Source: Gemmatimonadaceae bacterium (GTDB taxonomy: Bacteria > Gemmatimonadota > Gemmatimonadetes > Gemmatimonadales > Gemmatimonadaceae). From it: a stretch of DNA of 64,000 nucleotides. The stretch lies in the NCBI GenBank assembly GCA_025934775.1, contig JAICWO010000001.1, positions 186,001-250,000 on the forward strand. The letters are read 5' to 3'. The translations under genes were made by a program, and so were the position numbers. Under the pieces are notes generated by a model that was given only the letters and a program-made list of their open reading frames with translations, ran no database searches and was not told where the DNA came from. Below, piece after piece: positions 1-64,000 of the stretch (positions are counted from its first letter, which is position 1; each line of letters starts with the position of its first letter).

Positions 1-2
1 AT

Positions 3-1145
3 TCCGCCACGAATCCCGGGGTCGACACGACACCCCACGCGAGCGCCGCCATCGTCGCGGCAACGGACTTCTCGTGTGGCTTGAGCACGAGCGGCGTCGC
101 GTACTGCTGGGGCGCCAACAACTCAGGTCAGCTCGGCACCGGCGTCGCGCAGAGCGCGATCGTTCCGGCGCCCATCGTGGCAAGCACCAAGTTCGTCGCG
201 ATCAGCGGCTCGCACCTCGGCGCGTGCGCGCTGTCCACGGGCGCCGCGGTCTGGTGTTGGGGTCAGACGCCGGGAACCGTTCTCGATACCGTGCGAACGC
301 CGCGGCTCGAGCCGACGTCTCCGCATCCGCTCAAGACGCTCACGGTGGGACGTCTCTATGCGTGCGGGCTCGACGCGAACGGCGCCGCCTACTGCTGGGG
401 CAACAACATTCGCGGACAGCTCGGGGTGGGCGACACGGTGGCGCGCACCGCGCCCACGCCGGTGCTCGGCGGGTTGACGTTCACGCAGATCTCGGCCGGC
501 TTCTGGCACACGTGCGCGGTGACGGCCGCGGGCGCGACGTATTGCTGGGGTGACAACAGCTTCTTCGAGGGCGGCTTCGGAAGCGGCGTGGCGCTGGTGA
601 CCCAGCCGACGCCGGTCACCACGCCGCAGCCGTTCACCTACATCGCAGCGGGTGCGCTGCAGACCTGCGGACTCACCTCCGCTGGGGTGGCGTACTGCTG
701 GGGGACGAACACCACGGCGCAGCTTGGCGACGGCACGACGACCGATCGGCTCTCACCGACGCCGGTGGCCGGCGGCTTGACGTTCGCGAGCATCCAGATC
801 GCGCACAACAATCAGCGGCTCGGCCACGCGTGCGGCGTCACGCGCGACGGGCTGGTGTACTGCTGGGGCGAGGACACCAACGGCCAGACCGGCGCGGCCC
901 CCGACGCGCTGTGCGACGCCGGCATCACGGGGCCGGTGGCGTGCAATCGAAGCCCGGTGCAGGTCAAGGGCGTGTCCGGCGCGGTCGCGGTGCAGCCCGG
1001 GCTGGCGCATACATGCGCAATCTTCAATACTGGAACTCTCATGTGCTGGGGAGAGAACCAGGAAGGCGAGCTGGGCGACGGGACGACGGCCGATCGAACG
1101 ACGCCGGCGGCGATCAGCGGCGGCGTCGCGTTCCCCACCCGCTGA
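3..1145 (+). CDS. RCC1-repeat protein (5' partial)
   Basis: The reading frame is open from the window edge, so the start lies upstream; the TTG at 81 is inside a repeat and is not a credible start. At least seven RCC1-like repeats of about 50 residues can be counted from the recurring Y/W-C-W-G signature, for example VAYCWG and AAYCWG, each followed by an N-x-x-GQLG-type turn and preceded by a CGL/CAV strand. RCC1 repeats fold into a seven-bladed propeller, so this may be a complete or nearly complete propeller. The paired cysteines in each repeat suggest an exported, disulfide-bonded protein. The ligand is unknown. It converges on mlaD with 8 bases between the stop codons. Confidence 0.8.
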   Translation, partial: SATNPGVDTTPHASAAIVAATDFSCGLSTSGVAYCWGANNSGQLGTGVAQSAIVPAPIVASTKFVAISGSHLGACALSTGAAVWCWGQTPGTVLDTVRTPRLEPTSPHPLKTLTVGRLYACGLDANGAAYCWGNNIRGQLGVGDTVARTAPTPVLGGLTFTQISAGFWHTCAVTAAGATYCWGDNSFFEGGFGSGVALVTQPTPVTTPQPFTYIAAGALQTCGLTSAGVAYCWGTNTTAQLGDGTTTDRLSPTPVAGGLTFASIQIAHNNQRLGHACGVTRDGLVYCWGEDTNGQTGAAPDALCDAGITGPVACNRSPVQVKGVSGAVAVQPGLAHTCAIFNTGTLMCWGENQEGELGDGTTADRTTPAAISGGVAFPTR

Positions 1146-1153
1146 GGCGCGGT

Positions 1154-2050
1154 CTAGAAGATCTTCAGGTTGATGTACTTCCGCGGATTCGCCTTCATGT
1201 CCGCCAGCAGCGAATCCGCCTGCTGGAGCAGGCGGCGCATGTCGGTGTAGAGCAGCGAATCGGTCATCAGCTTGCCGATTGTGCCGTTCCCGTGCTGCGC
1301 CTGCGCGAGCAGCGCGCGGATGGCGGTGTTCGTCGAATCGAGATTCGCCGAGAGCCGCGCCGCGTTCTCGCTCGTCTGCCGCAGATTCGCCACCGTCGCC
1401 GAGACCTGCACCGAGTCGAGCGAGTTGCTGAGGTGCCCCGCCGCGTCGCGGAACGACGCCAGCGTCTGGGTCATGTTGCGATTCTGCTCAGCGACCACGC
1501 CCTGAAGCTGCGCCGACAGCTTGGCGGTGTTCGCGAGCGTGGTGTTGATCTGCTTGAGCGTGCCCGCTTCGATGACCTGCGTTTGCATCGCGTGGAGCAG
1601 CACCGAGACCTCGGTCCCGATCGAATCCACGCGATCCATGATCTGCGTCACGTCGGCGCTCGGCGGGCCAGGCGGCACCGTGTCGCCCGGTGCGTAGCTC
1701 GCGGTGGGGACGGGAACGGGCGGCGTGAGGCCGACCGCGACGTCGCCGAAGATGCCGACCGCCTTCACGGTCGCCGTGGAACCCTTGGGCACCGTGTACT
1801 GGTCGTCGATCCGCAGCATCACGTCGAGGAAACCGTCGCGGCGCAGGTTCACGTCGCCCACGTAGCCCACGCTCACGCCCGCGAGCAGCACGGGCTGTCC
1901 CTGCTTGAGGTTCTGTCCCCAGGCGAATCGCGTGTAGAGCGGATAGCCGGATTTCAGACCGCCGCGCGCGAGCCACAGCGTCCCGAGGACCAGGACGATG
2001 ATGGACGCCATGATGAGGATTCCGACGGTGACTTCGTTGCGACGGTTCAT
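1154..2050 (-). CDS. mlaD: MlaD-like MCE-domain substrate-binding protein
   Basis: A 298-residue protein. It has one N-terminal membrane anchor (about residues 9-27), an MCE domain (about 38-115, with the GVSVGYVGDV strand and KGSTATVKAVGIFGD), and a long Gln/Ser/Ala-rich helical tail predicted to form a coiled coil. MCE proteins of ABC lipid-transport systems hold phospholipids in the periplasm for movement between inner and outer membrane. The ATG overlaps the mlaE stop by 4 nt, so the two are translationally coupled. No MlaF-type ATPase is adjacent; it must be encoded elsewhere. Family is clear; the direction of lipid flow cannot be read from the sequence. Confidence 0.88.
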   Translation of the reverse strand: MNRRNEVTVGILIMASIIVLVLGTLWLARGGLKSGYPLYTRFAWGQNLKQGQPVLLAGVSVGYVGDVNLRRDGFLDVMLRIDDQYTVPKGSTATVKAVGIFGDVAVGLTPPVPVPTASYAPGDTVPPGPPSADVTQIMDRVDSIGTEVSVLLHAMQTQVIEAGTLKQINTTLANTAKLSAQLQGVVAEQNRNMTQTLASFRDAAGHLSNSLDSVQVSATVANLRQTSENAARLSANLDSTNTAIRALLAQAQHGNGTIGKLMTDSLLYTDMRRLLQQADSLLADMKANPRKYINLKIF

Positions 2051-2874
2051 GTTTGGAGCAGCGGACCCAGGACAGCCGCGGTCACGGCGTCGAGCACGAG
2101 AATCGTCACGGAGGTGATGACGACGGCGCGCGCCGTCGAGCGCCCGACTCCCTCCGCACCGGCCTCGGTAATGTAACCCTCATAGGAGCACATGAAAGCG
2201 ATGGCCATGCCGAACATCGTCGCCTTGACGAGACTGTAAATCACCTGGAACAGGCCGAACCCCAGGCGCAGCCCCTCGATGAAATCCTGCGACGGCACGC
2301 CGGTGAGCTGCACCGAGACGAAGTAGGCGGCCAACAATCCGGTCGCGTCCGCGAGAATGACGAGCATCGGCAGCACCACCGTTGCCGCGAGCAGGCGCGG
2401 TACGATGAGAAACGCGACCGGATCGTAGGCGAGCGTCTCGAGCGCGTCGATCTGCTCCGTCACGCGCATCGTGCCGATCTCCGCGGTCATGCGGCCGCCG
2501 ACGCGTCCCGTGAGCACGAGCCCGGTGAGCAGCGGCCCGAGCTCCGGGATGATCATCAACCGGCTGGCGAGGCCAATGATCGAGAGCTGCACGCCGGGGA
2601 GCAGTTGATAGCGCGTGAGCACGGCGATGACGCCGCCGATGAACGCCGCGACGAGCACCGTGAGCGGCACCGAGTCGACGCCGATGTAGCGCATCTGGCG
2701 GATCGTCTCCGGCACGTACGTCGCCGGATCGCCGAATCCGCGGAGGATGTCGCGGAGGAAGTAGCCGCGCAGCCCGATGTCGCGAAACATCGCGAGCCAG
2801 AACCGCGTGATGCGCCGGAAGAAGCGGATGGACGCGCGTTGAGCGACCGGGTATTGGCCGGTCTCGCGCGACAT
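2047..2874 (-). CDS. mlaE: MlaE-like ABC transporter permease
   Basis: About 275 residues from the ATG at 2874. The longer open frame to 3120 runs inside the lptG gene and reads as non-protein-like Arg/His-rich sequence. A GTG at 2892 that overlaps the lptG stop (GTGA) is a reasonable alternative start. The protein has an amphipathic N-terminus, then five to six membrane helices with the family motifs ELGPLLTGLVLTGRVGG and MRVTEQIDALETLAYDP, which typify MlaE/YrbE permeases. It should form the inner-membrane channel of a phospholipid transporter with the downstream mlaD product. It is third in the minus-strand operon lptF-lptG-mlaE-mlaD. Confidence 0.88.
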   Translation of the reverse strand: MSRETGQYPVAQRASIRFFRRITRFWLAMFRDIGLRGYFLRDILRGFGDPATYVPETIRQMRYIGVDSVPLTVLVAAFIGGVIAVLTRYQLLPGVQLSIIGLASRLMIIPELGPLLTGLVLTGRVGGRMTAEIGTMRVTEQIDALETLAYDPVAFLIVPRLLAATVVLPMLVILADATGLLAAYFVSVQLTGVPSQDFIEGLRLGFGLFQVIYSLVKATMFGMAIAFMCSYEGYITEAGAEGVGRSTARAVVITSVTILVLDAVTAAVLGPLLQT

Positions 2875-2888
2875 CGTGTTAGGCGCGC

Positions 2889-3980
2889 TCACGTGCGTAC
2901 GCGAACAAGTAGGACCAGTCCGATGCAGGCGAAGAGGATACCCGGCACCCACGCGGCGAAGTCGGGCGGGATCACGCCCTTGCCGCCAATCGCGCGTGTG
3001 AGCTGGATGAGCAGCAGAAAGATCATCGTCGTGGCAAGGCTCACCGCCACGCCGTACGCCGACCCTCCCCGCTGGGTGCTCGTGGCCAGCGGCGCGCCGA
3101 ACAGTGCGATGATGATGCACGTCGCCGGCACCGCGAGCTTGAGCGCCCGCTCCACGCGCGAGAGATTCGCGTCGCTCCCCGAGCGCTCGGTCGCCTGGAT
3201 CACGCGCGTGAGCTCCGCGTAGCGCATGTTGTGCGGATCGGGCGGCTTGAGCATCATCTCGGCCGGCTGCTCGGTGAAGTACCGGTCGCGCGCGCCGGTA
3301 TATGAGATCGCGAAACTCGGACCCGAGTCCGCCATCACGTGCATCACGCCCGCGCCGAGCCGCCAGCGGCCCCTGCGCGCGTCGTACTTCGCGGTGTCCG
3401 CGGTCAGAATGTAAGTGGGGTAGCTCGCACCTTTGCCTTTCCGCTCGATCTGCAGGCTGCGGATCATCCCGGTGTCCACGCGCAGCTCGTACGCTTTGTA
3501 GACGCGGCCGTACTGCGCGGCGAACGCGAACGTGTAGCGCGCGTTCCCCTGCTGCGCCTTGTCTTCCTGCAGCAGCTCGCTCCGGCGCTGATTCGTGATC
3601 GGCACCACCTCGCCGAGCGCGAGATCCAGGCCGCAGGCGAAGACCGCGCCGAGGAGGATCGGCATGACGAGTCGATAAAAGCTGATCCCCGACGCCTTGG
3701 CCGCCGTGACTTCCGAGTGCCGCGTCAACGCGCCGATCGAGAACACCGTCGCGAACAGCACCGCGGCCGGCAGCACCATGAACATCGAGTCCGGCATCCA
3801 GAACAGGTAGCTCAACGCGATGTCGTGCGTGCTCACGTGCCGGTTGAGGTATTTCTCGATGTTCTCCGCCAGGTCGGTGACCACGAGCAGGAACGGAAAG
3901 CCCACCGCCGTGACGATGAAGATCTTCGAGAACTCGGCCAGCACGTAGCGGTCGAGCGCACGCGTGAGATGCCGTCTCAT
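2889..3980 (-). CDS. lptG: LptF/LptG-family permease (LptG-like)
   Basis: A 363-residue protein with the YjgP/YjgQ architecture. It has helices at the N-terminus (RALDRYVLAEF start, then VGFPFLLVVTDLAENI), a central periplasmic jellyroll domain (about residues 130-260), and C-terminal helices ending in VPGILFACIGLVLLVRV. LptF and LptG form the heterodimeric inner-membrane part of the LptB2FG lipopolysaccharide extractor. The gene overlaps the upstream lptF-like gene by 4 nt (ATGA). The short length without an insert and the second position argue for LptG. The ATPase LptB is not in the window. Confidence 0.85.
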   Translation of the reverse strand: MRRHLTRALDRYVLAEFSKIFIVTAVGFPFLLVVTDLAENIEKYLNRHVSTHDIALSYLFWMPDSMFMVLPAAVLFATVFSIGALTRHSEVTAAKASGISFYRLVMPILLGAVFACGLDLALGEVVPITNQRRSELLQEDKAQQGNARYTFAFAAQYGRVYKAYELRVDTGMIRSLQIERKGKGASYPTYILTADTAKYDARRGRWRLGAGVMHVMADSGPSFAISYTGARDRYFTEQPAEMMLKPPDPHNMRYAELTRVIQATERSGSDANLSRVERALKLAVPATCIIIALFGAPLATSTQRGGSAYGVAVSLATTMIFLLLIQLTRAIGGKGVIPPDFAAWVPGILFACIGLVLLVRVRT

Positions 3981-5743
3981 GCGCGCACCTCGTCGCCGCG
4001 CTTGCGGCTGAACCGGTGGCGCACGCTCTCGAACAGCTCGGCGAAGCTTCCGCCGCGGCCGGTCACGCCCTCGCGCCCCATGCGCGCCATGAGCACGATG
4101 CCGACCATGAGGAAAATGATATTATCGGCCCACATCGCCCAGAACGGCGTGATGATCCCCTTGTTCGCGAGCGACTCGCCGCCGATCAGCCCCACGTAGT
4201 AGACGGCGAAGACGAAGAAGCTCACGCCGATCACCACGCCCACGCCGCCGCGCGGGAAGCGCAGCGCGATCGGCGCGCCGACGAGCACGAAGACGATGCA
4301 CGCCGCGGCGAGCGAGAACTTCTTCTGGATCTCCACCCCGTAGCGGTTCCGCCGATGCGCCGCGTCGTCGATGCGGAACTTCGCGTCGGTGATCTCCGAC
4401 ATCGCGCTGATGCCCGCGCTCGGCGCGACCGTGGCGCTGGGTTGCCCCGGGCGCGCGATCGGTGGGGGCGCGGGAGTTGGCGTCGGCGTCTGCGCGATCG
4501 GGGCAGGGGCGGGCGCGGCCGCGTTGGGTACCGGACGCCCCCCAGGCGCCGGCTGCGCCGCGCCGGGCTGCTGGTGCGAGCCCGGGATGTACGCGCCCGG
4601 CGGAATCTTGTCGATCGGCACCTTCTTGAACTGCCCGTCGACCATGACGAAGATCGACCCCGGCTTCTGCGGCGGCACCGCCGGTGCCTTCACGGGCTGC
4701 TGCGCCTTCTTCTTCGACGTGTCCTGCGCCTGGCGCGGGACCTCCGCCGCGTCCGCCTCGGGCACGTGGAAGACGTTGATCAGCATCGAGCAATACAGCG
4801 CGCCGATGCCGCCCGCCGGCTGCGGCTTGGGATCCGGCGGCGGCCGAGACACCTTGAGCCCGCGATCCACCTTCGCGCGATACTCGGCGCGGATGCTGTC
4901 GAATCGCGCGCGCTGCAGCGAGGCGACCGCCGCGTCGAGCTCGTGCTGCATCTCGCAGATCGACATCTCGCGCTCGCCTTTGGACGTGGTGTCGGCGCTC
5001 GTTTCCTGGAAGGAGTTCGCGACCCCCTGCACTTTGAGCCGGTTCTCCGTGTAGTAGATGCGCTGGAGCTCGGCCGGCTGCGCGGTGGGGACCGACAGGA
5101 TCATGCCGTGGAAGAGATGCATGACCAGATCCTGCTTGTTCGGCGCGAAGGCGAGCGTTCCGCTGTCGGCGTAGATCGTCCGCCGCTCGCGATCGTCGCC
5201 CAGGTCGAAGATCGTGATGTCGCGCATGCGCCCCGACTCGTCGCGCGCGACCGAGCCGGCGCGCAGATAGAGCACCCCTTCCTTGATCGTATTGAGCGTT
5301 TGCTCTTTGAGCGCGAACGTCGGCTTCGTGCGCAGGATGTCGACCTCCAGCGTCGCCAGGCGGTGATTCGCCTGCGGCAGCACCCGATCGTTGAACCAGA
5401 GCATGAACAGTGCGGCCAACACCGACGCGTAGAGCGCGGGCCGCACCAGCGCGCGGCTCGAGATGCCGCCGGCGCGCATCGCCGTGATCTCGTTCTCCGA
5501 CGCGAGGCGGCTGAACGCGTAGAGCACCGAGACGAGCACCGCCATCGGCAGCGTCATCGCGATGACGAACGGGAACGAGAGGAGGAAGAACTCCGTGATC
5601 ACCTGCCACGCGAGTCCCTTTCCGACCAGGTCCCCGAACCTGCGGGCGATGTACTGCAGGAGCATCAGCGACGTGAGCGCCGACAGGGCGAACACGAACG
5701 GGCCAATGTGCTCCTTGAGGACGTAGCGATTGATTATCTTCAC
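3977..5743 (-). CDS. lptF: LptF/LptG-family permease with proline-rich periplasmic insert
   Basis: A 588-residue protein, much longer than the roughly 360-400 residues usual for the family. The N-terminus (NRYVLKEHIGPFVFALSALT, then LLSFPFVIAMTLPMAVLVSV and SRLASENEITAMRAGGIS) and the C-terminal helices are canonical for LptF. The extra length is a single insert at about residues 255-445. It begins with a charged helix, includes ALYCSML, and ends in a long Pro/Ala/Gln-rich segment before the jellyroll resumes. The frame is uninterrupted, so this is a true insertion and not a frameshift. It is first gene of the envelope operon, divergent from sprA. The role of the insert is unknown. Confidence 0.85.
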   Translation of the reverse strand: MKIINRYVLKEHIGPFVFALSALTSLMLLQYIARRFGDLVGKGLAWQVITEFFLLSFPFVIAMTLPMAVLVSVLYAFSRLASENEITAMRAGGISSRALVRPALYASVLAALFMLWFNDRVLPQANHRLATLEVDILRTKPTFALKEQTLNTIKEGVLYLRAGSVARDESGRMRDITIFDLGDDRERRTIYADSGTLAFAPNKQDLVMHLFHGMILSVPTAQPAELQRIYYTENRLKVQGVANSFQETSADTTSKGEREMSICEMQHELDAAVASLQRARFDSIRAEYRAKVDRGLKVSRPPPDPKPQPAGGIGALYCSMLINVFHVPEADAAEVPRQAQDTSKKKAQQPVKAPAVPPQKPGSIFVMVDGQFKKVPIDKIPPGAYIPGSHQQPGAAQPAPGGRPVPNAAAPAPAPIAQTPTPTPAPPPIARPGQPSATVAPSAGISAMSEITDAKFRIDDAAHRRNRYGVEIQKKFSLAAACIVFVLVGAPIALRFPRGGVGVVIGVSFFVFAVYYVGLIGGESLANKGIITPFWAMWADNIIFLMVGIVLMARMGREGVTGRGGSFAELFESVRHRFSRKRGDEVRA

Positions 5744-5794
5744 AAAGGGATCGGACTGTCCGTACGATCGCGGAACTTCAAGTGTCCCACAGGG

Positions 5795-5822
5795 TTGTAC
5801 GGCCGTGCCTGGACTGTATATT
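5795..5822 (+). promoter_or_regulatory. Possible sigma-70-type promoter for sprA
   Basis: TTGTAC (5795-5800) and TATATT (5817-5822) are separated by 16 bases in the 196-base space between the divergent lptF and sprA genes. This is the best -35/-10 pair seen there. It lies about 120 bases before the sprA start. Assignment rests on consensus similarity only. Confidence 0.35.
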
Positions 5823-5942
5823 CCACCCGCCGGCTGCTCGAATTCAAGCCTTGCGTTGCGGTGTCGAATCGAGCAGCGCCGAGGAATTCGTCAGCGCACG
5901 GCACGGGCCGGCGACGGGTTCCTACCCCACCTGTAGGCTTTG

Positions 5943-8900
5943 GTGCGACACCTTTTGTCCCTCCGGCGCGCGATCGTCGCATCGGCCGCGCTCGCCCTTC
6001 CCACGCTCGCGCACGCGCAGCAGGCGCCGAAGACGCCGCCGCGTGACACGAGCGCGCACGCCGCGGACTCCTCGGCGCACGGAGGCACGGTCGTCGACAT
6101 CGGCGGGCTCCCCGTGCAGCTCGACCTGCGCATGGAGGCCAAGGAGCGCCAGGACCTCAACCAGCGCTGCAATTCCCTGCAGGCGCTGAACACGCTCTCG
6201 GGCTGCCGCGCGCCGTTCATCGGCCCGGAGTTCCAGTACCGGTTCGCGCTCAAGAGCGTCGGCACCCTCGGCGACCAGCTCCACGTGAACGTCGACTACG
6301 ACGACCAGCGCGAGTTCCAGGCGTCGAACGCGCTGTCGCTCTGGGTGGAAGGGAAGCCCGGCTCCCACCTCGAGCGGCTCGACCTCGGCAACATCAGCTT
6401 CGCGCCGCCGTCCTCGCGCTACATCACGTCGTCGCTGCCGAGCGGCAACTACGGCATCCAGGCGATCGGCCGGTTCGGCCGCATGCAGCTCAAGACGATC
6501 TTCGCGAAGCAGACCGGCAACGTGGTGCAGCGGCAGCAGTTCACGATCGGCGCGCGCACCGCCGAGCCCAACGCGCGCGACGTCGACGACTACCAGATCG
6601 AGCGCGACCGGTTCTTCTTCACCGTCGACCCGATCCGGTTCGGATCAGCATTTCCGAATATCGATATTCTAAACCGCGGCCAGTTGAACCGGCTGCGCGC
6701 CGCGCTCCCGGCCGAGTACCGGCCCACACGCGTCTTTGTCTACCGGCTCCAGTTCGGCACCCAGCCGCAGAATCCCAACGGCCCGCGCTTCCGCCTTCAG
6801 GGCGACTCGACCGGCAGCCAGGTCTACGACCTCCTCCGCGAGGGCGTCGACTACTACATGGATCCGTCGCTGCTCTGGTTCGCGCTGGTCCGTCCGCTCA
6901 ACGAGAACAACGAGCGGCTCGTCGTCGCCTACAACGTGAACGTCAACGGGCGCGACACCGTCATCGCGTCCACGGGCGGCACGCCGGACATCGCGTTCAC
7001 CACGGCGCACGAGCAGGTCGCGAACCTCGTCATGGATCCGAACGTCGGCCCGTCGTCGCCGGCGTTCCGCAACGAGATCCGATCCGTCTACCGCATCTCC
7101 GGACCGGGGCTGATCCGCCAGACGATGCAGGTGCGCGTCGTCACGGGGAGCGGCCTGCTCGAGCATCCGCTCGCCGGCACCGACGCCACGTTCCTGCAGA
7201 TGCTCGGACTCGCGCAGCCGACCAACGCCGCCGAATTCGATTATGAGAATCGTATCTGGCCGCGCGTGAGCGACGCAACGTTCAACCTGGGCGCCGGCGC
7301 CGTCGACGTGCGCAACGGCCAGTCGACCGACCTCGCGCAGATCATCTCCGACTACTTCCTCGTCTTCCCGTCGCTGCACCCGTTCTCGGCGCGCGACTCC
7401 GGGCTCGTCGTGCCCGGCAATCCGACGAACGACGCGATCTACACCATCCCGGGCGAGTATCTGTACTCGCCGCAGCATCCGCCACCGGCGTACCGCCTCC
7501 ATCTCGAGTACGAGGTCGCCGGCACCGACGTGGCGGGCGCGATCACGCTCGGCGCGTCGCAGATGCGTCAGGGCTCCGAGCGCGTGCTCGTCGACGGACG
7601 GCCGCTCGTGCGCGATCTCGACTATCGCATCGACTACGATCTCGGGCGGATCGAGTTCATGCGCCCGGACACGCTGTTCCGGCTCGAGCGGCACGTCGAG
7701 GTGAGCTACGAGGACAACCCGACGTTCATCTCCACGCCGACGTCCCTCGCCGGCTTCGTGTCCGAGCTACCGGTGAGCCACGGGCTGCTCAGCTTCACCG
7801 CGATCGACCAGACGCAGGCGAGCACGTTCACGCGCCCGCAGCTCGGCTTTCAAGGTGCGTCGTCGCTCATGGCGGGCTTTACCGGGGCGTTCAATTGGGA
7901 TGCGCCCGCGCTCACGCGATTTGCGAGCGCGCTGCCATTCGGAAACACGAAAGTCCCGTCGCGCTTTTCGATCAACGCGGAGATGGCGAGCAGTCATCCG
8001 CAGTTCGGGCTCGGCAGCCAAGGGCAGGCGTATGTCGAGACCTTCGACGCGGAGTCCGGCACGCCGATTCCGCTCGCCGACATCTCGTGGTACTACAGCA
8101 GCCTCCCGGCCTACGGCAACACGCTGCATCGCATCGGCACGTTCGAGCCGACCAATGCGGCGACGCTGGTCTGGCAGACGTTCGTGCGAGACGCCCGCGG
8201 CAATCTGATTCAATTCAAGCAAACTGATATCGACCCGCTCACGCACCTTGCCGGGACCGGCGTGTTGTTCAACGAGCCCGTGCTGTGGTTGTCGCTGCTG
8301 CCGCTCGCCGACGGCGGCCAATTCAATCGCTCGACCAAGAAATACGATTGGACCGTGGCGAACACGCCCCCCGGCCGCCGCTTTCGATCGATCCGCACCG
8401 TGCTCAGTCCCGCGGGGCTCGATCTCACGAATCACGAGCTGCTCCAGTTCTGGACGCTGGTCGATACGAGCATCACGGGGCGCGGGAAGAATCCCACGCT
8501 GGTGTTCGATTTCGGCGACGTCTCCGAGAACTCGCTCACCTTCGCGCCGGAGACGCTCACGATCGTCCACAACGCGAACGGCGCGGTCGACAGCCTGTTC
8601 ACCGGCAAGAAGAAGCAGGGCTTCGATTCGCTCGACACTGAGCGCGATCCATTCACGCGCGCGTTCAACGTCGAAGTCAACGACACCGGCCTGCCCGGCG
8701 ACGTCGCCGATACGCTCGTCGTGATCGACGGCACCTCGGTGAAGCGCGTGCTGCGCGCGCCGCTCTGTCATGGCGCGCTCGGCGTCGCCGATTTCCTGGG
8801 CGATCCACACACGAATTGCACCGTCGGCAACAATCGGCTGGACGAGGAGGACATCGACCAGGACAACGCGCTCAACTTCACGAACGCCGAACGCGAGCGC

Positions 8901-11900
8901 GAGCGGCTGTTGCGGTACGTGGTCGACCTGAGCAATCCCGGGCTCTACAAGCGTGTCGGAAAAACGTTCAGCGATACCGTCGTCGTCAACGGGATTCCCG
9001 AGGCGCGCAAGCGCGAGTGGGTGCTCGTGAGCATTCCGTTCAAGACGCCGACGGATTCGTTGAACGACGTGAATCGCCGCCGCATTCGCGCGCTCCGCCT
9101 CACCGTCGTCTCCGGGGCGCAGGAGCCGGACAACGAGACGACGCAGTTTCCGATCGCCGAACTCGAGATCACCGGCGCTCCGTGGATCGATCGCAGCAAC
9201 GTCACGCTCGCCGGGATCGCGGGTGTGCAGCCCGAGGGCGGCTTCGTGATCGCGTCGACGATCGGCACGAACGACTCGAGCACCGCGGTCGTCTACCAGC
9301 CGCCGCCGGGTGTGACCGACGAGACGGTGAACAAGGGCGGCCAGCTCAGCCCGGGGCTCACCGCGATCAACGAGCGGTCGATGCGCATTCAAGCCGGCAA
9401 CATGCCGCTGAACAATCGCGCGGAGACGTACTTCCGGTTTCCCGCCGGCCCGCAGAATTACTTCGCGTTCCGCCAACTGCACGTCTGGGGACGCGGGCGC
9501 GGCGACGGCTGGGGCGAGAACGGCGATCTCCAGATGTACGTGAAGCTCGGCCGCGACGAGAACAACTTCTATCTGTATCGCACGTCGCTGAGCGCGGGGC
9601 AGACGCCCGCGGCGTGGACGGACGTCGCGGTCGACTTCAACAAGTTCATCGATCTGCGGAAGCAGGTGCAGGCGGACTATCTCGCCGGCAAGTCGCAGTC
9701 GATCCGCTGCACGGGCGCCGATTCGGCGCTGATCGCGGCGTCGCCGATTCCGGCCGGTCTCGTCGCGCACCGCTTCGCCGCCTGCGAAGACGGCTACATG
9801 GTCTACACGATCGATCCCGCCGTCGCCGCGCCGAATCTGCAATCGGTGCAGGAGATCGCCGTCGGCATCGTGCGCGTCGCGGCTGGCGGCACGACGCCGA
9901 TCCTGCCGAGCGACACGCTCGAGCTCTGGGTCGACGACATTCGGCTCACGCAGCCCGTGAGCACGGGCGGCATGGCGGGCCAGGTCGCGATGAACATGAA
10001 CATTGCCGACTTCGCCGACATGCGCGTGAACGTCGGGAATCGCGATCCGAACTTCCGCCAGCTCGGCGAGCAGCCGACCTTCCAGTCGCAGCGCAACATC
10101 GACATCGCCTCGACGATCCGGCTGGAGAAGCTGCTCCCGGCGGGGGCGGGCATCGCCGTCCCGCTCACGATACAAAAAACCTCATTAGCATCTGATCCGC
10201 TGTTCCTGTCGCAGTCGGACATCAGCGGGCGCGGGCTGCCGGGGATCCGGGCGCCCAAGAACGACCTGACCACGTACACGCTGAGCGTGCGCCGCTCCAC
10301 ACCGCTCGACGTCCGCATGCTCGGGCCGCTGGTGAACAATCTCTCGGCGACCACGACGTACGTGAGCGGGGTCGATCGCACCGAGTTCCAGGACGGCAAT
10401 TCGCACAATCTCACGGTGGCACTCGATTATCTCGTCACCGACGACAGCGCGCGCACCGCTCGCCTTCCAGCGTGGGTGGACGGTGCGCTCGGCGCGCTGC
10501 CCGCGGTGCTCCAGGACGGTCCGCTCGGCACGCTCCGCCACACCGTCTTTCGCTGGAATCCCACGCAGATCCGATTCACGAGCGGTATCGTTCGCGCGGA
10601 CGACCATCGCGTCTCGTATCTGAAGCCTTCGGATGCGGTGAGCGACGCGCCCGCGGCGAGCGAGGCGCTGAGCCGCCTCTGGCGCAACGGCGGCGTCCTC
10701 GAGCTGCGGCCGACCACGAGCCTCGATGCGCGATGGGAGCTCCAGTCGACGCGCGACATGCGCAACTACGGCGACAGCCTCGCGGCGGCGCAGGGCTTCT
10801 CGCAGAGCGCGATCGGCGTGGGGCAGGGCTTCGAGCGCGAGCGCGCGATGCTCACCAACTTCTCGTTCGCGCCGGCGTTCTCCGCCTGGTTTCATCCACG
10901 CACCGATCTCGGCGCGCAGTACAGCATGCTGCGCGATCCCAATCAGCGGCGGCTGTCCGAGCTGCCCGGCGTGATCGGGATCGACAGCGTGCTCGCGCAG
11001 CACGACTCCCTCGTCACCGCGCGCGGTCTCGCGCTGCCGCGCCGCATGACCGCTGCGCAGACGTCCAGCATCGGGACGATGATCGACGTCGCGCGCGCGT
11101 TCGCGACGTACACGCGCGACTCAGGCGTGGTGCGGCGGATCGGCAAGTTCTTCGCGCCGATCGACGTCTCCTACACGCGGAGCCTCCTCTCGGCGATCGA
11201 CGAATCGCCCGTCGACGCGCCGCTGTCGCTGCAGCTCGGGTTGGGCGGCACATCCGCGTTTCGCCGGATCGACGGCGTGAACGCGACGACCGCCGGGCGC
11301 ACCGGGTCGCTCGATGCATCCGGCGCGCTGCTGCTCCCACTCGGCACGTCGTTCGTGAGCCGTTATCGTCACGTCACGACCGACAACTGGATCCTGCGTC
11401 CCGACTCGAGCCAGGCGCAGGCCGCCGGCGCGCAGACGACGTTCCCCGACGTCGCGCTGCACTGGGCGTATCGCCCGGCCGCGGTGACCACGGTCGTCTC
11501 CAGCGTGGACGCGAGCGCCGGCTACTCGCACAGCACCGTGGGCGTGTCGCTCCCGAGCTTCGCCGACGACCTGCCGCCGGAGTTCCGCCGCACGAATCAG
11601 GAGACGTTCCCGATTGGCGCGTCGTTCTCATGGGCCGTTCGCGGCTCGCCGAGCACGGCACTCAACTTCCAGCACACGAACCGGATCGACAGTCTCCCGG
11701 GCAGCGTGGCGCGTTCGCACACCAACGAGCTGAGCGCCGACGCCGGTCGCGCGTTTCACATTCCCGAAAGCTGGGGCCTCGGCCTCAAGAGCGACGTCCG
11801 CACGCGCGTCGGGTATCAGCAGAGTCGCACGATCACCGACATCTTCGCCGATGACGCGGCGATCGAGCGCCGCTTGCAGGACAATGGCCGGCAGTCGTTC

Positions 11901-12053
11901 ACGCTGGCCGGGGACACGAACGTGCAGGACAATCTCGTCCTCACGTTCCAGGGCTCGCACGTCGTGACGTTCGACAACACGCTCAACCGGCGCTTCGCCC
12001 AGACCGTGTTCTCGATCGTGTTCCAGTTGCAGATGTACGGCAGCGTGAAATGA
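5943..12053 (+). CDS. sprA: SprA-like giant outer-membrane protein (type IX secretion translocon family)
   Basis: About 2036 residues. The GTG at 5943 is preferred; the TTG at 5940 adds one residue. A signal peptide ends LAHA before QQAPK. The body is beta-rich, with repeated strand pairs and a long C-terminal run of alternating hydrophobic strands ending in LQMYGSVK, as in a very large beta-barrel. Recognisable SprA-like blocks are RERLLRYVVDLSNPGLYK, FPIAELEITG, the QNYFAFRQLHVWGRG block and NNFYLYRTSL. In Bacteroidetes, SprA (Sov) is the 36-strand outer-membrane conduit of type IX secretion. The length is somewhat below the roughly 2300-2400 residues usual there. No other T9SS gene is nearby. 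The gene is followed by a perfect hairpin and by the glutaminyl-cyclase-like gene. The family call is from memory of conserved blocks, not from a search. Confidence 0.72.
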   Translation: MRHLLSLRRAIVASAALALPTLAHAQQAPKTPPRDTSAHAADSSAHGGTVVDIGGLPVQLDLRMEAKERQDLNQRCNSLQALNTLSGCRAPFIGPEFQYRFALKSVGTLGDQLHVNVDYDDQREFQASNALSLWVEGKPGSHLERLDLGNISFAPPSSRYITSSLPSGNYGIQAIGRFGRMQLKTIFAKQTGNVVQRQQFTIGARTAEPNARDVDDYQIERDRFFFTVDPIRFGSAFPNIDILNRGQLNRLRAALPAEYRPTRVFVYRLQFGTQPQNPNGPRFRLQGDSTGSQVYDLLREGVDYYMDPSLLWFALVRPLNENNERLVVAYNVNVNGRDTVIASTGGTPDIAFTTAHEQVANLVMDPNVGPSSPAFRNEIRSVYRISGPGLIRQTMQVRVVTGSGLLEHPLAGTDATFLQMLGLAQPTNAAEFDYENRIWPRVSDATFNLGAGAVDVRNGQSTDLAQIISDYFLVFPSLHPFSARDSGLVVPGNPTNDAIYTIPGEYLYSPQHPPPAYRLHLEYEVAGTDVAGAITLGASQMRQGSERVLVDGRPLVRDLDYRIDYDLGRIEFMRPDTLFRLERHVEVSYEDNPTFISTPTSLAGFVSELPVSHGLLSFTAIDQTQASTFTRPQLGFQGASSLMAGFTGAFNWDAPALTRFASALPFGNTKVPSRFSINAEMASSHPQFGLGSQGQAYVETFDAESGTPIPLADISWYYSSLPAYGNTLHRIGTFEPTNAATLVWQTFVRDARGNLIQFKQTDIDPLTHLAGTGVLFNEPVLWLSLLPLADGGQFNRSTKKYDWTVANTPPGRRFRSIRTVLSPAGLDLTNHELLQFWTLVDTSITGRGKNPTLVFDFGDVSENSLTFAPETLTIVHNANGAVDSLFTGKKKQGFDSLDTERDPFTRAFNVEVNDTGLPGDVADTLVVIDGTSVKRVLRAPLCHGALGVADFLGDPHTNCTVGNNRLDEEDIDQDNALNFTNAERERERLLRYVVDLSNPGLYKRVGKTFSDTVVVNGIPEARKREWVLVSIPFKTPTDSLNDVNRRRIRALRLTVVSGAQEPDNETTQFPIAELEITGAPWIDRSNVTLAGIAGVQPEGGFVIASTIGTNDSSTAVVYQPPPGVTDETVNKGGQLSPGLTAINERSMRIQAGNMPLNNRAETYFRFPAGPQNYFAFRQLHVWGRGRGDGWGENGDLQMYVKLGRDENNFYLYRTSLSAGQTPAAWTDVAVDFNKFIDLRKQVQADYLAGKSQSIRCTGADSALIAASPIPAGLVAHRFAACEDGYMVYTIDPAVAAPNLQSVQEIAVGIVRVAAGGTTPILPSDTLELWVDDIRLTQPVSTGGMAGQVAMNMNIADFADMRVNVGNRDPNFRQLGEQPTFQSQRNIDIASTIRLEKLLPAGAGIAVPLTIQKTSLASDPLFLSQSDISGRGLPGIRAPKNDLTTYTLSVRRSTPLDVRMLGPLVNNLSATTTYVSGVDRTEFQDGNSHNLTVALDYLVTDDSARTARLPAWVDGALGALPAVLQDGPLGTLRHTVFRWNPTQIRFTSGIVRADDHRVSYLKPSDAVSDAPAASEALSRLWRNGGVLELRPTTSLDARWELQSTRDMRNYGDSLAAAQGFSQSAIGVGQGFERERAMLTNFSFAPAFSAWFHPRTDLGAQYSMLRDPNQRRLSELPGVIGIDSVLAQHDSLVTARGLALPRRMTAAQTSSIGTMIDVARAFATYTRDSGVVRRIGKFFAPIDVSYTRSLLSAIDESPVDAPLSLQLGLGGTSAFRRIDGVNATTAGRTGSLDASGALLLPLGTSFVSRYRHVTTDNWILRPDSSQAQAAGAQTTFPDVALHWAYRPAAVTTVVSSVDASAGYSHSTVGVSLPSFADDLPPEFRRTNQETFPIGASFSWAVRGSPSTALNFQHTNRIDSLPGSVARSHTNELSADAGRAFHIPESWGLGLKSDVRTRVGYQQSRTITDIFADDAAIERRLQDNGRQSFTLAGDTNVQDNLVLTFQGSHVVTFDNTLNRRFAQTVFSIVFQLQMYGSVK

Positions 12054-12061
12054 CCGTGGGT

Positions 12062-12125
12062 GTCATCCCGAGCGCAGCGGCGAAGCCGCGAAGTCGAGGG
12101 ATGACACCGCTGCGCTCGGGATGAC
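12062..12125. repeat. Dispersed palindromic repeat, copy R1; probable terminator of sprA
   Basis: A perfect 19-bp inverted repeat: 12062-12080 (GTCATCCCGAGCGCAGCGG) pairs with 12107-12125, with a 26-base loop that contains an inner GTCGAGGGATGAC. It starts 8 bases after the sprA stop and could act as a terminator or RNA-stabilising hairpin. The same sequence family recurs at 27502, 30364 and 60995, with a fragment at 13159. Confidence 0.85.
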
Positions 12126-12178
12126 AATCCATCGTGGAGCGTTAGACTGTAGGTTACAACTTCGGCGAGACCCTTCAC

Positions 12179-13153
12179 GTGCGAATGCTCTCTCTTTCGA
12201 TCCTCTGCGTCTCCTTCGTCGCGCTTTCGGGCTGCGACTCGATCAAGGATCGCTTCTCGGGCGCGAAGAGCGCGTTCGATGGCAAGCAGGCGCTCGAGTA
12301 CGTCAAGCCGCAGCTCGCGTTCGGCCCGCGCGTGCCCGGCACGCCGGCGCACGAGAAGGAAGCCGACTGGATCATCGCCGAGATCAAGAAGCGCACGGAC
12401 AGCGTGATCGTGCAGAGCTGGACGCAGACGACCGCGGACGGCACCAAGCTCCCGATGCGAAACATCATCGCGCGCTTCAATCCCAAGGCCACGCAGCGCG
12501 TGCTCTATCTCACGCACTGGGACACCCGGCCCCACGCCGACCAGGATCCGAACTTCGGCGCGCGGGCGGGCTCGTTCCCCGGCGCGAACGACGGCGCCGC
12601 CGGCGTCGCGATGTTCATCGCGCTCGGCGACGCGATGAAGAAGACGCCGCCGTCGGTCGGCGTGGATCTCCTGTTCGACGACGGAGAGGATTGGGGAGCC
12701 TTTGACCCGGATAGCAGCGGCAAGGTGTATCCCGATGCGCTCTTCGGCACACAGTACTTCGCCGCGCACCTGCCCGATCCCGGCTACAAGCCGCTCTTCG
12801 GCGTGCTGTGGGACATGATCGGCGACAAGGATTTACAGATCTATCAAGAGCAGATCTCGGTCGACGCCGCGCCGGAGGTCGTGCAGCGCGTCTGGCAGAC
12901 CGCGGCGGACCTGGGGTACAGCAAGTATTTCATCCCGCAGGTAAAGGGCGGGGTGACGGACGATCATGTGCCACTGATCAACGTCGGCCTCCGCGTAATC
13001 GACGTCGTCGACATCGACTACTGCGCGCACGGCATCGGCTGCGCACCGGGCTCGCCGGACAACTACCACCACACGACGCAGGACACGTTCGACAAGCTCT
13101 CCGCGCATAGCCTGCAAGTCGTTGGCGACGTCGCGCTGACGCTCGTGAAATAG
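12179..13153 (+). CDS. M28-family zinc lipoprotein, glutaminyl-peptide cyclotransferase-like
   Basis: 324 residues from a GTG start. The N-terminus is a lipoprotein signal with lipobox LSGC (Cys19). The fold is M28/glutaminyl-cyclase, with HWDTRP (His113, Asp115), GANDGAAG (Asp138), FDDGEDWG (Glu170) and NYHHTTQDT (His297-298) as metal and active-site blocks. The HWDTRP-x-AD...GANDGA-x-G...D-x-EDWG combination is what I know from bacterial glutaminyl cyclases, which turn N-terminal Gln into pyroglutamate, more than from M28 aminopeptidases. Both remain possible. Anchored in the periplasm or outer membrane, it could act on the many exported proteins here that begin with Gln. It follows sprA directly. 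Confidence 0.75.
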   Translation: MRMLSLSILCVSFVALSGCDSIKDRFSGAKSAFDGKQALEYVKPQLAFGPRVPGTPAHEKEADWIIAEIKKRTDSVIVQSWTQTTADGTKLPMRNIIARFNPKATQRVLYLTHWDTRPHADQDPNFGARAGSFPGANDGAAGVAMFIALGDAMKKTPPSVGVDLLFDDGEDWGAFDPDSSGKVYPDALFGTQYFAAHLPDPGYKPLFGVLWDMIGDKDLQIYQEQISVDAAPEVVQRVWQTAADLGYSKYFIPQVKGGVTDDHVPLINVGLRVIDVVDIDYCAHGIGCAPGSPDNYHHTTQDTFDKLSAHSLQVVGDVALTLVK

Positions 13154-13158
13154 CCGCG

Positions 13159-13191
13159 GTCAGTCCGAGCGAGGTCGAGGAATCCGGGCTC
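13159..13191. repeat. Degenerate solo fragment of the dispersed repeat (R5)
   Basis: GTCAGTCCGAGCGAGG followed by TCGAGGAATCCGG resembles the left half of the dispersed palindrome but lacks the closing GGRATGAC arm. The rest of the 283-base gap up to the protease stop at 13436 holds no recognisable gene. Confidence 0.45.
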
Positions 13192-13435
13192 GTGGCGGGA
13201 AAAGGAAGGATAACCGCAACTGCATTCGCTGCGGATAACGGCCGGATGTTGCGGAACGGCGCGGAGATGCGGGAACGGCGGGAGATGATGATGTTAGAAA
13301 ACCCACAAGAAGCTTTGATGTACCGAAGTCTCATGATGGTTTTATTATGAAATCACGTCGTCGCTGCCGTTCACGCCGTCTCCGCGCCTTTCCGCGACAT
13401 CCGGCCGTCATCCGCGGCTGCCGCAGTTTTCCCGC

Positions 13436-15130
13436 TTACGGCCGCGCTTTCCCGTCGCTCACCTGCTCGGCCATCTTGAGCGCGTTGTACGCGTTCACGA
13501 TGCCGCCGGTCACCGAGAGCGACGAGAACGCCGTGTGACTGCTCTCGCTCCCCGGCCGGACCACGGATTGATCGACGCGCATCACCGAGCTCGTGATGAT
13601 GTGCTTCAGATCGGCGGCGGTGAGATTCGGGTAGTAGTCGAGAATGAGCGCCGCGAGACCGCTCACCACCGGTGCCGCCATACTCGTGCCGCTGTCGCGC
13701 TGATACTTGTTCCCGGGCACCGTCGAGAGAATGTCCACGCCCGGCGCGAAGACGTCCACCTGCTGCTGGCCGTAGTTCGAGAACGAGGCGGCGAGCGAAT
13801 CGCCGCCCTTCCACGACGACGCGCCAACCTCGATCCAATTCCGCGCGTGGCCGCCGTCGAGGTATACCGGAGTCGGGAAGTTCTTCCCCATCGCGAGATT
13901 CGCTCCGTCGTTCCCCGCCGCGTGCACCATCAGCACCCCGTGCGCGTCGGCGTACTTCACCGCGTCGTCGACCGCTGATTTGTACGGCGAGTACGGTTTG
14001 CCGAAGCTCATGCTGATGATCCTCGCGCCATTGTCCGTCGCGTAGCGAATCGCGTTCGCCACGTCCTTGTCGCGCTCGTCCCCGTCGGGCACGGTGCGAA
14101 TCATCATCAGCTTGACCGCCGGCGCGATGCCGTCGATGCCGACGCCGTTGCCGCGCACCGCGCCGATGATCCCGGCCACGTGCGTCCCGTGTCCGGCGTC
14201 CTGCCCCATCACGTCGCCGTTGCCGTAGTGGTGCTGCGTCGGGTCCGCGTAGTTGTCGCCGACGATCGTCCGCGGATTCCACTGCGGGTTTAGAGAATAC
14301 TTGAGCTGCCCCTCGAGCGACGAGAGCCCGGACTCGATCTGCTCCGGCGTCGCGCCCTGCGCCGCGAGATCGAGGTAGATGCCCTTGGCCTGCGAGATCT
14401 GCGGCGTCGACGCGGCGATCGCGCGCACCGCGTCCGGCGTCAGCGTGTCCTTGCCGGCGGCCCGCTTCAGCACCGGCACGATCTGCTGCATCATCGCGTT
14501 GATCTGCCGGTAGCTCTGCGCCTCCTGCTCGATCTGCCCGTGCTGCTTTTCGAAGTCCGCGTCGATCGCTCGGCACTCTGCCGCGTCCGTGATCGGCGGC
14601 TGCCCGCTCGCCGCCGGCTGGTTATGGCAGCGCGCGTATTGACGCGTCACCTCGAACGTGTCGAAGTGCACGTCCTCTCCGTTCGCGCCGCCGATGAAAT
14701 TCCAGCCGTGCACGTCGTCGGCGAATCCATTGCCGTCGTCATCCTTGTGGTTGCCGCCGATCTCCTTCGGATTCGTCCACAGGTTCGCGCGCAAGTCCAC
14801 CTGCGACGTATCGATGCCATTGTCGATCACCGCGACGAGCACCGTCTGCTTCGGCGACTTGCCGGCGAGCAGTTCCTTCATTGCCCGTTCCGCGCTGATC
14901 CCCGGCACATGGTCCGTGCTCTCGTCCAGCAACTGCCAGTCGCGCGGCGCCTCGGCCAGCGTGACCCTCGGCACGGCGACGGCGGCTGTGGTTGCCGGAG
15001 CAGCCGCGCTCGCCGCGCTCGAGGGCGCGGGTGGCGTCGCCGGAGTCGGCCGCGGTGTGGCGACGGTGGCGGGCGCGCCGCAGGCCGCGGCAAACAGGAA
15101 CAAGACGAGCGACGAACGCGACGGCTTCAT
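13436..15130 (-). CDS. Subtilisin-like serine protease lipoprotein (S8 family)
   Basis: 564 residues from the ATG at 15130. The open frame continues to 15328 but that extension is not protein-like and overlaps the divergent gene. The N-terminus is a lipoprotein signal with FAAAC (Cys17), then a Pro/Ala/Thr linker (about 18-55). The S8 catalytic triad is visible: Asp103 in VIDNGID, His near 311 in GHGTHVAGIIG, and Ser near 480 in GTSMAAPVVSG; the oxyanion Asn lies in HAAGNDGAN. About 110 residues between the Asp and His blocks form a family-specific insert. It likely degrades or processes proteins at the cell surface or in the periplasm. It is monocistronic, divergent from the HhH gene. Confidence 0.9.
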   Translation of the reverse strand: MKPSRSSLVLFLFAAACGAPATVATPRPTPATPPAPSSAASAAAPATTAAVAVPRVTLAEAPRDWQLLDESTDHVPGISAERAMKELLAGKSPKQTVLVAVIDNGIDTSQVDLRANLWTNPKEIGGNHKDDDGNGFADDVHGWNFIGGANGEDVHFDTFEVTRQYARCHNQPAASGQPPITDAAECRAIDADFEKQHGQIEQEAQSYRQINAMMQQIVPVLKRAAGKDTLTPDAVRAIAASTPQISQAKGIYLDLAAQGATPEQIESGLSSLEGQLKYSLNPQWNPRTIVGDNYADPTQHHYGNGDVMGQDAGHGTHVAGIIGAVRGNGVGIDGIAPAVKLMMIRTVPDGDERDKDVANAIRYATDNGARIISMSFGKPYSPYKSAVDDAVKYADAHGVLMVHAAGNDGANLAMGKNFPTPVYLDGGHARNWIEVGASSWKGGDSLAASFSNYGQQQVDVFAPGVDILSTVPGNKYQRDSGTSMAAPVVSGLAALILDYYPNLTAADLKHIITSSVMRVDQSVVRPGSESSHTAFSSLSVTGGIVNAYNALKMAEQVSDGKARP

Positions 15131-15305
15131 GTGCGATCCCGGCGTAAAGGATATCGGAGAAGAATAACCCGCCCCTACTCCACGGCGTGCGGCCCCCGCG
15201 AACGCAAAGCGGAGTCCGGTGAACTGCTGTGCGACTCGCGGTCTCATGCGCCCGAGTGCAATGCAATGATGACACCGATAGCGGTGTGCGTCGTAGCTTC
15301 GGCCC

Positions 15306-15866
15306 ATGTCGATTTCCTCCGAGCACAAAGCGCTCGTATTCGTCGGCGCGGTCGCCGTACTCGGCGCCGGGGTTCGCGTCGCGCGCGCACGGGGCGGCGA
15401 TGCACCCGCCGTCCAACCCGCGCTCGAGCACCAGATTCAGGCGAGCGATTCCTCAAAGAATGCCAAGTCGCAAAAAGGCTCGCGCAAGAAATCATCTCAG
15501 CCCGTGGACTCGAGCCGCGCCGCCGCTGCGGCCCCGAAGCGAGCCGCCCATGGCGCCGGACCGCTCGATCGCCCCGGCTACATCAATGGCAAGCTCGATC
15601 TCGACGTCGCGACCGCCGCACAGCTCGACTCGCTCTCCGGCGTGACGCCGACGATGGCTCGGCGCATCGTCGCCGATCGCATGCGTCGGGGGCCATTCCT
15701 CTCGCTGGACGGATTGCGCCGCGTCCCGGGCGCCGGCCCAAAGTTCGTCGCCGAGCTCGACTCCCTCGTGACCTTCTCCGGGACGCTGCGGCCCGGCTCG
15801 CCGAGTGACAGCGTGATCCCACCGCGAGTGCGCGCGAAGCGCGCACCGCCACACAGAGGAGGCTGA
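15306..15866 (+). CDS. ComEA-like helix-hairpin-helix protein
   Basis: 186 residues. One N-terminal membrane segment (KALVFVGAVAVLGAGV, residues 8-23) is followed by a low-complexity Lys/Ser/Ala linker and a C-terminal helix-hairpin-helix pair. The pair is LDLDVATAAQLDSLSGVTP (about 99-117) followed by MARRIVADR and LDGLRRVPGAGPKFVAELD. This is the ComEA layout, in which a membrane-anchored HhH domain binds incoming DNA during transformation. No ComEC or ComF is adjacent, so a competence role is only inferred. The stop is 4 bases from the stop of the convergent ROK gene. Confidence 0.75.
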   Translation: MSISSEHKALVFVGAVAVLGAGVRVARARGGDAPAVQPALEHQIQASDSSKNAKSQKGSRKKSSQPVDSSRAAAAAPKRAAHGAGPLDRPGYINGKLDLDVATAAQLDSLSGVTPTMARRIVADRMRRGPFLSLDGLRRVPGAGPKFVAELDSLVTFSGTLRPGSPSDSVIPPRVRAKRAPPHRGG

Positions 15867-15870
15867 AGCG

Positions 15871-17091
15871 CTACGCGACCTGCGGAGCCGCGAACTCTCG
15901 TGCGGCGATGAGCGCCGTCGCCCCGCGCAGCCGGGGATAGCTGCTCGCCGGGTCCGGAATGAGCGGCGTTGCGGCCGCCGTGCTCGTCAGCGCGCGGGCA
16001 TTGATGATATCGTGAATCGCCGGTGAGAGCTGGTCCCACGCCTCCGTGATCTCGCCGCCGACGAAGATCTGCGCGGGGTTGAGCGTATTGATGATCACGG
16101 CGAGACCCACGCCCAGGTGGCGCGCCGTCTCGTGAAGTGCGGCCGACGCTCGCGCTTCGCCCGATCGAGCACGCGCGATCACGTCCGTGATCGATATGCG
16201 AGATTCGTTGAGCAGCTCCCGCGTCTCCGCGGGCGAGAACTCGTGGCCGAGGTAACGAGAGAGCGTCGCGAGGTTGGACGTGTACGCTTCGAGGCAGCCG
16301 CGCGATCCGCATAAGCACGTCGGTCCGTGTGGGTCGATCGGCACGTGGCCGAACTCGCCGGCGGTGCTGTTGTGGCCGCGCACCACCTCGCCGTTCACCA
16401 CGAGGCCCGCGCCCACACCGTCCGACACGGTGACGTACACGAAATCGCGCGGCGCGTCGCCGCCCCGCTGGCCGAGCCACATTTGCGCCAGCGCGCAGGC
16501 GATCGGCGCGTTCTCGATCTGCACGTCGAACCCAGTCGCCGCGGCGAGCTGATCGCGCACGTCCACGTCGCGCCAGCCGAGCTGTGGCGCGTTGAGCACG
16601 CGTCCGGTGCGCCGGTCGACCATGCCCGGTACCACGAGCCCGATCCCGTTGCACTTGCCCACGGCCTTGTACGTCTTGAGCAAACGTGGAATGCGTCGCC
16701 TCAGCTCCGCGACGAGCCCCGCCGGATCGACGATCGTGTCGAAGGTCTCCATCGCGATCGGGGTTCCGCTGAAGTCGCTCAGCATGAGATACGTTCGGCT
16801 GAATCGCACGTCGATCCCGATCACGAGGCGGTCGTGCGTTCGCACGTGGAGCATCATCGGCCGGCGTCCGCGCGGCGCATCGACCGTGGTGCCCTCGTAG
16901 ACGGAGCCGTCGGCGATCAACTCGCTCACAAGCGAGGTGACCATGCCGCGTCCGACGCGCATCCGCCGAGCGAGGTCCGCGCGTGAGATCGGCTGGTGCT
17001 CCCGGACCAGATTCAGGAGGATCTGCCGATTGATCTCGCGTGGGGTCGAACGGGTCGCGCGGACGAAGCTGCGCGTGTTGATCTTCCTCAT
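15871..17091 (-). CDS. ROK-family transcriptional regulator 1
   Basis: 406 residues. An N-terminal winged helix-turn-helix (REINRQILLNLV, then ISRADLARRMRV, about residues 18-75) is followed by a ROK sugar-kinase-like domain with the zinc motif CLCGSRGCLEAY. The kinase-like half has the GIGLVVPGMVD and AGEFGHVPIDP motifs. It is divergent from uxaC, with an operator-like palindrome between them, so it is a candidate repressor of the pectin/galacturonate operon. It is a close paralogue of the ROK gene at 34139: both begin MRK(I/L)NTR and share STPRE(I/V)NRQI. Such regulators sense sugars or sugar derivatives; the ligand here is not determined. Confidence 0.9.
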   Translation of the reverse strand: MRKINTRSFVRATRSTPREINRQILLNLVREHQPISRADLARRMRVGRGMVTSLVSELIADGSVYEGTTVDAPRGRRPMMLHVRTHDRLVIGIDVRFSRTYLMLSDFSGTPIAMETFDTIVDPAGLVAELRRRIPRLLKTYKAVGKCNGIGLVVPGMVDRRTGRVLNAPQLGWRDVDVRDQLAAATGFDVQIENAPIACALAQMWLGQRGGDAPRDFVYVTVSDGVGAGLVVNGEVVRGHNSTAGEFGHVPIDPHGPTCLCGSRGCLEAYTSNLATLSRYLGHEFSPAETRELLNESRISITDVIARARSGEARASAALHETARHLGVGLAVIINTLNPAQIFVGGEITEAWDQLSPAIHDIINARALTSTAAATPLIPDPASSYPRLRGATALIAAREFAAPQVA

Positions 17092-17221
17092 TCGGTGCGG
17101 CTCCCTCGGTGGGCCAACGGCTCAGTCCGCAGACGTCCCTATCACGTAACCTATTGCCTTGAAACGGCTTCTTGTAGCCTGCCGCGGAGGTGCGGCGCGT
17201 CAGGGGTGACGCAACACCGAT

Positions 17222-17242
17222 TTTGTTCGTAATTTGAACAAA
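17222..17242. promoter_or_regulatory. Operator-like palindrome upstream of uxaC (site 1)
   Basis: TTTGTTC-N7-GAACAAA, a perfect 7-bp inverted repeat, lies 40 bases before the uxaC ATG in the divergent ROK/uxaC space. It matches the sites at 46257 and 51300 in the form TTTGTT-N9-AACAAA. It is probably bound by the adjacent ROK protein or by the GntR/LacI regulator at 51419. Confidence 0.65.
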
Positions 17243-17282
17243 TCCGGTTTCCCCACAAGAGTCGCAAGGCCATCTTTCGTAT

Positions 17283-18764
17283 ATGAAACGCGGGACTCAT
17301 CAACCCCTCGTCTTGCACGAGGATCGATTCTTCGATCCCGATGCGAACATCCGGCGCGCCGCTCGCGCCATCTACGACGACACGCGCGACCTCCCGCTGA
17401 TCTGCCCGCACGGACACGTCGAGCCCAGTCTGCTGGCCGAGAACGCGGCGTTCCCGGAGCCCACGGCGCTCCTGATCGTTCCGGACCATTACATCTTCCG
17501 CATGCTCTACTCGCGGGGCGTCTCGATGGAGTCCCTCGGCGTCCCGACGCGCGACGGCACGCCGGTCGAGAGCGATCCGCGGAAGATCTGGCAGCGCTTC
17601 GCCGATCATTATTATCTCTTCCGCGGCACGCCCTCCGGTGCCTGGCTCGACCACGAGCTGCACGAGCTGTTCGAGATCCGCATCAAGCTCGACAGCGATT
17701 CCGCCCAAGCGATCTACGACCGGATCGCCGAGCATCTCGCGTCGCCGGCGTTTCGGCCGCGGGCGTTGTATGATCGTTTCAATATTGAAGTTCTGGCAAC
17801 GACGGACAAGGCGAGCGACCGGCTCGAGCACCATCGCGCGATCCGCGATTCCGACTGGCGCGGCCGCGTCGTCCCGACGTTCCGGCCCGACGCCGTCTTT
17901 CGCATCGCGCTGCCGACGTGGCGCGGCGAGCTCGACGCGCTGGCCGCGGCGCACGGGCACTCGATCGACTCGTTCGCCGGCTTCGTGGCCGCGCTCGAGG
18001 AGCGGCGGCGCTACTTCAAGTCGCTCGGCGGGACCGCCACCGATCACGCGGTCGTCGAGCCGTACACGGCGCGGCTCGCGCCGGCCGATGCGGAGGCGAT
18101 CTTCCGGCGCGCGGTGGCGGGCGACGCGACGGCGCGCGATCAGCGCTCGTTCGAGGCGCACATGCTGATCGAGATGGCGCGTATGTCGGTGGAGGATGGG
18201 CTCGTCATGCAGCTGCATCCGGGCGCGTATCGCGACCACAACCGCGCGGTGTACGAGCGGTTCGGACCGGACAAGGGCGCCGACATTCCCGTGGCCACCG
18301 AATACACGCGAAATTTGTCGGCGCTGCTCAACGCGTACGGAAACGAGGAGCGCTTTCGCATGGTATTGTTCACGCTCGATGAGTCGACGTACGCGCGCGA
18401 GCTCGCGCCGCTCGCCGGCCACTATCCGGCGCTTCGACTCGGGCCGCCGTGGTGGTTTCACGATTCCATGCAGGGAATGCGGCGCTTCCGCGAACGGGTG
18501 ACGGAAACGGCCGGCATCTACAACACCGCGGGATTCAACGACGACACGCGCGCGTTCTGTTCGATTCCGGCGCGCCACGACCTCGCGCGGCGCATGGACG
18601 CGAACTTCCTCGGCGGGCTCGTCGCGCGTCACGTCATCGATCTGGATGACGCGCGCGCCATGGGCCGCGCGCTCGCGTACGAGCTCGCGCGGGAGACTTA
18701 TCGGTTCGACACGCTCGCGCCGGCGACGCCGGCGCGCGAGCGCGTCGCGACGGGAGCGCGATGA
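17283..18764 (+). CDS. uxaC: Uronate (glucuronate/galacturonate) isomerase
   Basis: 493 residues, close to the usual length of about 470. UxaC converts D-galacturonate to D-tagaturonate and D-glucuronate to D-fructuronate, the first cytoplasmic step of hexuronate catabolism. The amidohydrolase-type metal site CPHGHVEP (His43, His45) is near the N-terminus. Further family blocks are HELHELFEI, QLHPGAYRDHN and PPWWFHDSMQGM. It is the first gene of the plus-strand operon, preceded by the TTTGTT-N9-AACAAA operator. Its stop overlaps the uxaA start by 4 nt. Confidence 0.95.
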   Translation: MKRGTHQPLVLHEDRFFDPDANIRRAARAIYDDTRDLPLICPHGHVEPSLLAENAAFPEPTALLIVPDHYIFRMLYSRGVSMESLGVPTRDGTPVESDPRKIWQRFADHYYLFRGTPSGAWLDHELHELFEIRIKLDSDSAQAIYDRIAEHLASPAFRPRALYDRFNIEVLATTDKASDRLEHHRAIRDSDWRGRVVPTFRPDAVFRIALPTWRGELDALAAAHGHSIDSFAGFVAALEERRRYFKSLGGTATDHAVVEPYTARLAPADAEAIFRRAVAGDATARDQRSFEAHMLIEMARMSVEDGLVMQLHPGAYRDHNRAVYERFGPDKGADIPVATEYTRNLSALLNAYGNEERFRMVLFTLDESTYARELAPLAGHYPALRLGPPWWFHDSMQGMRRFRERVTETAGIYNTAGFNDDTRAFCSIPARHDLARRMDANFLGGLVARHVIDLDDARAMGRALAYELARETYRFDTLAPATPARERVATGAR

Positions 18765-20302
18765 GCGGCAGCATCACGATGGCGGAGCTCGAGGCGGCGC
18801 GGGCCAGCCGGCCGGCGGCGATTCGAATTGCCGATGAGGACAGCGTGGCGATCGCGCTCCGGCCGATCGCCGCCGGCGAGCCGGTGCCGGTGGGCGACGG
18901 CACGGTCACGGCGCGCCAGGAGATTCCGGCGGGGCACAAGCTGGCGCTGTGCGACGTCGACGTTGATGAGCAAATCATCAAGTACGGCGTACCGATCGGG
19001 CTGGCGAGCGCGCCCATCGCGCGCGGCGACTGGGTGCACTCCCACAATCTTCACACCGCTCTCTCCGGCGTGATCGACTACACCTACCGCCCACTTTCCG
19101 CCAACGTCCAGCCCGCCACCGCCAGCCTCCCCACCTTCCGCGGCTACCGCCGCAAGAACGGCAAGGTCGGCACGCGCAACGAGCTGTGGGTGCTGAACAC
19201 CGTGGGCTGCGTGAACCACGCGGCGGAGCGGATCGCCAAGCAGGCGGCGGAGCGCTTCGCCGGGCGGATCGACGGCATCCACGCCTTCGCGCATCCGTAC
19301 GGCTGCAGCCAGCTCGGCGACGATTTAAAGAATACTCAACACGTGCTCGCCGGACTGTTGCGGCATCCGAACGCCGGCGGCGTGCTCATTCTCGGGCTGG
19401 GGTGCGAGAACAATCAGCTCAGCGAGCTGATGGCGCTCGCCGGCGACGTGGATCGCGACCGCGTGGCATTCTTCAATACGCAGGACGTGATCGACGAGCT
19501 CGAGGAGGGCACGGGCGCCGTCGCGGCGCTCGTGGAGCGGATCGCCGGCGACCGGCGCGAGGAGGTGCCGGTCACGGAGCTCGTGCTCGGCCACAAGTGC
19601 GGCGGCTCGGACGGCTTCAGCGGGATCAGCGCGAACGCGCTCCTGGGCAGGATCGCGGATCGCGTGACGGGGTACGGGGGAAGCGTGCTCCTCACCGAGG
19701 TGCCCGAGATGTTCGGCGCCGAGCCGCTGCTCATGAACCGCGCGCAATCGGTTGATATTTTCAACCAAATCGTTGCCATGGTCAACGATTTCAAGGAGTA
19801 CTTTCTGCGGCACAACCAGCCCGTCTACGAGAATCCGTCGCCCGGCAACAAGGCGGGCGGACTCACCACGCTCGAGGAGAAGTCGCTCGGCGCGGTGCAG
19901 AAGGGCGGGCGCGCACCGGTGTCGCGCGTGCTGCGCTATGGCGAGCCGCTCACCGGCAAGGGGCTCGCGCTGCTCGAGGCGCCGGGGAACGACGGCGTCT
20001 CATCGACGGCGATGACGGTGAGCGGCGCGACGGTGCTGCTCTTCACGACGGGCCGCGGCACGCCGCTCGGCTTTCCGGTGCCCACCATCAAGGTGTCGTC
20101 GAACAGCGAGATCGCCGCGAAGAAGCCGCACTGGATCGACTTCAACGCCGGCGCGCTGCTCGACGGCACGAAGACCATGGCGCAGCTCGAGGACGAGCTC
20201 TTCGCGCTCGTACTCTCCGTCGCGTCGGGCGAGACGCTCACCAACAACGAAAAGAACGGCTATCGCGAGATCGCCATCTGGAAAGAGGGAGTGACGCTCT
20301 GA
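18761..20302 (+). CDS. uxaA: Altronate dehydratase
   Basis: 513 residues, the full-length single-chain form. UxaA removes water from D-altronate to give 2-keto-3-deoxy-D-gluconate (KDG). An N-terminal SAF domain (about residues 10-90, with EIPAGHKLAL and GWRA-like turns) is fused to the UxaA catalytic part. The latter shows FRGYRRKNGKVGTRNELWVLN, ending just within the family block, then HPYGCSQLG, LGLGCENNQ and VLGHKCGGSDGFSG, whose cysteines fit the iron-dependent active site. The start overlaps uxaC by 4 nt (ATGA) and the stop overlaps uxaB by 1 nt. Confidence 0.95.
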   Translation: MSGSITMAELEAARASRPAAIRIADEDSVAIALRPIAAGEPVPVGDGTVTARQEIPAGHKLALCDVDVDEQIIKYGVPIGLASAPIARGDWVHSHNLHTALSGVIDYTYRPLSANVQPATASLPTFRGYRRKNGKVGTRNELWVLNTVGCVNHAAERIAKQAAERFAGRIDGIHAFAHPYGCSQLGDDLKNTQHVLAGLLRHPNAGGVLILGLGCENNQLSELMALAGDVDRDRVAFFNTQDVIDELEEGTGAVAALVERIAGDRREEVPVTELVLGHKCGGSDGFSGISANALLGRIADRVTGYGGSVLLTEVPEMFGAEPLLMNRAQSVDIFNQIVAMVNDFKEYFLRHNQPVYENPSPGNKAGGLTTLEEKSLGAVQKGGRAPVSRVLRYGEPLTGKGLALLEAPGNDGVSSTAMTVSGATVLLFTTGRGTPLGFPVPTIKVSSNSEIAAKKPHWIDFNAGALLDGTKTMAQLEDELFALVLSVASGETLTNNEKNGYREIAIWKEGVTL

Positions 20303-21834
20303 TGCATGCGCGGCCGCGTCTCTCCCGCGATCTCGTCGCGTCGCTCGCGCTCGACCGCGCGAGTGGGCTCGAGCTTCCACCAGAAGAGACGCTCGGCCTG
20401 CCGGAGCGCGTGGTGCAGTTCGGCACCGGCGCCTTTCTGCGCGGTTTCGTCGAGTACTTCATCGACGAAGCGAATCGGCAGGGCACGTTCGACGGCTCGA
20501 TCGTCGCCGTGTCGTCGACCGGCAGCACGCGCGACGCGGTGCTCAACGAGCAGGACGGACTGTTCACGCTCGCGATCGAAGGCGTGGAAGCGGGCGCGCC
20601 CCGACAGCGGTATCGCATCGTCGGCTCGCTGAGCCGCGCGCTCTCGGCGCGCGATGAGTGGGACCACGTCCTGGCGGTCGCGCGCGATCCGAACATCGAG
20701 ATCATCATCTCGAACACGACCGAAGTCGGCATCGTGCTCGACGAACGCGACCGGCTCGACGCGCAGCCGCCGTCGTCGTTCCCGGGCAAGCTGACGCGCT
20801 TTCTCCTCGAGCGCGCGCGCGCATTCGAGTATGAGACGTCGCGCGGCGTGGTCGTGATCCCGTGCGAGTTGATCGACGACAATGGCGACAAGCTGCGCGA
20901 GATCGTTCGGGCGCTCGCACGGCGATGGAAGCTCGAGCCGGCATTCACGCGCTGGCTCGACGAGTCGGTGCTCTTCTGCAACACGCTCGTCGATCGCATC
21001 GTGCCCGGCGCGCCGGTGCCGGAGGAGGCCGGGCGCTTCTCGGCGCTCTTTGGCTATCGCGACGGGCTGATGACGACGTGCGAGCCGTACGCGCTGTTCG
21101 CGATTCAGGGCGACGACGCGCTGCGGACGCGCATTCGGTTCGCGGACGCCGATTCGCGAATCATCATCGCGTCCGACATTCAGCCGTACCGCGAGCGGAA
21201 GGTGCGGGTGCTCAATGGCGCGCACACGATCTCCGTGCCCGCGGCGCTGCTCGCCGGATTGGAGACGGTGCGCGACGCGGTGAGCGACGAGCGGATCGGC
21301 CGGTTCATGCGGCGCGCCATGCTCGACGAGATCGTGCCGAGCCTCGATGTGCCGGACGCGGAATCGTTCGCGCACGAAGTGCTGGAGCGATTCGCGAATC
21401 CGTACATCCGGCACGCGCTCATCGACATCACTCTCTACGGAACGACGAAGATGCGCGTGCGCGTCGTGCCGTCGATCGTCGCGTACGCCGCGCGCACCGG
21501 CCGCGCGCCCGCGGCGCTCGCCTTCGGATTCGCGGCATACATCGCGTTCATGCGCGGCGAAGTGCAGACCGAGCGACGCGCGGCGGGACTCGCGGTGCCG
21601 GATGATCCCGCGGGGGAGCGTGTGCGCGATGCGTGGCACGCGATCAATCTGCATTCCAACGACGAGATCGCGGGACTGGCGCGCGAGATCTGCGCGGACC
21701 GCGAGCTGTGGGGCACGGATCTCACGGCGGCCGCCGGCTTTGCCGACGCGGTCGCCGATCACCTCGTTCGCATCCGGCGGCGCGGGATCCGCGCGGCGCT
21801 CGAGCAGCATTTGACCGAACCCGTCACCACCTGA
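20302..21834 (+). CDS. uxaB: Tagaturonate reductase (mannitol dehydrogenase superfamily)
   Basis: 510 residues. An N-terminal Rossmann part (VVQFGTGAFLRGFVEYFID, then SIVAVSSTGS) is followed by the mannitol-dehydrogenase C-terminal domain with the KVRVLNGAHT block that carries the catalytic Lys. The expected reaction is NADH-dependent reduction of D-tagaturonate to D-altronate, which links UxaC to UxaA. The related UxuB fructuronate reductase belongs to the same superfamily, so activity on fructuronate cannot be excluded. A good ribosome binding site (AGAGGGAG) lies upstream; the ATG overlaps the uxaA stop by one base. Confidence 0.9.
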   Translation: MHARPRLSRDLVASLALDRASGLELPPEETLGLPERVVQFGTGAFLRGFVEYFIDEANRQGTFDGSIVAVSSTGSTRDAVLNEQDGLFTLAIEGVEAGAPRQRYRIVGSLSRALSARDEWDHVLAVARDPNIEIIISNTTEVGIVLDERDRLDAQPPSSFPGKLTRFLLERARAFEYETSRGVVVIPCELIDDNGDKLREIVRALARRWKLEPAFTRWLDESVLFCNTLVDRIVPGAPVPEEAGRFSALFGYRDGLMTTCEPYALFAIQGDDALRTRIRFADADSRIIIASDIQPYRERKVRVLNGAHTISVPAALLAGLETVRDAVSDERIGRFMRRAMLDEIVPSLDVPDAESFAHEVLERFANPYIRHALIDITLYGTTKMRVRVVPSIVAYAARTGRAPAALAFGFAAYIAFMRGEVQTERRAAGLAVPDDPAGERVRDAWHAINLHSNDEIAGLAREICADRELWGTDLTAAAGFADAVADHLVRIRRRGIRAALEQHLTEPVTT

Positions 21835-21835
21835 C

Positions 21836-22507
21836 ATGTCCACCGCGTTTCCATCCGCCGACGCTGTGCTCGCGCGGCTGCGTGCCGTGCGCATCGTGCC
21901 GGTCATCACGATCGACGATCCGGACGACGCGGTGCCGCTCGCGCGCGCTCTCTCCGACGGCGGGCTCTCGTGCGCGGAGATCACCTTCCGCACGCCGCGC
22001 GCCCCCGAAGCACTGCACCGGATCACGACCGAAGTCCCCGATCTCTTCGCGGGCGCGGGGACCGTGCTCACGCCGGAGCAGGCCGCGCAGGCGCGGGCTG
22101 CCGGCGCGCAATTCATCGTCGCGCCGGGACTCAATCCCCGCGTCGCGGATTATTGCACGACGGAGGGGATTCCGTTCTATCCAGGCGTCGCGACGCCGAG
22201 CGACGTCGAGACGGCGCTGGAGCACGGGCTGACGATGCTCAAGTTTTTCCCCGCCGAACCGATGGGTGGTTTGAGTTTTCTCAAGGCGATCGCGGCGCCG
22301 TACGTCGACGTGAGCTTCATGCCGACCGGCGGCATCAACGCGAGCAATGTCGCGAGCTATCTCGCGTTCAAGCGCGTCGTCGCGTGCGGTGGATCGTGGA
22401 TGGCGCCGGCCGATTGGATCTCCGGCAAGCAGTTCGATCGCATTCGCGACGAAGCGCGCCGGGCGACCGAGCTCGCGGGCGGCAAGATGCCGGCGGTGGC
22501 CGTATGA
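21836..22507 (+). CDS. eda: KDPG aldolase
   Basis: 223 residues, a single TIM-barrel. It cleaves 2-keto-3-deoxy-6-phosphogluconate to pyruvate and glyceraldehyde 3-phosphate. Family motifs are the Glu-bearing EITFRTP strand, [22 protein letters not shown], and the Schiff-base Lys in [12 protein letters not shown], followed by FMPTGGI. It lies one base after uxaB and overlaps kdgK by 4 nt. It is the only aldolase of this type in the window, so it serves the second uronate locus as well. Confidence 0.95.
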
Positions 22508-23532
22508 GCCGCGTCGTCACGCTCGGCGAAGTGATGCTCCGGCTCAAGGCGCCCGGCTTCGAGCGACTGTTCCAGTCCGCGCTGCTCGAGGCGACGTTCG
22601 GCGGCGCGGAGGCGAACGTCGCGGCGTCGCTCGCGCAGTACGGCGTCGACGCGCGATTCGTGTCGGCGGTGCCGGCCAACAACGTCGGCGACTCCTGCAT
22701 CGCGGCGCTGCGCGCGTTCGGTCTCGACACGTCGATGATCAAGCGGCAGGGCGAGCGGCTCGGGATCTACTACCTCGAGAACGGCGCGAACCAGCGTCCG
22801 TCGCGGGTGACCTACGATCGCGCCGGTTCGGCGATCGCGACGGCGAAGGCGAGCGACTTCGACTGGGCCGCGGTGTTCGATGGTGCCGACTGGTTTCACA
22901 TCAGCGGCGTCACGCCGGCGATCAGCGCGACGGCCGCCGAGCTCTCGATCACGGCGGCGCGCGAGGCGCGCAGTCGCGGGCTGACCGTCTCCTGCGACTA
23001 CAACTATCGCAAGAATCTGTGGAAGTACGGCAAGAAGGCGCCGGAGGTGATGCGCGAGCTCGTCGCGCTGGCGCACGTCGGGATCGCGAACGAAGAGGAT
23101 TGTCAGAAGGCGCTCGGCATCGACGCCGACGTCGACGTGAAATCGGGCGCGCTCGGCGAAGACAAGTACCGCATGCTCGCCGAGCGTGTGCTGAAGACGT
23201 TCCCGAATCTCACGACGCAGGTGATCACGCTGCGCGAGAGCCACAGCGCGGACCACAACGGCTGGAGCGCGGTGCTCTACAACGGCAGCGACTTTCTCGC
23301 GAGCCGGCATTACGAGATCACTGATATCGTGGATCGCGTGGGCGCCGGCGATTCGTTCGCCGCGGCGCTGATCTACGGGCTGCGTGCGTATCGCGACGAC
23401 GCGAAAGCGCTCGAGTTCGCGGTGGCCGCGTCGTGCCTCAAACATTCCATTCTCGGCGACATCAACCGCGTGAGTGTCGTCGAGGTCGAGGCGCTCATGT
23501 CGGGCGACGCGAGCGGGCGAGTGCAACGGTGA
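22504..23532 (+). CDS. kdgK: 2-keto-3-deoxygluconate kinase (PfkB family)
   Basis: 342 residues from the ATG at 22504. A longer open frame starting at 21970 is only the shifted reading of eda. It phosphorylates KDG to KDPG. The PfkB fold is shown by TLGEVMLRL at the N-terminus, [24 protein letters not shown], and the catalytic signature [13 protein letters not shown] (about residues 277-289). The start overlaps eda (ATGA) and the stop overlaps the transporter start (GTGA), which indicates coupled translation. Confidence 0.94.
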
Positions 23533-24797
23533 ACGAGACCAGAATCGGGAAGTACCGCTGGGTGATCTGCGCGTTGCTGTTCTTCGCGACGACGATCAAC
23601 TACATGGATCGGCAGATCCTCGGCATCCTCGCTCCCACGCTCCAACACCAGATCGGGTGGAACGAGCAGCAGTACGGAGTGATCATTTCCTGGTTCACGG
23701 CGGCGTACGCGATCGGCTACATCTTCGCGGGCCGGATCATGGACCGGCTCGGATCGCGCATCGGCTTCACGATCGCGATCCTCATTTGGAGTCTCTCATC
23801 AATGTCGCACGCGCTGGCCCGATCCGTTCGCGGATTCGCGGCGGCGCGCTTCGGTCTCGGGCTCGGCGAATCAGGCAATTTCCCGGGCGGCATCAAAACG
23901 GTCGCCGAGTGGTTTCCGGCGCGCGAGCGCGCGCTGGCGACTGGAGTGTTCAATGCGGGATCGAACGTGGGCGCGATCGTGGCGCCGCTCGCGGTGCCGT
24001 GGATCGCGCTGCACTGGGGTTGGCAGTACGCGTTCGTCTGCAGCGGCTCGCTGGGCCTGATCTGGCTCGCGTTCTGGGTCGCGATCTACCGCAAGCCCAC
24101 GGAGCATCCGAAGCTCGCCGCGCCGGAGCTCGCGCACATCCAGAGCGATCCCACCGAGCCGGGCACGCGCGTGAGCTGGTTCCGGCTGCTTCGCTATCGT
24201 CAGACGTGGGCGTTCGCGATCGGAAAGTTCATGACCGATCCAATCTGGTGGTTCTATCTCTACTGGCTGCCCAAGTTCCTGGACGCGCGATACGGGATCA
24301 AGCTCAGTCAGGTCGCGCTGCCGCTGATCGTCGTCTACGTGATGGCGGACGCGGGCTCGGTGTTCGGCGGTTGGCTGAGCGGCGCGTTCATCAAGCGTGG
24401 AATGACGGTGAACGCCGGCCGCAAGCTCACGATGTTGATCGCGGCGGTACTCATCGTTCCGACGATGTTCGCGCCGAGCGCGTCGAACATGTGGGTGGCG
24501 GTGCTCATCGTCGGCGTCGCCGCGGCGGCACACCAATGGTGGTCGTGCAACATCTTCACGTTCCCGAGCGACATGTTCCCGCGCTTCGCCGTGGGTTCGG
24601 TCGTCGGGATCGGCGGCTTCATCGGCTCGGTCGGCGGCTTTCTCTTTCAGCGCGCGACCGGCTGGGTGCTCCAGCGCAACGGGGACAACTACACTCCGGT
24701 CTTCGTGGTGTGCGGTCTCGCGTACGTGTCGGCGCTGTTGATCATGCATCTCCTCGTGCCGCGGATGCGGCGCGTCGAGCTTCCGGCGGCGGTATGA
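23529..24797 (+). CDS. exuT: Hexuronate:cation symporter (MFS, ExuT-like)
   Basis: 422 residues from the GTG at 23529, which overlaps the kdgK stop. It is a major facilitator with about 12 membrane helices. The anion:cation symporter signatures are [18 protein letters not shown] in helix 1 and [17 protein letters not shown] with the following EWFP block. These typify ExuT/GudP-type carriers of hexuronates and aldarates. It should import galacturonate or glucuronate across the inner membrane. It is co-transcribed with the uxa genes and overlaps the pectate lyase start. Confidence 0.92.
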
Positions 24798-26065
24798 TGC
24801 TTCGGAGTAGTGTGATCGCGCTCCTGCTCGCGGGCGTCGCGGGCGCGCAGCGTCCGAGCGGCGGCGGCACGCCGAATCCGATGGACTCGATTCGGCGGTT
24901 GCCGAACTATCGTCCGGCGCACGATACCGTGACGCTGCTCTCGCTCCAGCGCCTGGAGAAGCTTCCGCCGGCGCAGCAGCGCGACTGGTTCGCGTACATC
25001 GGACGGTCGACGGCGGAGTACGCGCACGACACCGCGGTGATGCACCGCGAGCTGCGCCAGGCGCACATGCGCGAGATGGTCCGCGCGCCGTACACGCACG
25101 ATTTCTCCGTGAAACCGTACATGACGCCGGCGTGGTTCGCGACCGACACCGCGCGGCGCATCGCCGACGCGATCGCGAGCTACCAGGCCCCGAACGGCGG
25201 CTGGTCCAAGCATGTGGACTTCACGCTGCACCCCCGTCAGCCGGGCGAGAGCTACTACGGCGAGTCGAACGAGTGGCAGTGGATCTCCACGTTCGACAAC
25301 GATCAGACGACGGAAGAGATTCACTTTCTGAATCTCGCAAGCCGCGCGCACGCCGATTCGCGATACGAGCGCGCGATCGCGCGCGGCATCGACTACGTGC
25401 TCGACACGCAGTATCCGAACGGCTGCTTTCCGCAGGTCTATCCGCTCGAGGGGAGCTATCACGACGCGGTCACGTTCAACGACAACGTCGCGGTGAACGT
25501 GCTGACGCTGCTCGATTCCGTCGCGGCGGGGAGCTATCCGGCCGTCACCAATCACGCGCGGCAACGCGCGGCCGCCGCGTCCGCGCGGGGCCTCGCGTGC
25601 ATTCTCGACGCGCAGGTCCGTGTGAACGGCGAGCTCACCGCGTGGGGGCAGCAGCACGATCCGCTCACGCTCGCGCCGACGAGCGCGCGGAGCTACGAGC
25701 TCACCTCGCTCGCGGGGCTCGAGAGCTCGGAGATCCTCGATTACCTGATGTCGCTGCAGACTCCGAGCCCGCGCGTCGTTGCGGCGGTGTACGCCGGCGC
25801 GAACTGGTTCAAGCGCGTTCCCGTCAACGGCTACACCTACGAGCACTATGTGCTCACGCCCAAGGCGGGGGCTGGGCCGCTGTGGGGCCGGCTCTACGAG
25901 ATCGGAACCAATCGCGTGATCATGGCGAACCGCGACGGCAAGACGCTCTACGATTGGAATCAGCTCACGGATCGTCGCTCGGGATACGGCTGGTACTCGG
26001 CCGCGCCGGCGGCGATGCTCGCGCGATTCGACGCGTGGTCTCAAACCCATCCGCAGGCACCGTAA
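24794..26065 (+). CDS. Exported pectate lyase, PL10-like
   Basis: 423 residues from the first of two consecutive ATG codons (24794, 24797). The signal peptide ends VAGA before QRPSG. The catalytic part matches the PL10 (alpha/alpha toroid) pectate lyases: SYQAPNGGWSKHVDF, STFDNDQTTEEIHFL, the DTQYPNGCFPQVYPLEG block, VTFNDNVAVN and the late YEIGTNRVIMANRDG. It cleaves polygalacturonate by beta-elimination and gives unsaturated oligomers. The unsaturated ends feed the GH105 and KduI/KduD steps encoded just downstream. Confidence 0.88.
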   Translation: MMLRSSVIALLLAGVAGAQRPSGGGTPNPMDSIRRLPNYRPAHDTVTLLSLQRLEKLPPAQQRDWFAYIGRSTAEYAHDTAVMHRELRQAHMREMVRAPYTHDFSVKPYMTPAWFATDTARRIADAIASYQAPNGGWSKHVDFTLHPRQPGESYYGESNEWQWISTFDNDQTTEEIHFLNLASRAHADSRYERAIARGIDYVLDTQYPNGCFPQVYPLEGSYHDAVTFNDNVAVNVLTLLDSVAAGSYPAVTNHARQRAAAASARGLACILDAQVRVNGELTAWGQQHDPLTLAPTSARSYELTSLAGLESSEILDYLMSLQTPSPRVVAAVYAGANWFKRVPVNGYTYEHYVLTPKAGAGPLWGRLYEIGTNRVIMANRDGKTLYDWNQLTDRRSGYGWYSAAPAAMLARFDAWSQTHPQAP

Positions 26066-27489
26066 TGCAACGACGTGATTTCGTTCGCACCCTTGGCGCG
26101 GGCGCGATGCTCGCGTCGCCGCTCGGCGCGTGGGCGCGGCGCTCGCCGGGCCGGGCGGGGCTGCTGCCGCCGGAGGCGGGGGGCTGGGAACTGCTGCCGG
26201 GGATCCTCGCGCGCATCGCGCCGCCAGAGTTTCCAGATCGAGAATTCAACATCACGAAATACGGCGCGCGGGAGGGCGGCACGGCCGACTGCACGGAGGC
26301 GATCCGGCGCGCGATCGCGGCCTGCGCGCGGGCGGACGGCGGCCGCGTCGTGGTTCCGGAGGGGCGGTTTCACACGGGCGCGATTCACCTGGAGAGCAAC
26401 GTCGACCTCCACGTCGCTCGCGGTGCGACGCTTTTGTTCAGCCAAGATCCAAAAGCGTACCTGCCCCAGGTGCTCACGCGCTTCGAGAGCACGGAGCTGA
26501 TGAACTACTCGCCGTTCATCTATGCGTACGGCAAGGAGAACGTCGCGATCACCGGCGAGGGCACGCTCGACGGCCAGGCGGACGCGGCGCACTGGTGGTT
26601 CTGGAAGGGGAGCAAGGATGCCGGCTGGAAGCCGGGCATGCCGAACTACAACGCGTCGCGCCAGCGGCTGCTCGCGATGGCGGAGCAGGGCGCCGCGGTC
26701 GGGACGCGCGTGTTCGGCGAGGGCGACTACCTGCGCCCAAACTTCATCCAGCCGTACCGCTGCAAGAACGTCCTCATCGAAAACGTGACGATCGTCAATT
26801 CGCCGATGTGGGAGATCAATCCCACGCTCTGCGAGAACGTCACGGTCCGCGGCGTGAAGATCGACAGCCATGGCCCGAACAACGACGGCGTCGATCCCGA
26901 TTCGTGCCGCGATGTGCTCATCGACCGCTGCACGTTCGACACGGGCGACGACTGCATCGCGATCAAGTCGGGCCGCAACGCCGATGGCCGCCGCGTACAC
27001 GTGGCGAGCGAGAACATCGTCGTGCGCAACTGCAGCATGAAAGACGGCCACGGCGGCGTGACGGTCGGGAGCGAGATCTCGGGCGGCTGCTGGAACGTCT
27101 TCGCGTACGACTGTCACATGGACAGCCCGATCCTCTACTCAGCGCTCCGTCTCAAGAACAACGCGATGCGCGGCGGCGATCTGCACGACATCTACATGCG
27201 CGACGTCACCGTGGGCCAGGTGTCGCAGGCGATCCTGTCGATCGACTTCTATTATGAGGAAGGTGACAAGGGTCCGTTCACGCCGATCGCGCGGAACATC
27301 GAGATGCGCCGCGTCACCAGCGAGAAGAGCCCGTACGGCCTGTATCTGCGCGGCTTCCCGAACGCCCCGATCGAGGACGTGCGCGTGCTCGATTGCCGGT
27401 TCGCGAATGTCGAGAAGGGGAACGTGACGGAGCACGTGAAGGGGCTCGATCTGGCGGGCACGACGATCAACGGGAAGAAGGCGGAGTGA
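26065..27489 (+). CDS. Exported GH28 polygalacturonase, Tat signal
   Basis: 474 residues; the ATG shares a base with the preceding stop. The N-terminus MQRRDFVRTLGAGAMLA is a twin-arginine-type signal, the only one seen among the exported enzymes here. The GH28 beta-helix begins at FNITKYGAREGG. Active-site residues are Asp274 in NNDGVD, Asp295-Asp296 in TGDDC, and His329 in GHGGVTVGSE. It hydrolyses alpha-1,4-galacturonosyl bonds; exo or endo mode is not clear, and related rhamnogalacturonan activity is possible. It overlaps the GH105 start by one base. Confidence 0.92.
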   Translation: MQRRDFVRTLGAGAMLASPLGAWARRSPGRAGLLPPEAGGWELLPGILARIAPPEFPDREFNITKYGAREGGTADCTEAIRRAIAACARADGGRVVVPEGRFHTGAIHLESNVDLHVARGATLLFSQDPKAYLPQVLTRFESTELMNYSPFIYAYGKENVAITGEGTLDGQADAAHWWFWKGSKDAGWKPGMPNYNASRQRLLAMAEQGAAVGTRVFGEGDYLRPNFIQPYRCKNVLIENVTIVNSPMWEINPTLCENVTVRGVKIDSHGPNNDGVDPDSCRDVLIDRCTFDTGDDCIAIKSGRNADGRRVHVASENIVVRNCSMKDGHGGVTVGSEISGGCWNVFAYDCHMDSPILYSALRLKNNAMRGGDLHDIYMRDVTVGQVSQAILSIDFYYEEGDKGPFTPIARNIEMRRVTSEKSPYGLYLRGFPNAPIEDVRVLDCRFANVEKGNVTEHVKGLDLAGTTINGKKAE

Positions 27490-28751
27490 TGACGCCGGCG
27501 CGTCATCCCGAGCGAAGCGGCGGAGGAGCGAAGTCGAGCGGGTGCCCGCACCAGCGGGCGCGCGGCCCGTCGCGCAACGCACCCAGATTCCTCGACTCGC
27601 TTCGCTCGCTCGGAATGACGGTGGGTCTCGGAATGACGGTTCTCACATCGACCGCGCTCTCCGCCCAGCAACCCTGGTCCGTTCGCGTAGCCAACTCCGT
27701 GATGCAGCGCGGTCCCGCCGCCGTCTACGGAAAATGGGACTACACCGCCGGCCTCGTCCTCCTCGGCCTCGAGCGCGTCGGCGAGCGGACGGGCGACCCG
27801 GCGTACGCGGCGTACATCAAGCGGAGCGTCGATTCGTTGGTGCATCCGGACGGCTCGATCGCGACGTACAACCCCGCCGAGCACAATCTCGATCAGATCA
27901 ATGAAGGCCGCGTGCTGTTCGCGTTGTACGATCGCACGCACGACGCGCGCTACGCGAGGGCCGCGGATCGCCTGCGTGAGCAGTTGCGCAACCAGCCGCG
28001 CACGAGCGAAGGCGGGTTCTGGCACAAGGACATCTACCCGCAGCAGATGTGGCTCGACGGCCTGTACATGGCCGAGCCGTTCTACGCCGAGTACGCCGCG
28101 CGGCACCACGACACCACGGCGATGAACGACGTCGTGCATCAGTTTCTTCTAATCGCTCGGCATACACGCGATCCGAAAACAGGATTGTTCTACCACGCGT
28201 GGGATGCGACGCATCATCAGCCGTGGGCCGATCCAACGACCGGCGACTCGAAGAATTTCTGGGGACGCGCCGACGGCTGGTACTTGATGGCCGCGATGGA
28301 CGTGCTCGACTACCTGCCGAAGGATCTGCCGCAGCGCGGCGCGCTCATTCAGGTCGTGCAGCAGCTCGCGAGGGCGGTGGCCAACGTACAGGACCCGGTC
28401 TCCGGCGTCTGGTGGCAGGTGCTCGATCAACCGAATCGCGCGAAGAACTATCTCGAGGCATCCAGCTCGGCGATGTTCGTCTACGCGTTCGCGAAGGGCG
28501 CGCGGATGGGCTATCTCGCGCCGACGTACCGCCGCCTCGCCGAGCGCGGTTTTGATGGAATGCTAAAAACCTTCGTCACCGTCGATCCGGGCGGACTCGT
28601 CTCGATCAACGGCATTTGTAAGGTCGCGGGGCTTGGCGGGAATCCGCCGCGCGACGGCTCCTACGCGTATTACGTGAGCGAGCCGGTGGTCTCGAACGAC
28701 TACAAGGGTGTCGGCGCGTTCATCCTCGCCGCGAACGAGCTGGGACGATGA
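27489..28751 (+). CDS. GH105 unsaturated galacturonyl/rhamnogalacturonyl hydrolase
   Basis: The frame opens at 27489 (420 residues), but repeat R2 fills its first roughly 150 bases. More likely starts are the ATG at 27615 or 27633, which are part of the repeat and directly precede a signal peptide ending TALSA before QQPWS. The mature part is a GH105 alpha/alpha barrel: GKWDYTAGLVLLGLE, HNLDQINEGR, PQQMWLDGLYMAEPF and FWGRADGWYLMA, which carry the family Asp residues. The enzyme removes the 4,5-unsaturated uronate that lyases leave at the non-reducing end, releasing DKI for KduI. Confidence 0.88.
   Translation: MTPARHPERSGGGAKSSGCPHQRARGPSRNAPRFLDSLRSLGMTVGLGMTVLTSTALSAQQPWSVRVANSVMQRGPAAVYGKWDYTAGLVLLGLERVGERTGDPAYAAYIKRSVDSLVHPDGSIATYNPAEHNLDQINEGRVLFALYDRTHDARYARAADRLREQLRNQPRTSEGGFWHKDIYPQQMWLDGLYMAEPFYAEYAARHHDTTAMNDVVHQFLLIARHTRDPKTGLFYHAWDATHHQPWADPTTGDSKNFWGRADGWYLMAAMDVLDYLPKDLPQRGALIQVVQQLARAVANVQDPVSGVWWQVLDQPNRAKNYLEASSSAMFVYAFAKGARMGYLAPTYRRLAERGFDGMLKTFVTVDPGGLVSINGICKVAGLGGNPPRDGSYAYYVSEPVVSNDYKGVGAFILAANELGR
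27502..27638. repeat. Dispersed palindromic repeat, copy R2 (inside the GH105 frame)
   Basis: The left arm GTCATCCCGAGCGAAGCG (27502-27519) pairs with the right arm near 27599-27619 (CTTCGCTCGCTCGGAATGAC). A second partial right end, TCTCGGAATGAC, follows at 27627-27638. The repeat lies within the open frame and encodes HPERSGG...RFLDSLRSLGMT. Its two ATG triplets are candidate start codons for the GH105 gene. Confidence 0.85.
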
Positions 28752-29515
28752 GCGTGCTCGATCTCTTCTCGCTCTCCGGCAAGCGCGCGCTCGTCACGGG
28801 TGCGAGCCGCGGGCTCGGTCGTGCCATGGCGCTTGCGCTCGCCGACGCGGGCGCCGCCGTGGTCTGCGCGAGCTCGTCGCCGGACGGCGCCGCGAAAACC
28901 GCGGACGCGGTCCGCGCGCTGGGGCGGGACGCGTGGTTGGCGCACGGGGATCTCGCCGACGCGAGCGCGGTCGCGCGAATGGCGGACGAGGCGGAACGCG
29001 TCGCGGGCCGGATCGACATTCTCGTCAACAATGGCGGCACCATCGCGCGTCATCCGGCGGTGGAGTTTCCGACCGGCGAGTGGGAGCGCGTGTTGCGCAC
29101 CAATCTCGACGCGACGTGGCAGTTGAGCCAACGATTCGGCCGCGGGATGCTCGATCGCGGTGCGGGGAAGATCGTCAACGTCGCATCGCTGCTCTCGTTC
29201 AGCGGCGGCATCACCGTCCCCGCATACACGGCGAGCAAGCACGCCGTCGCGGGAGTGACCAAGGCGCTCGCGAACGAGTGGGCGTCGCGCAACGTGCAGG
29301 TGAACGCGATCGCGCCCGGCTACTTCGCGACCGACAACACCGCCGGACTCCGCGCCGACGAGCGCCGCGCCGCCGAGATCAGCGGGCGCATTCCCGCGGC
29401 GCGCTGGGGCCAACCGTCCGATCTCGCCGGTGCGGTCGTGTTCCTCGCGTCCGCCGCCAGCGACTACGTCAATGGGCACATCCTCGTCGTCGACGGCGGC
29501 TGGATGGCTCGCTAA
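28748..29515 (+). CDS. kduD: KduD-like SDR, 2-deoxy-D-gluconate/DKII dehydrogenase
   Basis: 255 residues. A classical short-chain dehydrogenase: LVTGASRGLGRAMALA (cofactor loop), NNGGT, catalytic Ser in NVASLLSF, and the YTASKHAV Tyr/Lys pair. KduD interconverts 2,5-diketo-3-deoxygluconate (DKII) and KDG, the last step for unsaturated galacturonate. The position between GH105 and kduI supports this over other SDR roles. It overlaps the GH105 stop by 4 nt; kduI follows after 11 bases. Confidence 0.88.
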   Translation: MSVLDLFSLSGKRALVTGASRGLGRAMALALADAGAAVVCASSSPDGAAKTADAVRALGRDAWLAHGDLADASAVARMADEAERVAGRIDILVNNGGTIARHPAVEFPTGEWERVLRTNLDATWQLSQRFGRGMLDRGAGKIVNVASLLSFSGGITVPAYTASKHAVAGVTKALANEWASRNVQVNAIAPGYFATDNTAGLRADERRAAEISGRIPAARWGQPSDLAGAVVFLASAASDYVNGHILVVDGGWMAR

Positions 29516-29526
29516 TCACCGCACCC

Positions 29527-30351
29527 ATGCACTTTCTTCCCGACGCCATCCGCTCGCGAACGTTGACCACGCAGGAGTTGCGCGACGCGTTCCTCGTGAC
29601 CGATCTGTTTCAGCCGGATGCCGTGGTGCTGCGGCACATCGATCTCGATCGCGTCGTCCTCGGCGGCGTCGTGCCGTGCTGCGATACGCTGACACTCCAC
29701 GCACCCGAGTCGCTCGGGGTGGAGCACTTCACCGAACGCCGCGAGCTGGGCGTTCTCAACATCGGCGCGCGCGGCAGTGTGACGGTGGCCGGCACGCGCC
29801 ACGACCTCGATAAGCGCGACGTGCTCTACATCGGCCGCGGCAACGAGGAAATCACGTTCGAGAGCGCGAGCACCACCGACGCCGCGCGGTTCTATCTCGT
29901 GAGCTATCCCGCCCACGCCGACAGCCCGACGACGCTCGTTCGCGCTGGTGACGTGACCGGCGATCCGATCGGCAGCGCCGAGCACGCGAACGCGCGACGC
30001 GTGGCGCGGTACATCCATCTGGCGGGCGCGCGCAGCGCGCAGCTCGTGATGGGCGTGACGCAGCTCGCGCCGGGCAGCGTGTGGAACACCATGCCGGCGC
30101 ACACGCATTTCCGCCGCACCGAGGTGTACCTGTACTTCGACGTTCCGGACGACGGTTTCGTGGTGCACCTGATGGGCGAGCCGACCGAGACGCGGCATCT
30201 GATCGTGCGGAACGAGCAGGTCGTGCTCTCGCCGCCCTGGTCGATTCACTCGGGATGCGGGACGAGCCACTACACGTTCTGCTGGGCGATGGGCGGCGAG
30301 AACCAGGACTACGGCGACATGCAACTGGCCGACATGAGGGAATTGAAATGA
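29527..30351 (+). CDS. kduI: 5-keto-4-deoxyuronate isomerase
   Basis: 274 residues, the family length. KduI converts 5-keto-4-deoxyuronate (DKI), made from unsaturated galacturonate, to DKII. It has the double-cupin fold, with the metal block NTMPAHTHFRRTEVYLYFD, and the family features FTERRELGVLNIG, DVLYIGRG, PPWSIHSGCGT and a C-terminal GENQDYGDMQ. The ATG at 29527 gives the normal N-terminus MHFLPDAIR. Its stop overlaps the DUF4861 open frame. Confidence 0.95.
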   Translation: MHFLPDAIRSRTLTTQELRDAFLVTDLFQPDAVVLRHIDLDRVVLGGVVPCCDTLTLHAPESLGVEHFTERRELGVLNIGARGSVTVAGTRHDLDKRDVLYIGRGNEEITFESASTTDAARFYLVSYPAHADSPTTLVRAGDVTGDPIGSAEHANARRVARYIHLAGARSAQLVMGVTQLAPGSVWNTMPAHTHFRRTEVYLYFDVPDDGFVVHLMGEPTETRHLIVRNEQVVLSPPWSIHSGCGTSHYTFCWAMGGENQDYGDMQLADMRELK

Positions 30352-31676
30352 GTATACTAACGAGTCATTCCGAGCGACCGAGCGCAGCGAGGGAGTCGAG
30401 GAATCTGGCCTCCGCTTCGCGAGGCATCCCACGCGCGCCACGAGCCCAGATCCCTCGACTTCGCCGCTTCGCGGCGGCGTTCGGGATGACCCGAGTCGCG
30501 AGTCGCTTCGCGGCGGCGCTCGGGATGACCCTGCTCCTTCCCGCCGCGGCCGTTGCGCAGTCCGCCTTCACCATCTCCGCGAGCAACACGCTCGCGATCG
30601 CCCGACCCGCCGAAACGATCTCGGTGCCGTGGTCCACAGTGCAGCGCGAGCTCGCCGGGGCCAGAGCCGGCGGCGTGCGCGTCATCAGCCTTGGCGCCGG
30701 CCGCGAGATCGTCTCGCAGGTCGTGGACGACGACGGCGACGGCACGATGGACGAGTTGATCTTTCAATCCGACTTCTCGCCAAACGAAGTCCAGCGGTTC
30801 ACGATCGAGGCCGCGGCGGCGCAGGCGAGCTACGCGAAGAAGCGCGTCTACGTCGCGCACGAGGATCCGCGCGACGACGTGGCGTGGGAATCCGACCGGA
30901 TCGCATTCCGCATCTACGGCCAGGGGCTGTGGAAGGTCGATTCGCTGCTCAGCAGCGGCGTCGATATCTGGGTCAAGCGCGTGCGCGACCCGATCGTCGA
31001 CAAGTGGTACAAGAAGGGGCACGACGAGTATCACCACGACAATGGCGAGGGCGCCGATTTCTTCGACGTCGGGCAGTCGCTCGGCGCCGGCGGCACCGCG
31101 ATCTGGAAGAACGATTCGCTCTATCGCGCCTGGAACTTCAAGAGATGGAAGATCATCGCCAACGGCCCGGTGCGCGCGATCTTCGAGTTGTACTATCAGC
31201 CGTGGGACGCGTCCGGAATGCGCGTGACCGAGGTGAAGCGCGTCGCGCTCGACGCGGGTCATAATCTGAATCACGTCACGAGCATTTTCCGCGCGGAGAA
31301 CGGCGTCACGGAGATCCCATGGGCGACCGGGATCGTGAAGCGCCCCTCGGTCGTCGGATCCGAGAGCAAGGCGCGTCCGTGGGCGTGGCTCGCCGAGTGG
31401 GGGCCGATCGTGCCGAAAGACGGCGGACACGGAGACCTCGGCATCGGCATTCTGATGCCGCGCACGTCGGTCGATGATTGGAAGGAGACGAGCGATCACT
31501 ATTTAGCGATCTCTCATACCAAATCTGGTCAGCCGGCGGACTACTGGATCGGCGCCGGCTGGACCGACAGCGGGGACTTCCGCGACGTGCAGGACTGGTG
31601 GAACTATCTCGACCACTGGGCGCAGCGTCTGTCGACGCCGCTCAAAGTCACGGTCGACGCGCCGAGCCATCGATGA
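30348..31676 (+). CDS. Exported DUF4861-family protein of unknown function
   Basis: The open frame starts at 30348 and overlaps kduI (ATGA), giving 442 residues. Its first roughly 60 residues are encoded by repeat R3. The ATG at 30486 gives a clean signal peptide, MTRVASRFAAALGMT then LLLPAAAVA before QSAFT, and is the likely functional start; the ATG at 30525 is another option. The mature protein has the DUF4861 hallmarks as I recall them: a DDDGDGTMDELIFQSDFSPN block, VAWESDRIAFRIYGQGLW, and a Trp-rich C-terminus (YWIGAGWTDSG, DWWNYLDHW). The position among pectin enzymes suggests a lyase, hydrolase or binding role. No function is assigned. Confidence 0.8.
   Translation: MSILTSHSERPSAARESRNLASASRGIPRAPRAQIPRLRRFAAAFGMTRVASRFAAALGMTLLLPAAAVAQSAFTISASNTLAIARPAETISVPWSTVQRELAGARAGGVRVISLGAGREIVSQVVDDDGDGTMDELIFQSDFSPNEVQRFTIEAAAAQASYAKKRVYVAHEDPRDDVAWESDRIAFRIYGQGLWKVDSLLSSGVDIWVKRVRDPIVDKWYKKGHDEYHHDNGEGADFFDVGQSLGAGGTAIWKNDSLYRAWNFKRWKIIANGPVRAIFELYYQPWDASGMRVTEVKRVALDAGHNLNHVTSIFRAENGVTEIPWATGIVKRPSVVGSESKARPWAWLAEWGPIVPKDGGHGDLGIGILMPRTSVDDWKETSDHYLAISHTKSGQPADYWIGAGWTDSGDFRDVQDWWNYLDHWAQRLSTPLKVTVDAPSHR
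30364..30529. repeat. Dispersed palindromic repeat, copy R3 (inside the DUF4861 frame)
   Basis: GTCATTCCGAGCG (from 30364) opens the copy. It closes with GCGTTCGGGATGAC ending at 30490 and again with GCGCTCGGGATGAC ending at 30529, so the right end is present twice. In frame it encodes RFAAAFGMT and RFAAALGMT; the second becomes the core of the predicted signal peptide. Confidence 0.85.
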
Positions 31677-34078
31677 GAGCCGCACTGGTCCTGGTCGCCG
31701 CGCTCGCTGGCGCGTCAACGCTTACCGCGCAGGATACGCGTACCGTCTCCGAGCCGACGCGGCCGGCGGCGTGCAAAGCGTTGGAGGCGGAGCTCCAGCC
31801 GCTCGCCGATACCACGCTCGACGACCGCGACGAAACGAAGCTCGATACGCGGCGGATTCAGTCCGCGATCGACGGCTGTGGCTACGGGAAGGCGGTCGTC
31901 CTCCGCGCGCATGGTGCGAAGACGGCGTTTCTCACCGGCCCGCTCGAGCTGCGGCGCGGCGTGACGCTCGTCGTCGACACCAACGTAGTGCTGTTCGCGT
32001 CGCGCGATCCGCGCGAGTACGACATCGAGCGCCCCGGGCGGTGCGGCACGGTCGACGCGAAAGGGCATCACTGCAAGCCGCTCATCACCGCCGACCACGC
32101 GAACGGCTCCGGCATCATGGGGCCGGGCACGATCGACGGGCGCGGCTGGGCGAAGCTCCTCGGCGACACGGTCTCGTGGTGGGATCTCGCGCAGGACGCC
32201 AAGGTCAAGAACGAGAGCCAGAGCTGCCCGCGATTGATTCAGTTCACGCTCTCGAACGACGTCACGCTCTACGACGTGCGGATCAAGAACTCGCCGAACT
32301 TTCACGTCGTGTTCGATCGCGGCAACGGCTTCACCGCGTGGGGCGTTGTGATCGACACGCGTGATCCGCGCGCGCGCAACACGGATGGCATCGATCCCGC
32401 GAGCGCGACCAACGTCACGATCACGCACAGCGACATCAACACGGGCGACGACGACGTCGCGATCAAGGCGGGCAAGATCCCGAGCTCGCACATGACGATC
32501 TCGCACGATCATTTCTATCGCGGCCACGGGATGTCGATCGGCAGCGAGACCGATGGCGGCGCGAGCGCGATCCGCGTGTTCGATCTGTCGATCGACGGCG
32601 CGGACAACGGACTGCGGATCAAATCGAACGCGGCGCGCGGCGGCTTGGTGCACGACGTCGAGTACCGCGACGTGTGCATCCGCAACACTGGCCACCCGAT
32701 CGAGATGAACACGCACTACTCCGATTCGCCGCAGACGACCGGCATGCTGATTCCCGAGTTCCGCGACATTCGACTGCTGGACGTGCGCGTGCAGGGCGGC
32801 GGCCGTGTGATTCTCCAGGGCTATGACGAGCACCGCCGTCTGACGATGACGTGGAACAACGTCGTCTTCGACGATCCGGCGAAGATCAAGCTGGTGGCCG
32901 CGCACGTGACGATCACGAAGGGATCGGGACCGAGCAACTTGCCAATCTCGGGCGAGGACGTGGTGGTCGAGGGCACGACGTCTGAGGCGCCGGTGAATTC
33001 GTGCGTCGACAAGTTCGTGCCGATGCCGGTCGCGAGCGCCGCGGGTCGCGCGGGCGATTACACGGCCATCGTCGACGCGCGATTCAGCAGAACGGACGGC
33101 GACAGCAGCGCCGGCGCGCCGACGTTTCGCACGCTCGGCGCGGCGCTCACGCACCTGCCGCCGAACGGCGTTGGCCGCGCCGTGATCTTCGTCAGGAACG
33201 GCCGCTATCACGAAAAGCTCACAATCGACCGGCCGTACGTCACGCTGCTCGGCCAGAACCGCGACAGCACGATCATCTCGTACGACGCGGCGGCCGACAC
33301 GCCGAGTCCTGGCGGCGGCACGTACGGCACGCGCGGCAGCTTCACACTCCGCGTGGTGGCGCCCGACTTTCGCGCCGAGAATCTCACGATCGAGAATGCG
33401 TTCGACTATCCCGCGAACGTGGCCAAGCCGGCGACGGATCCGACGAAGCTCAAGAACATGCAAGCCGTCGCGCTCATGCTCGATCTCGATTCCGATCGCG
33501 CGACGTTCGTGAATGACAAGATCACGGGCTATCAGGACACGCTCTTTCCGAACGCGGGTCGAAGCTACTTCTACAAGAGCGAGATCTGGGGCCACGTCGA
33601 TTTCATCTTTGGCGCAGGGCAAGCGGTGTTCGACGACTGCGACATCGTATCGCGCGACCGCGGCAGCCAGACGCTCAACGGCTACGTGACCGCGGCGAGC
33701 ACCAGCATCGCGAAGCCGTACGGCTTTCTCTTCATCCATAGCCGGCTGAAGAAGGACACCCCGAAGATGGCGCCAAACTCGGTGACGCTCGGCCGGCCGT
33801 GGCATCCGTTCGCGAACCCGCGTGCCGTTGCCAGCGTCGCCTATATCGATTGTTGGATGGACGATCACATTGGCGCAAAGGGGTGGGATCGAATGTCCTC
33901 GGTGGACTCCACCGGGACGCGCGTCTGGTACGAGCCGTCGTCGGCGCGATTCGCGGAGTTCGGCTCGACGGGACCCGGCGCGGTGAAGAGCGCGACGCGA
34001 CCGCAACTCACGGCCGATGACGCCAAGCGCTATACGCCGTCGAACGTACTCGATGGCTGGGTGCCGCTGCTCCGTTGA
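31673..34078 (+). CDS. Exported GH28 polygalacturonase-CE8 pectin methylesterase fusion
   Basis: 801 residues from the ATG overlapping the previous stop. The signal peptide ends STLTA before QDTRT. The N-terminal half (about residues 40-440) is a GH28 beta-helix with Asp238 (DGIDP), Asp259-261 (TGDDD) and His285 (GHGMSIGSE). The C-terminal half (about 475-790) is a CE8 beta-helix with GYQDTLF (Asp622), HVDFIFGAG (Asp643) and LGRPWH (Arg708). One polypeptide could remove methyl esters and cut the exposed polygalacturonate. All catalytic residues appear intact. It is the last enzyme gene of the pectin operon. Confidence 0.92.
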   Translation: MRAALVLVAALAGASTLTAQDTRTVSEPTRPAACKALEAELQPLADTTLDDRDETKLDTRRIQSAIDGCGYGKAVVLRAHGAKTAFLTGPLELRRGVTLVVDTNVVLFASRDPREYDIERPGRCGTVDAKGHHCKPLITADHANGSGIMGPGTIDGRGWAKLLGDTVSWWDLAQDAKVKNESQSCPRLIQFTLSNDVTLYDVRIKNSPNFHVVFDRGNGFTAWGVVIDTRDPRARNTDGIDPASATNVTITHSDINTGDDDVAIKAGKIPSSHMTISHDHFYRGHGMSIGSETDGGASAIRVFDLSIDGADNGLRIKSNAARGGLVHDVEYRDVCIRNTGHPIEMNTHYSDSPQTTGMLIPEFRDIRLLDVRVQGGGRVILQGYDEHRRLTMTWNNVVFDDPAKIKLVAAHVTITKGSGPSNLPISGEDVVVEGTTSEAPVNSCVDKFVPMPVASAAGRAGDYTAIVDARFSRTDGDSSAGAPTFRTLGAALTHLPPNGVGRAVIFVRNGRYHEKLTIDRPYVTLLGQNRDSTIISYDAAADTPSPGGGTYGTRGSFTLRVVAPDFRAENLTIENAFDYPANVAKPATDPTKLKNMQAVALMLDLDSDRATFVNDKITGYQDTLFPNAGRSYFYKSEIWGHVDFIFGAGQAVFDDCDIVSRDRGSQTLNGYVTAASTSIAKPYGFLFIHSRLKKDTPKMAPNSVTLGRPWHPFANPRAVASVAYIDCWMDDHIGAKGWDRMSSVDSTGTRVWYEPSSARFAEFGSTGPGAVKSATRPQLTADDAKRYTPSNVLDGWVPLLR

Positions 34079-34138
34079 CAGCGCGCGACGACGCGCGTTG
34101 TGTTGAGATGACCTCCACCGTCGCTCATCGCTAGCGTC

Positions 34139-35350
34139 GTGCGAAAGCTCAACACCCGAAATTTCCGACTCGCGACGCGTTCCACGCCGCGCGAGGTGAA
34201 TCGGCAGATCGTGCTCAATCTCATTCGCGAGCACCAGCCGATCTCGCGCGCCGACCTCGCGCGCCGCATGAAAGTTCCGCGCGCGGCGCTGACGACGATC
34301 GTGCGCGAGCTGCTGGAGAGCGGGGCGGTGTACGATTCCGGCGCGGCGACCGCGGTCCGCGGCCGGCGTCCCCGGCTTCTCGCGATTCGCACGAGTGGAC
34401 GCTTCGTCATCGCCGCCGACGTGCGGCAAGGGAACACCTCGCTGGTGTTGGCTGACTTCGGCGGCCAGATCGTCGCGCGCAAGTCGATCCGGACACCCGA
34501 TTCGCCGGCGAAGCTGCTCGATGAGATGGTGACGCAGGTCTCCCGCACCCTCCGCGAGCATCGCGCGAGCGACGGGGAAACGGTGCAGGGCGTCGGCATC
34601 GTGGTGCCTGGAATGGTCGATCGCCACTCCGGCCGCGTGCTCTACGCGCCGCGACTCGGCTGGCGCGATGTCGATCTGCAAGAGCCGCTCTCGGCGCGGC
34701 TCGGGCTGCCGGTGTCGATCGAGAGCGCGCCGATCGCGTGCGCGCTCGCGCGCCTCTGGGCGATGAAGGGCGACTCGCGCGCCGTGAACAACTTCGCGTA
34801 CGTGAGCGTGTCCGACGGCGTCGGTGTCGCCGTCGTCGTCCGCGGTGAAGTGTTGCGCGGCGAAGACCACACCGCGGGCGAGATCGGCCACGTGTCGCTC
34901 GACCCCAACGGCCCGCAGTGCGCGTGCGGCAAGCGCGGATGCTGGGAGGCCTTCTGCTGCAACGCCGCGACGGTCGCTCGGTATGCCGGCGCGCTGGGCA
35001 CGCGCTCGGCGGCCCGCGGCGCGACCACCGTCGAGGAGATCGTGCGCCGCGCGCTGCGCGGCGAGGCGGCCGCCGTGAAAGCGATCACCCAGACCGGCCA
35101 GCAGATCGGCCGCGGCCTCGCCGCGGTAGTGAGCGCGTTCAATCCCAAACGCATCTACGTCGGCGGCGAGATCACCGCCGCGTGGGACATGATCGAGCGG
35201 CCGATGCGGATCGAGCTCGAGCACGGCACGCTGACCGAGGCGGCCCGCAACACGCCGATTCACCCCGACGCCAACCCCGCCGAGTACCGCCTGCTCGGCG
35301 CGGTGGCCCTCGTGTCGTCGCCGGCGTTCGAGATGCCGAGAATCGGATAG
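34139..35350 (+). CDS. ROK-family transcriptional regulator 2
   Basis: 403 residues from a GTG start, 60 bases after the GH28-CE8 stop. The domain layout is the same as the ROK gene at 15871: N-terminal winged helix (REVNRQIVLNLI, ISRADLARRMKV), then a ROK domain with zinc motif CACGKRGCWEAF and the GIVVPGMVD and AGEIGHVSLDP blocks. The first 45 residues nearly match regulator 1, while the effector half diverges more. It may be co-transcribed with the pectin operon and act as a second sensor. Confidence 0.9.
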   Translation: MRKLNTRNFRLATRSTPREVNRQIVLNLIREHQPISRADLARRMKVPRAALTTIVRELLESGAVYDSGAATAVRGRRPRLLAIRTSGRFVIAADVRQGNTSLVLADFGGQIVARKSIRTPDSPAKLLDEMVTQVSRTLREHRASDGETVQGVGIVVPGMVDRHSGRVLYAPRLGWRDVDLQEPLSARLGLPVSIESAPIACALARLWAMKGDSRAVNNFAYVSVSDGVGVAVVVRGEVLRGEDHTAGEIGHVSLDPNGPQCACGKRGCWEAFCCNAATVARYAGALGTRSAARGATTVEEIVRRALRGEAAAVKAITQTGQQIGRGLAAVVSAFNPKRIYVGGEITAAWDMIERPMRIELEHGTLTEAARNTPIHPDANPAEYRLLGAVALVSSPAFEMPRIG

Positions 35351-35356
35351 AAATCG

Positions 35357-35455
35357 GAGGTTGGAGATTGGAGGCTGGAGATTAGAGAATGCTAGTTTCT
35401 GTATACTAACGCGCACCAAGGCCTTGCCGACCTCCGACCTCCAGCCTCCAACCTC
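35357..35455. repeat. GGAGGTTGGAG-type inverted repeat
   Basis: GAGGTTGGAG (35357-35366) pairs with CTCCAACCTC (35446-35455). Inside, the left side repeats TTGGAG-type units and the right side repeats CCTCC-type units, so several registers of pairing are possible. It lies in the 229-base gap between the ROK gene and serA and could end the upstream operon. GTATACTAACG at 35401-35411 also occurs at 30352, beside repeat R3. Confidence 0.55.
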
Positions 35456-35579
35456 ACCTTCTCCGCGCCAATTGTAAGTCGAAAATACAAAAGCTCACCG
35501 CTTGTCCCGTGCTCCGTGCGCACTCTATTGTACCTGAGTCTCGCCGCACGTCAGCCGCTTTCTCGTCCGCCCAATACAG

Positions 35580-37211
35580 ATGCCGAGCTTCCGGGTGCTC
35601 GTCACAGACGAGGTGGATCCGCAGGGTGTCGAGCTCCTGCGAAGCCATCCGTCGCTCATCGTCGATGAGCGGCCCACCCGGCCATGGCGCGACTTGCTCG
35701 GCGAGATCGGCGAGTACGACGCGATCGTCGGACGCAGCGCCACGCAGATCCCCGGCGAGCTGCTTCGCGCCGCGACAAAGCTCCGCGTCATCGGGCGCGC
35801 CGGCGTCGGCACCGACAACATCGATCTCGCGACCGCGACCGAGCTCGGCATCGCGGTGATCAACGCGCCAGCGGGCAACACCATCGCCGTCGCGGAGCTC
35901 TTCTTCGGCGTCATGGTCTCGCTCGTCCGCCACCTGCCGGACGCATTCGCGTCGATGCGCGCCGGGCGATGGGATCGCACGAAGCTCCTCGGCACCGAGC
36001 TGCGCGGGCGCACCCTCGGCATCGTCGGTCTCGGACGAATCGGCGGCGAGGTGTCGTCGCGCGCGCGCGCCTTCGGGCTCCGCGTCATCGCGTGCGATCC
36101 ATATCTGCCGCGCGACCGCTTCGAGTTGCTGCGTGTCGAACGTGTGACCACCCTCGAAGAGCTGCTCGAGCAAGCCGACATCATCACGGTGCACACGCCG
36201 CTCACCGAGGAGACGCGCGGCATGATCGGCGAGCGCGAGCTCGCCCGCCTCAGAGCCGGCGCGGTCGTCGTGAACATGGCGCGCGGCGGCATCGTCAACG
36301 AAGACGCGCTGCGTGCCGCGCTCGAGAGCGGTCACGTGCGTGCCGCCGCGCTCGACGTGTATTCCAAGGAGCCGCTCGCGGCGGAGCATCCGCTCCGAAC
36401 GATGCCGAACGTGATCCTCACGCCCCACCTCGGCGCCTCGACCGCCGAAGGCCAGCGCAACGTCGCCGTGGACGCGTGCATCGCGGTCCGCGATGCGCTG
36501 CTCAGCGGCGCGCTCGCTGGGGCGGTGAACCTGGTCGACGTCGATCGCGAGCGGTGGAAGGAGATGCGCGGCGCGCTCCAGCTCGCCCGTCACTCCGCCG
36601 CGATCGGGCGCGCGATGCTCGCCGAGTGGGGCGCGCCGACCATCGCGCAGGTCACGGTGCACGTCGGCGCGCAGTTCGCCGGTGCCGAGAGCCTGCTCGT
36701 CGCCTCCGCCGCCGAAGGCACGCTCGCGCCGATCACGAACGGCGACCGCGTGAACGTGATCAACGCGCGCGCCCGCGCCGCCGAGCGCGGCATCGCCATC
36801 GCGACGCTGCCGGCTGATCCGGCGGCCGATCCATTCTCGATTCGTGTGACGATGAACGCCGACGGGCGCGCGCTCACGGTCGGCGGCGTCGCCGTCCCCG
36901 GTGCACCGCCGCGTCTCACGCGAATCGGCGAGTTCAAGGTCGACGTGACGCCGCGGCGCACGCTCATCGTCCTCACGAACGCCGACGTGCCCGGAGTGAT
37001 CGGCAACGTCGGCACCGTGCTGGGCAACGCCGGGATCAACATCGCCGAGTATCACCAGGCGCGGCTCCGCGTCGGCGGCGAGGCGCTCGCCGCGATCTCG
37101 GTCGACGGCGTCGTGACCGAGCCGGTGCGCCGCGCGCTCCTCGGCGTGCACGATGTTCGCACCGCGACGGTGGTCGATTGCGGCGACGGCGAGTCGGATT
37201 CATGGAGCTGA
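35580..37211 (+). CDS. serA: D-3-phosphoglycerate dehydrogenase, long form with ACT domain
   Basis: 543 residues, the long form. It oxidises 3-phosphoglycerate to 3-phosphohydroxypyruvate in serine synthesis; SerA can also reduce 2-oxoglutarate to D-2-hydroxyglutarate. Domain order is substrate-binding, then the nucleotide-binding Rossmann core (VGLGRIGGEVSSRA), catalytic Arg in NMARGGIVNE, His in LTPHLGAST, then an intervening domain (about 320-450) and a C-terminal ACT domain (IVLTNADVPGVIGNVGTVLG). It begins a five-gene operon; its end overlaps the next gene by 10 nt. Confidence 0.93.
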   Translation: MPSFRVLVTDEVDPQGVELLRSHPSLIVDERPTRPWRDLLGEIGEYDAIVGRSATQIPGELLRAATKLRVIGRAGVGTDNIDLATATELGIAVINAPAGNTIAVAELFFGVMVSLVRHLPDAFASMRAGRWDRTKLLGTELRGRTLGIVGLGRIGGEVSSRARAFGLRVIACDPYLPRDRFELLRVERVTTLEELLEQADIITVHTPLTEETRGMIGERELARLRAGAVVVNMARGGIVNEDALRAALESGHVRAAALDVYSKEPLAAEHPLRTMPNVILTPHLGASTAEGQRNVAVDACIAVRDALLSGALAGAVNLVDVDRERWKEMRGALQLARHSAAIGRAMLAEWGAPTIAQVTVHVGAQFAGAESLLVASAAEGTLAPITNGDRVNVINARARAAERGIAIATLPADPAADPFSIRVTMNADGRALTVGGVAVPGAPPRLTRIGEFKVDVTPRRTLIVLTNADVPGVIGNVGTVLGNAGINIAEYHQARLRVGGEALAAISVDGVVTEPVRRALLGVHDVRTATVVDCGDGESDSWS

Positions 37212-38584
37212 GCCGCGACCTGGACGTGCGGCGTGCCTACGCGCGCGACGTCTCAGGGTTGGAGCTCGTCCCCGATGCCGTCGCGCGCCCCACGAGCGCC
37301 GACGAGATCATAGATCTCGTACGAGCCGCCATCGCCGATCACACGACGCTCACCGCGGCCGGCTCTCAGACGAGCACCACCGGCGCATCGATCACCGGCG
37401 AGGGCGCGCTCGTGTCGATGCGCGCGATGACTCGTATCATCGACATCGATACGGTGGAGCGCGTCGCCCGCGTCGAACCGGGCATCACGGTCGGCGCGCT
37501 CAATCAGGAACTCGCGTCAGCGAGCCTTCGATTCGCGCCGGATCCTACGAGCGAGCACGACGCGACGATCGGCGGCGCGATCGCGTGCAACGCGTCAGGC
37601 GCGCGGTCGCTGCGGTATGGTCCGACGCGCGCACACGTGCGCGCCGTGCGCGTCGTGAACGGTGATGGCAACGCCGTCGCGCTGCGGCGGCCCGGGCTCG
37701 AGAAGAACACCGTCGGGTACTACGCGGCACAGGATCCGGTGGACTGGATCGTCGGCAGCGAGGGAACGCTCGGCATCGTCGTCGAAGCGGAGCTGGCGCT
37801 CGTGCGGATGCCCGATCACGAGATCGGTCTCGCGATTCCGTTTCCGGACGAACGCTCGGCGCTCCGCTTCGTCGTGCACGCGCGCGAGCACGCGGACGGC
37901 GATGCGCTCACCCGCCCGCAGTGCCTCGAGTTCTTCGACTGCGGGTCGCTCGCGATCGCGCGTGCCGACGTCGGTTCGCTACGCTGGATGAACGGCGCCG
38001 CGGCGCTGGTGTACCTCGAGCAGGCGCTCGATGCCGATCAGCCCGTGGCCGAGTCGCTCGATCGCTGGCTCGCCAGCGCGCAGGCCTTCGGCGCGCGGGC
38101 CGACGACATCGAAGTGTTCGGCGACGCGCCGGCGCTCCGCGCGGCGCGAAAATTTCGACATGCGGTCCCGGCGCACATGAACGAGCGCGGTTCGGCGCGC
38201 CGTCCTTTCGGCGGTCGAAAGGTGTCGACCGACTGGGCAGTGCCGTATCGGCGGCTCGCCGATGCGCTCGAGGCGGCTCGCCGCGCCGCCGACGGCCAGA
38301 AGATCGAGCCGCCGATCACGTACGGGCACGCCGGCAATGGACATCCTCACCAGAACTTCATCGCCGCGGACGCGGAGGAATTATGGCGAATCAATGGGCT
38401 GATCGAAGAGACGATCCGAGCGGTGCTCCGGCTCGGGGGGACGGCCGCGGCGGAGCACGGCCTGGGAAAGCTGAAGAGGCCATGGCTGCGGGCGCAGCTC
38501 TCGCCCGTACAGATCGAGCTGATGCTCGCGCTCAAGCGCGCGCTCGACCCCTTGGGCTTGTTCGCTCCGGGGAACGTCCTGTGA
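37202..38584 (+). CDS. FAD-linked D-2-hydroxyacid dehydrogenase (glycolate oxidase / D-2-hydroxyglutarate dehydrogenase family)
   Basis: 460 residues from the ATG at 37202, inside the end of serA. The N-terminal PCMH-type FAD domain shows RPTSADEIIDLV, TTGASITGEGALVSM, GGAIACNASGARSLRYG and GSEGTLGIV. The C-terminal cap and metal region has GHAGNGHPHQNF and AAEHGLGKLK, typical of the GlcD/DLD/D2HGDH family. The substrate is not fixed by sequence. Beside serA, D-2-hydroxyglutarate is attractive, because removing it helps pull SerA forward in Pseudomonas. That is an inference from context. Confidence 0.82.
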   Translation: MELSRDLDVRRAYARDVSGLELVPDAVARPTSADEIIDLVRAAIADHTTLTAAGSQTSTTGASITGEGALVSMRAMTRIIDIDTVERVARVEPGITVGALNQELASASLRFAPDPTSEHDATIGGAIACNASGARSLRYGPTRAHVRAVRVVNGDGNAVALRRPGLEKNTVGYYAAQDPVDWIVGSEGTLGIVVEAELALVRMPDHEIGLAIPFPDERSALRFVVHAREHADGDALTRPQCLEFFDCGSLAIARADVGSLRWMNGAAALVYLEQALDADQPVAESLDRWLASAQAFGARADDIEVFGDAPALRAARKFRHAVPAHMNERGSARRPFGGRKVSTDWAVPYRRLADALEAARRAADGQKIEPPITYGHAGNGHPHQNFIAADAEELWRINGLIEETIRAVLRLGGTAAAEHGLGKLKRPWLRAQLSPVQIELMLALKRALDPLGLFAPGNVL

Positions 38585-39237
38585 GCGCCGGCGCGCCCGC
38601 ATACGCGACCGTCGTCCTCGACGTCGATTCCACGGTCGCCGGTGTCGAGGGTATCGATTGGCTCGCCGAGCGCCGCGGAGAGGTCGTCGCGCGCACCGTG
38701 TCGCAGCTCACCGACGACGCGATGCGCGGCGCGATTCCGCTCGAGCAGGTGTACGGCCGCCGGCTTGCCGCGATCCGTCCGCGCCGCGACGACGTGGACG
38801 CGCTCGCCCACGCATACATCGACGCGCTCGCCGAGGGGGCGATCGAAGCGCTCGCGACGCTCCGGCGCGCTGGCGTGCACGTCGCGCTCGTGAGCAGCGG
38901 TCTCAGGCCCGCGCTGCTCCGCCTCGCGCTCGAGCTGAACGTCGACCCGCAGGATCTCCACGCGGTGGACGTGCGGTTCGACGCACTCGGCACGTACGTC
39001 GGCTTCGACGAGAGCTCGCCGTTGACGACCGCGAACGGCAAGCGCGAGGTGGTCGCCTCACTCGGCGCGGACCATCCGCTGTTGATGGTCGGCGACGGTG
39101 CGACCGATCTCGCCGCGCGCGACGCCGCCGACGCCTTCGCCGCGTTCACCGGCTTCGTCAGGCGGGAGGCAGTGATTCAGAAGGCAGATTTCGTGATCGA
39201 GTCGTTCACGCAACTCGTCTCCACAGTGCTCAAATAG
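38581..39237 (+). CDS. serB: HAD-family phosphoserine phosphatase-like protein
   Basis: 218 residues from a GTG that overlaps the previous stop (GTGA). HAD motifs are VVLDVDSTVAG (nucleophile Asp14 and Asp16), VALVSSGLRPA (motif II Ser), the Lys in TTANGKREVV, and MVGDGATDLAARD (motif IV). VDSTVAGVEGIDWLA resembles the SerB cap entry, where a Glu contacts phosphoserine. With serA two genes upstream, the final step of serine synthesis is the natural role. The next gene starts 32 bases on. Confidence 0.85.
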   Translation: MSAGAPAYATVVLDVDSTVAGVEGIDWLAERRGEVVARTVSQLTDDAMRGAIPLEQVYGRRLAAIRPRRDDVDALAHAYIDALAEGAIEALATLRRAGVHVALVSSGLRPALLRLALELNVDPQDLHAVDVRFDALGTYVGFDESSPLTTANGKREVVASLGADHPLLMVGDGATDLAARDAADAFAAFTGFVRREAVIQKADFVIESFTQLVSTVLK

Positions 39238-39269
39238 TCTCCACACTCCACTCTCTACTCTCCCCCCAC

Positions 39270-40484
39270 ATGCCCGCCATCGAAGCGCTCTCCGCCAACA
39301 AGCTCGACGCCATCTCGTTCGGAAAAATCGTCCAGATTCGCGAGAAGCTCCTGAAGGCCCAGGCCGGAGGCGCGAAGGTCGTGCGGTTCGAGTCCGGTGA
39401 CCCGAGCTTCTCGGTGCCGCCGCACGTGCTCGACGCGATCGCCGCCGCGGGCGCCGCGGGCAAGACGCACTACGTTCCTAACGACGGCATCCCCGAGTTG
39501 CGCAGAGCGCTCGCCGAGAAGCTCCGCACCAAGAACGGGATCGCCGACGTCGAACCCACCGACGTCTATCTCACGAACGGCGCCATGCACGCGCTCTACG
39601 TGACGTTCGGCACGCTCCTCTCCGAGGGCGACGAGGTGATCATCCCCGATCCCATGTGGACCGAGGTCGCGGAGAACATTCGCCTCGCGGGCGGCGTCCC
39701 CGCGCGCGTGGTCGTCGACGCCGAGCACGGCTACGCGTACGATCCCGACGCGATCGCCGCCGCCATCACGCCGCAGACGCGCGCGATCTTCGTCAACTCG
39801 CCGCACAATCCGACCGGCGCCGTCGCGCCGCGCGAGACGCTCGAGGCGATCGTCGACCTCGCGCGCGAGCACGATCTCTGGATCGTCTCCGACGAAGCGT
39901 ACGAGGACGTGCTCTACGAGCCCTACGTCCACCACTCGATCGCCTCGCTCGCCGGCGACTGGGCGCCGCGCGTCATCAGCGTATTCTCATTCTCGAAGAG
40001 TCACGCGATGCCCGGACTGCGGACAGGCTATCTCGTGACCAAGTCGCCGGTGCTCCAGGAGCGCATCCAGAAGCTGCTGCGCTGTACGATCAACGGCGTC
40101 AACAGCCTGGCGCAGTGGGGCGCGCTCGCCGCGGTCACCGGTCCCCAGGATCACCTGCCCGCGATGCGTGCCGAATACGCGGTGCGCCGCACCCTCATCG
40201 TCGACGCGCTGAGCGGCATTCCGGGTGTGCGCCCGTTCCAGCCGCACGGCGCGTTCTACCTCTGGGCGGAGCTCGACGCGCCGCTCTATCGCAAGCTCGG
40301 CGTCTCGGGCGCCGATGCGCTGTCCGAGCGATTGGCGGATGCTGGCATCGGCAGCGCGCCGGGCGATGCCTTCGGCGAGCACTGCGCCGACGCGATTCGA
40401 TTCGCGTTCAGCTGCTCGACGGAGATGGTTCGCAATGGCGCGGCCCAACTCCGCGCCGCGCTCACCGGCGAGACCCGCATATGA
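39270..40484 (+). CDS. Class I PLP-dependent aminotransferase
   Basis: 404 residues, AspC/AAT-I fold. Motifs are FESGDPSFSVPPHV (N-terminal arm), NGAMHALY, VNSPHNPTGA, VSDEAYEDVLY and the PLP Lys243 in FSFSKSHAMPGLRTGY, with a C-terminal Arg in AIRFAFS. The amino donor and acceptor cannot be read from sequence. In this operon it could transaminate phosphohydroxypyruvate, the missing SerC step. Coupled to the downstream omega-amidase-like protein, it could instead be a glutamine transaminase. Its stop overlaps the next start by 4 nt. Confidence 0.88.
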   Translation: MPAIEALSANKLDAISFGKIVQIREKLLKAQAGGAKVVRFESGDPSFSVPPHVLDAIAAAGAAGKTHYVPNDGIPELRRALAEKLRTKNGIADVEPTDVYLTNGAMHALYVTFGTLLSEGDEVIIPDPMWTEVAENIRLAGGVPARVVVDAEHGYAYDPDAIAAAITPQTRAIFVNSPHNPTGAVAPRETLEAIVDLAREHDLWIVSDEAYEDVLYEPYVHHSIASLAGDWAPRVISVFSFSKSHAMPGLRTGYLVTKSPVLQERIQKLLRCTINGVNSLAQWGALAAVTGPQDHLPAMRAEYAVRRTLIVDALSGIPGVRPFQPHGAFYLWAELDAPLYRKLGVSGADALSERLADAGIGSAPGDAFGEHCADAIRFAFSCSTEMVRNGAAQLRAALTGETRI

Positions 40485-41254
40485 GCGACACGCGCCTCAC
40501 GCTCGCCCTCGGCGAGTACGACATCGGCTGGCACGATCCCACACGCTCGCTCGCCGCCGCGGAGCGCATCTTCGAGCGCACCGCGTCGGTCGGTGCGCAG
40601 GTCGTCGTGCTCCCCGAGATGACGACCACCGGCTTCACGATGGACCGCGAGCAGTCCGTGCCGATCGACTCGGGCGAGGTCCACGCCCTGCGCGAGCTCG
40701 CGCGCAAATACGATGTGTGGACGGTCGCCGGCGTCGCGCTGCGCGCCGAGGAAGATCCCGCGTGCGCGGTGAATGCCGCGCTGGCGATCGATCCGTCCGG
40801 CGACATCGTCGCGATCCACCGCAAGCAGCGCCTCTTTGCCTACGGCGAGGAGCACAAGGCCTACGCGCCGGGGACGGAGTCGACCGTGATCACGATCGGC
40901 GGCGTGCACGTCGGCATCTTCATCTGCTACGAGCTGCGCTTTCCCGAAGTGTTCGGCGCCGTGGCGCGCGAGGTCGATGCGATGGTGCTCATCGCGAACT
41001 GGCCGGCGATGCGACAGGAACATTGGGACGCGCTCCTCCGTGCCCGCGCGATCGAGAACCAGTGCTACGTCGTCGGCGTGAACCGCGTCGGCACCGCGAA
41101 CGGCCTCGCCTACGTCGGCGGCTCGACCGGATTCGATCCCTGGGGCGATCGCATGCCGCCGGCCCTCTGCGGCTCCACGCGCCTCGTCACCGTCGACGCG
41201 TCGCGCACCCGCGAGTTGCGAGCGAAGTATCCGTTCTTGAAGGACCGACGATAG
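40481..41254 (+). CDS. Carbon-nitrogen hydrolase, omega-amidase (Nit2/YafV)-like
   Basis: 257 residues, the typical nitrilase-superfamily single domain. The catalytic triad is Glu46 (LPEMTTTGF), Lys115 (HRKQRLF) and Cys149 (FICYELRFPE). LPEM-TTTGF, the Phe-rich approach and ANWPAMRQEHW are like omega-amidases, which hydrolyse 2-oxoglutaramate or 2-oxosuccinamate left by glutamine or asparagine transaminases. It is translationally coupled to the aminotransferase, which fits that pairing. It is the last gene of the operon and is followed by a strong hairpin. Confidence 0.85.
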   Translation: MSDTRLTLALGEYDIGWHDPTRSLAAAERIFERTASVGAQVVVLPEMTTTGFTMDREQSVPIDSGEVHALRELARKYDVWTVAGVALRAEEDPACAVNAALAIDPSGDIVAIHRKQRLFAYGEEHKAYAPGTESTVITIGGVHVGIFICYELRFPEVFGAVAREVDAMVLIANWPAMRQEHWDALLRARAIENQCYVVGVNRVGTANGLAYVGGSTGFDPWGDRMPPALCGSTRLVTVDASRTRELRAKYPFLKDRR

Positions 41255-41318
41255 TATTGCGTATCGCCCAATCGGCTTGGATTGGAAACGGAACGCGAAC
41301 GAGGCGGACCAGAAAATC

Positions 41319-41367
41319 AACGAGGCGCGAAGAACGACCAAGGAATTGCTGTTCTTCGCGCCTCGTT
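41319..41367. terminator. Hairpin between convergent operons, probable bidirectional terminator
   Basis: AACGAGGCGCGAAGAAC (41319-41335) pairs perfectly over 17 bases with GTTCTTCGCGCCTCGTT (41351-41367) across a 15-base loop. It lies between the omega-amidase stop (plus) and the susD1 stop (minus). There is no long T run on either side. Confidence 0.7.
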
Positions 41368-41429
41368 CGTCCCGGCGTGCCGGTCAGCCTAGTCCGCGTC
41401 CCAATTTCAATCGAACCATACTATACGGC

Positions 41430-42998
41430 TCACCATCCCGGATTCTGATGCCCGCGCAGCGCCGGGTTTAGATCCAACGCACGCTGCGGGATCGGCATCA
41501 GCTTGTACTTGTCGTCCACGCCGTTATTCGCCTTCGGGAACTTGCTCGTCTTCGAGTTCGCATGCGCCATGCTCTGGAGCACGCGCGCCTTCGCCCACGC
41601 CCAGTTCCGCTGGCTGTCGAAGTAGCCGTTGGGTCCCTCGAGCGAGAGCTCCCACCGGCGTTCCACGAATACTGAATCGCGGAACAGATCGTGGCTCAGT
41701 CCGGGCGTGAGGTTCGGGATCCCCGCACGCGCGCGCACCTGGTTGATCGCCGCGTACGCCTCCGCCGTCGGGCCGCCGCTCACCTCGTTGGCCGCCTCGG
41801 CCTGCATCAGCAGCACTTCGGCATAGCGGAGGATGATGTAGTTCGGCTCCTCGGCGCCCGTCCCCGTCATCTGCACGTCGAGGAACTTGAGCGGGAAGGG
41901 CGTCTCGCTCTTGTACGGCTGCGACGCGCTCTTGCTCTCCTGCCACGTGTTGATCGTGCCGTTCTGACTCCAGGCGAGCAGGAACGTGCCGTTGATGCGC
42001 TTGTCGCCCGGTTTGAAGCTGTGGAACCAGATGCTCTCCGCCTCGAACGAGCCGTTCGTCGACGCGCCCATGTACGGGGCGCTGCCGTTCGGCGCCATGT
42101 GCGACGAGATGCGGCCGCCCAGCCCCGGTGCGCGCACATTCTGAATATCAAATATGACTTCGCTATTGTTCTCGTTCACCGTGCCGCCGTAGAAGTCGAA
42201 CAGCGTCTTGTAGTCCGGCACGAGCGCGTACTCGCCGCTCTGCACCACCTGGCGCGAGAGGGTGAGCGAGTTCTGCCAGTCCGACGCGCCGGTCACGCCG
42301 GTGCCCGCCGACTGGAGATACACCTTCGCGAGCAGCGTCTTCGCCGCGCCTTCCGACGCCCGCCCGATGTCCGCGCCGGTGTACGTCTTCGCCGGCGGCA
42401 GCACCGCGATCGCGTCCTTCAGGTCCTTCTCGATCTGCGCGTACACGTCCGCGGCCGACGCGCGCGGGATCTCCAGGCTGTCCAGCCCCTGCGTCTCGTG
42501 CAGCTTGAGCGGCACGCCGCCGAACATCCGCACGAGGTTGAAGTAGTGCAGCGCGCGCAGGAACTTCGCCTCGCCCACGATCCGGCTGCGCAGCGTCGTG
42601 TCCATGTCGATGGTCGGCACGTGGTCGAGCACCGAGTTCGCGCGGTTGATCGCGTCGTACGCCGATGCCCAGACCGATTGCACGTACGAGTGCGACACCG
42701 GAATGCTGTAGTTGTCCGGCTGGCTGCGCTCGTTCGTCGCAGAGAGGCGGCTGGTCCACATCTCCGTGGGATACTCGACGAGCATCACGAAGTTGCGGCC
42801 GTAGTAGTTGTCGCCCGTGCTGTTGATGAAATCCGCATAGACGCCGTTGATCGCGGCGAGCGCGTCGCCGGCGTTGTGATAGAAGTTGGACGGACCGATG
42901 AAGTCGAACGGCTTCTCGGTCAGAAACGCCTTGTCGTTGCAACCCATCACGGCCGCGGTGGCGACCGCCGCGAGGGCCACATGCCAACGTGTGTGCAT
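41430..42998 (-). CDS. SusD/RagB-family glycan-binding lipoprotein 1
   Basis: 522 residues. It has a lipoprotein signal with VMGC followed by NDKAFLTEKP, the standard start of SusD proteins. TPR-like helical blocks follow: YDAINRANSVLDHVP, IVGEAKFLRALHYFNLVRMFGGVPL, AKTLLAKVYLQS, and the late YIILRYAEVLLMQAEAANE and FVERRWELSLEG. It caps the SusC1 transporter at the cell surface and captures oligosaccharides. A good ribosome binding site (AGGAG) precedes the ATG, and the gene follows susC1 by 16 bases. Confidence 0.93.
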   Translation of the reverse strand: MHTRWHVALAAVATAAVMGCNDKAFLTEKPFDFIGPSNFYHNAGDALAAINGVYADFINSTGDNYYGRNFVMLVEYPTEMWTSRLSATNERSQPDNYSIPVSHSYVQSVWASAYDAINRANSVLDHVPTIDMDTTLRSRIVGEAKFLRALHYFNLVRMFGGVPLKLHETQGLDSLEIPRASAADVYAQIEKDLKDAIAVLPPAKTYTGADIGRASEGAAKTLLAKVYLQSAGTGVTGASDWQNSLTLSRQVVQSGEYALVPDYKTLFDFYGGTVNENNSEVIFDIQNVRAPGLGGRISSHMAPNGSAPYMGASTNGSFEAESIWFHSFKPGDKRINGTFLLAWSQNGTINTWQESKSASQPYKSETPFPLKFLDVQMTGTGAEEPNYIILRYAEVLLMQAEAANEVSGGPTAEAYAAINQVRARAGIPNLTPGLSHDLFRDSVFVERRWELSLEGPNGYFDSQRNWAWAKARVLQSMAHANSKTSKFPKANNGVDDKYKLMPIPQRALDLNPALRGHQNPGW

Positions 42999-43014
42999 TG
43001 GAGGTCTCCTCGCC

Positions 43015-46000
43015 TTAGTAAATGACGTTGATGCCGACGGTCACGCTCTTCGCGAGCGGATAGGCGCCCACGTCGATGCCGCGGTTCACGTTCCCGATCC
43101 CGAGACTGCTCACGTCGGGATTGAAGCCGCTGTAGCGCGTGAACGTGAGCAGGTTCGCGCCGGTGACGTACAGCTTAGTCGAGCTCACGCCGTAGCCGCG
43201 CAGGAACCGCGGCGACACCGAGTAGTCGAGCGTGATCGCGCGCATCCGGAAGTACGACCCGTCCTCGAGCAGGTCGCTCGTGATGTCCGAACCGATCGTC
43301 CCCGGCGTGAAGTTGATGCGCGGATACTTCGCGTTCGGATTCGTCGGCGTCCACGCGTCCGTGAAGCGGTCAGCGATGATGTTCGTCCCCGGACTCCCTT
43401 GCTCGAGGCGCACGTTGTTCATGTTCAGCACCTTGTTGCCGTACACGAAGTCCGACGTGGTGCTCAGGTGGAAGCTCCGGAAGCTGAAGTTGTTCACCCA
43501 GCCGCCCGCGAACTTCGGATTCGGATCGCCGATGATCGTGCGGTCGGCCGCGTCGATCTTGCCGTCGCCGCCCGGCACGATGTTCCCCGCCGAATCCGTG
43601 TGCGCGATGTCGAGCAGCTTCACGTCGCCGGCATGCCACGCCGTGCCGGACAACGGCTTCACCTGCGCCGTGTACGCCGCCGCCGATGCTGAATCGCGGA
43701 GAATGCCGCCCGCCTGATAACCATAGAACACGCCGAGCGGATAGCCGACTTGAATCAGCGTGCCGAGCAGCTTGAGATCGCTGTTGATGCTGCTCGCGAA
43801 GATGTTCTGCACGCCGCCCAGATCCAGCACGCGGTTCTTGTTGTGCGAGTAGCTGAACGTCGTCGACCACCCGAAGCTCCGCGCGTCCCCGCGGACCAGG
43901 TTGAGCGTGACCTGCGCTTCATAGCCGTTGTTCTGCACCGCGCCCACGTTCTGGAGCGCCGACGCGAAGCCCGACTCGAATGGCAGGTTCACCGCGAGCA
44001 GCAGGTCGCTCGTCTTCTTGTGATAGACGTCCCCCGTGAAGCTCGCGCGTCCGTTGCGCAGGCTCAGGTCGATGCCGCCGTCGATCTGGTGCGTGCTCTC
44101 CCAGCCGAGGTTCGGGTTGCCGACCGACGACGGGAAGAACGCCGGCACCACCTGGCCGCCGAACGTGTAGTTGTCCGGCGAGAGGTGCGCCACCGACTGG
44201 TACGGCCGGATCGACGGGTTGCCCGCGAAGCCGTCCGAGATGCGCAGCTTGAGCAGATCGATCGAGCTCACGTGCTGGAAGAACGGCTCGTCCGAGATGC
44301 GCCAGCCGAACGCCGCCGACGGGAAGAAGCCCCACTGATGATCCGCGCCGAAGCGCGACGACCCGTCGCGACGCCCGGTGACGGTGAACAGGTACCGGTT
44401 CGCCAGCGTGTAGTTCACGCGCCCGAGGTACGACGCCAGCGTCCACCGCGTGTGGCTCGACGAGACCGTCGGGCCGCCGGCCTGCGTGCCCGCGCCGATC
44501 GATTCGAACACGTCGATGTCGCTCACGAAGTTGCTGTTCCGGATCTGGCTGTTGACGATGTCGTCCTGCTGGCGCGTGTAGCCGGCCACCGCGTTGATCG
44601 CCTGCGATGTGCCGAGGCCGTTGAACGACTTGTCGTACGTGAGCGTATTCTCGTTCAAGAAGTCTGTCGTCTGCGTGGTGCCGCGGATCGCCGACCCGTT
44701 CACGCCGGAGCCCTGGAGCGTCGTGCGCGGGTAGTACGTGTTCCGCCCGCGGTTCGAAAGGTCGCCGCCCACGCTCACCCGCAGCTTGAGATCGGGCGTG
44801 AAGTCGTAGTCGCCCGCCGCGTTCGACAGCACCCGCGTGTCGTTGAGCTGATCCGTCACCTGGCTCGCCGTCGCCACCGGATTCGGAATGTTCGTCGGCG
44901 TCAGGATCGGCGACGGGCTGTTCTGACCCATCAGCGTGTACGTCCCGTCCGCCTGCTTCACCGGCAGAATCGGGTAGTAGTCGATTGCCGCGCCCACTGC
45001 GCCCGCGCCGCCGTTCAGCGAGCCGTCGGTCGGGACCATCGAGCTGTTCACTCGGCTCACCGACAGATTCCCGTTCACGCGGAACCGCGTCCCGATCCCC
45101 TGGTCCAGATTGCCGCGCATCGCCAGGCGCTTGAACGACGAGTTGATGACCACGCCCTGCTGCTGGAACACGCCGCCCGAGAGCGCATAGCGCGTCGAGT
45201 TCGTGCCCGACCCGCCGCCCGTGACGCCGAGCTGCAGGTTGCTGATCGGCGCGTTGCGGAAGAGCATCGATTGCCAGTCCGTATTCGGCAGCGCCGTCGT
45301 GTCCTGGAAGATCACGCCCGTGCCGTTCGCGATCGACCACTGGTTGGCGAAGTCCGCGAACTGCGTCGCGTTGAGCAGGTCGTAGCGATGCGCCACGCTC
45401 TGCGTGCCCGTGTACGTGTCGATCGTGAACTGCGGCTTTGCCGACGTCCCGTGCTTCGTCGTGATGATGATGACGCCGTTCGCGCCGCGCGCGCCGTAGA
45501 TCGACGTCGCCGACGCGTCCTTCAGAATCTCGATCGATTCGATGTCGTCGGGGTTGAGCGCGGAGAGCGGATCGGACGGCACGGTCGTCGACGCATCGCG
45601 GCCGCCGTCGCTCGGATTCTGCGCGTCGGGATCGTTCTCGATCGGGAAGCCGTCGATCACGTACAGCGGCTCGTTGTTGCCGGTGACCGAGCTGCCGCCG
45701 CGAATGCGGATCGACATCCCGCCGCCCGGCGCCGCCGATGCCTGCGTGACGACCACGCCCGGCGCCGCGCCTTGCAGCGCCTGCTCGAGCGACAACGTCG
45801 GCGTCTGCGCCACGTTCGGCGTCACCGAGCTCACGGAGCCGGTGAGATCGGAGCGCCGCTGCGCGCCGTAGCCGACGACGACCATCTGGTCGAGCGTCAC
45901 GGACGCCGCGCTCATGGCGAGGTTGAGCGTCACCGTCTCGCCGGACGCGACGTTCACCGCTTGATCGACCGGCGAGTAGCCGATGCGTGCGGCGCGGACG

Positions 46001-46221
46001 TGCTGCGCGCCACTCGGCGCGCTGTTGATAGTGTACCGGCCGTCGGGCCCGGTGCGGGCGCCGAGCGTTGTGCCAGTGATGGTGACCGAGACATTCGCCA
46101 CGGGCGCGCCCGCGGTGCGGTCAGTGATGGTCCCGGTGATTCTCCCCGTCGTCTGTGCGCGCGCGGTCTGGGCGAGACCGGCGGACACGGCGAGGCAGGT
46201 GAGAGCTCGCATCCATTTCAT
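43015..46221 (-). CDS. SusC/RagA-family TonB-dependent transporter 1
   Basis: 1068 residues from the ATG at 46221 with AAGGAG 10 bases upstream. The frame continues to 46407 but that part is the regulatory region. The signal peptide ends QTARA before QTTGR. Domain order is carboxypeptidase-regulatory-like domain (about 24-105, GRITGTITDRTAGAPV), plug (VVVGYGAQRRSDLTGSVSSV; KDASATSIYGARGANGV), then a 22-strand barrel ending PLAKSVTVGINVIY. It imports oligosaccharides using TonB energy. An operator-like palindrome lies 35 bases upstream. Confidence 0.94.
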   Translation of the reverse strand: MKWMRALTCLAVSAGLAQTARAQTTGRITGTITDRTAGAPVANVSVTITGTTLGARTGPDGRYTINSAPSGAQHVRAARIGYSPVDQAVNVASGETVTLNLAMSAASVTLDQMVVVGYGAQRRSDLTGSVSSVTPNVAQTPTLSLEQALQGAAPGVVVTQASAAPGGGMSIRIRGGSSVTGNNEPLYVIDGFPIENDPDAQNPSDGGRDASTTVPSDPLSALNPDDIESIEILKDASATSIYGARGANGVIIITTKHGTSAKPQFTIDTYTGTQSVAHRYDLLNATQFADFANQWSIANGTGVIFQDTTALPNTDWQSMLFRNAPISNLQLGVTGGGSGTNSTRYALSGGVFQQQGVVINSSFKRLAMRGNLDQGIGTRFRVNGNLSVSRVNSSMVPTDGSLNGGAGAVGAAIDYYPILPVKQADGTYTLMGQNSPSPILTPTNIPNPVATASQVTDQLNDTRVLSNAAGDYDFTPDLKLRVSVGGDLSNRGRNTYYPRTTLQGSGVNGSAIRGTTQTTDFLNENTLTYDKSFNGLGTSQAINAVAGYTRQQDDIVNSQIRNSNFVSDIDVFESIGAGTQAGGPTVSSSHTRWTLASYLGRVNYTLANRYLFTVTGRRDGSSRFGADHQWGFFPSAAFGWRISDEPFFQHVSSIDLLKLRISDGFAGNPSIRPYQSVAHLSPDNYTFGGQVVPAFFPSSVGNPNLGWESTHQIDGGIDLSLRNGRASFTGDVYHKKTSDLLLAVNLPFESGFASALQNVGAVQNNGYEAQVTLNLVRGDARSFGWSTTFSYSHNKNRVLDLGGVQNIFASSINSDLKLLGTLIQVGYPLGVFYGYQAGGILRDSASAAAYTAQVKPLSGTAWHAGDVKLLDIAHTDSAGNIVPGGDGKIDAADRTIIGDPNPKFAGGWVNNFSFRSFHLSTTSDFVYGNKVLNMNNVRLEQGSPGTNIIADRFTDAWTPTNPNAKYPRINFTPGTIGSDITSDLLEDGSYFRMRAITLDYSVSPRFLRGYGVSSTKLYVTGANLLTFTRYSGFNPDVSSLGIGNVNRGIDVGAYPLAKSVTVGINVIY

Positions 46222-46255
46222 GCCAGGATCTCCTTCGTGGTCAGGACGAGGACAC

Positions 46256-46278
46256 ATTTGTTCGTTATAAGAACAAAT
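46256..46278. promoter_or_regulatory. Operator-like palindrome upstream of susC1 (site 2)
   Basis: ATTTGTTC-N7-GAACAAAT, a perfect 8-bp inverted repeat in the susC1/GH2 divergent region. Its core matches site 1 exactly in the form TTTGTT-N9-AACAAA. On the minus strand the centre reads TATAAC, a possible -10 hexamer, so a bound protein would block susC1 transcription. Confidence 0.65.
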
Positions 46279-46416
46279 GAGGCGCGAACGCGCGATAATT
46301 CTGTGATCCGGTGCGGCTCGGCGGGGGGCGCGTCCGCCGACGTGGTGCGGCGCTACTCCTACAGAAACACGGCGCGTAGCCGTGCTCGTCACATCAGAAC
46401 GCCGCATGAACGAGAT

Positions 46417-46437
46417 TTTGTTCTTACGACGATCTAA
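46417..46437. promoter_or_regulatory. Degenerate operator half-site upstream of the GH2 gene
   Basis: TTTGTT-N9-ATCTAA keeps the left half of the shared operator, but only four of six bases on the right. It lies about 50 bases before the GH2 ATG. It may be a weak second site controlling the rightward operon. Confidence 0.35.
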
Positions 46438-46488
46438 TTTCGGCCCTAAGCTGTGCAGCCCCTGCGAATCGCGCTAGTGTCCGTTCAT

Positions 46489-48987
46489 ATGACCCGCCAC
46501 GAATCCGTCCGGGCCCGCGGCCCTTCTAAGGCGATTATCTCTTTTCGTACCAGCGTCTTAGCTGCACTCTGGCTGCTCGCCGCCGCTCCGATCGCATCCT
46601 CCCAGACCAGCCTCCGGACCGACACCAACATCGACGCCGGATGGCTCTACCTCGAGCGTCCGCTGCCCCACGTCGCCGACCTCGATACGGTGCCCGCCGG
46701 CGCTTGGCGCCGCATCGATCTGCCGCACACGTGGAACGCGCTCGACCCCACCGATCCGGTGCCGGGCTATCGCCGCGACGCCTCCTGGTATCGCCGCACG
46801 CTCGACCTGCGCCACGCTCCGCGCGACGCCCGGCTCCTGCTGCATTTCGAAGATGCTAATACCGTCGCGGATGTATATGTCAACGGCCGCCGCGCCGGCG
46901 GCCACGTCGGCGGCTATGTCGGCTTCGACGTGGACATCACGCCGTACGCGCGCCGCAACGGTCGCGATCGCATAGACGTGCGCGTCGACAATACCGACGA
47001 CCCCGAGCTGATTCCATCCGACAAGTCCGACTTCATCATCTACGGCGGACTCACCCGCGATGTCTGGCTTTGCGTTCGACCGCCAGTCTCGATCGCCCAC
47101 GTCGCCGTCACCACACCGGTTGTCTCGCGTGACTCGGCCGCGACCACGGTCGTGACGGAGATCGCGAATCCGACGCACGTGCACGGACCCGCGATGCTCA
47201 CCGTCGCGCTCATCGATCCGCGCGGACGCGTCGTCGTCCGCGACAGTGCACGCGTTCCGCTCGACGCGAATGTGCCGGACACGCTGCGACTCCCGGTGAT
47301 TCGCGCGCCAGACCTCTGGTCGCCGTCGTCGCCATCGCTCTACCACGTCGAGCTTTCGCTGCGGCGCGCCGGCGCCGAGCTCGATCGCGCGCGCGAAACG
47401 ATCGGCTACCGCTTCTACTCGTTCGCGCCGAACGGCCCGTTCTACTTGAATGGCGAGCGTCTGCTCATTCGCGGCACGCACATTCACGAAGAGGCGGCCG
47501 GCTACGGCGCGGCGATGGCGAACGCGATGTACCGGCACGACATGGAGCTCATCAAGTCCATGGGCGCGAACTTCGTGCGGCTCGCGCACTACCCGCACGA
47601 CCCCGAGTACTATCGCGCCGCGGACTCGCTTGGACTCATGCTGTGGGACGAGCTGCCGTGGGATCGCGCGGGCTTGGGCGACGCGAAGTGGCAAGCGACG
47701 ACGCGCCGGCTGCTCGCGGAGCAGATCCGCCAGAACGAGAATCATCCGAGCATCATCATGTGGTCGCTCGGCAACGAGGTTGCCGACGTGATCGATCCGG
47801 CCAACGACGGCGACCCGAAGGCGATCGCCAGGTTCATGCGTCAGCTCGACACGCTCGCGCACACGCTCGACCCGTATCGCCCGACCGCGACGCGCAAGTT
47901 CGACGCGGGCGCCTCGGTCGTGGACGTGTATTCGCCATCGATCTGGGTGGGCTGGTACAGCGCCGTCTATGAGGATTATGAAAAGGCGCTCGCCGCGGCG
48001 CACGCCAAGTTTCCGCGCTTCTTCCACGCCGAGTACGGCGCTGACGCGCTGTACGGCCGCCACACGGAGCATCCGATCACCGGCAAAGGTCTTCAGGTCG
48101 ATACCGGGTTTGCCGAGCAGGTGGGAAAGAAGGTCGCGAACGTGGCGCGCCAGGGTGACTGGAGTGAGAGCTATCAAACGGATTTGATGGAGTGGCACCT
48201 GCAGGTTGCGGAGCGGACGCCGTGGCTCACCGGCAACGCGCAGTGGGCATTTAGAGATTTCGCAACGCCGCTCCGGCCCAACAACCCGATTCCGTACGTG
48301 AATCAGAAAGGCCTGTTCACGCGCGACGGCAAGCCAAAGGACGCATACTATCTGTACAAGGCGTATTGGACCGACTCGCCGAAGTTCGCGTACATCGTCT
48401 CGCACAGCTGGACCGACCGTTCGGGCGCGCCGGGTGTCGCGCGCGAGGTGCGGGTGTTCAGCAACTGCGCGCGCGTGGCGCTGAGCGTCAACGCGGCCGA
48501 GCAGGCCGAGCGTACGCGCGATCGCACGAGCTTTCCCGCGCAGGGGCTTCGCTGGAGCGTGCAGTTCGCCGACGGCGAGAACCATGTCGTGGCGCGCTGC
48601 GCCGGCGCGAACGAGACTGGAGTGGGGGACACGCTGACCGTGCACTACACGCACGTGCAGGCCGGCAAAGCCGATCACATCGCCATGAGCTCGCATCTCC
48701 TGCCGAACGGCCACGTGCTCGTCGAGGCGACCATCGTCGACGCCAAGGGACAGCGCGTGCTCTCGGCGAGCGACCGCGTGTACTTCGGCCGCAATGGCGA
48801 TGGCCGTTTGTTGGCGGATCTGGGCACTCCCACCGGCAGCTCGATCATCGAGGCGGCGAACGGGCGCGCGGCGATCGAAGTGGAGATCCCGCGCGGCGGC
48901 CACGCGACGATCCTCGCGCGCACGCAGGACATCAATGGAACGCGGCTCCGCGTCGACGCCGATGGACACTCCATGAGCATTCCATGA
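46489..48987 (+). CDS. Exported GH2 glycoside hydrolase (beta-galactosidase/beta-glucuronidase type)
   Basis: 832 residues from the ATG at 46489; a GTG at 46453 would only add residues before the signal peptide. The signal ends PIASS before QTSLR. GH2 domains in order are a jellyroll sugar-binding domain (YRRTLDLRHA, VADVYVNGRRAGGHVGGY), an immunoglobulin-like domain, and a TIM barrel. The barrel carries the acid/base Glu in SIIMWSLGNEVAD and the nucleophile Glu in FHAEYGAD. A C-terminal beta domain follows. Galactoside versus glucuronide specificity cannot be decided; the coupled uxuA and GH88 genes favour a glucuronate-containing substrate. Confidence 0.88.
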   Translation: MTRHESVRARGPSKAIISFRTSVLAALWLLAAAPIASSQTSLRTDTNIDAGWLYLERPLPHVADLDTVPAGAWRRIDLPHTWNALDPTDPVPGYRRDASWYRRTLDLRHAPRDARLLLHFEDANTVADVYVNGRRAGGHVGGYVGFDVDITPYARRNGRDRIDVRVDNTDDPELIPSDKSDFIIYGGLTRDVWLCVRPPVSIAHVAVTTPVVSRDSAATTVVTEIANPTHVHGPAMLTVALIDPRGRVVVRDSARVPLDANVPDTLRLPVIRAPDLWSPSSPSLYHVELSLRRAGAELDRARETIGYRFYSFAPNGPFYLNGERLLIRGTHIHEEAAGYGAAMANAMYRHDMELIKSMGANFVRLAHYPHDPEYYRAADSLGLMLWDELPWDRAGLGDAKWQATTRRLLAEQIRQNENHPSIIMWSLGNEVADVIDPANDGDPKAIARFMRQLDTLAHTLDPYRPTATRKFDAGASVVDVYSPSIWVGWYSAVYEDYEKALAAAHAKFPRFFHAEYGADALYGRHTEHPITGKGLQVDTGFAEQVGKKVANVARQGDWSESYQTDLMEWHLQVAERTPWLTGNAQWAFRDFATPLRPNNPIPYVNQKGLFTRDGKPKDAYYLYKAYWTDSPKFAYIVSHSWTDRSGAPGVAREVRVFSNCARVALSVNAAEQAERTRDRTSFPAQGLRWSVQFADGENHVVARCAGANETGVGDTLTVHYTHVQAGKADHIAMSSHLLPNGHVLVEATIVDAKGQRVLSASDRVYFGRNGDGRLLADLGTPTGSSIIEAANGRAAIEVEIPRGGHATILARTQDINGTRLRVDADGHSMSIP

Positions 48988-50021
48988 AGGCGACATTCCG
49001 CTGGTATGGCGAGTCCGATCCCGTACCGCTGCGGTACATCCGCCAGATTCCGGGCGTGACCGGGATCGTCACCGCGTTGTACGACGTCGCCGTCGGCGAC
49101 GCGTGGCCGCGCCCGCGGCTCGAGCAGCTCGCGGCCGCGGTGGACGACGAGGGAATGCACGTCGCGGTGATCGAGAGCATTCCCGTGCACGAGGACATCA
49201 AGCTCGGCCGCGCGACGCGCGATCGGCTGATCGAGCGGTACTGCGAGAGCGTGCGAGCGATGGGCGAGCTCGGAATTCCGGTGCTCTGCTACAACTTCAT
49301 GCCGATCTTCGACTGGACGCGGACCGACCTTGCGATGCCGCTGCCCGACGGCTCGACCGCGCTCGCGTACGACGATCGGCAGCTCGCGAAGATCGATCTT
49401 TCGCGCGGCACCGGCGACCTGCCCGGTTGGGCGGCGGCGTATGACGCACGGTCGCTCAATGCGCTGCTCGGCGCATATGAGAACGTGAATGCCGAGCGGC
49501 TCTGGGAGCATCTCGCGTATTTTCTCGAGCGCGTGGTGCCCGTCGCGTCGAGCGCCAACGTCAAGATGGCGATCCATCCCGACGATCCGCCGTGGCCAAT
49601 CTTCGGGCTGCCGCGGATCATCACCGACGCCGCCGCGCTCGACCGGCTCACGCGCCTTGTCGACGACCCCGCGAACGGCGTGACGTTCTGCACCGGCTCG
49701 CTCGGCGCCGATCCGGCGAACGATCTCCCCGCCATGATCCGCGCCCTCGGCGGACGCGGACGCATTCACTTCATGCACTGCCGCAACGTGCTGCGCACGG
49801 GCGACCGCCAATTCAACGAGAGCCCGCATCCGTCGTGCTTCGGGAGCGTGAACATGCTCGAGGTGATGCGCGCGCTGCGCGACATCGGCTTCGCGGGACC
49901 GATGCGGCCCGATCACGGCCGAATGATCTGGGGCGAGCGCGGCCGTCCGGGCTATGGCCTCTACGATCGGGCGCTCGGCGCGATGTATCTGCAGGGGCTG
50001 TGGGAAGGAGTGGGGGAGTGA
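48984..50021 (+). CDS. uxuA: Mannonate dehydratase
   Basis: 345 residues. UxuA dehydrates D-mannonate to KDG in the glucuronate branch. The TIM-barrel family blocks are visible: FRWYGESDPVPLRYIRQIPG, the ESIPVHEDIK loop, LCYNFMPIFDWTRTD, MAIHPDDPPWPIFGLPRI, FCTGSLGADP, HFMHCRNV and RPDHGRMIWGE, which supply the metal-binding His, Cys and Asp. The start overlaps GH2 by 4 nt and the stop overlaps GH88 by 4 nt. The expected partner UxuB is not present in the window. Confidence 0.94.
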   Translation: MKATFRWYGESDPVPLRYIRQIPGVTGIVTALYDVAVGDAWPRPRLEQLAAAVDDEGMHVAVIESIPVHEDIKLGRATRDRLIERYCESVRAMGELGIPVLCYNFMPIFDWTRTDLAMPLPDGSTALAYDDRQLAKIDLSRGTGDLPGWAAAYDARSLNALLGAYENVNAERLWEHLAYFLERVVPVASSANVKMAIHPDDPPWPIFGLPRIITDAAALDRLTRLVDDPANGVTFCTGSLGADPANDLPAMIRALGGRGRIHFMHCRNVLRTGDRQFNESPHPSCFGSVNMLEVMRALRDIGFAGPMRPDHGRMIWGERGRPGYGLYDRALGAMYLQGLWEGVGE

Positions 50022-51220
50022 CGCGAGCACCGCTCCTCGTCGCCATCCTCGCCGTTCCGGCCGCGGCGCAGTCGCGCACCGATTCGCTCGACGCGCTGAT
50101 GCAGCGCACGCTCGACGTCGCGGCCGTTCGGCTACGTACCGCGGCAACGTCGCTCGAGCCGGCGAACGGATACCCGCGAATCACGAAGCCCGATGGCACG
50201 TGGACGCTCGTGTCGCGCACGCAGTGGACGAGCGGCTTCTTTCCCGGCGAGCTGTGGCAGATGTACGCGATCTCGCACGACTCGTCGTGGCGCTCGCAAG
50301 CGGAGCGCTGGACCGCGCCACTCGAGGTGAACGACACCCGCACGAACACGCACGACCTGGGCTTCATCGTGTTCACGAGCTTCGGGAACGAGCTCAAACT
50401 CACCGGCAACACCCACGCGCGCGACGTGGTGTTTCAAGCGAGCCGCTCGCTGTCGACGCGCTACTCGCCGGTCGTGCGCGCGATCAAGTCGTGGGACACG
50501 GAGCGAGACAAAGACAAACGGGCGACGTGGAAATTCCCGGTCATCATCGACAACCTGATGAATCTGGACATGCTCTTCTGGTCGGCGGCGCACGGCGGCG
50601 ACCCCAAATGGAAGGAGATCGCCGCGCAGCACGCGCTGACGTCTGCGCGCTCGCACGTGCGGCCGGACGGGAGCGTGGCCCATGTCGCACTGTTCGATCC
50701 GGTTACCGGCGCATTCCTCGGCCAGGCGAACTGGCAGGGGTACTCGGATTCCTCGGCGTGGGCGCGCGGGCAGGCGTGGGCGATCGATGGATTCACGCGC
50801 GCGTACGAGGCGACCAGTCGGCCGGAGCTTCTCGCGACGGCGCGAAAGGTCGCCGACTGGTACATCGCGCACGCGCCGGCGGACGGCGTTCCGTACTGGG
50901 ATTTTCGCGATCCCGGGATCCCGAACGTGGAGCGAGACGCGTCCGCGGCGGCGATAGCGGCCTCCGGGCTGCTGTCGCTCAGTAGGGACATTACCGGGAC
51001 AGCTTCGGCGCAGTATCGAGTGTTCGCTGAACGTTCTCTGGAATCGCTGCTCTCGCGTTACGTCGCGCCGCCGCCGAGCGAGGCAATCCTGGCGCACAGC
51101 GTCGGGGGCAAGCCGCAGGGGGTGGAGATCGATGTCGGCATCGTGTACGCCGACTACTACCTGCTCGAGGCGATCCGGAAGGACCGGGCCCTCCGATCGG
51201 GGTCGCCCTGGCCTGAGTAG
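50018..51220 (+). CDS. Exported GH88 unsaturated glucuronyl hydrolase
   Basis: 400 residues from a GTG with a GGAGTGGGGGA ribosome binding site. The signal peptide ends VPAAA before QSRTD. The GH88 alpha/alpha barrel shows both family Asp positions: THDLGFIVF and IIDNLMNLDMLFW, with SSAWARGQAWAIDGF and GIVYADYYLLEA further on. It removes 4,5-unsaturated uronic acids from lyase products. It is the last gene of GH2-uxuA-GH88. Confidence 0.88.
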   Translation: MTRAPLLVAILAVPAAAQSRTDSLDALMQRTLDVAAVRLRTAATSLEPANGYPRITKPDGTWTLVSRTQWTSGFFPGELWQMYAISHDSSWRSQAERWTAPLEVNDTRTNTHDLGFIVFTSFGNELKLTGNTHARDVVFQASRSLSTRYSPVVRAIKSWDTERDKDKRATWKFPVIIDNLMNLDMLFWSAAHGGDPKWKEIAAQHALTSARSHVRPDGSVAHVALFDPVTGAFLGQANWQGYSDSSAWARGQAWAIDGFTRAYEATSRPELLATARKVADWYIAHAPADGVPYWDFRDPGIPNVERDASAAAIAASGLLSLSRDITGTASAQYRVFAERSLESLLSRYVAPPPSEAILAHSVGGKPQGVEIDVGIVYADYYLLEAIRKDRALRSGSPWPE

Positions 51221-51263
51221 AGCCGCCGGCGAAAGGGATCGCGCTCCGGCGAACGGGCGACGC

Positions 51264-51286
51264 CGCTATTGACAATATCAATAGCG
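51264..51286. promoter_or_regulatory. Palindrome CGCTATTGA-N5-TCAATAGCG
   Basis: A 9-bp perfect inverted repeat with a 5-base centre lies between GH88 and the GntR/LacI gene. Its core TTGACAATATCAA (51269-51281) differs by one base from TTGATAATATCAA at 57546. It also contains a -35-like TTGACA. It could be an operator or a short hairpin. Confidence 0.45.
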
Positions 51287-51299
51287 CTCCCACAACGTA

Positions 51300-51320
51300 T
51301 TTGTTAAGAACGCGAACAAA
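51300..51320. promoter_or_regulatory. Operator-like palindrome upstream of the GntR/LacI gene (site 3)
   Basis: TTTGTT-N9-AACAAA, the same pattern and spacing as the sites before uxaC and susC1, lies about 100 bases before the regulator start. It suggests autoregulation by this protein or control by the ROK proteins. Confidence 0.6.
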
Positions 51321-51418
51321 ATCGTCGTTCGCTTCAATTCGGTCCACGTCCACCCTGCGACCGCGGTCGTCTCGTTCCCCCGCGAGCTCCCGCCATTCCA
51401 GACAGCCGCAATGCGACT

Positions 51419-52621
51419 TTGAGCATCAACCCGGCTTCGGGCACTCCGCTCTATCAGCAAGTCGCCGCCGACATTCGCCGGAAGATCGTCTCCGGCGAGA
51501 TGCGAGTTGGCACGCAGTTGCAGCCGCATCGGCAGCTCGCCGAGAGCTACGGCGTGTCCGTCATCACGATCAACAAGGCGCTGGCCGGGTTGGTCAGTGA
51601 GGGTGTGCTGCACAGCCGGGTCGGACGCGGAACGTTCGTCGCGGTGCGGCCGGCGCCTACGGATGACGCGCGCGTCGACCGCTCGCGGTCGGATCGGATG
51701 CTTGGCTTCGTGCTGCGTGATCTGAGCAGTCCGTTCTTCTCGCTCATCGCGCACGCGGCGCAGCAGCGCGCCGACGCGCTCGGGTGGGGGCTGCTCTTCT
51801 CGTCGAGCTCCAACCGGCTCGATCACGAGGAGGCGCAGATCCAGCGCTTCCGCGCGCTCGGCGCGCAGGGACTGATCATCGCCTCCATGACGCGTACGTA
51901 TCGGCCGAGCGATGCGGTGCGCGAGCTGCACGACGCGTCGTTTCCGTACGTGATGGTCTCGTACACCGAGCCCGAATCGGTGCCGTTCATCGGGCTCGAT
52001 CTCGACCGCGCGGGCTATCTGGTCGGGCAGCACCTCGTGGCGCTTGGCCGCACCAGCTTCGGCTACGTGGGCGACTCGTTTCTGAGTCCGCTCGCCGAAG
52101 TGCGCGCCGGCGGCTATCGCCGCGCGGTGCGCGAGCACGGGTACAACGTCGACCCCGCATTCGTCTTCGAGTATCCGTTCGAGGGCGAGTGGAACGACTA
52201 CCGCTCCGGCTTCGCGGTCGGGCGGCACGTCGCGACGCTGCCGGTGAAGCCCGACGCGATGTTCGTGTTCAACGACATCGGGGCGATCGGGTTCGAAGAT
52301 GGGCTGCTCGAGTCGGGGGTGCGCGTGCCGCGCGACATCGCGGTCGTGGGCCTGGACGACATCGAGCTGGCGTCGCGCGCGCGCGTGCCGCTGACCACGA
52401 TCCGGCAACCGACCGATCGCATCGGCGCGATGGCCGTGGACGCGCTGATCGCGCAGCTCCACGGCGAGGCGCGTCCGACGCGCCAACTGCTGTCCCCCGA
52501 GCTTGTCGTGCGCCGCTCGTGCGGCGCCGCCGGCGACGAGCCGCCAGTTGACCTCGACCTCGCCCGGCCCCGGGCGTTGCGCTCCCTCAAGGAGCGTTCG
52601 GCAATGAGAGATCTATTATGA
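51419..52621 (+). CDS. GntR/LacI chimeric transcriptional regulator (AraR-like layout)
   Basis: 400 residues from a TTG start; no ATG or GTG fits the start of the domain. The N-terminus (about 1-75) is a GntR winged helix: PLYQQVAADIRRKIVSGEM, LAESYGVSVITINKALAGL and GRGTFVAVRP. The rest is a LacI/periplasmic-binding-protein-like sensor: LGFVLRDLSSPFFSLIAH, MFVFNDIGAIGFEDGLLE and VVGLDDIELASRARVPLTT. This is the AraR arrangement. A small open reading frame, ATG CGA CTT TGA at 51411, overlaps its start. The stop overlaps an open ATG in front of susC2. Confidence 0.88.
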   Translation: MSINPASGTPLYQQVAADIRRKIVSGEMRVGTQLQPHRQLAESYGVSVITINKALAGLVSEGVLHSRVGRGTFVAVRPAPTDDARVDRSRSDRMLGFVLRDLSSPFFSLIAHAAQQRADALGWGLLFSSSSNRLDHEEAQIQRFRALGAQGLIIASMTRTYRPSDAVRELHDASFPYVMVSYTEPESVPFIGLDLDRAGYLVGQHLVALGRTSFGYVGDSFLSPLAEVRAGGYRRAVREHGYNVDPAFVFEYPFEGEWNDYRSGFAVGRHVATLPVKPDAMFVFNDIGAIGFEDGLLESGVRVPRDIAVVGLDDIELASRARVPLTTIRQPTDRIGAMAVDALIAQLHGEARPTRQLLSPELVVRRSCGAAGDEPPVDLDLARPRALRSLKERSAMRDLL

Positions 52622-52650
52622 AAATTCTATTACAGCGAAGGAGTGTTGCC

Positions 52651-55600
52651 ATGAGGTGGGCGAATCGCGTCGTCCTGTCCCTGGCCCTGGCCGCCGTGGC
52701 GGCGGTCCCGGGCGCGCTCGCCGCGCAGGGCGCGGCCGGTCGCATCACGGGGACGGTGGTCGACAGCACGTCGGGCCAGCCGCTCGTCGGCGCCAACGTG
52801 GTGGTCGTCGGCACGCGCTTGGGCGCGGCGACGAACACCGAGGGCAAGTACACGATCGGCGGCGTTCCCGCCGGCACGCACGAGCTGCGGTTCCAGCGCA
52901 TCGGCTACGCGCCGCTCACGCAGAGCGTGACCGTCACCGCCGGCGAGACCGTGACGGCGAACTTCCAGGTCCGCGCGCAGTCGGTGCAGCTGGAGTCGGT
53001 GGTCTCGGTCGGCTACGGGACGCAGAGCCGGCGCGATGTGACAGGGTCCGTGGCGTCGGTGACGATGGACGCGCTGCACCAGGCGCCCATTCAGACCGTC
53101 GACCAGATGCTGCAAGGCACCGCGCCCGGCGTGCAGGTGACGACGGCATCGAGCGAGCCGGGTGGCGCGCTCACGGTCCGGATTCGCGGCACGTCGTCGA
53201 TCACCGGCAACTCGGAGCCGCTGTACGTGATCGACGGCTTCCCGATCGAGAACGACATGGACGACGTCGCGGCGGGCGACGCGGGCCGCACCCGCACCAC
53301 ACCGCCGAATCCACTCGAGACGCTCGATCCGAGCGACATCGAGTCGATCTCCATTCTCAAAGACGCGTCGGCGACGGCGATCTACGGCGCGCGCGGCGCG
53401 AACGGCGTCGTGATCATCACGACGAAGCAGGGACGCGGCACGACGCCCAAGTTCACGCTCGACGCGTACACCGGGCTGTCGAACGTCGCGAAGCGGTACG
53501 ATCTACTGAATGCCAAGCAGTACATGGATTACGCGAACTTGTATGGCCAGGGCTCGAGCACGCCGTTCACGCCGTTCCCGGACAGCGTGTACAACGCGAT
53601 CATGTCGTCGGGCATCAATACGGACTGGCAGGATCAGATCTTCCAGACCGGCGTCACGAACAACCTGCAGCTCTCGGTGAACGGCGCAACGTCGGCGTCG
53701 AATCCGACGCGGTACGCGCTCTCCGGCGGCTACTTCGATCAGGGGGGCGTGGTGATCGGCTCGGGGATCCGCCGCCTGTCGGCGCGGCTCAACGTGGATC
53801 AGTCGTTCGGCGACCGGCTCCAGTTCGGCGGCACGGTGACGGCGGCGCAGGCGCGGACAAAGGCGACGCCGACCGCGGGCCAGCAGAACGGCAACGCGGG
53901 CGCGGTCTCGGCGGCTCTCCAGTACGTGCCGATTCTCCCGGTGAAGCGGCCCGACGGCACGTTCTCGTACATCTTCACGGACCTGAACGCATATAACAAT
54001 CTGCTCAACGCGCCGACGACCGATAATCCGGTCGCGCTCGCGACGCAGGTGCTCGACAGCCTGAGCGACTCGCGGCTCCTGAGCAACTTCTACGGCTCGG
54101 CCGACCTCACGCGGGATCTCACGCTCAAGGTCACGCTCGGCGCGGACTACGCGAACCGCTGGCGCAACACCTACTACCCGCGGACCACGCTCCGCGGCTC
54201 CCAGGTGAACGGCGAAGCGATCCGCGGCGCCGCGACGACGACGTCGTGGCTCAATGAGAATACGCTCACGTACCAGCACGACTTCCGCGGCACGCAGGAC
54301 GTGACGGTGCTCGGCGGCTACACGCGGCAGGCGACGTCGCTGGACGGCACGTCGATGGACAACACGAACTTCGTGAACGACATCACGGGCTACTTCGACA
54401 TCGGCGCCGGCACGCAGACCGGCGGCCCGTCGGTCTCGTCGCGCAACACGTCGCAGACGCTGGAATCGTGGCTGAGCCGGGTGAACTACTCGCTGCTCGA
54501 CCGGTACCTGCTCACGCTCACGTACCGCGCCGACGGCTCGTCGCGCTTCGCGGCGAACAAGAAGTGGGGCGCGTTCCCGTCGGCGGCGGTGGGCTGGCGC
54601 GCGTCGTCGGAGCCGTGGTTCAAAGTGCCGGACGTGACGGATCTCAAATTCCGACTCTCATATGGCCTGGTCGGCAACCCGTCGATCAAGCCGTACCAGT
54701 CGTTGGCGCGACTCAACAACCAGGGCTACAGCTTCGGCGGCACGCCGACGGCGGGCTACTATGTGGACGCGGTCGGCAACCCGAACCTCACGTGGGAGAC
54801 GACGCGCGAGACGGACGGCGGCATGGACCTGACGATGTGGAACCGCGTCACGTTCACCGGCGACGTCTACAACAAGCGGACGAGCAACCTGCTCCTCCAG
54901 GTCAACCTGCCGTTCGAGACCGGGTTCGAGAGCGCGCTCGCGAACGTGGGCGCGATCCAGAACCGCGGCGTCGAGCTCGGCCTGGACGCGGATCTGGTGA
55001 AGGGCGGGAACTCGAACGCGTTCAACTGGCACACGAACCTCGAGTTCGCGAAGAACCGCAACAAGGTGCTGAGCTTGGGCGGTCAGACGCAGATCTTCGC
55101 CGACGCGATCACGACCGACTACAACCTACCCGGAACGCTGGTGATGGTCGGGCAGCCGCTCGGCGTGTTCTACGGATACAAGAGCGCCGGTGTGATTCCG
55201 GATTCCGCGGCGGCGGCGGCGATTCCGTGGAAGAATTTCAGCGGCAAGGCGTTCGCGGCCGGCCAGATGAAGATCCTCGATCTCAACGGCGACAGCGTCG
55301 TCGACGCGGGCGACCGCACGGTGATCGGCGATCCGACGCCGGACTTCACGTACGGCTGGACAAACACATTCGACTGGAAGGGCTTCCAACTCACCGGACT
55401 GCTCGAGGGCCAGCACGGCGGCAAGATTCTGAACGTGAATCGCATCCGCACCGAGAGCTCGCCGCGCGCGAACATCAGCGTCGATCGGTATCTCGACGCG
55501 TGGACGCCGACGCACACGAACGCGAAGTTCCCCGCGATCGGTGAGAATCCCGATCAGGTGGGTCCGAACGACTTCACGGACAACCTGCTCGAGAGCGGCG

Positions 55601-55842
55601 CGTATCTGCGCCTGCGGACGGTGACGCTGTCGTGGGCGCTCCCGCAGCGCCTGATCAAGAACCGCGGCTTCTCCAACGCGCGGCTCTACGTCACGGGCAC
55701 GAACCTGTTCACCGCCACGAACTACACGGGCTTCGATCCGGACGTGAGCTCGGAGTCGGTCTCGAACCTCAACCGCGGCATCGACATCGGCGCGTATCCG
55801 CTCGCGCGCACCTTCACCACCGGCGTGACGGTCAATTTCTGA
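52651..55842 (+). CDS. SusC/RagA-family TonB-dependent transporter 2
   Basis: 1063 residues. The ATG at 52651 is chosen because GAAGGAG lies 7 bases before it; the ATG at 52618 overlapping the regulator would add 11 residues before the signal peptide. The signal ends PGALAA before QGAAG. Carboxypeptidase-regulatory-like domain (GRITGTVVDSTSGQPLVG), plug (SVGYGTQSRRDVTGSVASV; KDASATAIYGARGANGVV) and barrel ending TFTTGVTVNF are complete. It is a paralogue of SusC1. With the downstream SusD it forms the outer-membrane uptake pair for the lyase products of this locus. Confidence 0.94.
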   Translation: MRWANRVVLSLALAAVAAVPGALAAQGAAGRITGTVVDSTSGQPLVGANVVVVGTRLGAATNTEGKYTIGGVPAGTHELRFQRIGYAPLTQSVTVTAGETVTANFQVRAQSVQLESVVSVGYGTQSRRDVTGSVASVTMDALHQAPIQTVDQMLQGTAPGVQVTTASSEPGGALTVRIRGTSSITGNSEPLYVIDGFPIENDMDDVAAGDAGRTRTTPPNPLETLDPSDIESISILKDASATAIYGARGANGVVIITTKQGRGTTPKFTLDAYTGLSNVAKRYDLLNAKQYMDYANLYGQGSSTPFTPFPDSVYNAIMSSGINTDWQDQIFQTGVTNNLQLSVNGATSASNPTRYALSGGYFDQGGVVIGSGIRRLSARLNVDQSFGDRLQFGGTVTAAQARTKATPTAGQQNGNAGAVSAALQYVPILPVKRPDGTFSYIFTDLNAYNNLLNAPTTDNPVALATQVLDSLSDSRLLSNFYGSADLTRDLTLKVTLGADYANRWRNTYYPRTTLRGSQVNGEAIRGAATTTSWLNENTLTYQHDFRGTQDVTVLGGYTRQATSLDGTSMDNTNFVNDITGYFDIGAGTQTGGPSVSSRNTSQTLESWLSRVNYSLLDRYLLTLTYRADGSSRFAANKKWGAFPSAAVGWRASSEPWFKVPDVTDLKFRLSYGLVGNPSIKPYQSLARLNNQGYSFGGTPTAGYYVDAVGNPNLTWETTRETDGGMDLTMWNRVTFTGDVYNKRTSNLLLQVNLPFETGFESALANVGAIQNRGVELGLDADLVKGGNSNAFNWHTNLEFAKNRNKVLSLGGQTQIFADAITTDYNLPGTLVMVGQPLGVFYGYKSAGVIPDSAAAAAIPWKNFSGKAFAAGQMKILDLNGDSVVDAGDRTVIGDPTPDFTYGWTNTFDWKGFQLTGLLEGQHGGKILNVNRIRTESSPRANISVDRYLDAWTPTHTNAKFPAIGENPDQVGPNDFTDNLLESGAYLRLRTVTLSWALPQRLIKNRGFSNARLYVTGTNLFTATNYTGFDPDVSSESVSNLNRGIDIGAYPLARTFTTGVTVNF

Positions 55843-55850
55843 GGATGAGC

Positions 55851-57470
55851 ATGCGCAACCCAACTCATACGATCCGGCGCGCGGTCCCGGTGCTCCTCGC
55901 GGGCGCGCTGCTCGCGGGCTGTCAGGACAAGAGCTTCCTGACCGAGAACCCGCAGGACTTCGTCGCGCCGACGAACTTCTACAAGAACGAGAACGACGCG
56001 CTCTCGGCGCTCACCGCCGCCTACGCGACGTTCGTCGACCAGAACTCGCCGCTCTCGAACTCGGACTACTTCGGCCGCAATCTGTTCATGCTGATCGAGT
56101 ACCCGACCGAGGTCACCACCAGCCGGTTGAGCGCGACCAACGAGCGCAGCTTGATCGGAGACTTCCACATTCAATTCTCCTCATCACACTCCTATCTCCA
56201 AACGGTGTGGGAGGCGGCGTACCACGGCATCAATCGCGCGAACACGGTGATCGACCGCGTGCCGTCGATTCCCATGGACACGGTGCGGCGCGCGCAGATC
56301 GTGGGCGAAGCGAAGTTCCTCCGCGCGATGCACTACTACTTCCTCGCGGGACTGTTCGGCGGCGTGCCGCTCAAGCTCCACGAGACGCAGACGATCAACG
56401 GCGCGAACACCGCGCGCGCCTCGGCCGCGGACACGTGGGCGCAGATCGAGAAGGACCTCACCGACGCGGCGGCGGTGCTGCCCACGAGCTGGCCGGCCGG
56501 CGATTTCGGCCGAGCGACGAAGGGCGCCGCGCTCACGCTGCTCGGGAAGGCGTACCTCCAGTCGGCGTCGACGGGCGGCTCGGCGGGCGACTTTCAGAAG
56601 GCGGTCGATGCGTTCCATCAGGTGGAGACGCTCGGCTACAGTCTCGATCCAAACTACGCGAGCCTGTTCGACGGCACGAACGAGCACAGCAAAGAGATCA
56701 TCTGGTCGATGCAGAACGTGGAGGTCGACGGCGCCGGCGGCTATCTCGACCAGTGGTTCGCGCCGCTCACCAGCCCGTCGATCTATCAGGCCGGTGCGCA
56801 GAACCAGTTCCAGGCGGAACGTCCGTTCTACGATTCCTACAATCCGAACGACATCCGCAAGGCGGGCACGTGGCTCACGAGCTTCGTGAACGACGGCAAG
56901 ACGGTCACGTGGTCGTGGACGTCGGGCATTCAATCGTCGTCGCAGTACGGCTCGACGGGTCCGGTGCCGCGCAAGTATCTGGACTTCAATGCGCCATCGA
57001 ACGGCGCCGGCGGAATCGACTATCCGTATCTCCGCTACGCCGACGTGCTGCTGTCGCTGGCCGAGGCGATCGACGACGTGTCGGGCCCGAACGCGGAAGC
57101 GTACTCGCTCGTGAACCAGGTGCGCGCGCGCGCGAAGGTGCCGCCGATGACGGCGGGACTGAGCCAGCAGGTGTTCAAGGACAGCCTGTACGTGGAGCGC
57201 CGGTTCGAGCTGGCGATGGAAGGGCACGGCGTGTTCGACATGCGGCGGGACTGGGAGTTCGCGAAAGGCCGCGTCGAAGCGAACATGGCGCAGATGAAGA
57301 CGCTCAACAAGAGCCCGTTCACGAGCAGCGTCGAGAAGTACGACGCGCGGCCGATTCCGGACAAATGGAAGCTCTATCCGATTCCGGTGACGGCGTGCGA
57401 GCTCAATCCGCTGCTGACGCAGAATCCCGGGTGGGACGACGGGGTGTGCAAGGCGTCGACGGGGCAGTAG
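55851..57470 (+). CDS. SusD/RagB-family glycan-binding lipoprotein 2
   Basis: 539 residues from the ATG at 55851, which has TGAGG at the right distance; the ATG at 55845 adds two residues. The lipobox LLAGC is followed by QDKSFLTENP. Helical SusD blocks are ATNERS, YHGINRANTVIDRVP, IVGEAKFLRAMHYYFLAGLFGGVPL and YPYLRYADVLLSLAEAID. It pairs with SusC2. The start lies within 10 bases of the susC2 stop. Confidence 0.93.
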   Translation: MRNPTHTIRRAVPVLLAGALLAGCQDKSFLTENPQDFVAPTNFYKNENDALSALTAAYATFVDQNSPLSNSDYFGRNLFMLIEYPTEVTTSRLSATNERSLIGDFHIQFSSSHSYLQTVWEAAYHGINRANTVIDRVPSIPMDTVRRAQIVGEAKFLRAMHYYFLAGLFGGVPLKLHETQTINGANTARASAADTWAQIEKDLTDAAAVLPTSWPAGDFGRATKGAALTLLGKAYLQSASTGGSAGDFQKAVDAFHQVETLGYSLDPNYASLFDGTNEHSKEIIWSMQNVEVDGAGGYLDQWFAPLTSPSIYQAGAQNQFQAERPFYDSYNPNDIRKAGTWLTSFVNDGKTVTWSWTSGIQSSSQYGSTGPVPRKYLDFNAPSNGAGGIDYPYLRYADVLLSLAEAIDDVSGPNAEAYSLVNQVRARAKVPPMTAGLSQQVFKDSLYVERRFELAMEGHGVFDMRRDWEFAKGRVEANMAQMKTLNKSPFTSSVEKYDARPIPDKWKLYPIPVTACELNPLLTQNPGWDDGVCKASTGQ

Positions 57471-57473
57471 GAC

Positions 57474-57501
57474 GTGGACCGTGGGGCGTGGACCGTGGGG
57501 C
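57474..57501. repeat. Tandem duplication of a 14-bp unit
   Basis: GTGGACCGTGGGGC occurs twice in direct succession, followed by a partial third GTGGGC. GCGTGGA in it can pair with TCCACGC about 40 bases on, so it may form a hairpin after susD2. Confidence 0.7.
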
Positions 57502-57545
57502 GTGGGCGCTGATCCATGCTCCACGCGTCACGGACTGCGCATCGA

Positions 57546-57558
57546 TTGATAATATCAA
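57546..57558. promoter_or_regulatory. Palindrome TTGATAATATCAA upstream of the lyase gene
   Basis: TTGATA-A-TATCAA ends 7 bases before the ATG of the alginate-lyase-family gene. It matches TTGACAATATCAA at 51269 at 12 of 13 positions. The position overlaps the expected ribosome binding region, so binding there could control initiation. Confidence 0.4.
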
Positions 57559-57565
57559 CATTATA

Positions 57566-58795
57566 ATGCGTATTCAGATATCACTCGCGGCCATCGCGAT
57601 AGCGGTGAGCCTGGCGTCGCCGGCGGCCGCGCAGTCTGGCGCGGGACCACGCGTCTTCGCGCTCCGGCCGGAGGCGCTCGTTCAGGCGCGTGCGCTCGTG
57701 CGGGCGCACGATCCCAGCGTCGCCGCCGCGTACGCGAAGCTCGTGCGCGATGCCGACAAGGCGATCGCCGCGCCGCTCGTCGCCGTGACGGACAAGCACA
57801 CGCTGCTCCCGCCGAGCGGGGACAAGCACGATTATTACAGCCTGAGCCCGTACTGGTGGCCCGATAGCACCAAGCCGAACGGGCTGCCGTACGTGCGGCA
57901 CGACGGCGTCACGAATCCGGAGAGCAAGCACGACCTCGATCAGCCGCGTGTGGCGGAACTGGGCGAGCACGTCCAGGCGCTCGCGCTCGCGTACTACCTC
58001 AGCGGCGACGAGCGGTTCGCCGCGCGCGCCGCGCAGCAGCTCCGCACCTGGTTTCTCGACTCGGCGACGAAGATGAATCCGAACCTTCGGTACGCGCAGA
58101 TCGTGCGCGGGAATCCGAAGGAGCGTGGCAGCGGCATCATCGACACGCGCTGGTTCATCGAAGTGATCGACGGGATCGGGCTGATTCAGGGCTCGCATGC
58201 CTGGACGGCGGCCGACCAGAGCGAGATGAAGCAGTGGTTCACCGCGTACGAGCACTGGCTGCTCTCGAGCCCCAACGGACAGCACGAGCACGACGCGAAG
58301 AACAATCATGGATCGTGGTACGCGGCGCAGACCGCGACGATCGCCATGTTCGTCGGCGATACGGAGACTGCACGCACGCTGGTGAACGAAGCCAAGGCGC
58401 GCATCGGCTGGCAGATCACGCCGGCGGGCGAGCAGCCGCTCGAGCTCGAGCGAACGCGCTCGATGCACTACAGCGCTTTCAACGTCGAAGCGCTCTCGCG
58501 GCTCGCGGAAATCGGGCGTCAGCTTGGCGTGGACCTCTGGCGCTACGAGGCGCCAGAAGGCGGCAGCCTGAAAAAGGCGATCGATCATCTCGCCAAATAC
58601 ATGGTCGATCCCAGGCAATGGCCCGGCAAGCAGATCGACCGCGTGTCGCCGGATCTCGTGATCATCCACCTGCGGCGCGCGAACTGGGTATACGGCGACC
58701 CGGCGTACGCGGCGGTGCTCTCGCAGCTTCCGGCGAAGGTCGTCGCGTCGGATCGCAGCGCGCTGCTCTATCCCGACAAGGTGGCGGGGAGGTAG
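57566..58795 (+). CDS. Exported alginate-lyase-family polysaccharide lyase (PL5/PL38-like)
   Basis: 409 residues. The signal peptide ends SPAAA before QSGAG. The alginate-lyase family block is HDYYSLSPYWWPDS with NGLPYVRHDGVTNPES. Then LALAYYLSGDERFA, GIIDTRWFIEVIDGI and KNNHGSWYAAQ supply the likely catalytic Asn/His/Tyr residues of the alpha/alpha toroid. Known members act on alginate (PL5) or glucuronan (PL38). The specificity is not resolved by sequence; the PL17-like neighbour and DEHU-reductase-like gene support a uronan of this type. Confidence 0.78.
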   Translation: MRIQISLAAIAIAVSLASPAAAQSGAGPRVFALRPEALVQARALVRAHDPSVAAAYAKLVRDADKAIAAPLVAVTDKHTLLPPSGDKHDYYSLSPYWWPDSTKPNGLPYVRHDGVTNPESKHDLDQPRVAELGEHVQALALAYYLSGDERFAARAAQQLRTWFLDSATKMNPNLRYAQIVRGNPKERGSGIIDTRWFIEVIDGIGLIQGSHAWTAADQSEMKQWFTAYEHWLLSSPNGQHEHDAKNNHGSWYAAQTATIAMFVGDTETARTLVNEAKARIGWQITPAGEQPLELERTRSMHYSAFNVEALSRLAEIGRQLGVDLWRYEAPEGGSLKKAIDHLAKYMVDPRQWPGKQIDRVSPDLVIIHLRRANWVYGDPAYAAVLSQLPAKVVASDRSALLYPDKVAGR

Positions 58796-58799
58796 TCTG

Positions 58800-60989
58800 G
58801 TGAAACGACTTCTCCTCGGCATCGCGCTCGTGCTCACTCCGGCGCTCGCGCCCGCGCAGTCGCACCCGAGCGTCTTTCTGACGAAGCACGATGTGGCGCT
58901 GATCCGCGCGACCGGGAGCAAGTATCCGTTGTTCGCGCGGTCGCTCGCCTCGGCGAAAGCGCACCTGGACACCGCGTTGGCGCATCCGATCGACGTGCCG
59001 CCGCCGGGAGAAGCCGGCGGCTACGAGCACGAGCGGCACATGCAGAACTACCGCGACATGCAGCTCGCAGGCGAGCTGTATCAGATCACCGGCGACGCCA
59101 GGTACGCCCGGTTCGTTCGGGACATGCTCGAGAAGTACGCGGTGCTGTATCCCACACTCGGTCCGAGCCCGTACGCCAAGGATCAGGCGCCGGGAAAGCT
59201 GTTTCATCAGGCGCTCAACGAGGCGAACTGGCTCGTGGGTACCGCGATCGCGTACGACTGTGTTTATGATTTTCTAACATTCGCCGAGCGGGCGCGGTAC
59301 GAGAAGAACATCTTCCGGCCAATGGCGGATTGGCTCTCGGTGACGCAGGCGAAGGAATTCGATCGCATTCACAACCATGGCACGTGGGCGACGGCGGCCG
59401 TCGGAATGATCGGCTACGTCATGCACGACACGTCGTACGTGAATCGCGCGCTCTATGGCACGAAGCGCGACAAGACCGGCGGCTTTCTCCGCCAGCTCGA
59501 TCTGCTCTTCTCGCCCGACGGCTACTACATGGAAGGGCCGTATTACGTGCGGTACGCGCTGCTGCCGTTTTATCAGTTTGCGCAGGCGATCGAGAACAAC
59601 CAGCCGTCGCTGCGCATCTACGACTATCGCGGCGGCATTCTGAAGAAGGGCTTGTACGCGGCGATGGAGACGACGTTTCCGAACGGCGTGTTCGCGCCGA
59701 TCAACGATGCGTCGCGCACGATGAACGTGACGTCGCCAGAAGTCGTGCTCGCGCTGGACCTGGCGTACGCGCATTACGGCGCCGACCCCAACCTGCTCGG
59801 CGAAGCGGCGATCCAGGATCAGGTGATCCTCACGGGTGCCGGACTGGCGGTCGCGCGCGACATGGCGGCACATGCGACGCCGCCCAAGCCGGCGTGGCAC
59901 AGCGTCGAGTTCGTGGACGGGCCCGACGGCAAGGACGGGGGACTCGGCATCCTCCGCAGCGGCTCGGGGAAGGACGCGACGATGCTGCTCATGAAGTACG
60001 GCGTGCACGGTCAGGGGCACGGCCATTTCGACAAGCTGCATTTCATCTTCTTTGATGGCGGCAACGCGGTGGTCCCCGACTACGGCTTCGCGCGATGGAT
60101 CAACATCGAGCCGAAGTACGGCGGCCGGTATCTCCCCGAGAACGACAGCTACGCGAAGCAGACGATCGCGCACAACACCGTCACGGTCGACGAGAGCTCG
60201 CAGAGCAACGGCGTCTACAAGGTCGACGAGCAGAAGCACGCCGAGCGGCACTTCTTCGACGCGTCGAACGCGTCGGTGCAGGTGATGAGCGCGAACGCGC
60301 CGGGCTTCTACGACGGCGTGGGCATGCAGCGCACGATGTTCCTGATCAGAGACGCGCGTCTGAGGTATCCGGCGGTGGTCGACATCTACACGCTCACCAG
60401 CGCGGCGCAGCACGACTACGACTACCCGATCCATTTTCGCGGCCAGCTCATCGCGACGAACGTGAAGTACGACGCGCACACCGCCGACCAGCGCGCGCTC
60501 GGCACGAAGGCGGGGTATCAGCACATCTGGAACGAGGCGTCGGGCACGGCGGACAGCTCGGTGCAGATGACGTGGCTCGACGGGAATCGCTATTACACGA
60601 TCACGACTGCCGCGAGTGCCGGCGCGAAGGTCATCTTTGGCCGGACGGGCGCCGGCGATCCGAATTTCAATCTCATCTCCGAGCCGATGATGATCGTCCG
60701 GCAGCATGCCGGCGATCAGGTGTTCGCGTCCGTGATCGAGCCGCACGGATTCTTCAGCGAACCCGAAGAGCGGTCCGCCGCCGCGACGGGCGACATCAAC
60801 TCGGTGCGCGTGCTCGGCACGAGCGCGGACGGCGAAGTGATCGACGTGACCGGCGCGCGCGGGATTCACTGGACCGTCATGGTGAACACCGGCGCGGCGT
60901 CGGCAACGGCGCGGCACGTGGTGAGTGCGGGCGGGAAGCGGTACGAGTGGACGGGGAACTACGCCGTCAGCGGCGTCCAACTCAAATGA
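58800..60989 (+). CDS. Exported heparinase II/III-like lyase, PL17-like (oligoalginate lyase type)
   Basis: 729 residues from a GTG with GGGAGGT upstream, 4 bases after the previous stop. The signal ends APA before QSHPS. The N-terminal alpha/alpha toroid contains NYRDMQLAGELYQITGD and RIHNHGTWATAAVGMIGY with the catalytic Asn-His. The C-terminal heparinase II/III beta-sandwich contains YGVHGQGHGHFDKLHFIFF and AHNTVTVDE. HGHFDKL is the motif I associate with PL17 exo-type oligoalginate lyases, which yield unsaturated monomer. Related PL15 and PL12 families remain possible. Confidence 0.82.
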   Translation: MKRLLLGIALVLTPALAPAQSHPSVFLTKHDVALIRATGSKYPLFARSLASAKAHLDTALAHPIDVPPPGEAGGYEHERHMQNYRDMQLAGELYQITGDARYARFVRDMLEKYAVLYPTLGPSPYAKDQAPGKLFHQALNEANWLVGTAIAYDCVYDFLTFAERARYEKNIFRPMADWLSVTQAKEFDRIHNHGTWATAAVGMIGYVMHDTSYVNRALYGTKRDKTGGFLRQLDLLFSPDGYYMEGPYYVRYALLPFYQFAQAIENNQPSLRIYDYRGGILKKGLYAAMETTFPNGVFAPINDASRTMNVTSPEVVLALDLAYAHYGADPNLLGEAAIQDQVILTGAGLAVARDMAAHATPPKPAWHSVEFVDGPDGKDGGLGILRSGSGKDATMLLMKYGVHGQGHGHFDKLHFIFFDGGNAVVPDYGFARWINIEPKYGGRYLPENDSYAKQTIAHNTVTVDESSQSNGVYKVDEQKHAERHFFDASNASVQVMSANAPGFYDGVGMQRTMFLIRDARLRYPAVVDIYTLTSAAQHDYDYPIHFRGQLIATNVKYDAHTADQRALGTKAGYQHIWNEASGTADSSVQMTWLDGNRYYTITTAASAGAKVIFGRTGAGDPNFNLISEPMMIVRQHAGDQVFASVIEPHGFFSEPEERSAAATGDINSVRVLGTSADGEVIDVTGARGIHWTVMVNTGAASATARHVVSAGGKRYEWTGNYAVSGVQLK

Positions 60990-60994
60990 GCCAT

Positions 60995-61121
60995 GTCATC
61001 CCGAGCGACCGAGCGCAGCGAGGGAGTCGAGGGATCTGGCGTCCGGTTCGCGATGTATGACCCGCGCGCCACGAGCCCAGATCCCTCGACTTCGCCGCTG
61101 CGCGGCTCCGCTCGGGATGAC
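60995..61121. repeat. Dispersed palindromic repeat, copy R4
   Basis: GTCATCCCGAGCGACCGAGC (from 60995) is matched by GGCTCCGCTCGGGATGAC ending at 61121. Between them TCGAGGGATCT and AGATCCCTCGA form an inner pair. This copy is intergenic, beginning 6 bases after the PL17-like stop. It shares long stretches with R3, including GCGCGCCACGAGCCCAGATC. Confidence 0.85.
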
Positions 61122-61185
61122 AGGGGTGAGATGTCGTGCACAGCTCCGCTCGGTGTGACCATTACTCGTTACTCATAACTGAATC

Positions 61186-61941
61186 ATGAACATCGATCTC
61201 AAAGGCAAGACGGCGCTCGTGACGGGCGGCGGGCGCGACATTGGGCGCGCGGTCGCGATCGCGCTGGCGAAGAGCGGCGCGTCGGTCGTGGTCAACTACA
61301 ACGCGAGCGCGGACCAGGCAAACGCGGTGGTCGGCGAGATCGCGAAGGCCGGCGGCCGCGCCAAAGCAGTGCGCGCGGACGTCACGAAGCCCGCGGAGGT
61401 CGACGCGCTGATCGCGGAGGCGAAGGCGTTCGGCGGCGCGATCGACATCCTCGTGAACAATGCCGGCGGGCTGATCGCGCGAAAGAAGATCACCGACATG
61501 GACGAGACGTTCTGGGACAGCGTGATCGATCTCAACCTCAAGAGCGTGTTTCTCGTCACGCGCGCCGCGCTGGGCAACTTCAGCGATGGCGGCGCGATCG
61601 TAAATCTCTCATCGCTCGCCGCGCACGACGGCGGCGGGCCCGGGAGCGTGGCCTACGCGGCGTCGAAAGGTGCGGTGCTCACGATGACGCGCGGTCTCTC
61701 GAAGGAGCTCGCGCCGCGCAAGATCCGCGTGAACGCCGTCTCGCCCGGCCTGATCGATACGACGTTCCACGACATCCACTCCAAACCCGAGGGGCGCGCG
61801 GCCACCGTCGCCCGCACGCAGATCGGGCGCGAGGGGAAGCCGGACGACGTGGCGAGCGTCGTGGTGTTCCTCGCGTCCGATGCGGCGGCGTACATCACCG
61901 GAGAGTCCATTGAGATCAACGGCGGTCTCTACTTCGTCTGA
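61186..61941 (+). CDS. SDR-family reductase, probable DEHU reductase
   Basis: 251 residues. A classical SDR: LVTGGGRDIGRAVAIALA cofactor loop, NNAGG, catalytic Ser in NLSSLAAH and Tyr/Lys in YAASKGAV. The late SPGLIDTTFHDIHSKPEG block resembles reductases of alginate clusters, as I recall them, that convert 4-deoxy-L-erythro-5-hexoseulose uronate (DEHU) to KDG. KduD-like activity is the alternative. It lies between the two lyases and the MFS carrier, though separated from the lyases by repeat R4. Confidence 0.75.
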   Translation: MNIDLKGKTALVTGGGRDIGRAVAIALAKSGASVVVNYNASADQANAVVGEIAKAGGRAKAVRADVTKPAEVDALIAEAKAFGGAIDILVNNAGGLIARKKITDMDETFWDSVIDLNLKSVFLVTRAALGNFSDGGAIVNLSSLAAHDGGGPGSVAYAASKGAVLTMTRGLSKELAPRKIRVNAVSPGLIDTTFHDIHSKPEGRAATVARTQIGREGKPDDVASVVVFLASDAAAYITGESIEINGGLYFV

Positions 61942-61966
61942 CGCGCGCCGCTACTCGGCGGGCGGC

Positions 61967-63241
61967 GTGAGCACGGGGTCCACCGGGCGCGTACGCTGGG
62001 TGATCGTCGGCATGGTCTGCACGCTGACGATCATCAACTACATCGATCGGCAGACGCTGTCGGTGCTCGCGCCGACGATCCGCGACGCGTTCCACATGTC
62101 GAACGTGAGCTACTCGCGGATCGTGACGATGTTCCTCATCGGCTACACGGTCTCGCAGGCGGTGTCGGGCAAGCTGCTCGACCGCATCGGCACGCGTGTG
62201 GGGTTCATGCTGTTCGTCGGGATCTGGACCGTCGCCTCGATGCTGCACTCGATCGCGGCGAGCGCGTTCGCGCTCGGCTGCTTCCGGCTGCTGCTCGGCA
62301 TCGGCGAGGCGGGAAACTGGCCGGGCGCGGCCAAGGTCGTCGCGGAGTGGTTCCCGGTGCGCGAACGCGCGTTCGCGATGGCGATCTTCAACAACGGCTC
62401 GACGATCGGCGCGGTGCTCGCGCCGCCGGTGATCGTCTGGGTCGCGGTCACGTTTGGCTGGCGCTACGCGTTCTTCATCGGCGCGGGGCTCTCGCTTCTC
62501 CTGATGATCGCGTGGTACTTCTATTATTACACTCCGGATAAACACCCCAAGCTCTCGGCCGCCGAGTACGAGTACATCCGCACCGGACAGAGCCCGGACG
62601 ACGACGAGCACGGACGCCGCCGGCCGTGGGCGTCGCTGTTCACCTACCGGCAGGTCTGGGCGGTGATCGCGGCCCGGTTCTTCACCGACCCGATCTGGTG
62701 GTTCCTGATCTCCTGGCTCCCGAACTACCTCAAAGCGGAGCGCGGGTTCACGCTCGAGCTCATCGGCCTGCTCGCCTGGATCCCATTCCTGTTTGCTGAT
62801 ATAGGAACGCTCACCGGCGGCGCGGCGTCGAGCCTGCTGATCCGGCGCGGCTGGACGGTGGACGCGGCGCGCAAGATCGTGCTGATCGTGAGCGCGCTGA
62901 TGGTGCCGGCCGGGGTCGTGGCGATCGTGACGACGGGGAGCAGCGCGGTGGCGATCGGGGGGATCAGCGTGATCGCGTTCGGCTTTCAGAGCTGGATCGC
63001 GAACATCCACACGATCCCGTCGGACTGCTTCCCCAAGCAGGACGTCGGCGCGGTGTTCGGGATCGGCGGGACGGCGGCGGGCATCGCGAGCGCGCTGTTC
63101 ACGCTGCTCGTCGGCTACATCGTCGATCACTTTTCCTACACGCCGGTCTACATCATGGTCGGTTTGATGGGGCCCATCGGGGCGGGGCTGTTCCTCCTGA
63201 TCATGCGGCGCATCGAGCGCGTGCCGGAGCTGCGTTCCTGA
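61967..63241 (+). CDS. MFS transporter, hexuronate/DEHU-type (ExuT family)
   Basis: 424 residues from the GTG at 61967; the frame extends back to 61880 but overlaps the SDR. Twelve membrane helices, with the anion:cation symporter start IINYIDRQTLSVLAPTIRD, then LLGIGEAGNWPGAAK and EWFPVRERAFA. It is a paralogue of the exuT at 23529 but clearly diverged. Next to lyases and a DEHU-reductase-like gene it probably imports unsaturated uronate monomers or hexuronates. Confidence 0.88.
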   Translation: MSTGSTGRVRWVIVGMVCTLTIINYIDRQTLSVLAPTIRDAFHMSNVSYSRIVTMFLIGYTVSQAVSGKLLDRIGTRVGFMLFVGIWTVASMLHSIAASAFALGCFRLLLGIGEAGNWPGAAKVVAEWFPVRERAFAMAIFNNGSTIGAVLAPPVIVWVAVTFGWRYAFFIGAGLSLLLMIAWYFYYYTPDKHPKLSAAEYEYIRTGQSPDDDEHGRRRPWASLFTYRQVWAVIAARFFTDPIWWFLISWLPNYLKAERGFTLELIGLLAWIPFLFADIGTLTGGAASSLLIRRGWTVDAARKIVLIVSALMVPAGVVAIVTTGSSAVAIGGISVIAFGFQSWIANIHTIPSDCFPKQDVGAVFGIGGTAAGIASALFTLLVGYIVDHFSYTPVYIMVGLMGPIGAGLFLLIMRRIERVPELRS

Positions 63242-63337
63242 TCGTCCTTTTCTTGACACGCTCCGAGCCGTCCGTCAGCTTGAGGCCTTGGGATCGGCCG
63301 CCCGCCGGCGCGTCCCGCTTCGTCTCCATCGACCTCC

Positions 63338-64000
63338 ATGGCCGCTCCCGTCGCATCCTCCGAACGCATCGGCGATCTCCTCTTTCGTGAGGGGCTGATC
63401 AGCGCCGAGCAGCTTGCCCAGGCGCTGCAGGAGCAGAAGCAGAACGGCACGCGGGTCGGGTACAACCTGATCAAGCTCGGCTTCATCAGCGAGATCGAGC
63501 TGACGAAGATGCTCGCCCGCCAGCACAAGATGCCGGCGGTGAACCTCGCGGGCTTCGACGTCGATCCCAAGATCGCGAAGATGATCCCGGCGGACCTGGC
63601 GCAGAAGAATCTCGTCATTCCGCTCAAGCGCGACGGCCGGGAGCTGATCGTCGCGATGGCCGATCCGACGAACCTCGGGATCCTCGAGGATCTCAAGTTC
63701 ATCACGCGCTACGACATCAAGCCGGTGATCGCCGGCGAGTACACGCTGCGCGGGATGATCGAGAAGTACTACGGCGCCACGGACGAGCAGCAGATGGCGT
63801 CGCTGATGGACACGATCACTGAGCTCGAGGCGGACATCGGCGGCGACGTCGAGGTGGTCGAGGAGAAGGAGGAGGACGTCTCGCAGGCGGCGCTCCAGGC
63901 GCAGATGGAAGACGCGCCGGTCGTCAAGCTGATCAACGCCATCCTCACCGACGCGGTGAAGCGCGGCGCGTCGGACATTCACTTCGAGTGCTTCGAGCAC
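63338..64000 (+). CDS. pilB: PilB/GspE-type secretion ATPase (3' partial)
   Basis: 221 codons to the window edge with no stop. The N-terminus is the MshEN/GSPII_E domain: RIGDLLFREGLISAEQL, then GYNLIKLGFISEIELTKMLA and IPADLAQKNLVIPLKR. A Glu-rich linker follows, and the frame ends as the ATPase core begins: VVKLINAILTDAVKRGASDIHFE. This is the motor for type IV pilus extension or type II secretion; PilB is favoured by the double N-terminal domain but pilus genes are not visible. It is probably its own transcription unit, 96 bases after the MFS stop. Confidence 0.88.
   Translation, partial: MAAPVASSERIGDLLFREGLISAEQLAQALQEQKQNGTRVGYNLIKLGFISEIELTKMLARQHKMPAVNLAGFDVDPKIAKMIPADLAQKNLVIPLKRDGRELIVAMADPTNLGILEDLKFITRYDIKPVIAGEYTLRGMIEKYYGATDEQQMASLMDTITELEADIGGDVEVVEEKEEDVSQAALQAQMEDAPVVKLINAILTDAVKRGASDIHFECFEH

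Follow-up and report, generated by a model that had tools for sequence, protein, structure and literature searches.

Sequence comparison of this bacterium with its sister species points to a selfish palindrome that was repeatedly inserted, in frame, in the export tags of secreted enzymes, such that a large part of each tag would now be repeat-encoded. In the DUF4861 gene, a REPIN-like repeat copy (R3) has probably been inserted in frame near the start, where it would be read from the ATG at 30348 as part of a cleaved Sec signal. The gene contains the element in an open frame, its start is conserved and overlaps the stop of the upstream gene, and orthologues occur both with and without the element. 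Initiation at ATG 30348 and read-through of the element would follow from this arrangement. Genes for secreted proteins that have an element just inside and a start overlapping the upstream stop numbered 6 in this genome (G000) and 13 in sister species G004.

The window analysed is a stretch of 64,000 nt (positions 186,001 to 250,000 of contig JAICWO010000001.1). Its positions 22504-37211 hold a pectin/rhamnogalacturonan operon with many start/stop overlaps, which comprises a transporter, a pectate lyase (PF09492), GH28, GH88, SDR, KduI, DUF4861, and a GH28-pectinesterase fusion. The GH28 protein (26065-27489) begins MQRRDFVRTLGAGAML, a twin-arginine-like signal that is repeat-free and similar in sister species. 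The features of the window referred to below are:

12062-12125, intergenic: further copy of the element.
27486..27665, + strand: GH88 signal peptide region, from the conserved GTGA start at 27486 (or ATG 27489), through R2, to ...ALSA.
27502..27637, no strand assigned: R2, REPIN-like element carrying an additional arm, in the reading frame of GH88.
27666..28751, + strand: GH88 mature protein (PF07470; Pfam E 8e-109; orthologues 73-79% identical).
29527..30351, + strand: kduI (PF04962), the upstream gene, with a 4-nt overlap with the DUF4861 start.
30336..30342, + strand: GAGGGAA, Shine-Dalgarno-like, 5' of ATG 30348.
30348..30350, + strand: most likely start codon of DUF4861, in an ATGA overlap with the kduI stop TGA (30349-30351).
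30348..30557, + strand: predicted DUF4861 signal peptide, 70 residues, with expected cleavage AVA/QS at 30557/30558.
30364..30490, no strand assigned: R3, REPIN-like palindromic element (GTCATTCCGAG ... TTCGGGATGAC).
30486..30488, + strand: ATG within R3, paired in the hairpin stem.
30491..30529, + strand: R3 terminal arm, duplicated, in frame, 39 nt (family D10).
30558..31676, + strand: DUF4861 mature protein (PF16153; Pfam E 8e-94; genus orthologues 70-72% identical).
60995-61121, intergenic: further copy of the element, 90% identical to R3.

Direct reading of the window showed that the R3 sequence (30364-30529) opens with GTCATTCCGAG and continues to TTCGCGGCGGCGTTCGGGATGAC, and that its second arm ends with TTCGCGGCGGCGCTCGGGATGAC. 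The sequence-only reading had stated that the two R3 arms encode RFAAAFGMT and RFAAALGMT in the DUF4861 frame, followed by LLLPAAAVA/QS, and that R2 and R3 are used in the same relative frame at two genes of one operon; both statements were confirmed. The two arms are spaced by 39 nt, a multiple of 3. The whole interval 30364-30529 is 166 nt long, not a multiple of 3.

The motif TCGGRATGAC was present in 182 copies in the 4.88 Mb genome, versus 3 copies for the reversed control. The 127-nt R3 core folded into one long hairpin of -79.4 kcal/mol (z -7). From the copy numbers and the hairpin z score, the repeat is not a product of chance. The motif count was 450 in sister species G004; in other genomes of the phylum it was mostly ~10-60, with a maximum of 96. 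Both inverted arms around a spacer were found in 20 elements of G000 (~90-118 nt end to end), and extra arms in the family were often duplicated in tandem. Elements of G000 usually sat just 3' of the upstream gene's stop, and 88 of 99 repeat runs were not deep inside genes. G000 is a draft genome, from which ~5 kb was fetched around 161 of the 182 motif sites; genes were called by a home-made codon model, and starts by a simple caller plus comparison.

The repeat resembles REPINs and REP dimers in its high copy number, inverted arm pairs, hairpins, and mostly intergenic position just after stops. REPINs are associated with RAYT (Y1) transposases; here, in contrast, a search for PF01797 (Y1/RAYT transposase) gave none in G000 or in four of five sister genomes (G002-G005). 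The fifth, G001, had one of Y1 type (L313, G001:C166), and the genus yielded no other. Because no Y1 transposase was found in G000 and in most of the sister genomes, we refer to the repeat as REPIN-like rather than as a REPIN. An Rfam search with the element gave a sole match, a microRNA family below threshold, which we took as chance.

The very stable fold of R3 is also what might be expected if the element were kept as an RNA hairpin that protects the 3' end of the upstream message or damps the downstream gene, with coding as a tolerated side effect. The position of the elements is consistent with this, since REPs in other bacteria are likewise reported just after stop codons (PMC3733652). 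We consider this explanation possible, on balance doubtful. However, such a putative role is compatible with translation and bears on the retention of the copies rather than on the way the protein is synthesised; it and in-frame read-through of the element can be true together.

The start codon of DUF4861 was examined by comparison of orthologues collected by protein search. The sequence-only reading had placed the start at the repeat's own ATG (30486), having missed that the DUF4861 frame is open upstream across all of R3 back to ATG 30348. Openness of this frame was rejected as evidence for translation: 58 of 64 elements (91%) are open in the ATG frame anyway, and it therefore carries no weight. 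The ATGA overlap with the kduI stop was kept in the DUF4861 orthologues of G000, G001, G004, and G005, and all same-genus orthologues still behind kduI had a start overlapping its stop; gene order differs around the G002 DUF4861. The junction sequence was GAGGGAATTGAAATGA in G000 and G004, GAGGGAACTGAAATGA in G005, and GCGATGA in G001. The repeat end of the G004 DUF4861 gene is GGGACGAC, in which ACG replaces ATG and which is still in frame from the upstream start. Because this repeat end has no ATG, the G004 protein must begin upstream. The conserved overlap, the G004 replacement, and the pairing of the 30486 ATG in the stem all argue against a start at 30486, which is probably wrong.

Dual starts would combine the two positions: translation would begin mostly at 30348, with some re-initiation at 30486 or 30525, and would give two signal lengths and one mature protein. 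The repeat-derived region does contain several in-frame ATGs, and the hydrophobic core is identical in both lengths. However, the 30486 ATG is paired in the hairpin and has no Shine-Dalgarno sequence, and the G004 DUF4861 gene has no ATG at the repeat end; we regard dual starts as unlikely. The other possibility is that the repeat is mostly 5' leader and that translation begins at the repeat ATG (30486; 27615 in GH88), giving a 24-residue signal peptide (MTRVASRFAAALGMTLLLPAAAVA). Such a peptide would be of typical length and charge, and codon scores were highest there: 30486 and 27615 were preferred as starts by our home-made codon-usage gene finder, which ignores ribosome-binding sites. At another locus (L091, ~2505, - strand), the start of a lipoprotein signal (MTRALFAATLALAAC) coincides exactly with the repeat end, without a tightly overlapping upstream start, and there the repeat ATG may be the real start. 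At DUF4861, however, the overlap with the upstream stop is conserved in all species of the same gene order, no Shine-Dalgarno sequence lies 5' of 30486, the ATG is base-paired in the folded element, and G004 has ACG in its place. In-frame overlapping starts in 6 of 7 and 12 of 13 cases (see below) also speak against the repeat ATG, and we give it little credence.

When read from ATG 30348, the predicted DUF4861 signal peptide had the core FAAALGMTLLLPAAAVA and an n-region with a net charge of +10, counting the N-terminus. A positive n-region, a hydrophobic core, and an AxA cleavage site were all present in this predicted Sec signal peptide; the calls were made by simple hydropathy and charge. 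Because the frame runs from ATG 30348 through the whole repeat, R3 would be translated whole, giving MSILTSHSERPSAARESRNLASASRGIPRAPRAQIPRLRRFAAAFGMTRVASRFAAALGMTLLLPAAAVA/QS, in which ~55 of 70 residues would be repeat-derived. The earlier proposal that the repeat supplies part of the signal peptide thus held, and for a larger part than had been claimed; its initiation at 30486 did not. At 53 residues, the n-region would be longer than is usual in Sec signals, which counts against read-through. Autotransporters likewise have extended signal peptides, in which a long and charged n-region precedes an ordinary Sec core; the sequence is host-conserved there, whereas that considered here is repeat-derived.

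The same operon was compared across five species. An RTGA start overlap was conserved for PL, GH88, DUF4861, and GH28-pectinesterase; the GH88 start, GTGA over the GH28 stop, was present in 5/5 species and corresponds to GTG 27486 in the window. In G001 and G005, sites were empty where the orthologue was found (pectate lyase was not found in the G001 and G005 stretches taken), and ordinary short signal peptides followed directly after the overlapping start (e.g., MTRHLGLVLAGIVAVAPAAAAQ in G005). In G000 (GH88 and DUF4861) and G004 (PL, GH88, DUF4861, and pectinesterase), an in-frame element separated the start from the cleavage site. The comparison of filled and empty sites thus revealed in-frame insertion in conserved genes whose orthologues are element-free. 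A third state was found in G002, whose GH88 gene had a repeat arm only (MNQLRNSLALLGMTAAAASAQ); all other orthologues recovered for these four genes had empty sites. In G000 as well as G004, elements were found in the orthologous genes for Beta-lactamase2-family and TPR proteins; in G002, the TPR gene had an arm-only form (MRLVAALGMTLVAGTLAAQ). The arm-only forms suggest that elements may later be trimmed.

Elements of one genome matched each other with best scores of 0.80-0.83, versus ~0.3 when compared with the sister species' element at the same gene. This closer resemblance within a genome was seen for the elements of G000 and for that in G004 GH88, and points either to separate insertion events or to homogenisation across the genome. 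The DUF4861 copy of G004 has decayed (0.47 within the genome, 0.44 across) and does not discriminate. The placement of most filled copies tested in genome-specific subfamilies suggests independent insertions. It is very unlikely that insertion abolished export and left a cytoplasmic protein in a neutral or decaying state: the n-regions greatly exceed those of empty orthologues in length, but reading frames are intact and 70-79% identical to orthologues, the cleavage motif (A/S)xA-Q is kept, and many genes in two species are in the same situation.

It had also been suggested that GGRATGAC ends mark gene starts genome-wide. In G000, 16 of 35 elements with a close same-strand downstream gene were in ATG phase (p=0.087), a weak bias; there is therefore no strong general phase rule, and the suggestion was not borne out. 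In-frame use was concentrated in genes where a signal peptide comes directly after the element. Seven in-phase elements of G000 were followed directly by a signal peptide or a lipoprotein signal. Of these, 6/7 had an in-frame start that overlaps the stop of the preceding gene by 4 or 1 nt, versus 2/24 of the other elements of the same genome, which served as the null rate (Fisher p 2.5e-4). The six G000 genes encode GH88, DUF4861, an amidohydrolase (L102), a TPR/peptidase protein (L132), a Beta-lactamase2-family protein (L142), and, without a family assignment, an 832-aa protein (L092). At L092 (2603-2672), three tandem in-frame 30-nt arms give the signal peptide (MTVRSLRSLG)n before LVLALLLAPAAHA. 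In G004, an overlapping start was present in 12 of 13 cases chosen solely by an in-frame A-Q site; the DUF4861 gene brings the number with such a start to thirteen. Across the genus, a hydrophobic stretch ending A-Q within 40 nt of the repeat end was in the ATG frame in 14 of 16 cases (p 2.7e-5). The spacing of duplicated arms in these genes was a multiple of 3 in 6/6 cases (4 in G000, 2 in G004), versus 14/28 elsewhere (p 0.03).

We propose that elements insert immediately 3' of stop codons. If the following gene overlaps the stop, the landing spot falls within the first codons of that gene; in DUF4861, the insertion site of R3 would be a few codons after the start. Most proteins would be harmed by insertion at that spot, and only a cleavable, sequence-tolerant signal peptide would survive it if the frame is kept. 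In-frame copies would persist because the signal peptide is removed and tolerates varied sequence. Ribosomes would begin at ATG 30348, in a start that overlaps and is probably coupled to kduI, and would then read through R3. The product would be a 70-residue Sec-type signal peptide with an arginine-rich n-region supplied by the repeat. The last arm (SLxSLGMT or RFAAALGMT) apparently happens to be hydrophobic enough for part of the h-region, which in DUF4861 would consist of this arm and the surviving original LLLPAAAVA. Signal peptidase would cut at AVA/QS, leaving the enzyme unchanged. More tentatively, a REPIN-like population may continually rewrite signal peptides in the genus by in-frame insertion and in-frame trimming to the arm core (as in G002 MRLVAALGMTLVAGTLAAQ and MNQLRNSLALLGMTAAAASAQ), such that selfish DNA would be a recurring source of export signals, perhaps also in other families of the phylum.

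The closest precedents are Rickettsia palindromic elements and the Yersinia YPAL element. The former are 100-150 bp long, lie in frame in conserved protein genes, in some cases at the N-terminus, and are reported to be expressed (PMC2229807, PMC3733652). The repeat described here is likewise palindromic and inserted in frame in conserved genes; compared by description, however, the Rickettsia elements occur in varied conserved proteins and ours in cleavable signal peptides beside overlapping starts. The Yersinia YPAL/RU-2 element partly forms the predicted signal peptide of YPO1552 (PMC2229807), and is thus also a mobile repeat forming part of a predicted signal peptide. That case concerns a single protein, putatively exported and proposed to represent a new gene, whereas here many conserved enzymes are affected, and the sites in their orthologues occur both filled and empty. 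A 2013 survey found REPs at the N-termini of ORFs and considered many of them to lie outside genes, on the grounds that the true start was further downstream (PMC3733652). Our species comparison argues the opposite, i.e., that the true start is upstream of the repeat. In the literature searched, which most subscription journals lie outside, we found no description of signal peptides as recurrent targets of REP insertion.

Cases in which a mobile repeat has been fused into a protein are mostly isolated curiosities, or the effect is unclear. The novelty of the present case is that insertion recurs at the signal peptides of orthologous conserved enzymes, and that a simple reason can be proposed for the site. 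Filled, empty, and trimmed states in sister species are directly comparable. They would provide a concrete path from selfish DNA to protein-coding DNA, and a natural experiment on the amount of added sequence that a Sec signal can accommodate. For such genes, the annotated start may be too far downstream. Among all bacteria, 80 loci with a similar motif were found, most of them probably not repeats; of the 9 hydrophobic A-Q cases among them, a single one was in frame, which gave no sign of a general effect. In G048, from another family of the phylum, two signal peptides (L318 and L319; e.g., MRRSLAEFTLSAANGLGMTLAVLFLLSFSSAHAQ) contained in-frame arm-like sequence of a related repeat.

Follow-up and report, generated by a model that had tools for sequence, protein, structure and literature searches.

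A flavin-linked dehydrogenase gene behind serA in a serine gene cluster of a Gemmatimonadaceae bacterium

The window analyzed here is a 64,000-nucleotide stretch of the genome of a Gemmatimonadaceae bacterium, which is 4.88 Mb in size and 99% complete. Five genes form a cluster in it, all on the + strand. They are listed together with a regulator gene located just 5' of serA.

34139-35350, + strand: ROK-family regulator (Pfam ROK)
35580-37211, + strand: serA, long (Type I) 3-phosphoglycerate dehydrogenase, 543 aa (TIGR01327; nearest solved chain 1ygy)
37202-38584, + strand: FAD-linked D-2-hydroxyacid dehydrogenase, PF01565/PF02913, 460 aa (Pfam, fold model, pocket columns)
38581-39237, + strand: SerB-like HAD-IB phosphatase, 218 aa (TIGR01488 over cut-off; solved phosphoserine phosphatases)
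39270-40484, + strand: class I aminotransferase, 404 aa (PF00155; solved aspartate aminotransferases nearest)
40481-41254, + strand: Nit2/YafV-like CN hydrolase (omega-amidase type), 257 aa (PF00795; PRK10438 below cut-off)

The first-pass annotation described the five genes as overlapping or nearly touching, and the coordinates bear this out. Neighboring genes overlap by 10, 4 and 4 bases; the single gap, between the serB-like and class I aminotransferase genes, is 32 bases. The ATG of the FAD gene is located within the overlap at the serA stop, and the GTG start of the serB-like gene within that at the FAD gene stop. Scans for promoters, terminators, repeats and Rfam families revealed nothing notable. 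Translations indicated that a ROK-like gene is also located 5' of the serB-aminotransferase genes in two congeneric genomes (loci L104 and L105). Among the titles and abstracts listed in literature searches on the Gemmatimonadetes serine pathway and on flavin 3-phosphoglycerate dehydrogenases, none describes this operon.

SerA scores 522 bits with TIGR01327 (cut-off 454), and its nearest solved chain is a D-3-phosphoglycerate dehydrogenase. The Pfam domain PGDH_inter is over its cut-off (28 against 27) and ACT is just below (24.8 against 27). The SerB-like protein is above the cut-off of the HAD-IB model TIGR01488 (54.8 against 45) and below that of TIGR00338 (84.5 against 144.15 bits). Its nearest solved structures are phosphoserine phosphatases at 8e-31 (1nnl and others), which we take to be human.

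The FAD gene belongs with serA, and its distribution tracks that of the long SerA. By coordinates it is located directly behind serA in 59 of the 66 genomes that contain it, or in 60 with G062, in which a contig break hid serA; this count used 74 serA rows, among the matches listed down to 53% identity. In a sample of 87 family genomes, 54 contain both genes, 2 the FAD gene only, 12 SerA only and 19 neither. The corresponding numbers in 249 genomes of the phylum are 62, 4, 103 and 80 (long SerA at 1e-60, FAD at 1e-70; the sampled relatives are not independent). Two of these numbers count against the explanation that we favor: 103 of the 165 genomes with SerA have no FAD match at 1e-70, and four with the FAD gene have no long SerA at 1e-60. 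In G188, G044 and G147 this absence refers to the long-SerA query at 1e-60 only, and a short SerA could remain. An operonic FAD partner of Type I SerA is present in four family-level groups of the phylum.

Here, and likewise in many relatives, the FAD gene sits inside serine-making genes. The usual order in 58 Gemmatimonadota FAD-gene loci, many of which end at contig ends, is serA–FAD–serB–class V (AGT-type) aminotransferase. In three genomes, G037, G041 and G168, serA–FAD is found without adjoining serB or AGT genes, and a canonical serC is located elsewhere in each. The two genes can therefore form a unit by themselves. A swap of a short SerA for SerA–FAD in all three was rejected, as G041 and G168 keep a short SerA before serC; G037 has none beside serC.

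No canonical serC had been noted in the window, and this extends to the whole genome. TIGR01364 has no match in it at E<=1, and a canonical serC elsewhere was therefore rejected. As a control, the model gave a match in 12 of 14 genomes that are known, and 4 of these exceeded the cut-off. A canonical serC over the cut-off is found in 20 of 249 sampled Gemmatimonadota.

The class V enzyme is a candidate for the serC absent from most of them. It is present in 49 of the 58 FAD loci and in 15 of 20 further serA loci, and its PLP lysine is conserved in 76 of 76 aligned rows. In the window genome the class V gene is located on another contig (C35). It is nested among the operon copies with a support of 0.82, in a tree of 73 locus rows that include two duplicated sequences as well as L069, in which 41 residues are unread. 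The C35 enzyme is likely the serC substitute. It may resemble SerC2 of Synechocystis (sll1559), a phosphoserine aminotransferase outside the SerC family that we compared by description; in contrast to SerC2, the role proposed here is drawn from gene neighborhood alone. A second class V aminotransferase, on C20 (L007), was rejected as the substitute. It is 33% identical to the C35 copy, and a symporter and a gene read as RraA-like adjoin it. The C20 paralogue also carries the HR motif seen in the class V enzyme, and the motif was therefore rejected as a serC mark.

The first-pass annotation assigned the transamination to the class I enzyme. It proposed a serine pathway with two pulls, in which flavin-linked removal of 2-hydroxyglutarate would drive SerA, and a glutamine-using phosphoserine aminotransferase would be driven by the omega-amidase. 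The tight cluster of five genes on one strand and the missing serC agree with this model. So does a serB-like gene upstream of the class I aminotransferase at L104 and L105, loci from two further genomes of this genus. The CN hydrolase (Pfam CN_hydrolase) keeps E46, K115 and C149, presumably the Glu-Lys-Cys triad, in 9 of 9 aligned sequences, and it scores 151.7 bits with PRK10438, the YafV model (cut-off 249). However, neither the aminotransferase nor the amidase has a match in the 58 FAD loci (tblastn at 1e-8, within flanks of up to 9 kb). At 1e-70, the aminotransferase is matched in 23 of 148 family genomes, including the window genome, and has no match in the other 125. Although the two genes overlap, as would suit a glutamine transaminase–omega-amidase pair, the solved structures nearest to the aminotransferase (Pfam Aminotran_1_2) are the aspartate aminotransferases 1j32 and 1gc3, at 232 and 231 bits, and the glutamine aminotransferase 1v2d is far lower at 134. 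This argues against a glutamine transaminase. The two genes occur together in 13 of 19 other loci, and they appear to be a lineage-specific pair of independent origin that came to lie behind serB, rather than part of the conserved serine operon. Since the class V enzyme fills the place of serC in the operon and persists on C35, the pair is unsupported as the serine transaminase. We consider the complete two-pull model very improbable. Its flavin half is supported by the conserved serA–FAD unit; its transamination half is unsupported.

Pfam analysis of the FAD enzyme found FAD_binding_4 and FAD-oxidase_C only, with no iron-sulfur domain. The nearest fold to its structure model (pLDDT 82.4) is mouse LDHD. 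Human D2HGDH is at rank 22 in the Foldseek search (6lpn, TM 0.81), with 22% identity in the fold alignment. The best sequence and fold matches are D-lactate dehydrogenases and not D2HGDH, which counts against the favored explanation.

The pocket was compared in 46 of 59 available orthologue sequences, with residues mapped by sequence. Equivalents of the metal ligands H434, H441 and E475, and of R386 and H476, are present in 46/46. Among the distal positions, Y432 is Tyr in 44 and Phe in 2, and N443 is Asn in all 46. At the K401 position 45 sequences have Ser and one has Gly, so that the distal Lys is absent from every sequence; two positions before it is a basic residue (Lys in 36, Arg in 10). 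Pro is found at 390 in 46/46, as excerpted text reports for yeast DLD2 and DLD3. K401, which binds the C5 carboxylate, is strict across D-2-HGDH orthologues in the excerpted text of PMC7801405. These alignments predict a metal-type D-2-hydroxyacid site with D2HGDH-like Tyr and Asn. Of the four distal positions, two (Tyr432 and Asn443) are D2HGDH-like rather than lactate/glycolate-like, which supports the first-pass annotation in part; the strict Lys is missing.

A plain D-lactate or glycolate dehydrogenase appears improbable. The best matches do include mouse LDHD, LctD and a chain named glycolate oxidase (D-lactate dehydrogenase in its entry), and the GlcD model matches at 203.4 bits. However, this is far under the NCBIfam equivalog cut-off of 567.9, and a closer GlcD homologue is located elsewhere in the genome (L011, about 412 bits, a shortened copy). 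In addition, the distal Tyr and Asn occupy positions where lactate and glycolate enzymes have small and hydrophobic residues, and the flanking genes are serA and serB-like, not glcE/glcF. YdiJ, the enterobacterial D-2-hydroxyglutarate dehydrogenase, shares the PF01565/PF02913 domains, but the window enzyme lacks its iron-sulfur domain and scores 108.4 bits with NF049975 (cut-off 1350). Two proteins with the YdiJ layout are encoded elsewhere in the genome; the one scanned reaches 502 of the 1350 bits. Their presence also counts against the favored explanation.

We favor, with a probability of about 0.45, a re-joined Gemmatimonadota serine operon whose FAD enzyme acts at the SerA step. The cluster would be a re-joined form of the serA–FAD–serB–serC-substitute operon, with the class V gene outside the operon and an independent aminotransferase/omega-amidase pair behind serB. 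SerA would oxidize 3-phosphoglycerate with NAD+, a reaction that is energetically uphill. The class V enzyme would probably aminate phosphohydroxypyruvate, and the SerB-like enzyme would take off the phosphate. The FAD enzyme, as a metal-dependent D-2-hydroxyacid dehydrogenase, would pass electrons irreversibly to a flavin or quinone acceptor.

Tentatively, the FAD enzyme may clear D-2-hydroxyglutarate that SerA makes from 2-oxoglutarate. The flavin-linked pull on SerA found in print concerns proteobacterial Type II SerA, in the excerpted text of PMC9504171. In the excerpted accounts of the coupling in Pseudomonas stutzeri and P. aeruginosa, a flavin D-2-hydroxyacid dehydrogenase is likewise tied to SerA, and the window enzyme keeps the metal and alpha-hydroxyacid site residues and the Tyr432 and Asn443 equivalents. 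In contrast to that system, the window FAD enzyme is distant in sequence and has no distal Lys, SerA is Type I, and the FAD gene overlaps serA in one operon. The same excerpt of PMC9504171 describes 2-oxoglutarate reduction as common in Type II SerA, whereas the Type I and III enzymes examined so far do not show it; human PHGDH is nonetheless named as able to perform it. The long Type I SerA and the missing Lys leave D-2-hydroxyglutarate unsettled as the substrate. An operonic flavin partner of Type I SerA with a changed pocket, in another phylum, would represent either an independent solution or else a new enzyme.

A flavin-dependent 3-phosphoglycerate dehydrogenase is a less probable identity for the FAD enzyme. 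It would convert 3-phosphoglycerate to phosphohydroxypyruvate directly. Such an enzyme would make the unfavorable first serine step irreversible, beside SerA in most genomes and dispensing with it in a few.

The main rival to a pull at the SerA step is a role in vitamin B6 synthesis, which we consider less probable. The FAD enzyme would be a PdxR-type 4-phospho-D-erythronate dehydrogenase, and its place among the serine genes would reflect an aminotransferase that accepts the B6 intermediate as well as phosphohydroxypyruvate. In S. meliloti, according to the excerpted 2023 survey (PMC9997740), the 4-phosphoerythronate step is performed by an FAD-dependent PF02913 enzyme. The survey leaves the pdxB step unfilled in many clades, and a B6 enzyme here would close such a gap. 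PdxR (SMc00985; DVU0827 proposed), compared by description, likewise belongs to the PF02913 flavoenzymes and would supply the same aminotransferase, but the window FAD gene follows SerA and not B6 genes. S. meliloti PdxR was sought in the plasmid collection and not identified there; a Rhizobium tropici match was checked and is an LDHD homologue. SerA is the sole PF00389 match of the window genome, leaving no PdxB candidate. The lost distal Lys and the invariant basic pair in the pocket could suit a phosphate.

PdxJ, the published mark of the DXP-dependent B6 route, is matched in the window genome and in 243 of 249 phylum genomes. Its distribution was rejected as a direct B6 test, as it is near universal and cannot separate genomes with and without the FAD gene. 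Against a B6 role, PdxJ is near constant while the FAD gene follows SerA: in the family the FAD gene is absent from 31 of 87 genomes, whereas PdxJ is present in 86. In addition, E. coli pdxA, pdxJ and epd queries have no match at 1e-8 in 119 fetched loci or in the window. G057 and G188 point toward B6. In both, the FAD gene is located directly before the AGT gene, with no long SerA at 1e-60 and no SerB-like match at 1e-3. A SerA search at 1e-10 in G057 (as G249, taken as the same genome) found just two matches of 37-39% identity.

Our analysis showed that the serine cluster is compact, as the first-pass annotation had described. All five genes are present:

35580-41254, + strand: serA, FAD-linked dehydrogenase (37202-38584), SerB-like HAD-IB phosphatase, class I aminotransferase (39270-40484) and CN hydrolase (40481-41254), in that order

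Neighboring genes overlap by 10, 4 and 4 bases, and the single gap measures 32 bases. SerA is a long Type I enzyme, scores above the TIGR01327 cut-off and is the only PF00389 match in the host genome. This genome is 99% complete, with 4.88 Mb spread over 47 contigs, and the window corresponds to C47:186001-250000. The FAD enzyme is composed of FAD_binding_4 and FAD-oxidase_C domains (Pfam), and falls far under the cut-offs of both the GlcD and YdiJ equivalog models.

The window FAD protein was used to find 58 related loci (51-70% identity to it), and their gene content was scored by tblastn. Of these, 55 contain serA; among the remaining three, L060 truly lacks it and two start inside the FAD gene. 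serB occurs in 54, and 49 have an aminotransferase of class V (AGT type). Five of the nine loci without the class V gene stop at a contig end (L018, L022, L049, L057, L063), and in the other four (L017, L021, L023, L033) it is not within reach. The class V gene also accompanies serA/serB in 15 of 20 further serA neighborhoods. Among these is a second arrangement, serB–AGT–serA, with no FAD gene. L136, L141, L144 and L145 carry serA–serB–AGT, also without it. The FAD gene is therefore an optional one, positioned right behind serA.

The comparison strengthened the link between the FAD enzyme and SerA. serA is directly upstream of the FAD gene in 59 of 66 FAD-positive genomes (60 if G062 is counted). 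In 87 sampled genomes of the family, 54 have both the FAD enzyme and long SerA, 2 the FAD enzyme only, 12 long SerA only and 19 neither; the corresponding numbers in the phylum sample are 62, 4, 103 and 80. The co-occurrence gives a Fisher p of ~3e-9 in each sample, where related genomes are not independent. A role in vitamin B6 synthesis would fit two genomes (G057, G188) that keep FAD–AGT and PdxJ and have no match to long SerA or SerB-like proteins, and two more that have the FAD gene without either neighbor (G044, and G147 on a 6.4 kb contig). However, the FAD enzyme is absent from 31 of the 87 family genomes, though 86 have PdxJ, and a search of its surroundings in the fetched loci and in the window detected no B6 gene. 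On these grounds, we place first a role in serine synthesis at the SerA step, with a probability of about 0.45, and rank the B6 role second, as an unlikely one.

The predicted structure of the FAD enzyme is of fair quality (pLDDT 82.4, pTM 0.83). Its best fold matches are mouse LDHD, LctD and a D-lactate dehydrogenase; 3pm9 ranks 18th and human D2HGDH 22nd, all near TM 0.8. Site residues were mapped by sequence onto 46 orthologues. Equivalents of R386, H434, H441, E475 and H476 of D2HGDH are unchanged, N443 is kept in all 46, and Y432 is Tyr in 44 and Phe in two. Unlike these, K401 is not shared, and is replaced by Ser in 45 and Gly in one. Just before this position, in a predicted strand (337-346), are an invariant Arg (46/46) and a basic residue (Lys in 36, Arg in 10). 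Position 390 is Pro in every orthologue; the available text of PMC7801405 gives Pro here in yeast DLD2/DLD3 too, but with the Lys retained. Asn in the GDGNxH motif is His in 46/46. These residues predict a D-2-hydroxyacid site whose far end is polar and basic, and which appears neither lactate/glycolate-like nor a complete D2HGDH match. The proposal that the FAD enzyme pulls SerA gained on its gene link. Of the two candidate substrates for the serine role, D-2-hydroxyglutarate is the likelier and 3-phosphoglycerate the less likely, each of them improbable when taken alone.

The first-pass annotation also suggested a place in serine synthesis for the aminotransferase and the hydrolase, as a glutamine transaminase/omega-amidase pair making transamination irreversible. 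The principle is established, according to the available text of PMC6302742. However, neither gene has a tblastn match in any of the 58 FAD loci. The aminotransferase, whose closest solved relatives are aspartate aminotransferases, is matched at 1e-70 in 23 of 148 family genomes, host counted. Outside the host it has 22 places, of which 19 were examined. In 13 the gene directly 3’ of it encodes a close CN hydrolase (48-61%), in three a weak one (28-29%) is nearby, and three have none. A serB-like gene is located 5’ of it only in two (L104, L105), both of the host’s genus and both with a gene reading like the window’s ROK regulator (34139-35350) before serB. The pair’s own linkage elsewhere, with serB in 2/19 only, identifies it as an independent module, joined to serA–FAD–serB in the host genome. 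Most likely it is a recent neighbor and not part of serine synthesis. E46, K115 and C149 of the CN hydrolase are unchanged in all nine aligned sequences. In G144, the genome of L104, the serA–FAD–serB cluster is ~36 kb from the class I aminotransferase on the same contig; the SerB-like gene before the latter (L104, 7793-8437) is a second, diverged one (47%), besides the operon serB. At L115 (G212, 6690-11817), the pair lies back to back with a set of genes whose translations read as glnK-, amtB- and ROK-like, a nitrogen-related context into which the release of ammonia would fit.

No canonical serC had been seen in the window, and the TIGR01364 profile found none in the host genome. A class V orthologue is present on contig C35, with no serine genes adjoining. 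Matches off the serA contig also occur in G144 and the L017 genome (72-73%) and in G016 (50%). A FastTree tree, built from 73 locus rows together with the copies of the host and G144, places the C35 gene within the operon copies (support 0.82), joined with the G144 copy (1.0), and a paralogue on contig C20 far from them. The PLP lysine is present in 76/76 aligned rows. The closest solved structure, 2dr1, is titled ‘hypothetical serine aminotransferase’. We take the C35 enzyme as the likely serC substitute. A precedent, in the available text of PMC9997740, is Synechocystis sll1559, a phosphoserine transaminase that does not belong to the SerC family. The HR motif, kept in 75/75 rows, was rejected as a mark of this role because the C20 paralogue carries it as well.

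Among the 249 genomes of the phylum sample, 20 have a canonical serC that exceeds the TIGR01364 cut-off, and 11 of these places were examined. A short SerA is directly 5’ of serC in eight (L153-L156, L158-L161; L161 starts inside it), with 64-73% identity to the L158 query, and seven have a DUF1015-like gene, labeled from its translation, before it. L151 and L152 have a more distant SerA 3’ of serC. At L157 (G037) there is no SerA beside serC; the short SerA is gone from this place, yet long SerA–FAD is found elsewhere in the genome. Two (G063, G083) of the 19 among 87 family genomes without long SerA (1e-60) and FAD enzyme (1e-70) have canonical SerC, then a distant SerA.

Upstream of the serine cluster, a single ORF (31478-34078, +) combines glycoside hydrolase 28 and pectinesterase domains, and a similar-reading ORF is upstream of serA in L017 (3201-5687). 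A SusD/SusC-type pair (41430-46407, −; SusD_RagB, and a TonB plug with a carboxypeptidase-regulatory domain) runs toward the serine cluster from downstream. Its occurrence with the pectin enzyme suggests a pectin-use region.
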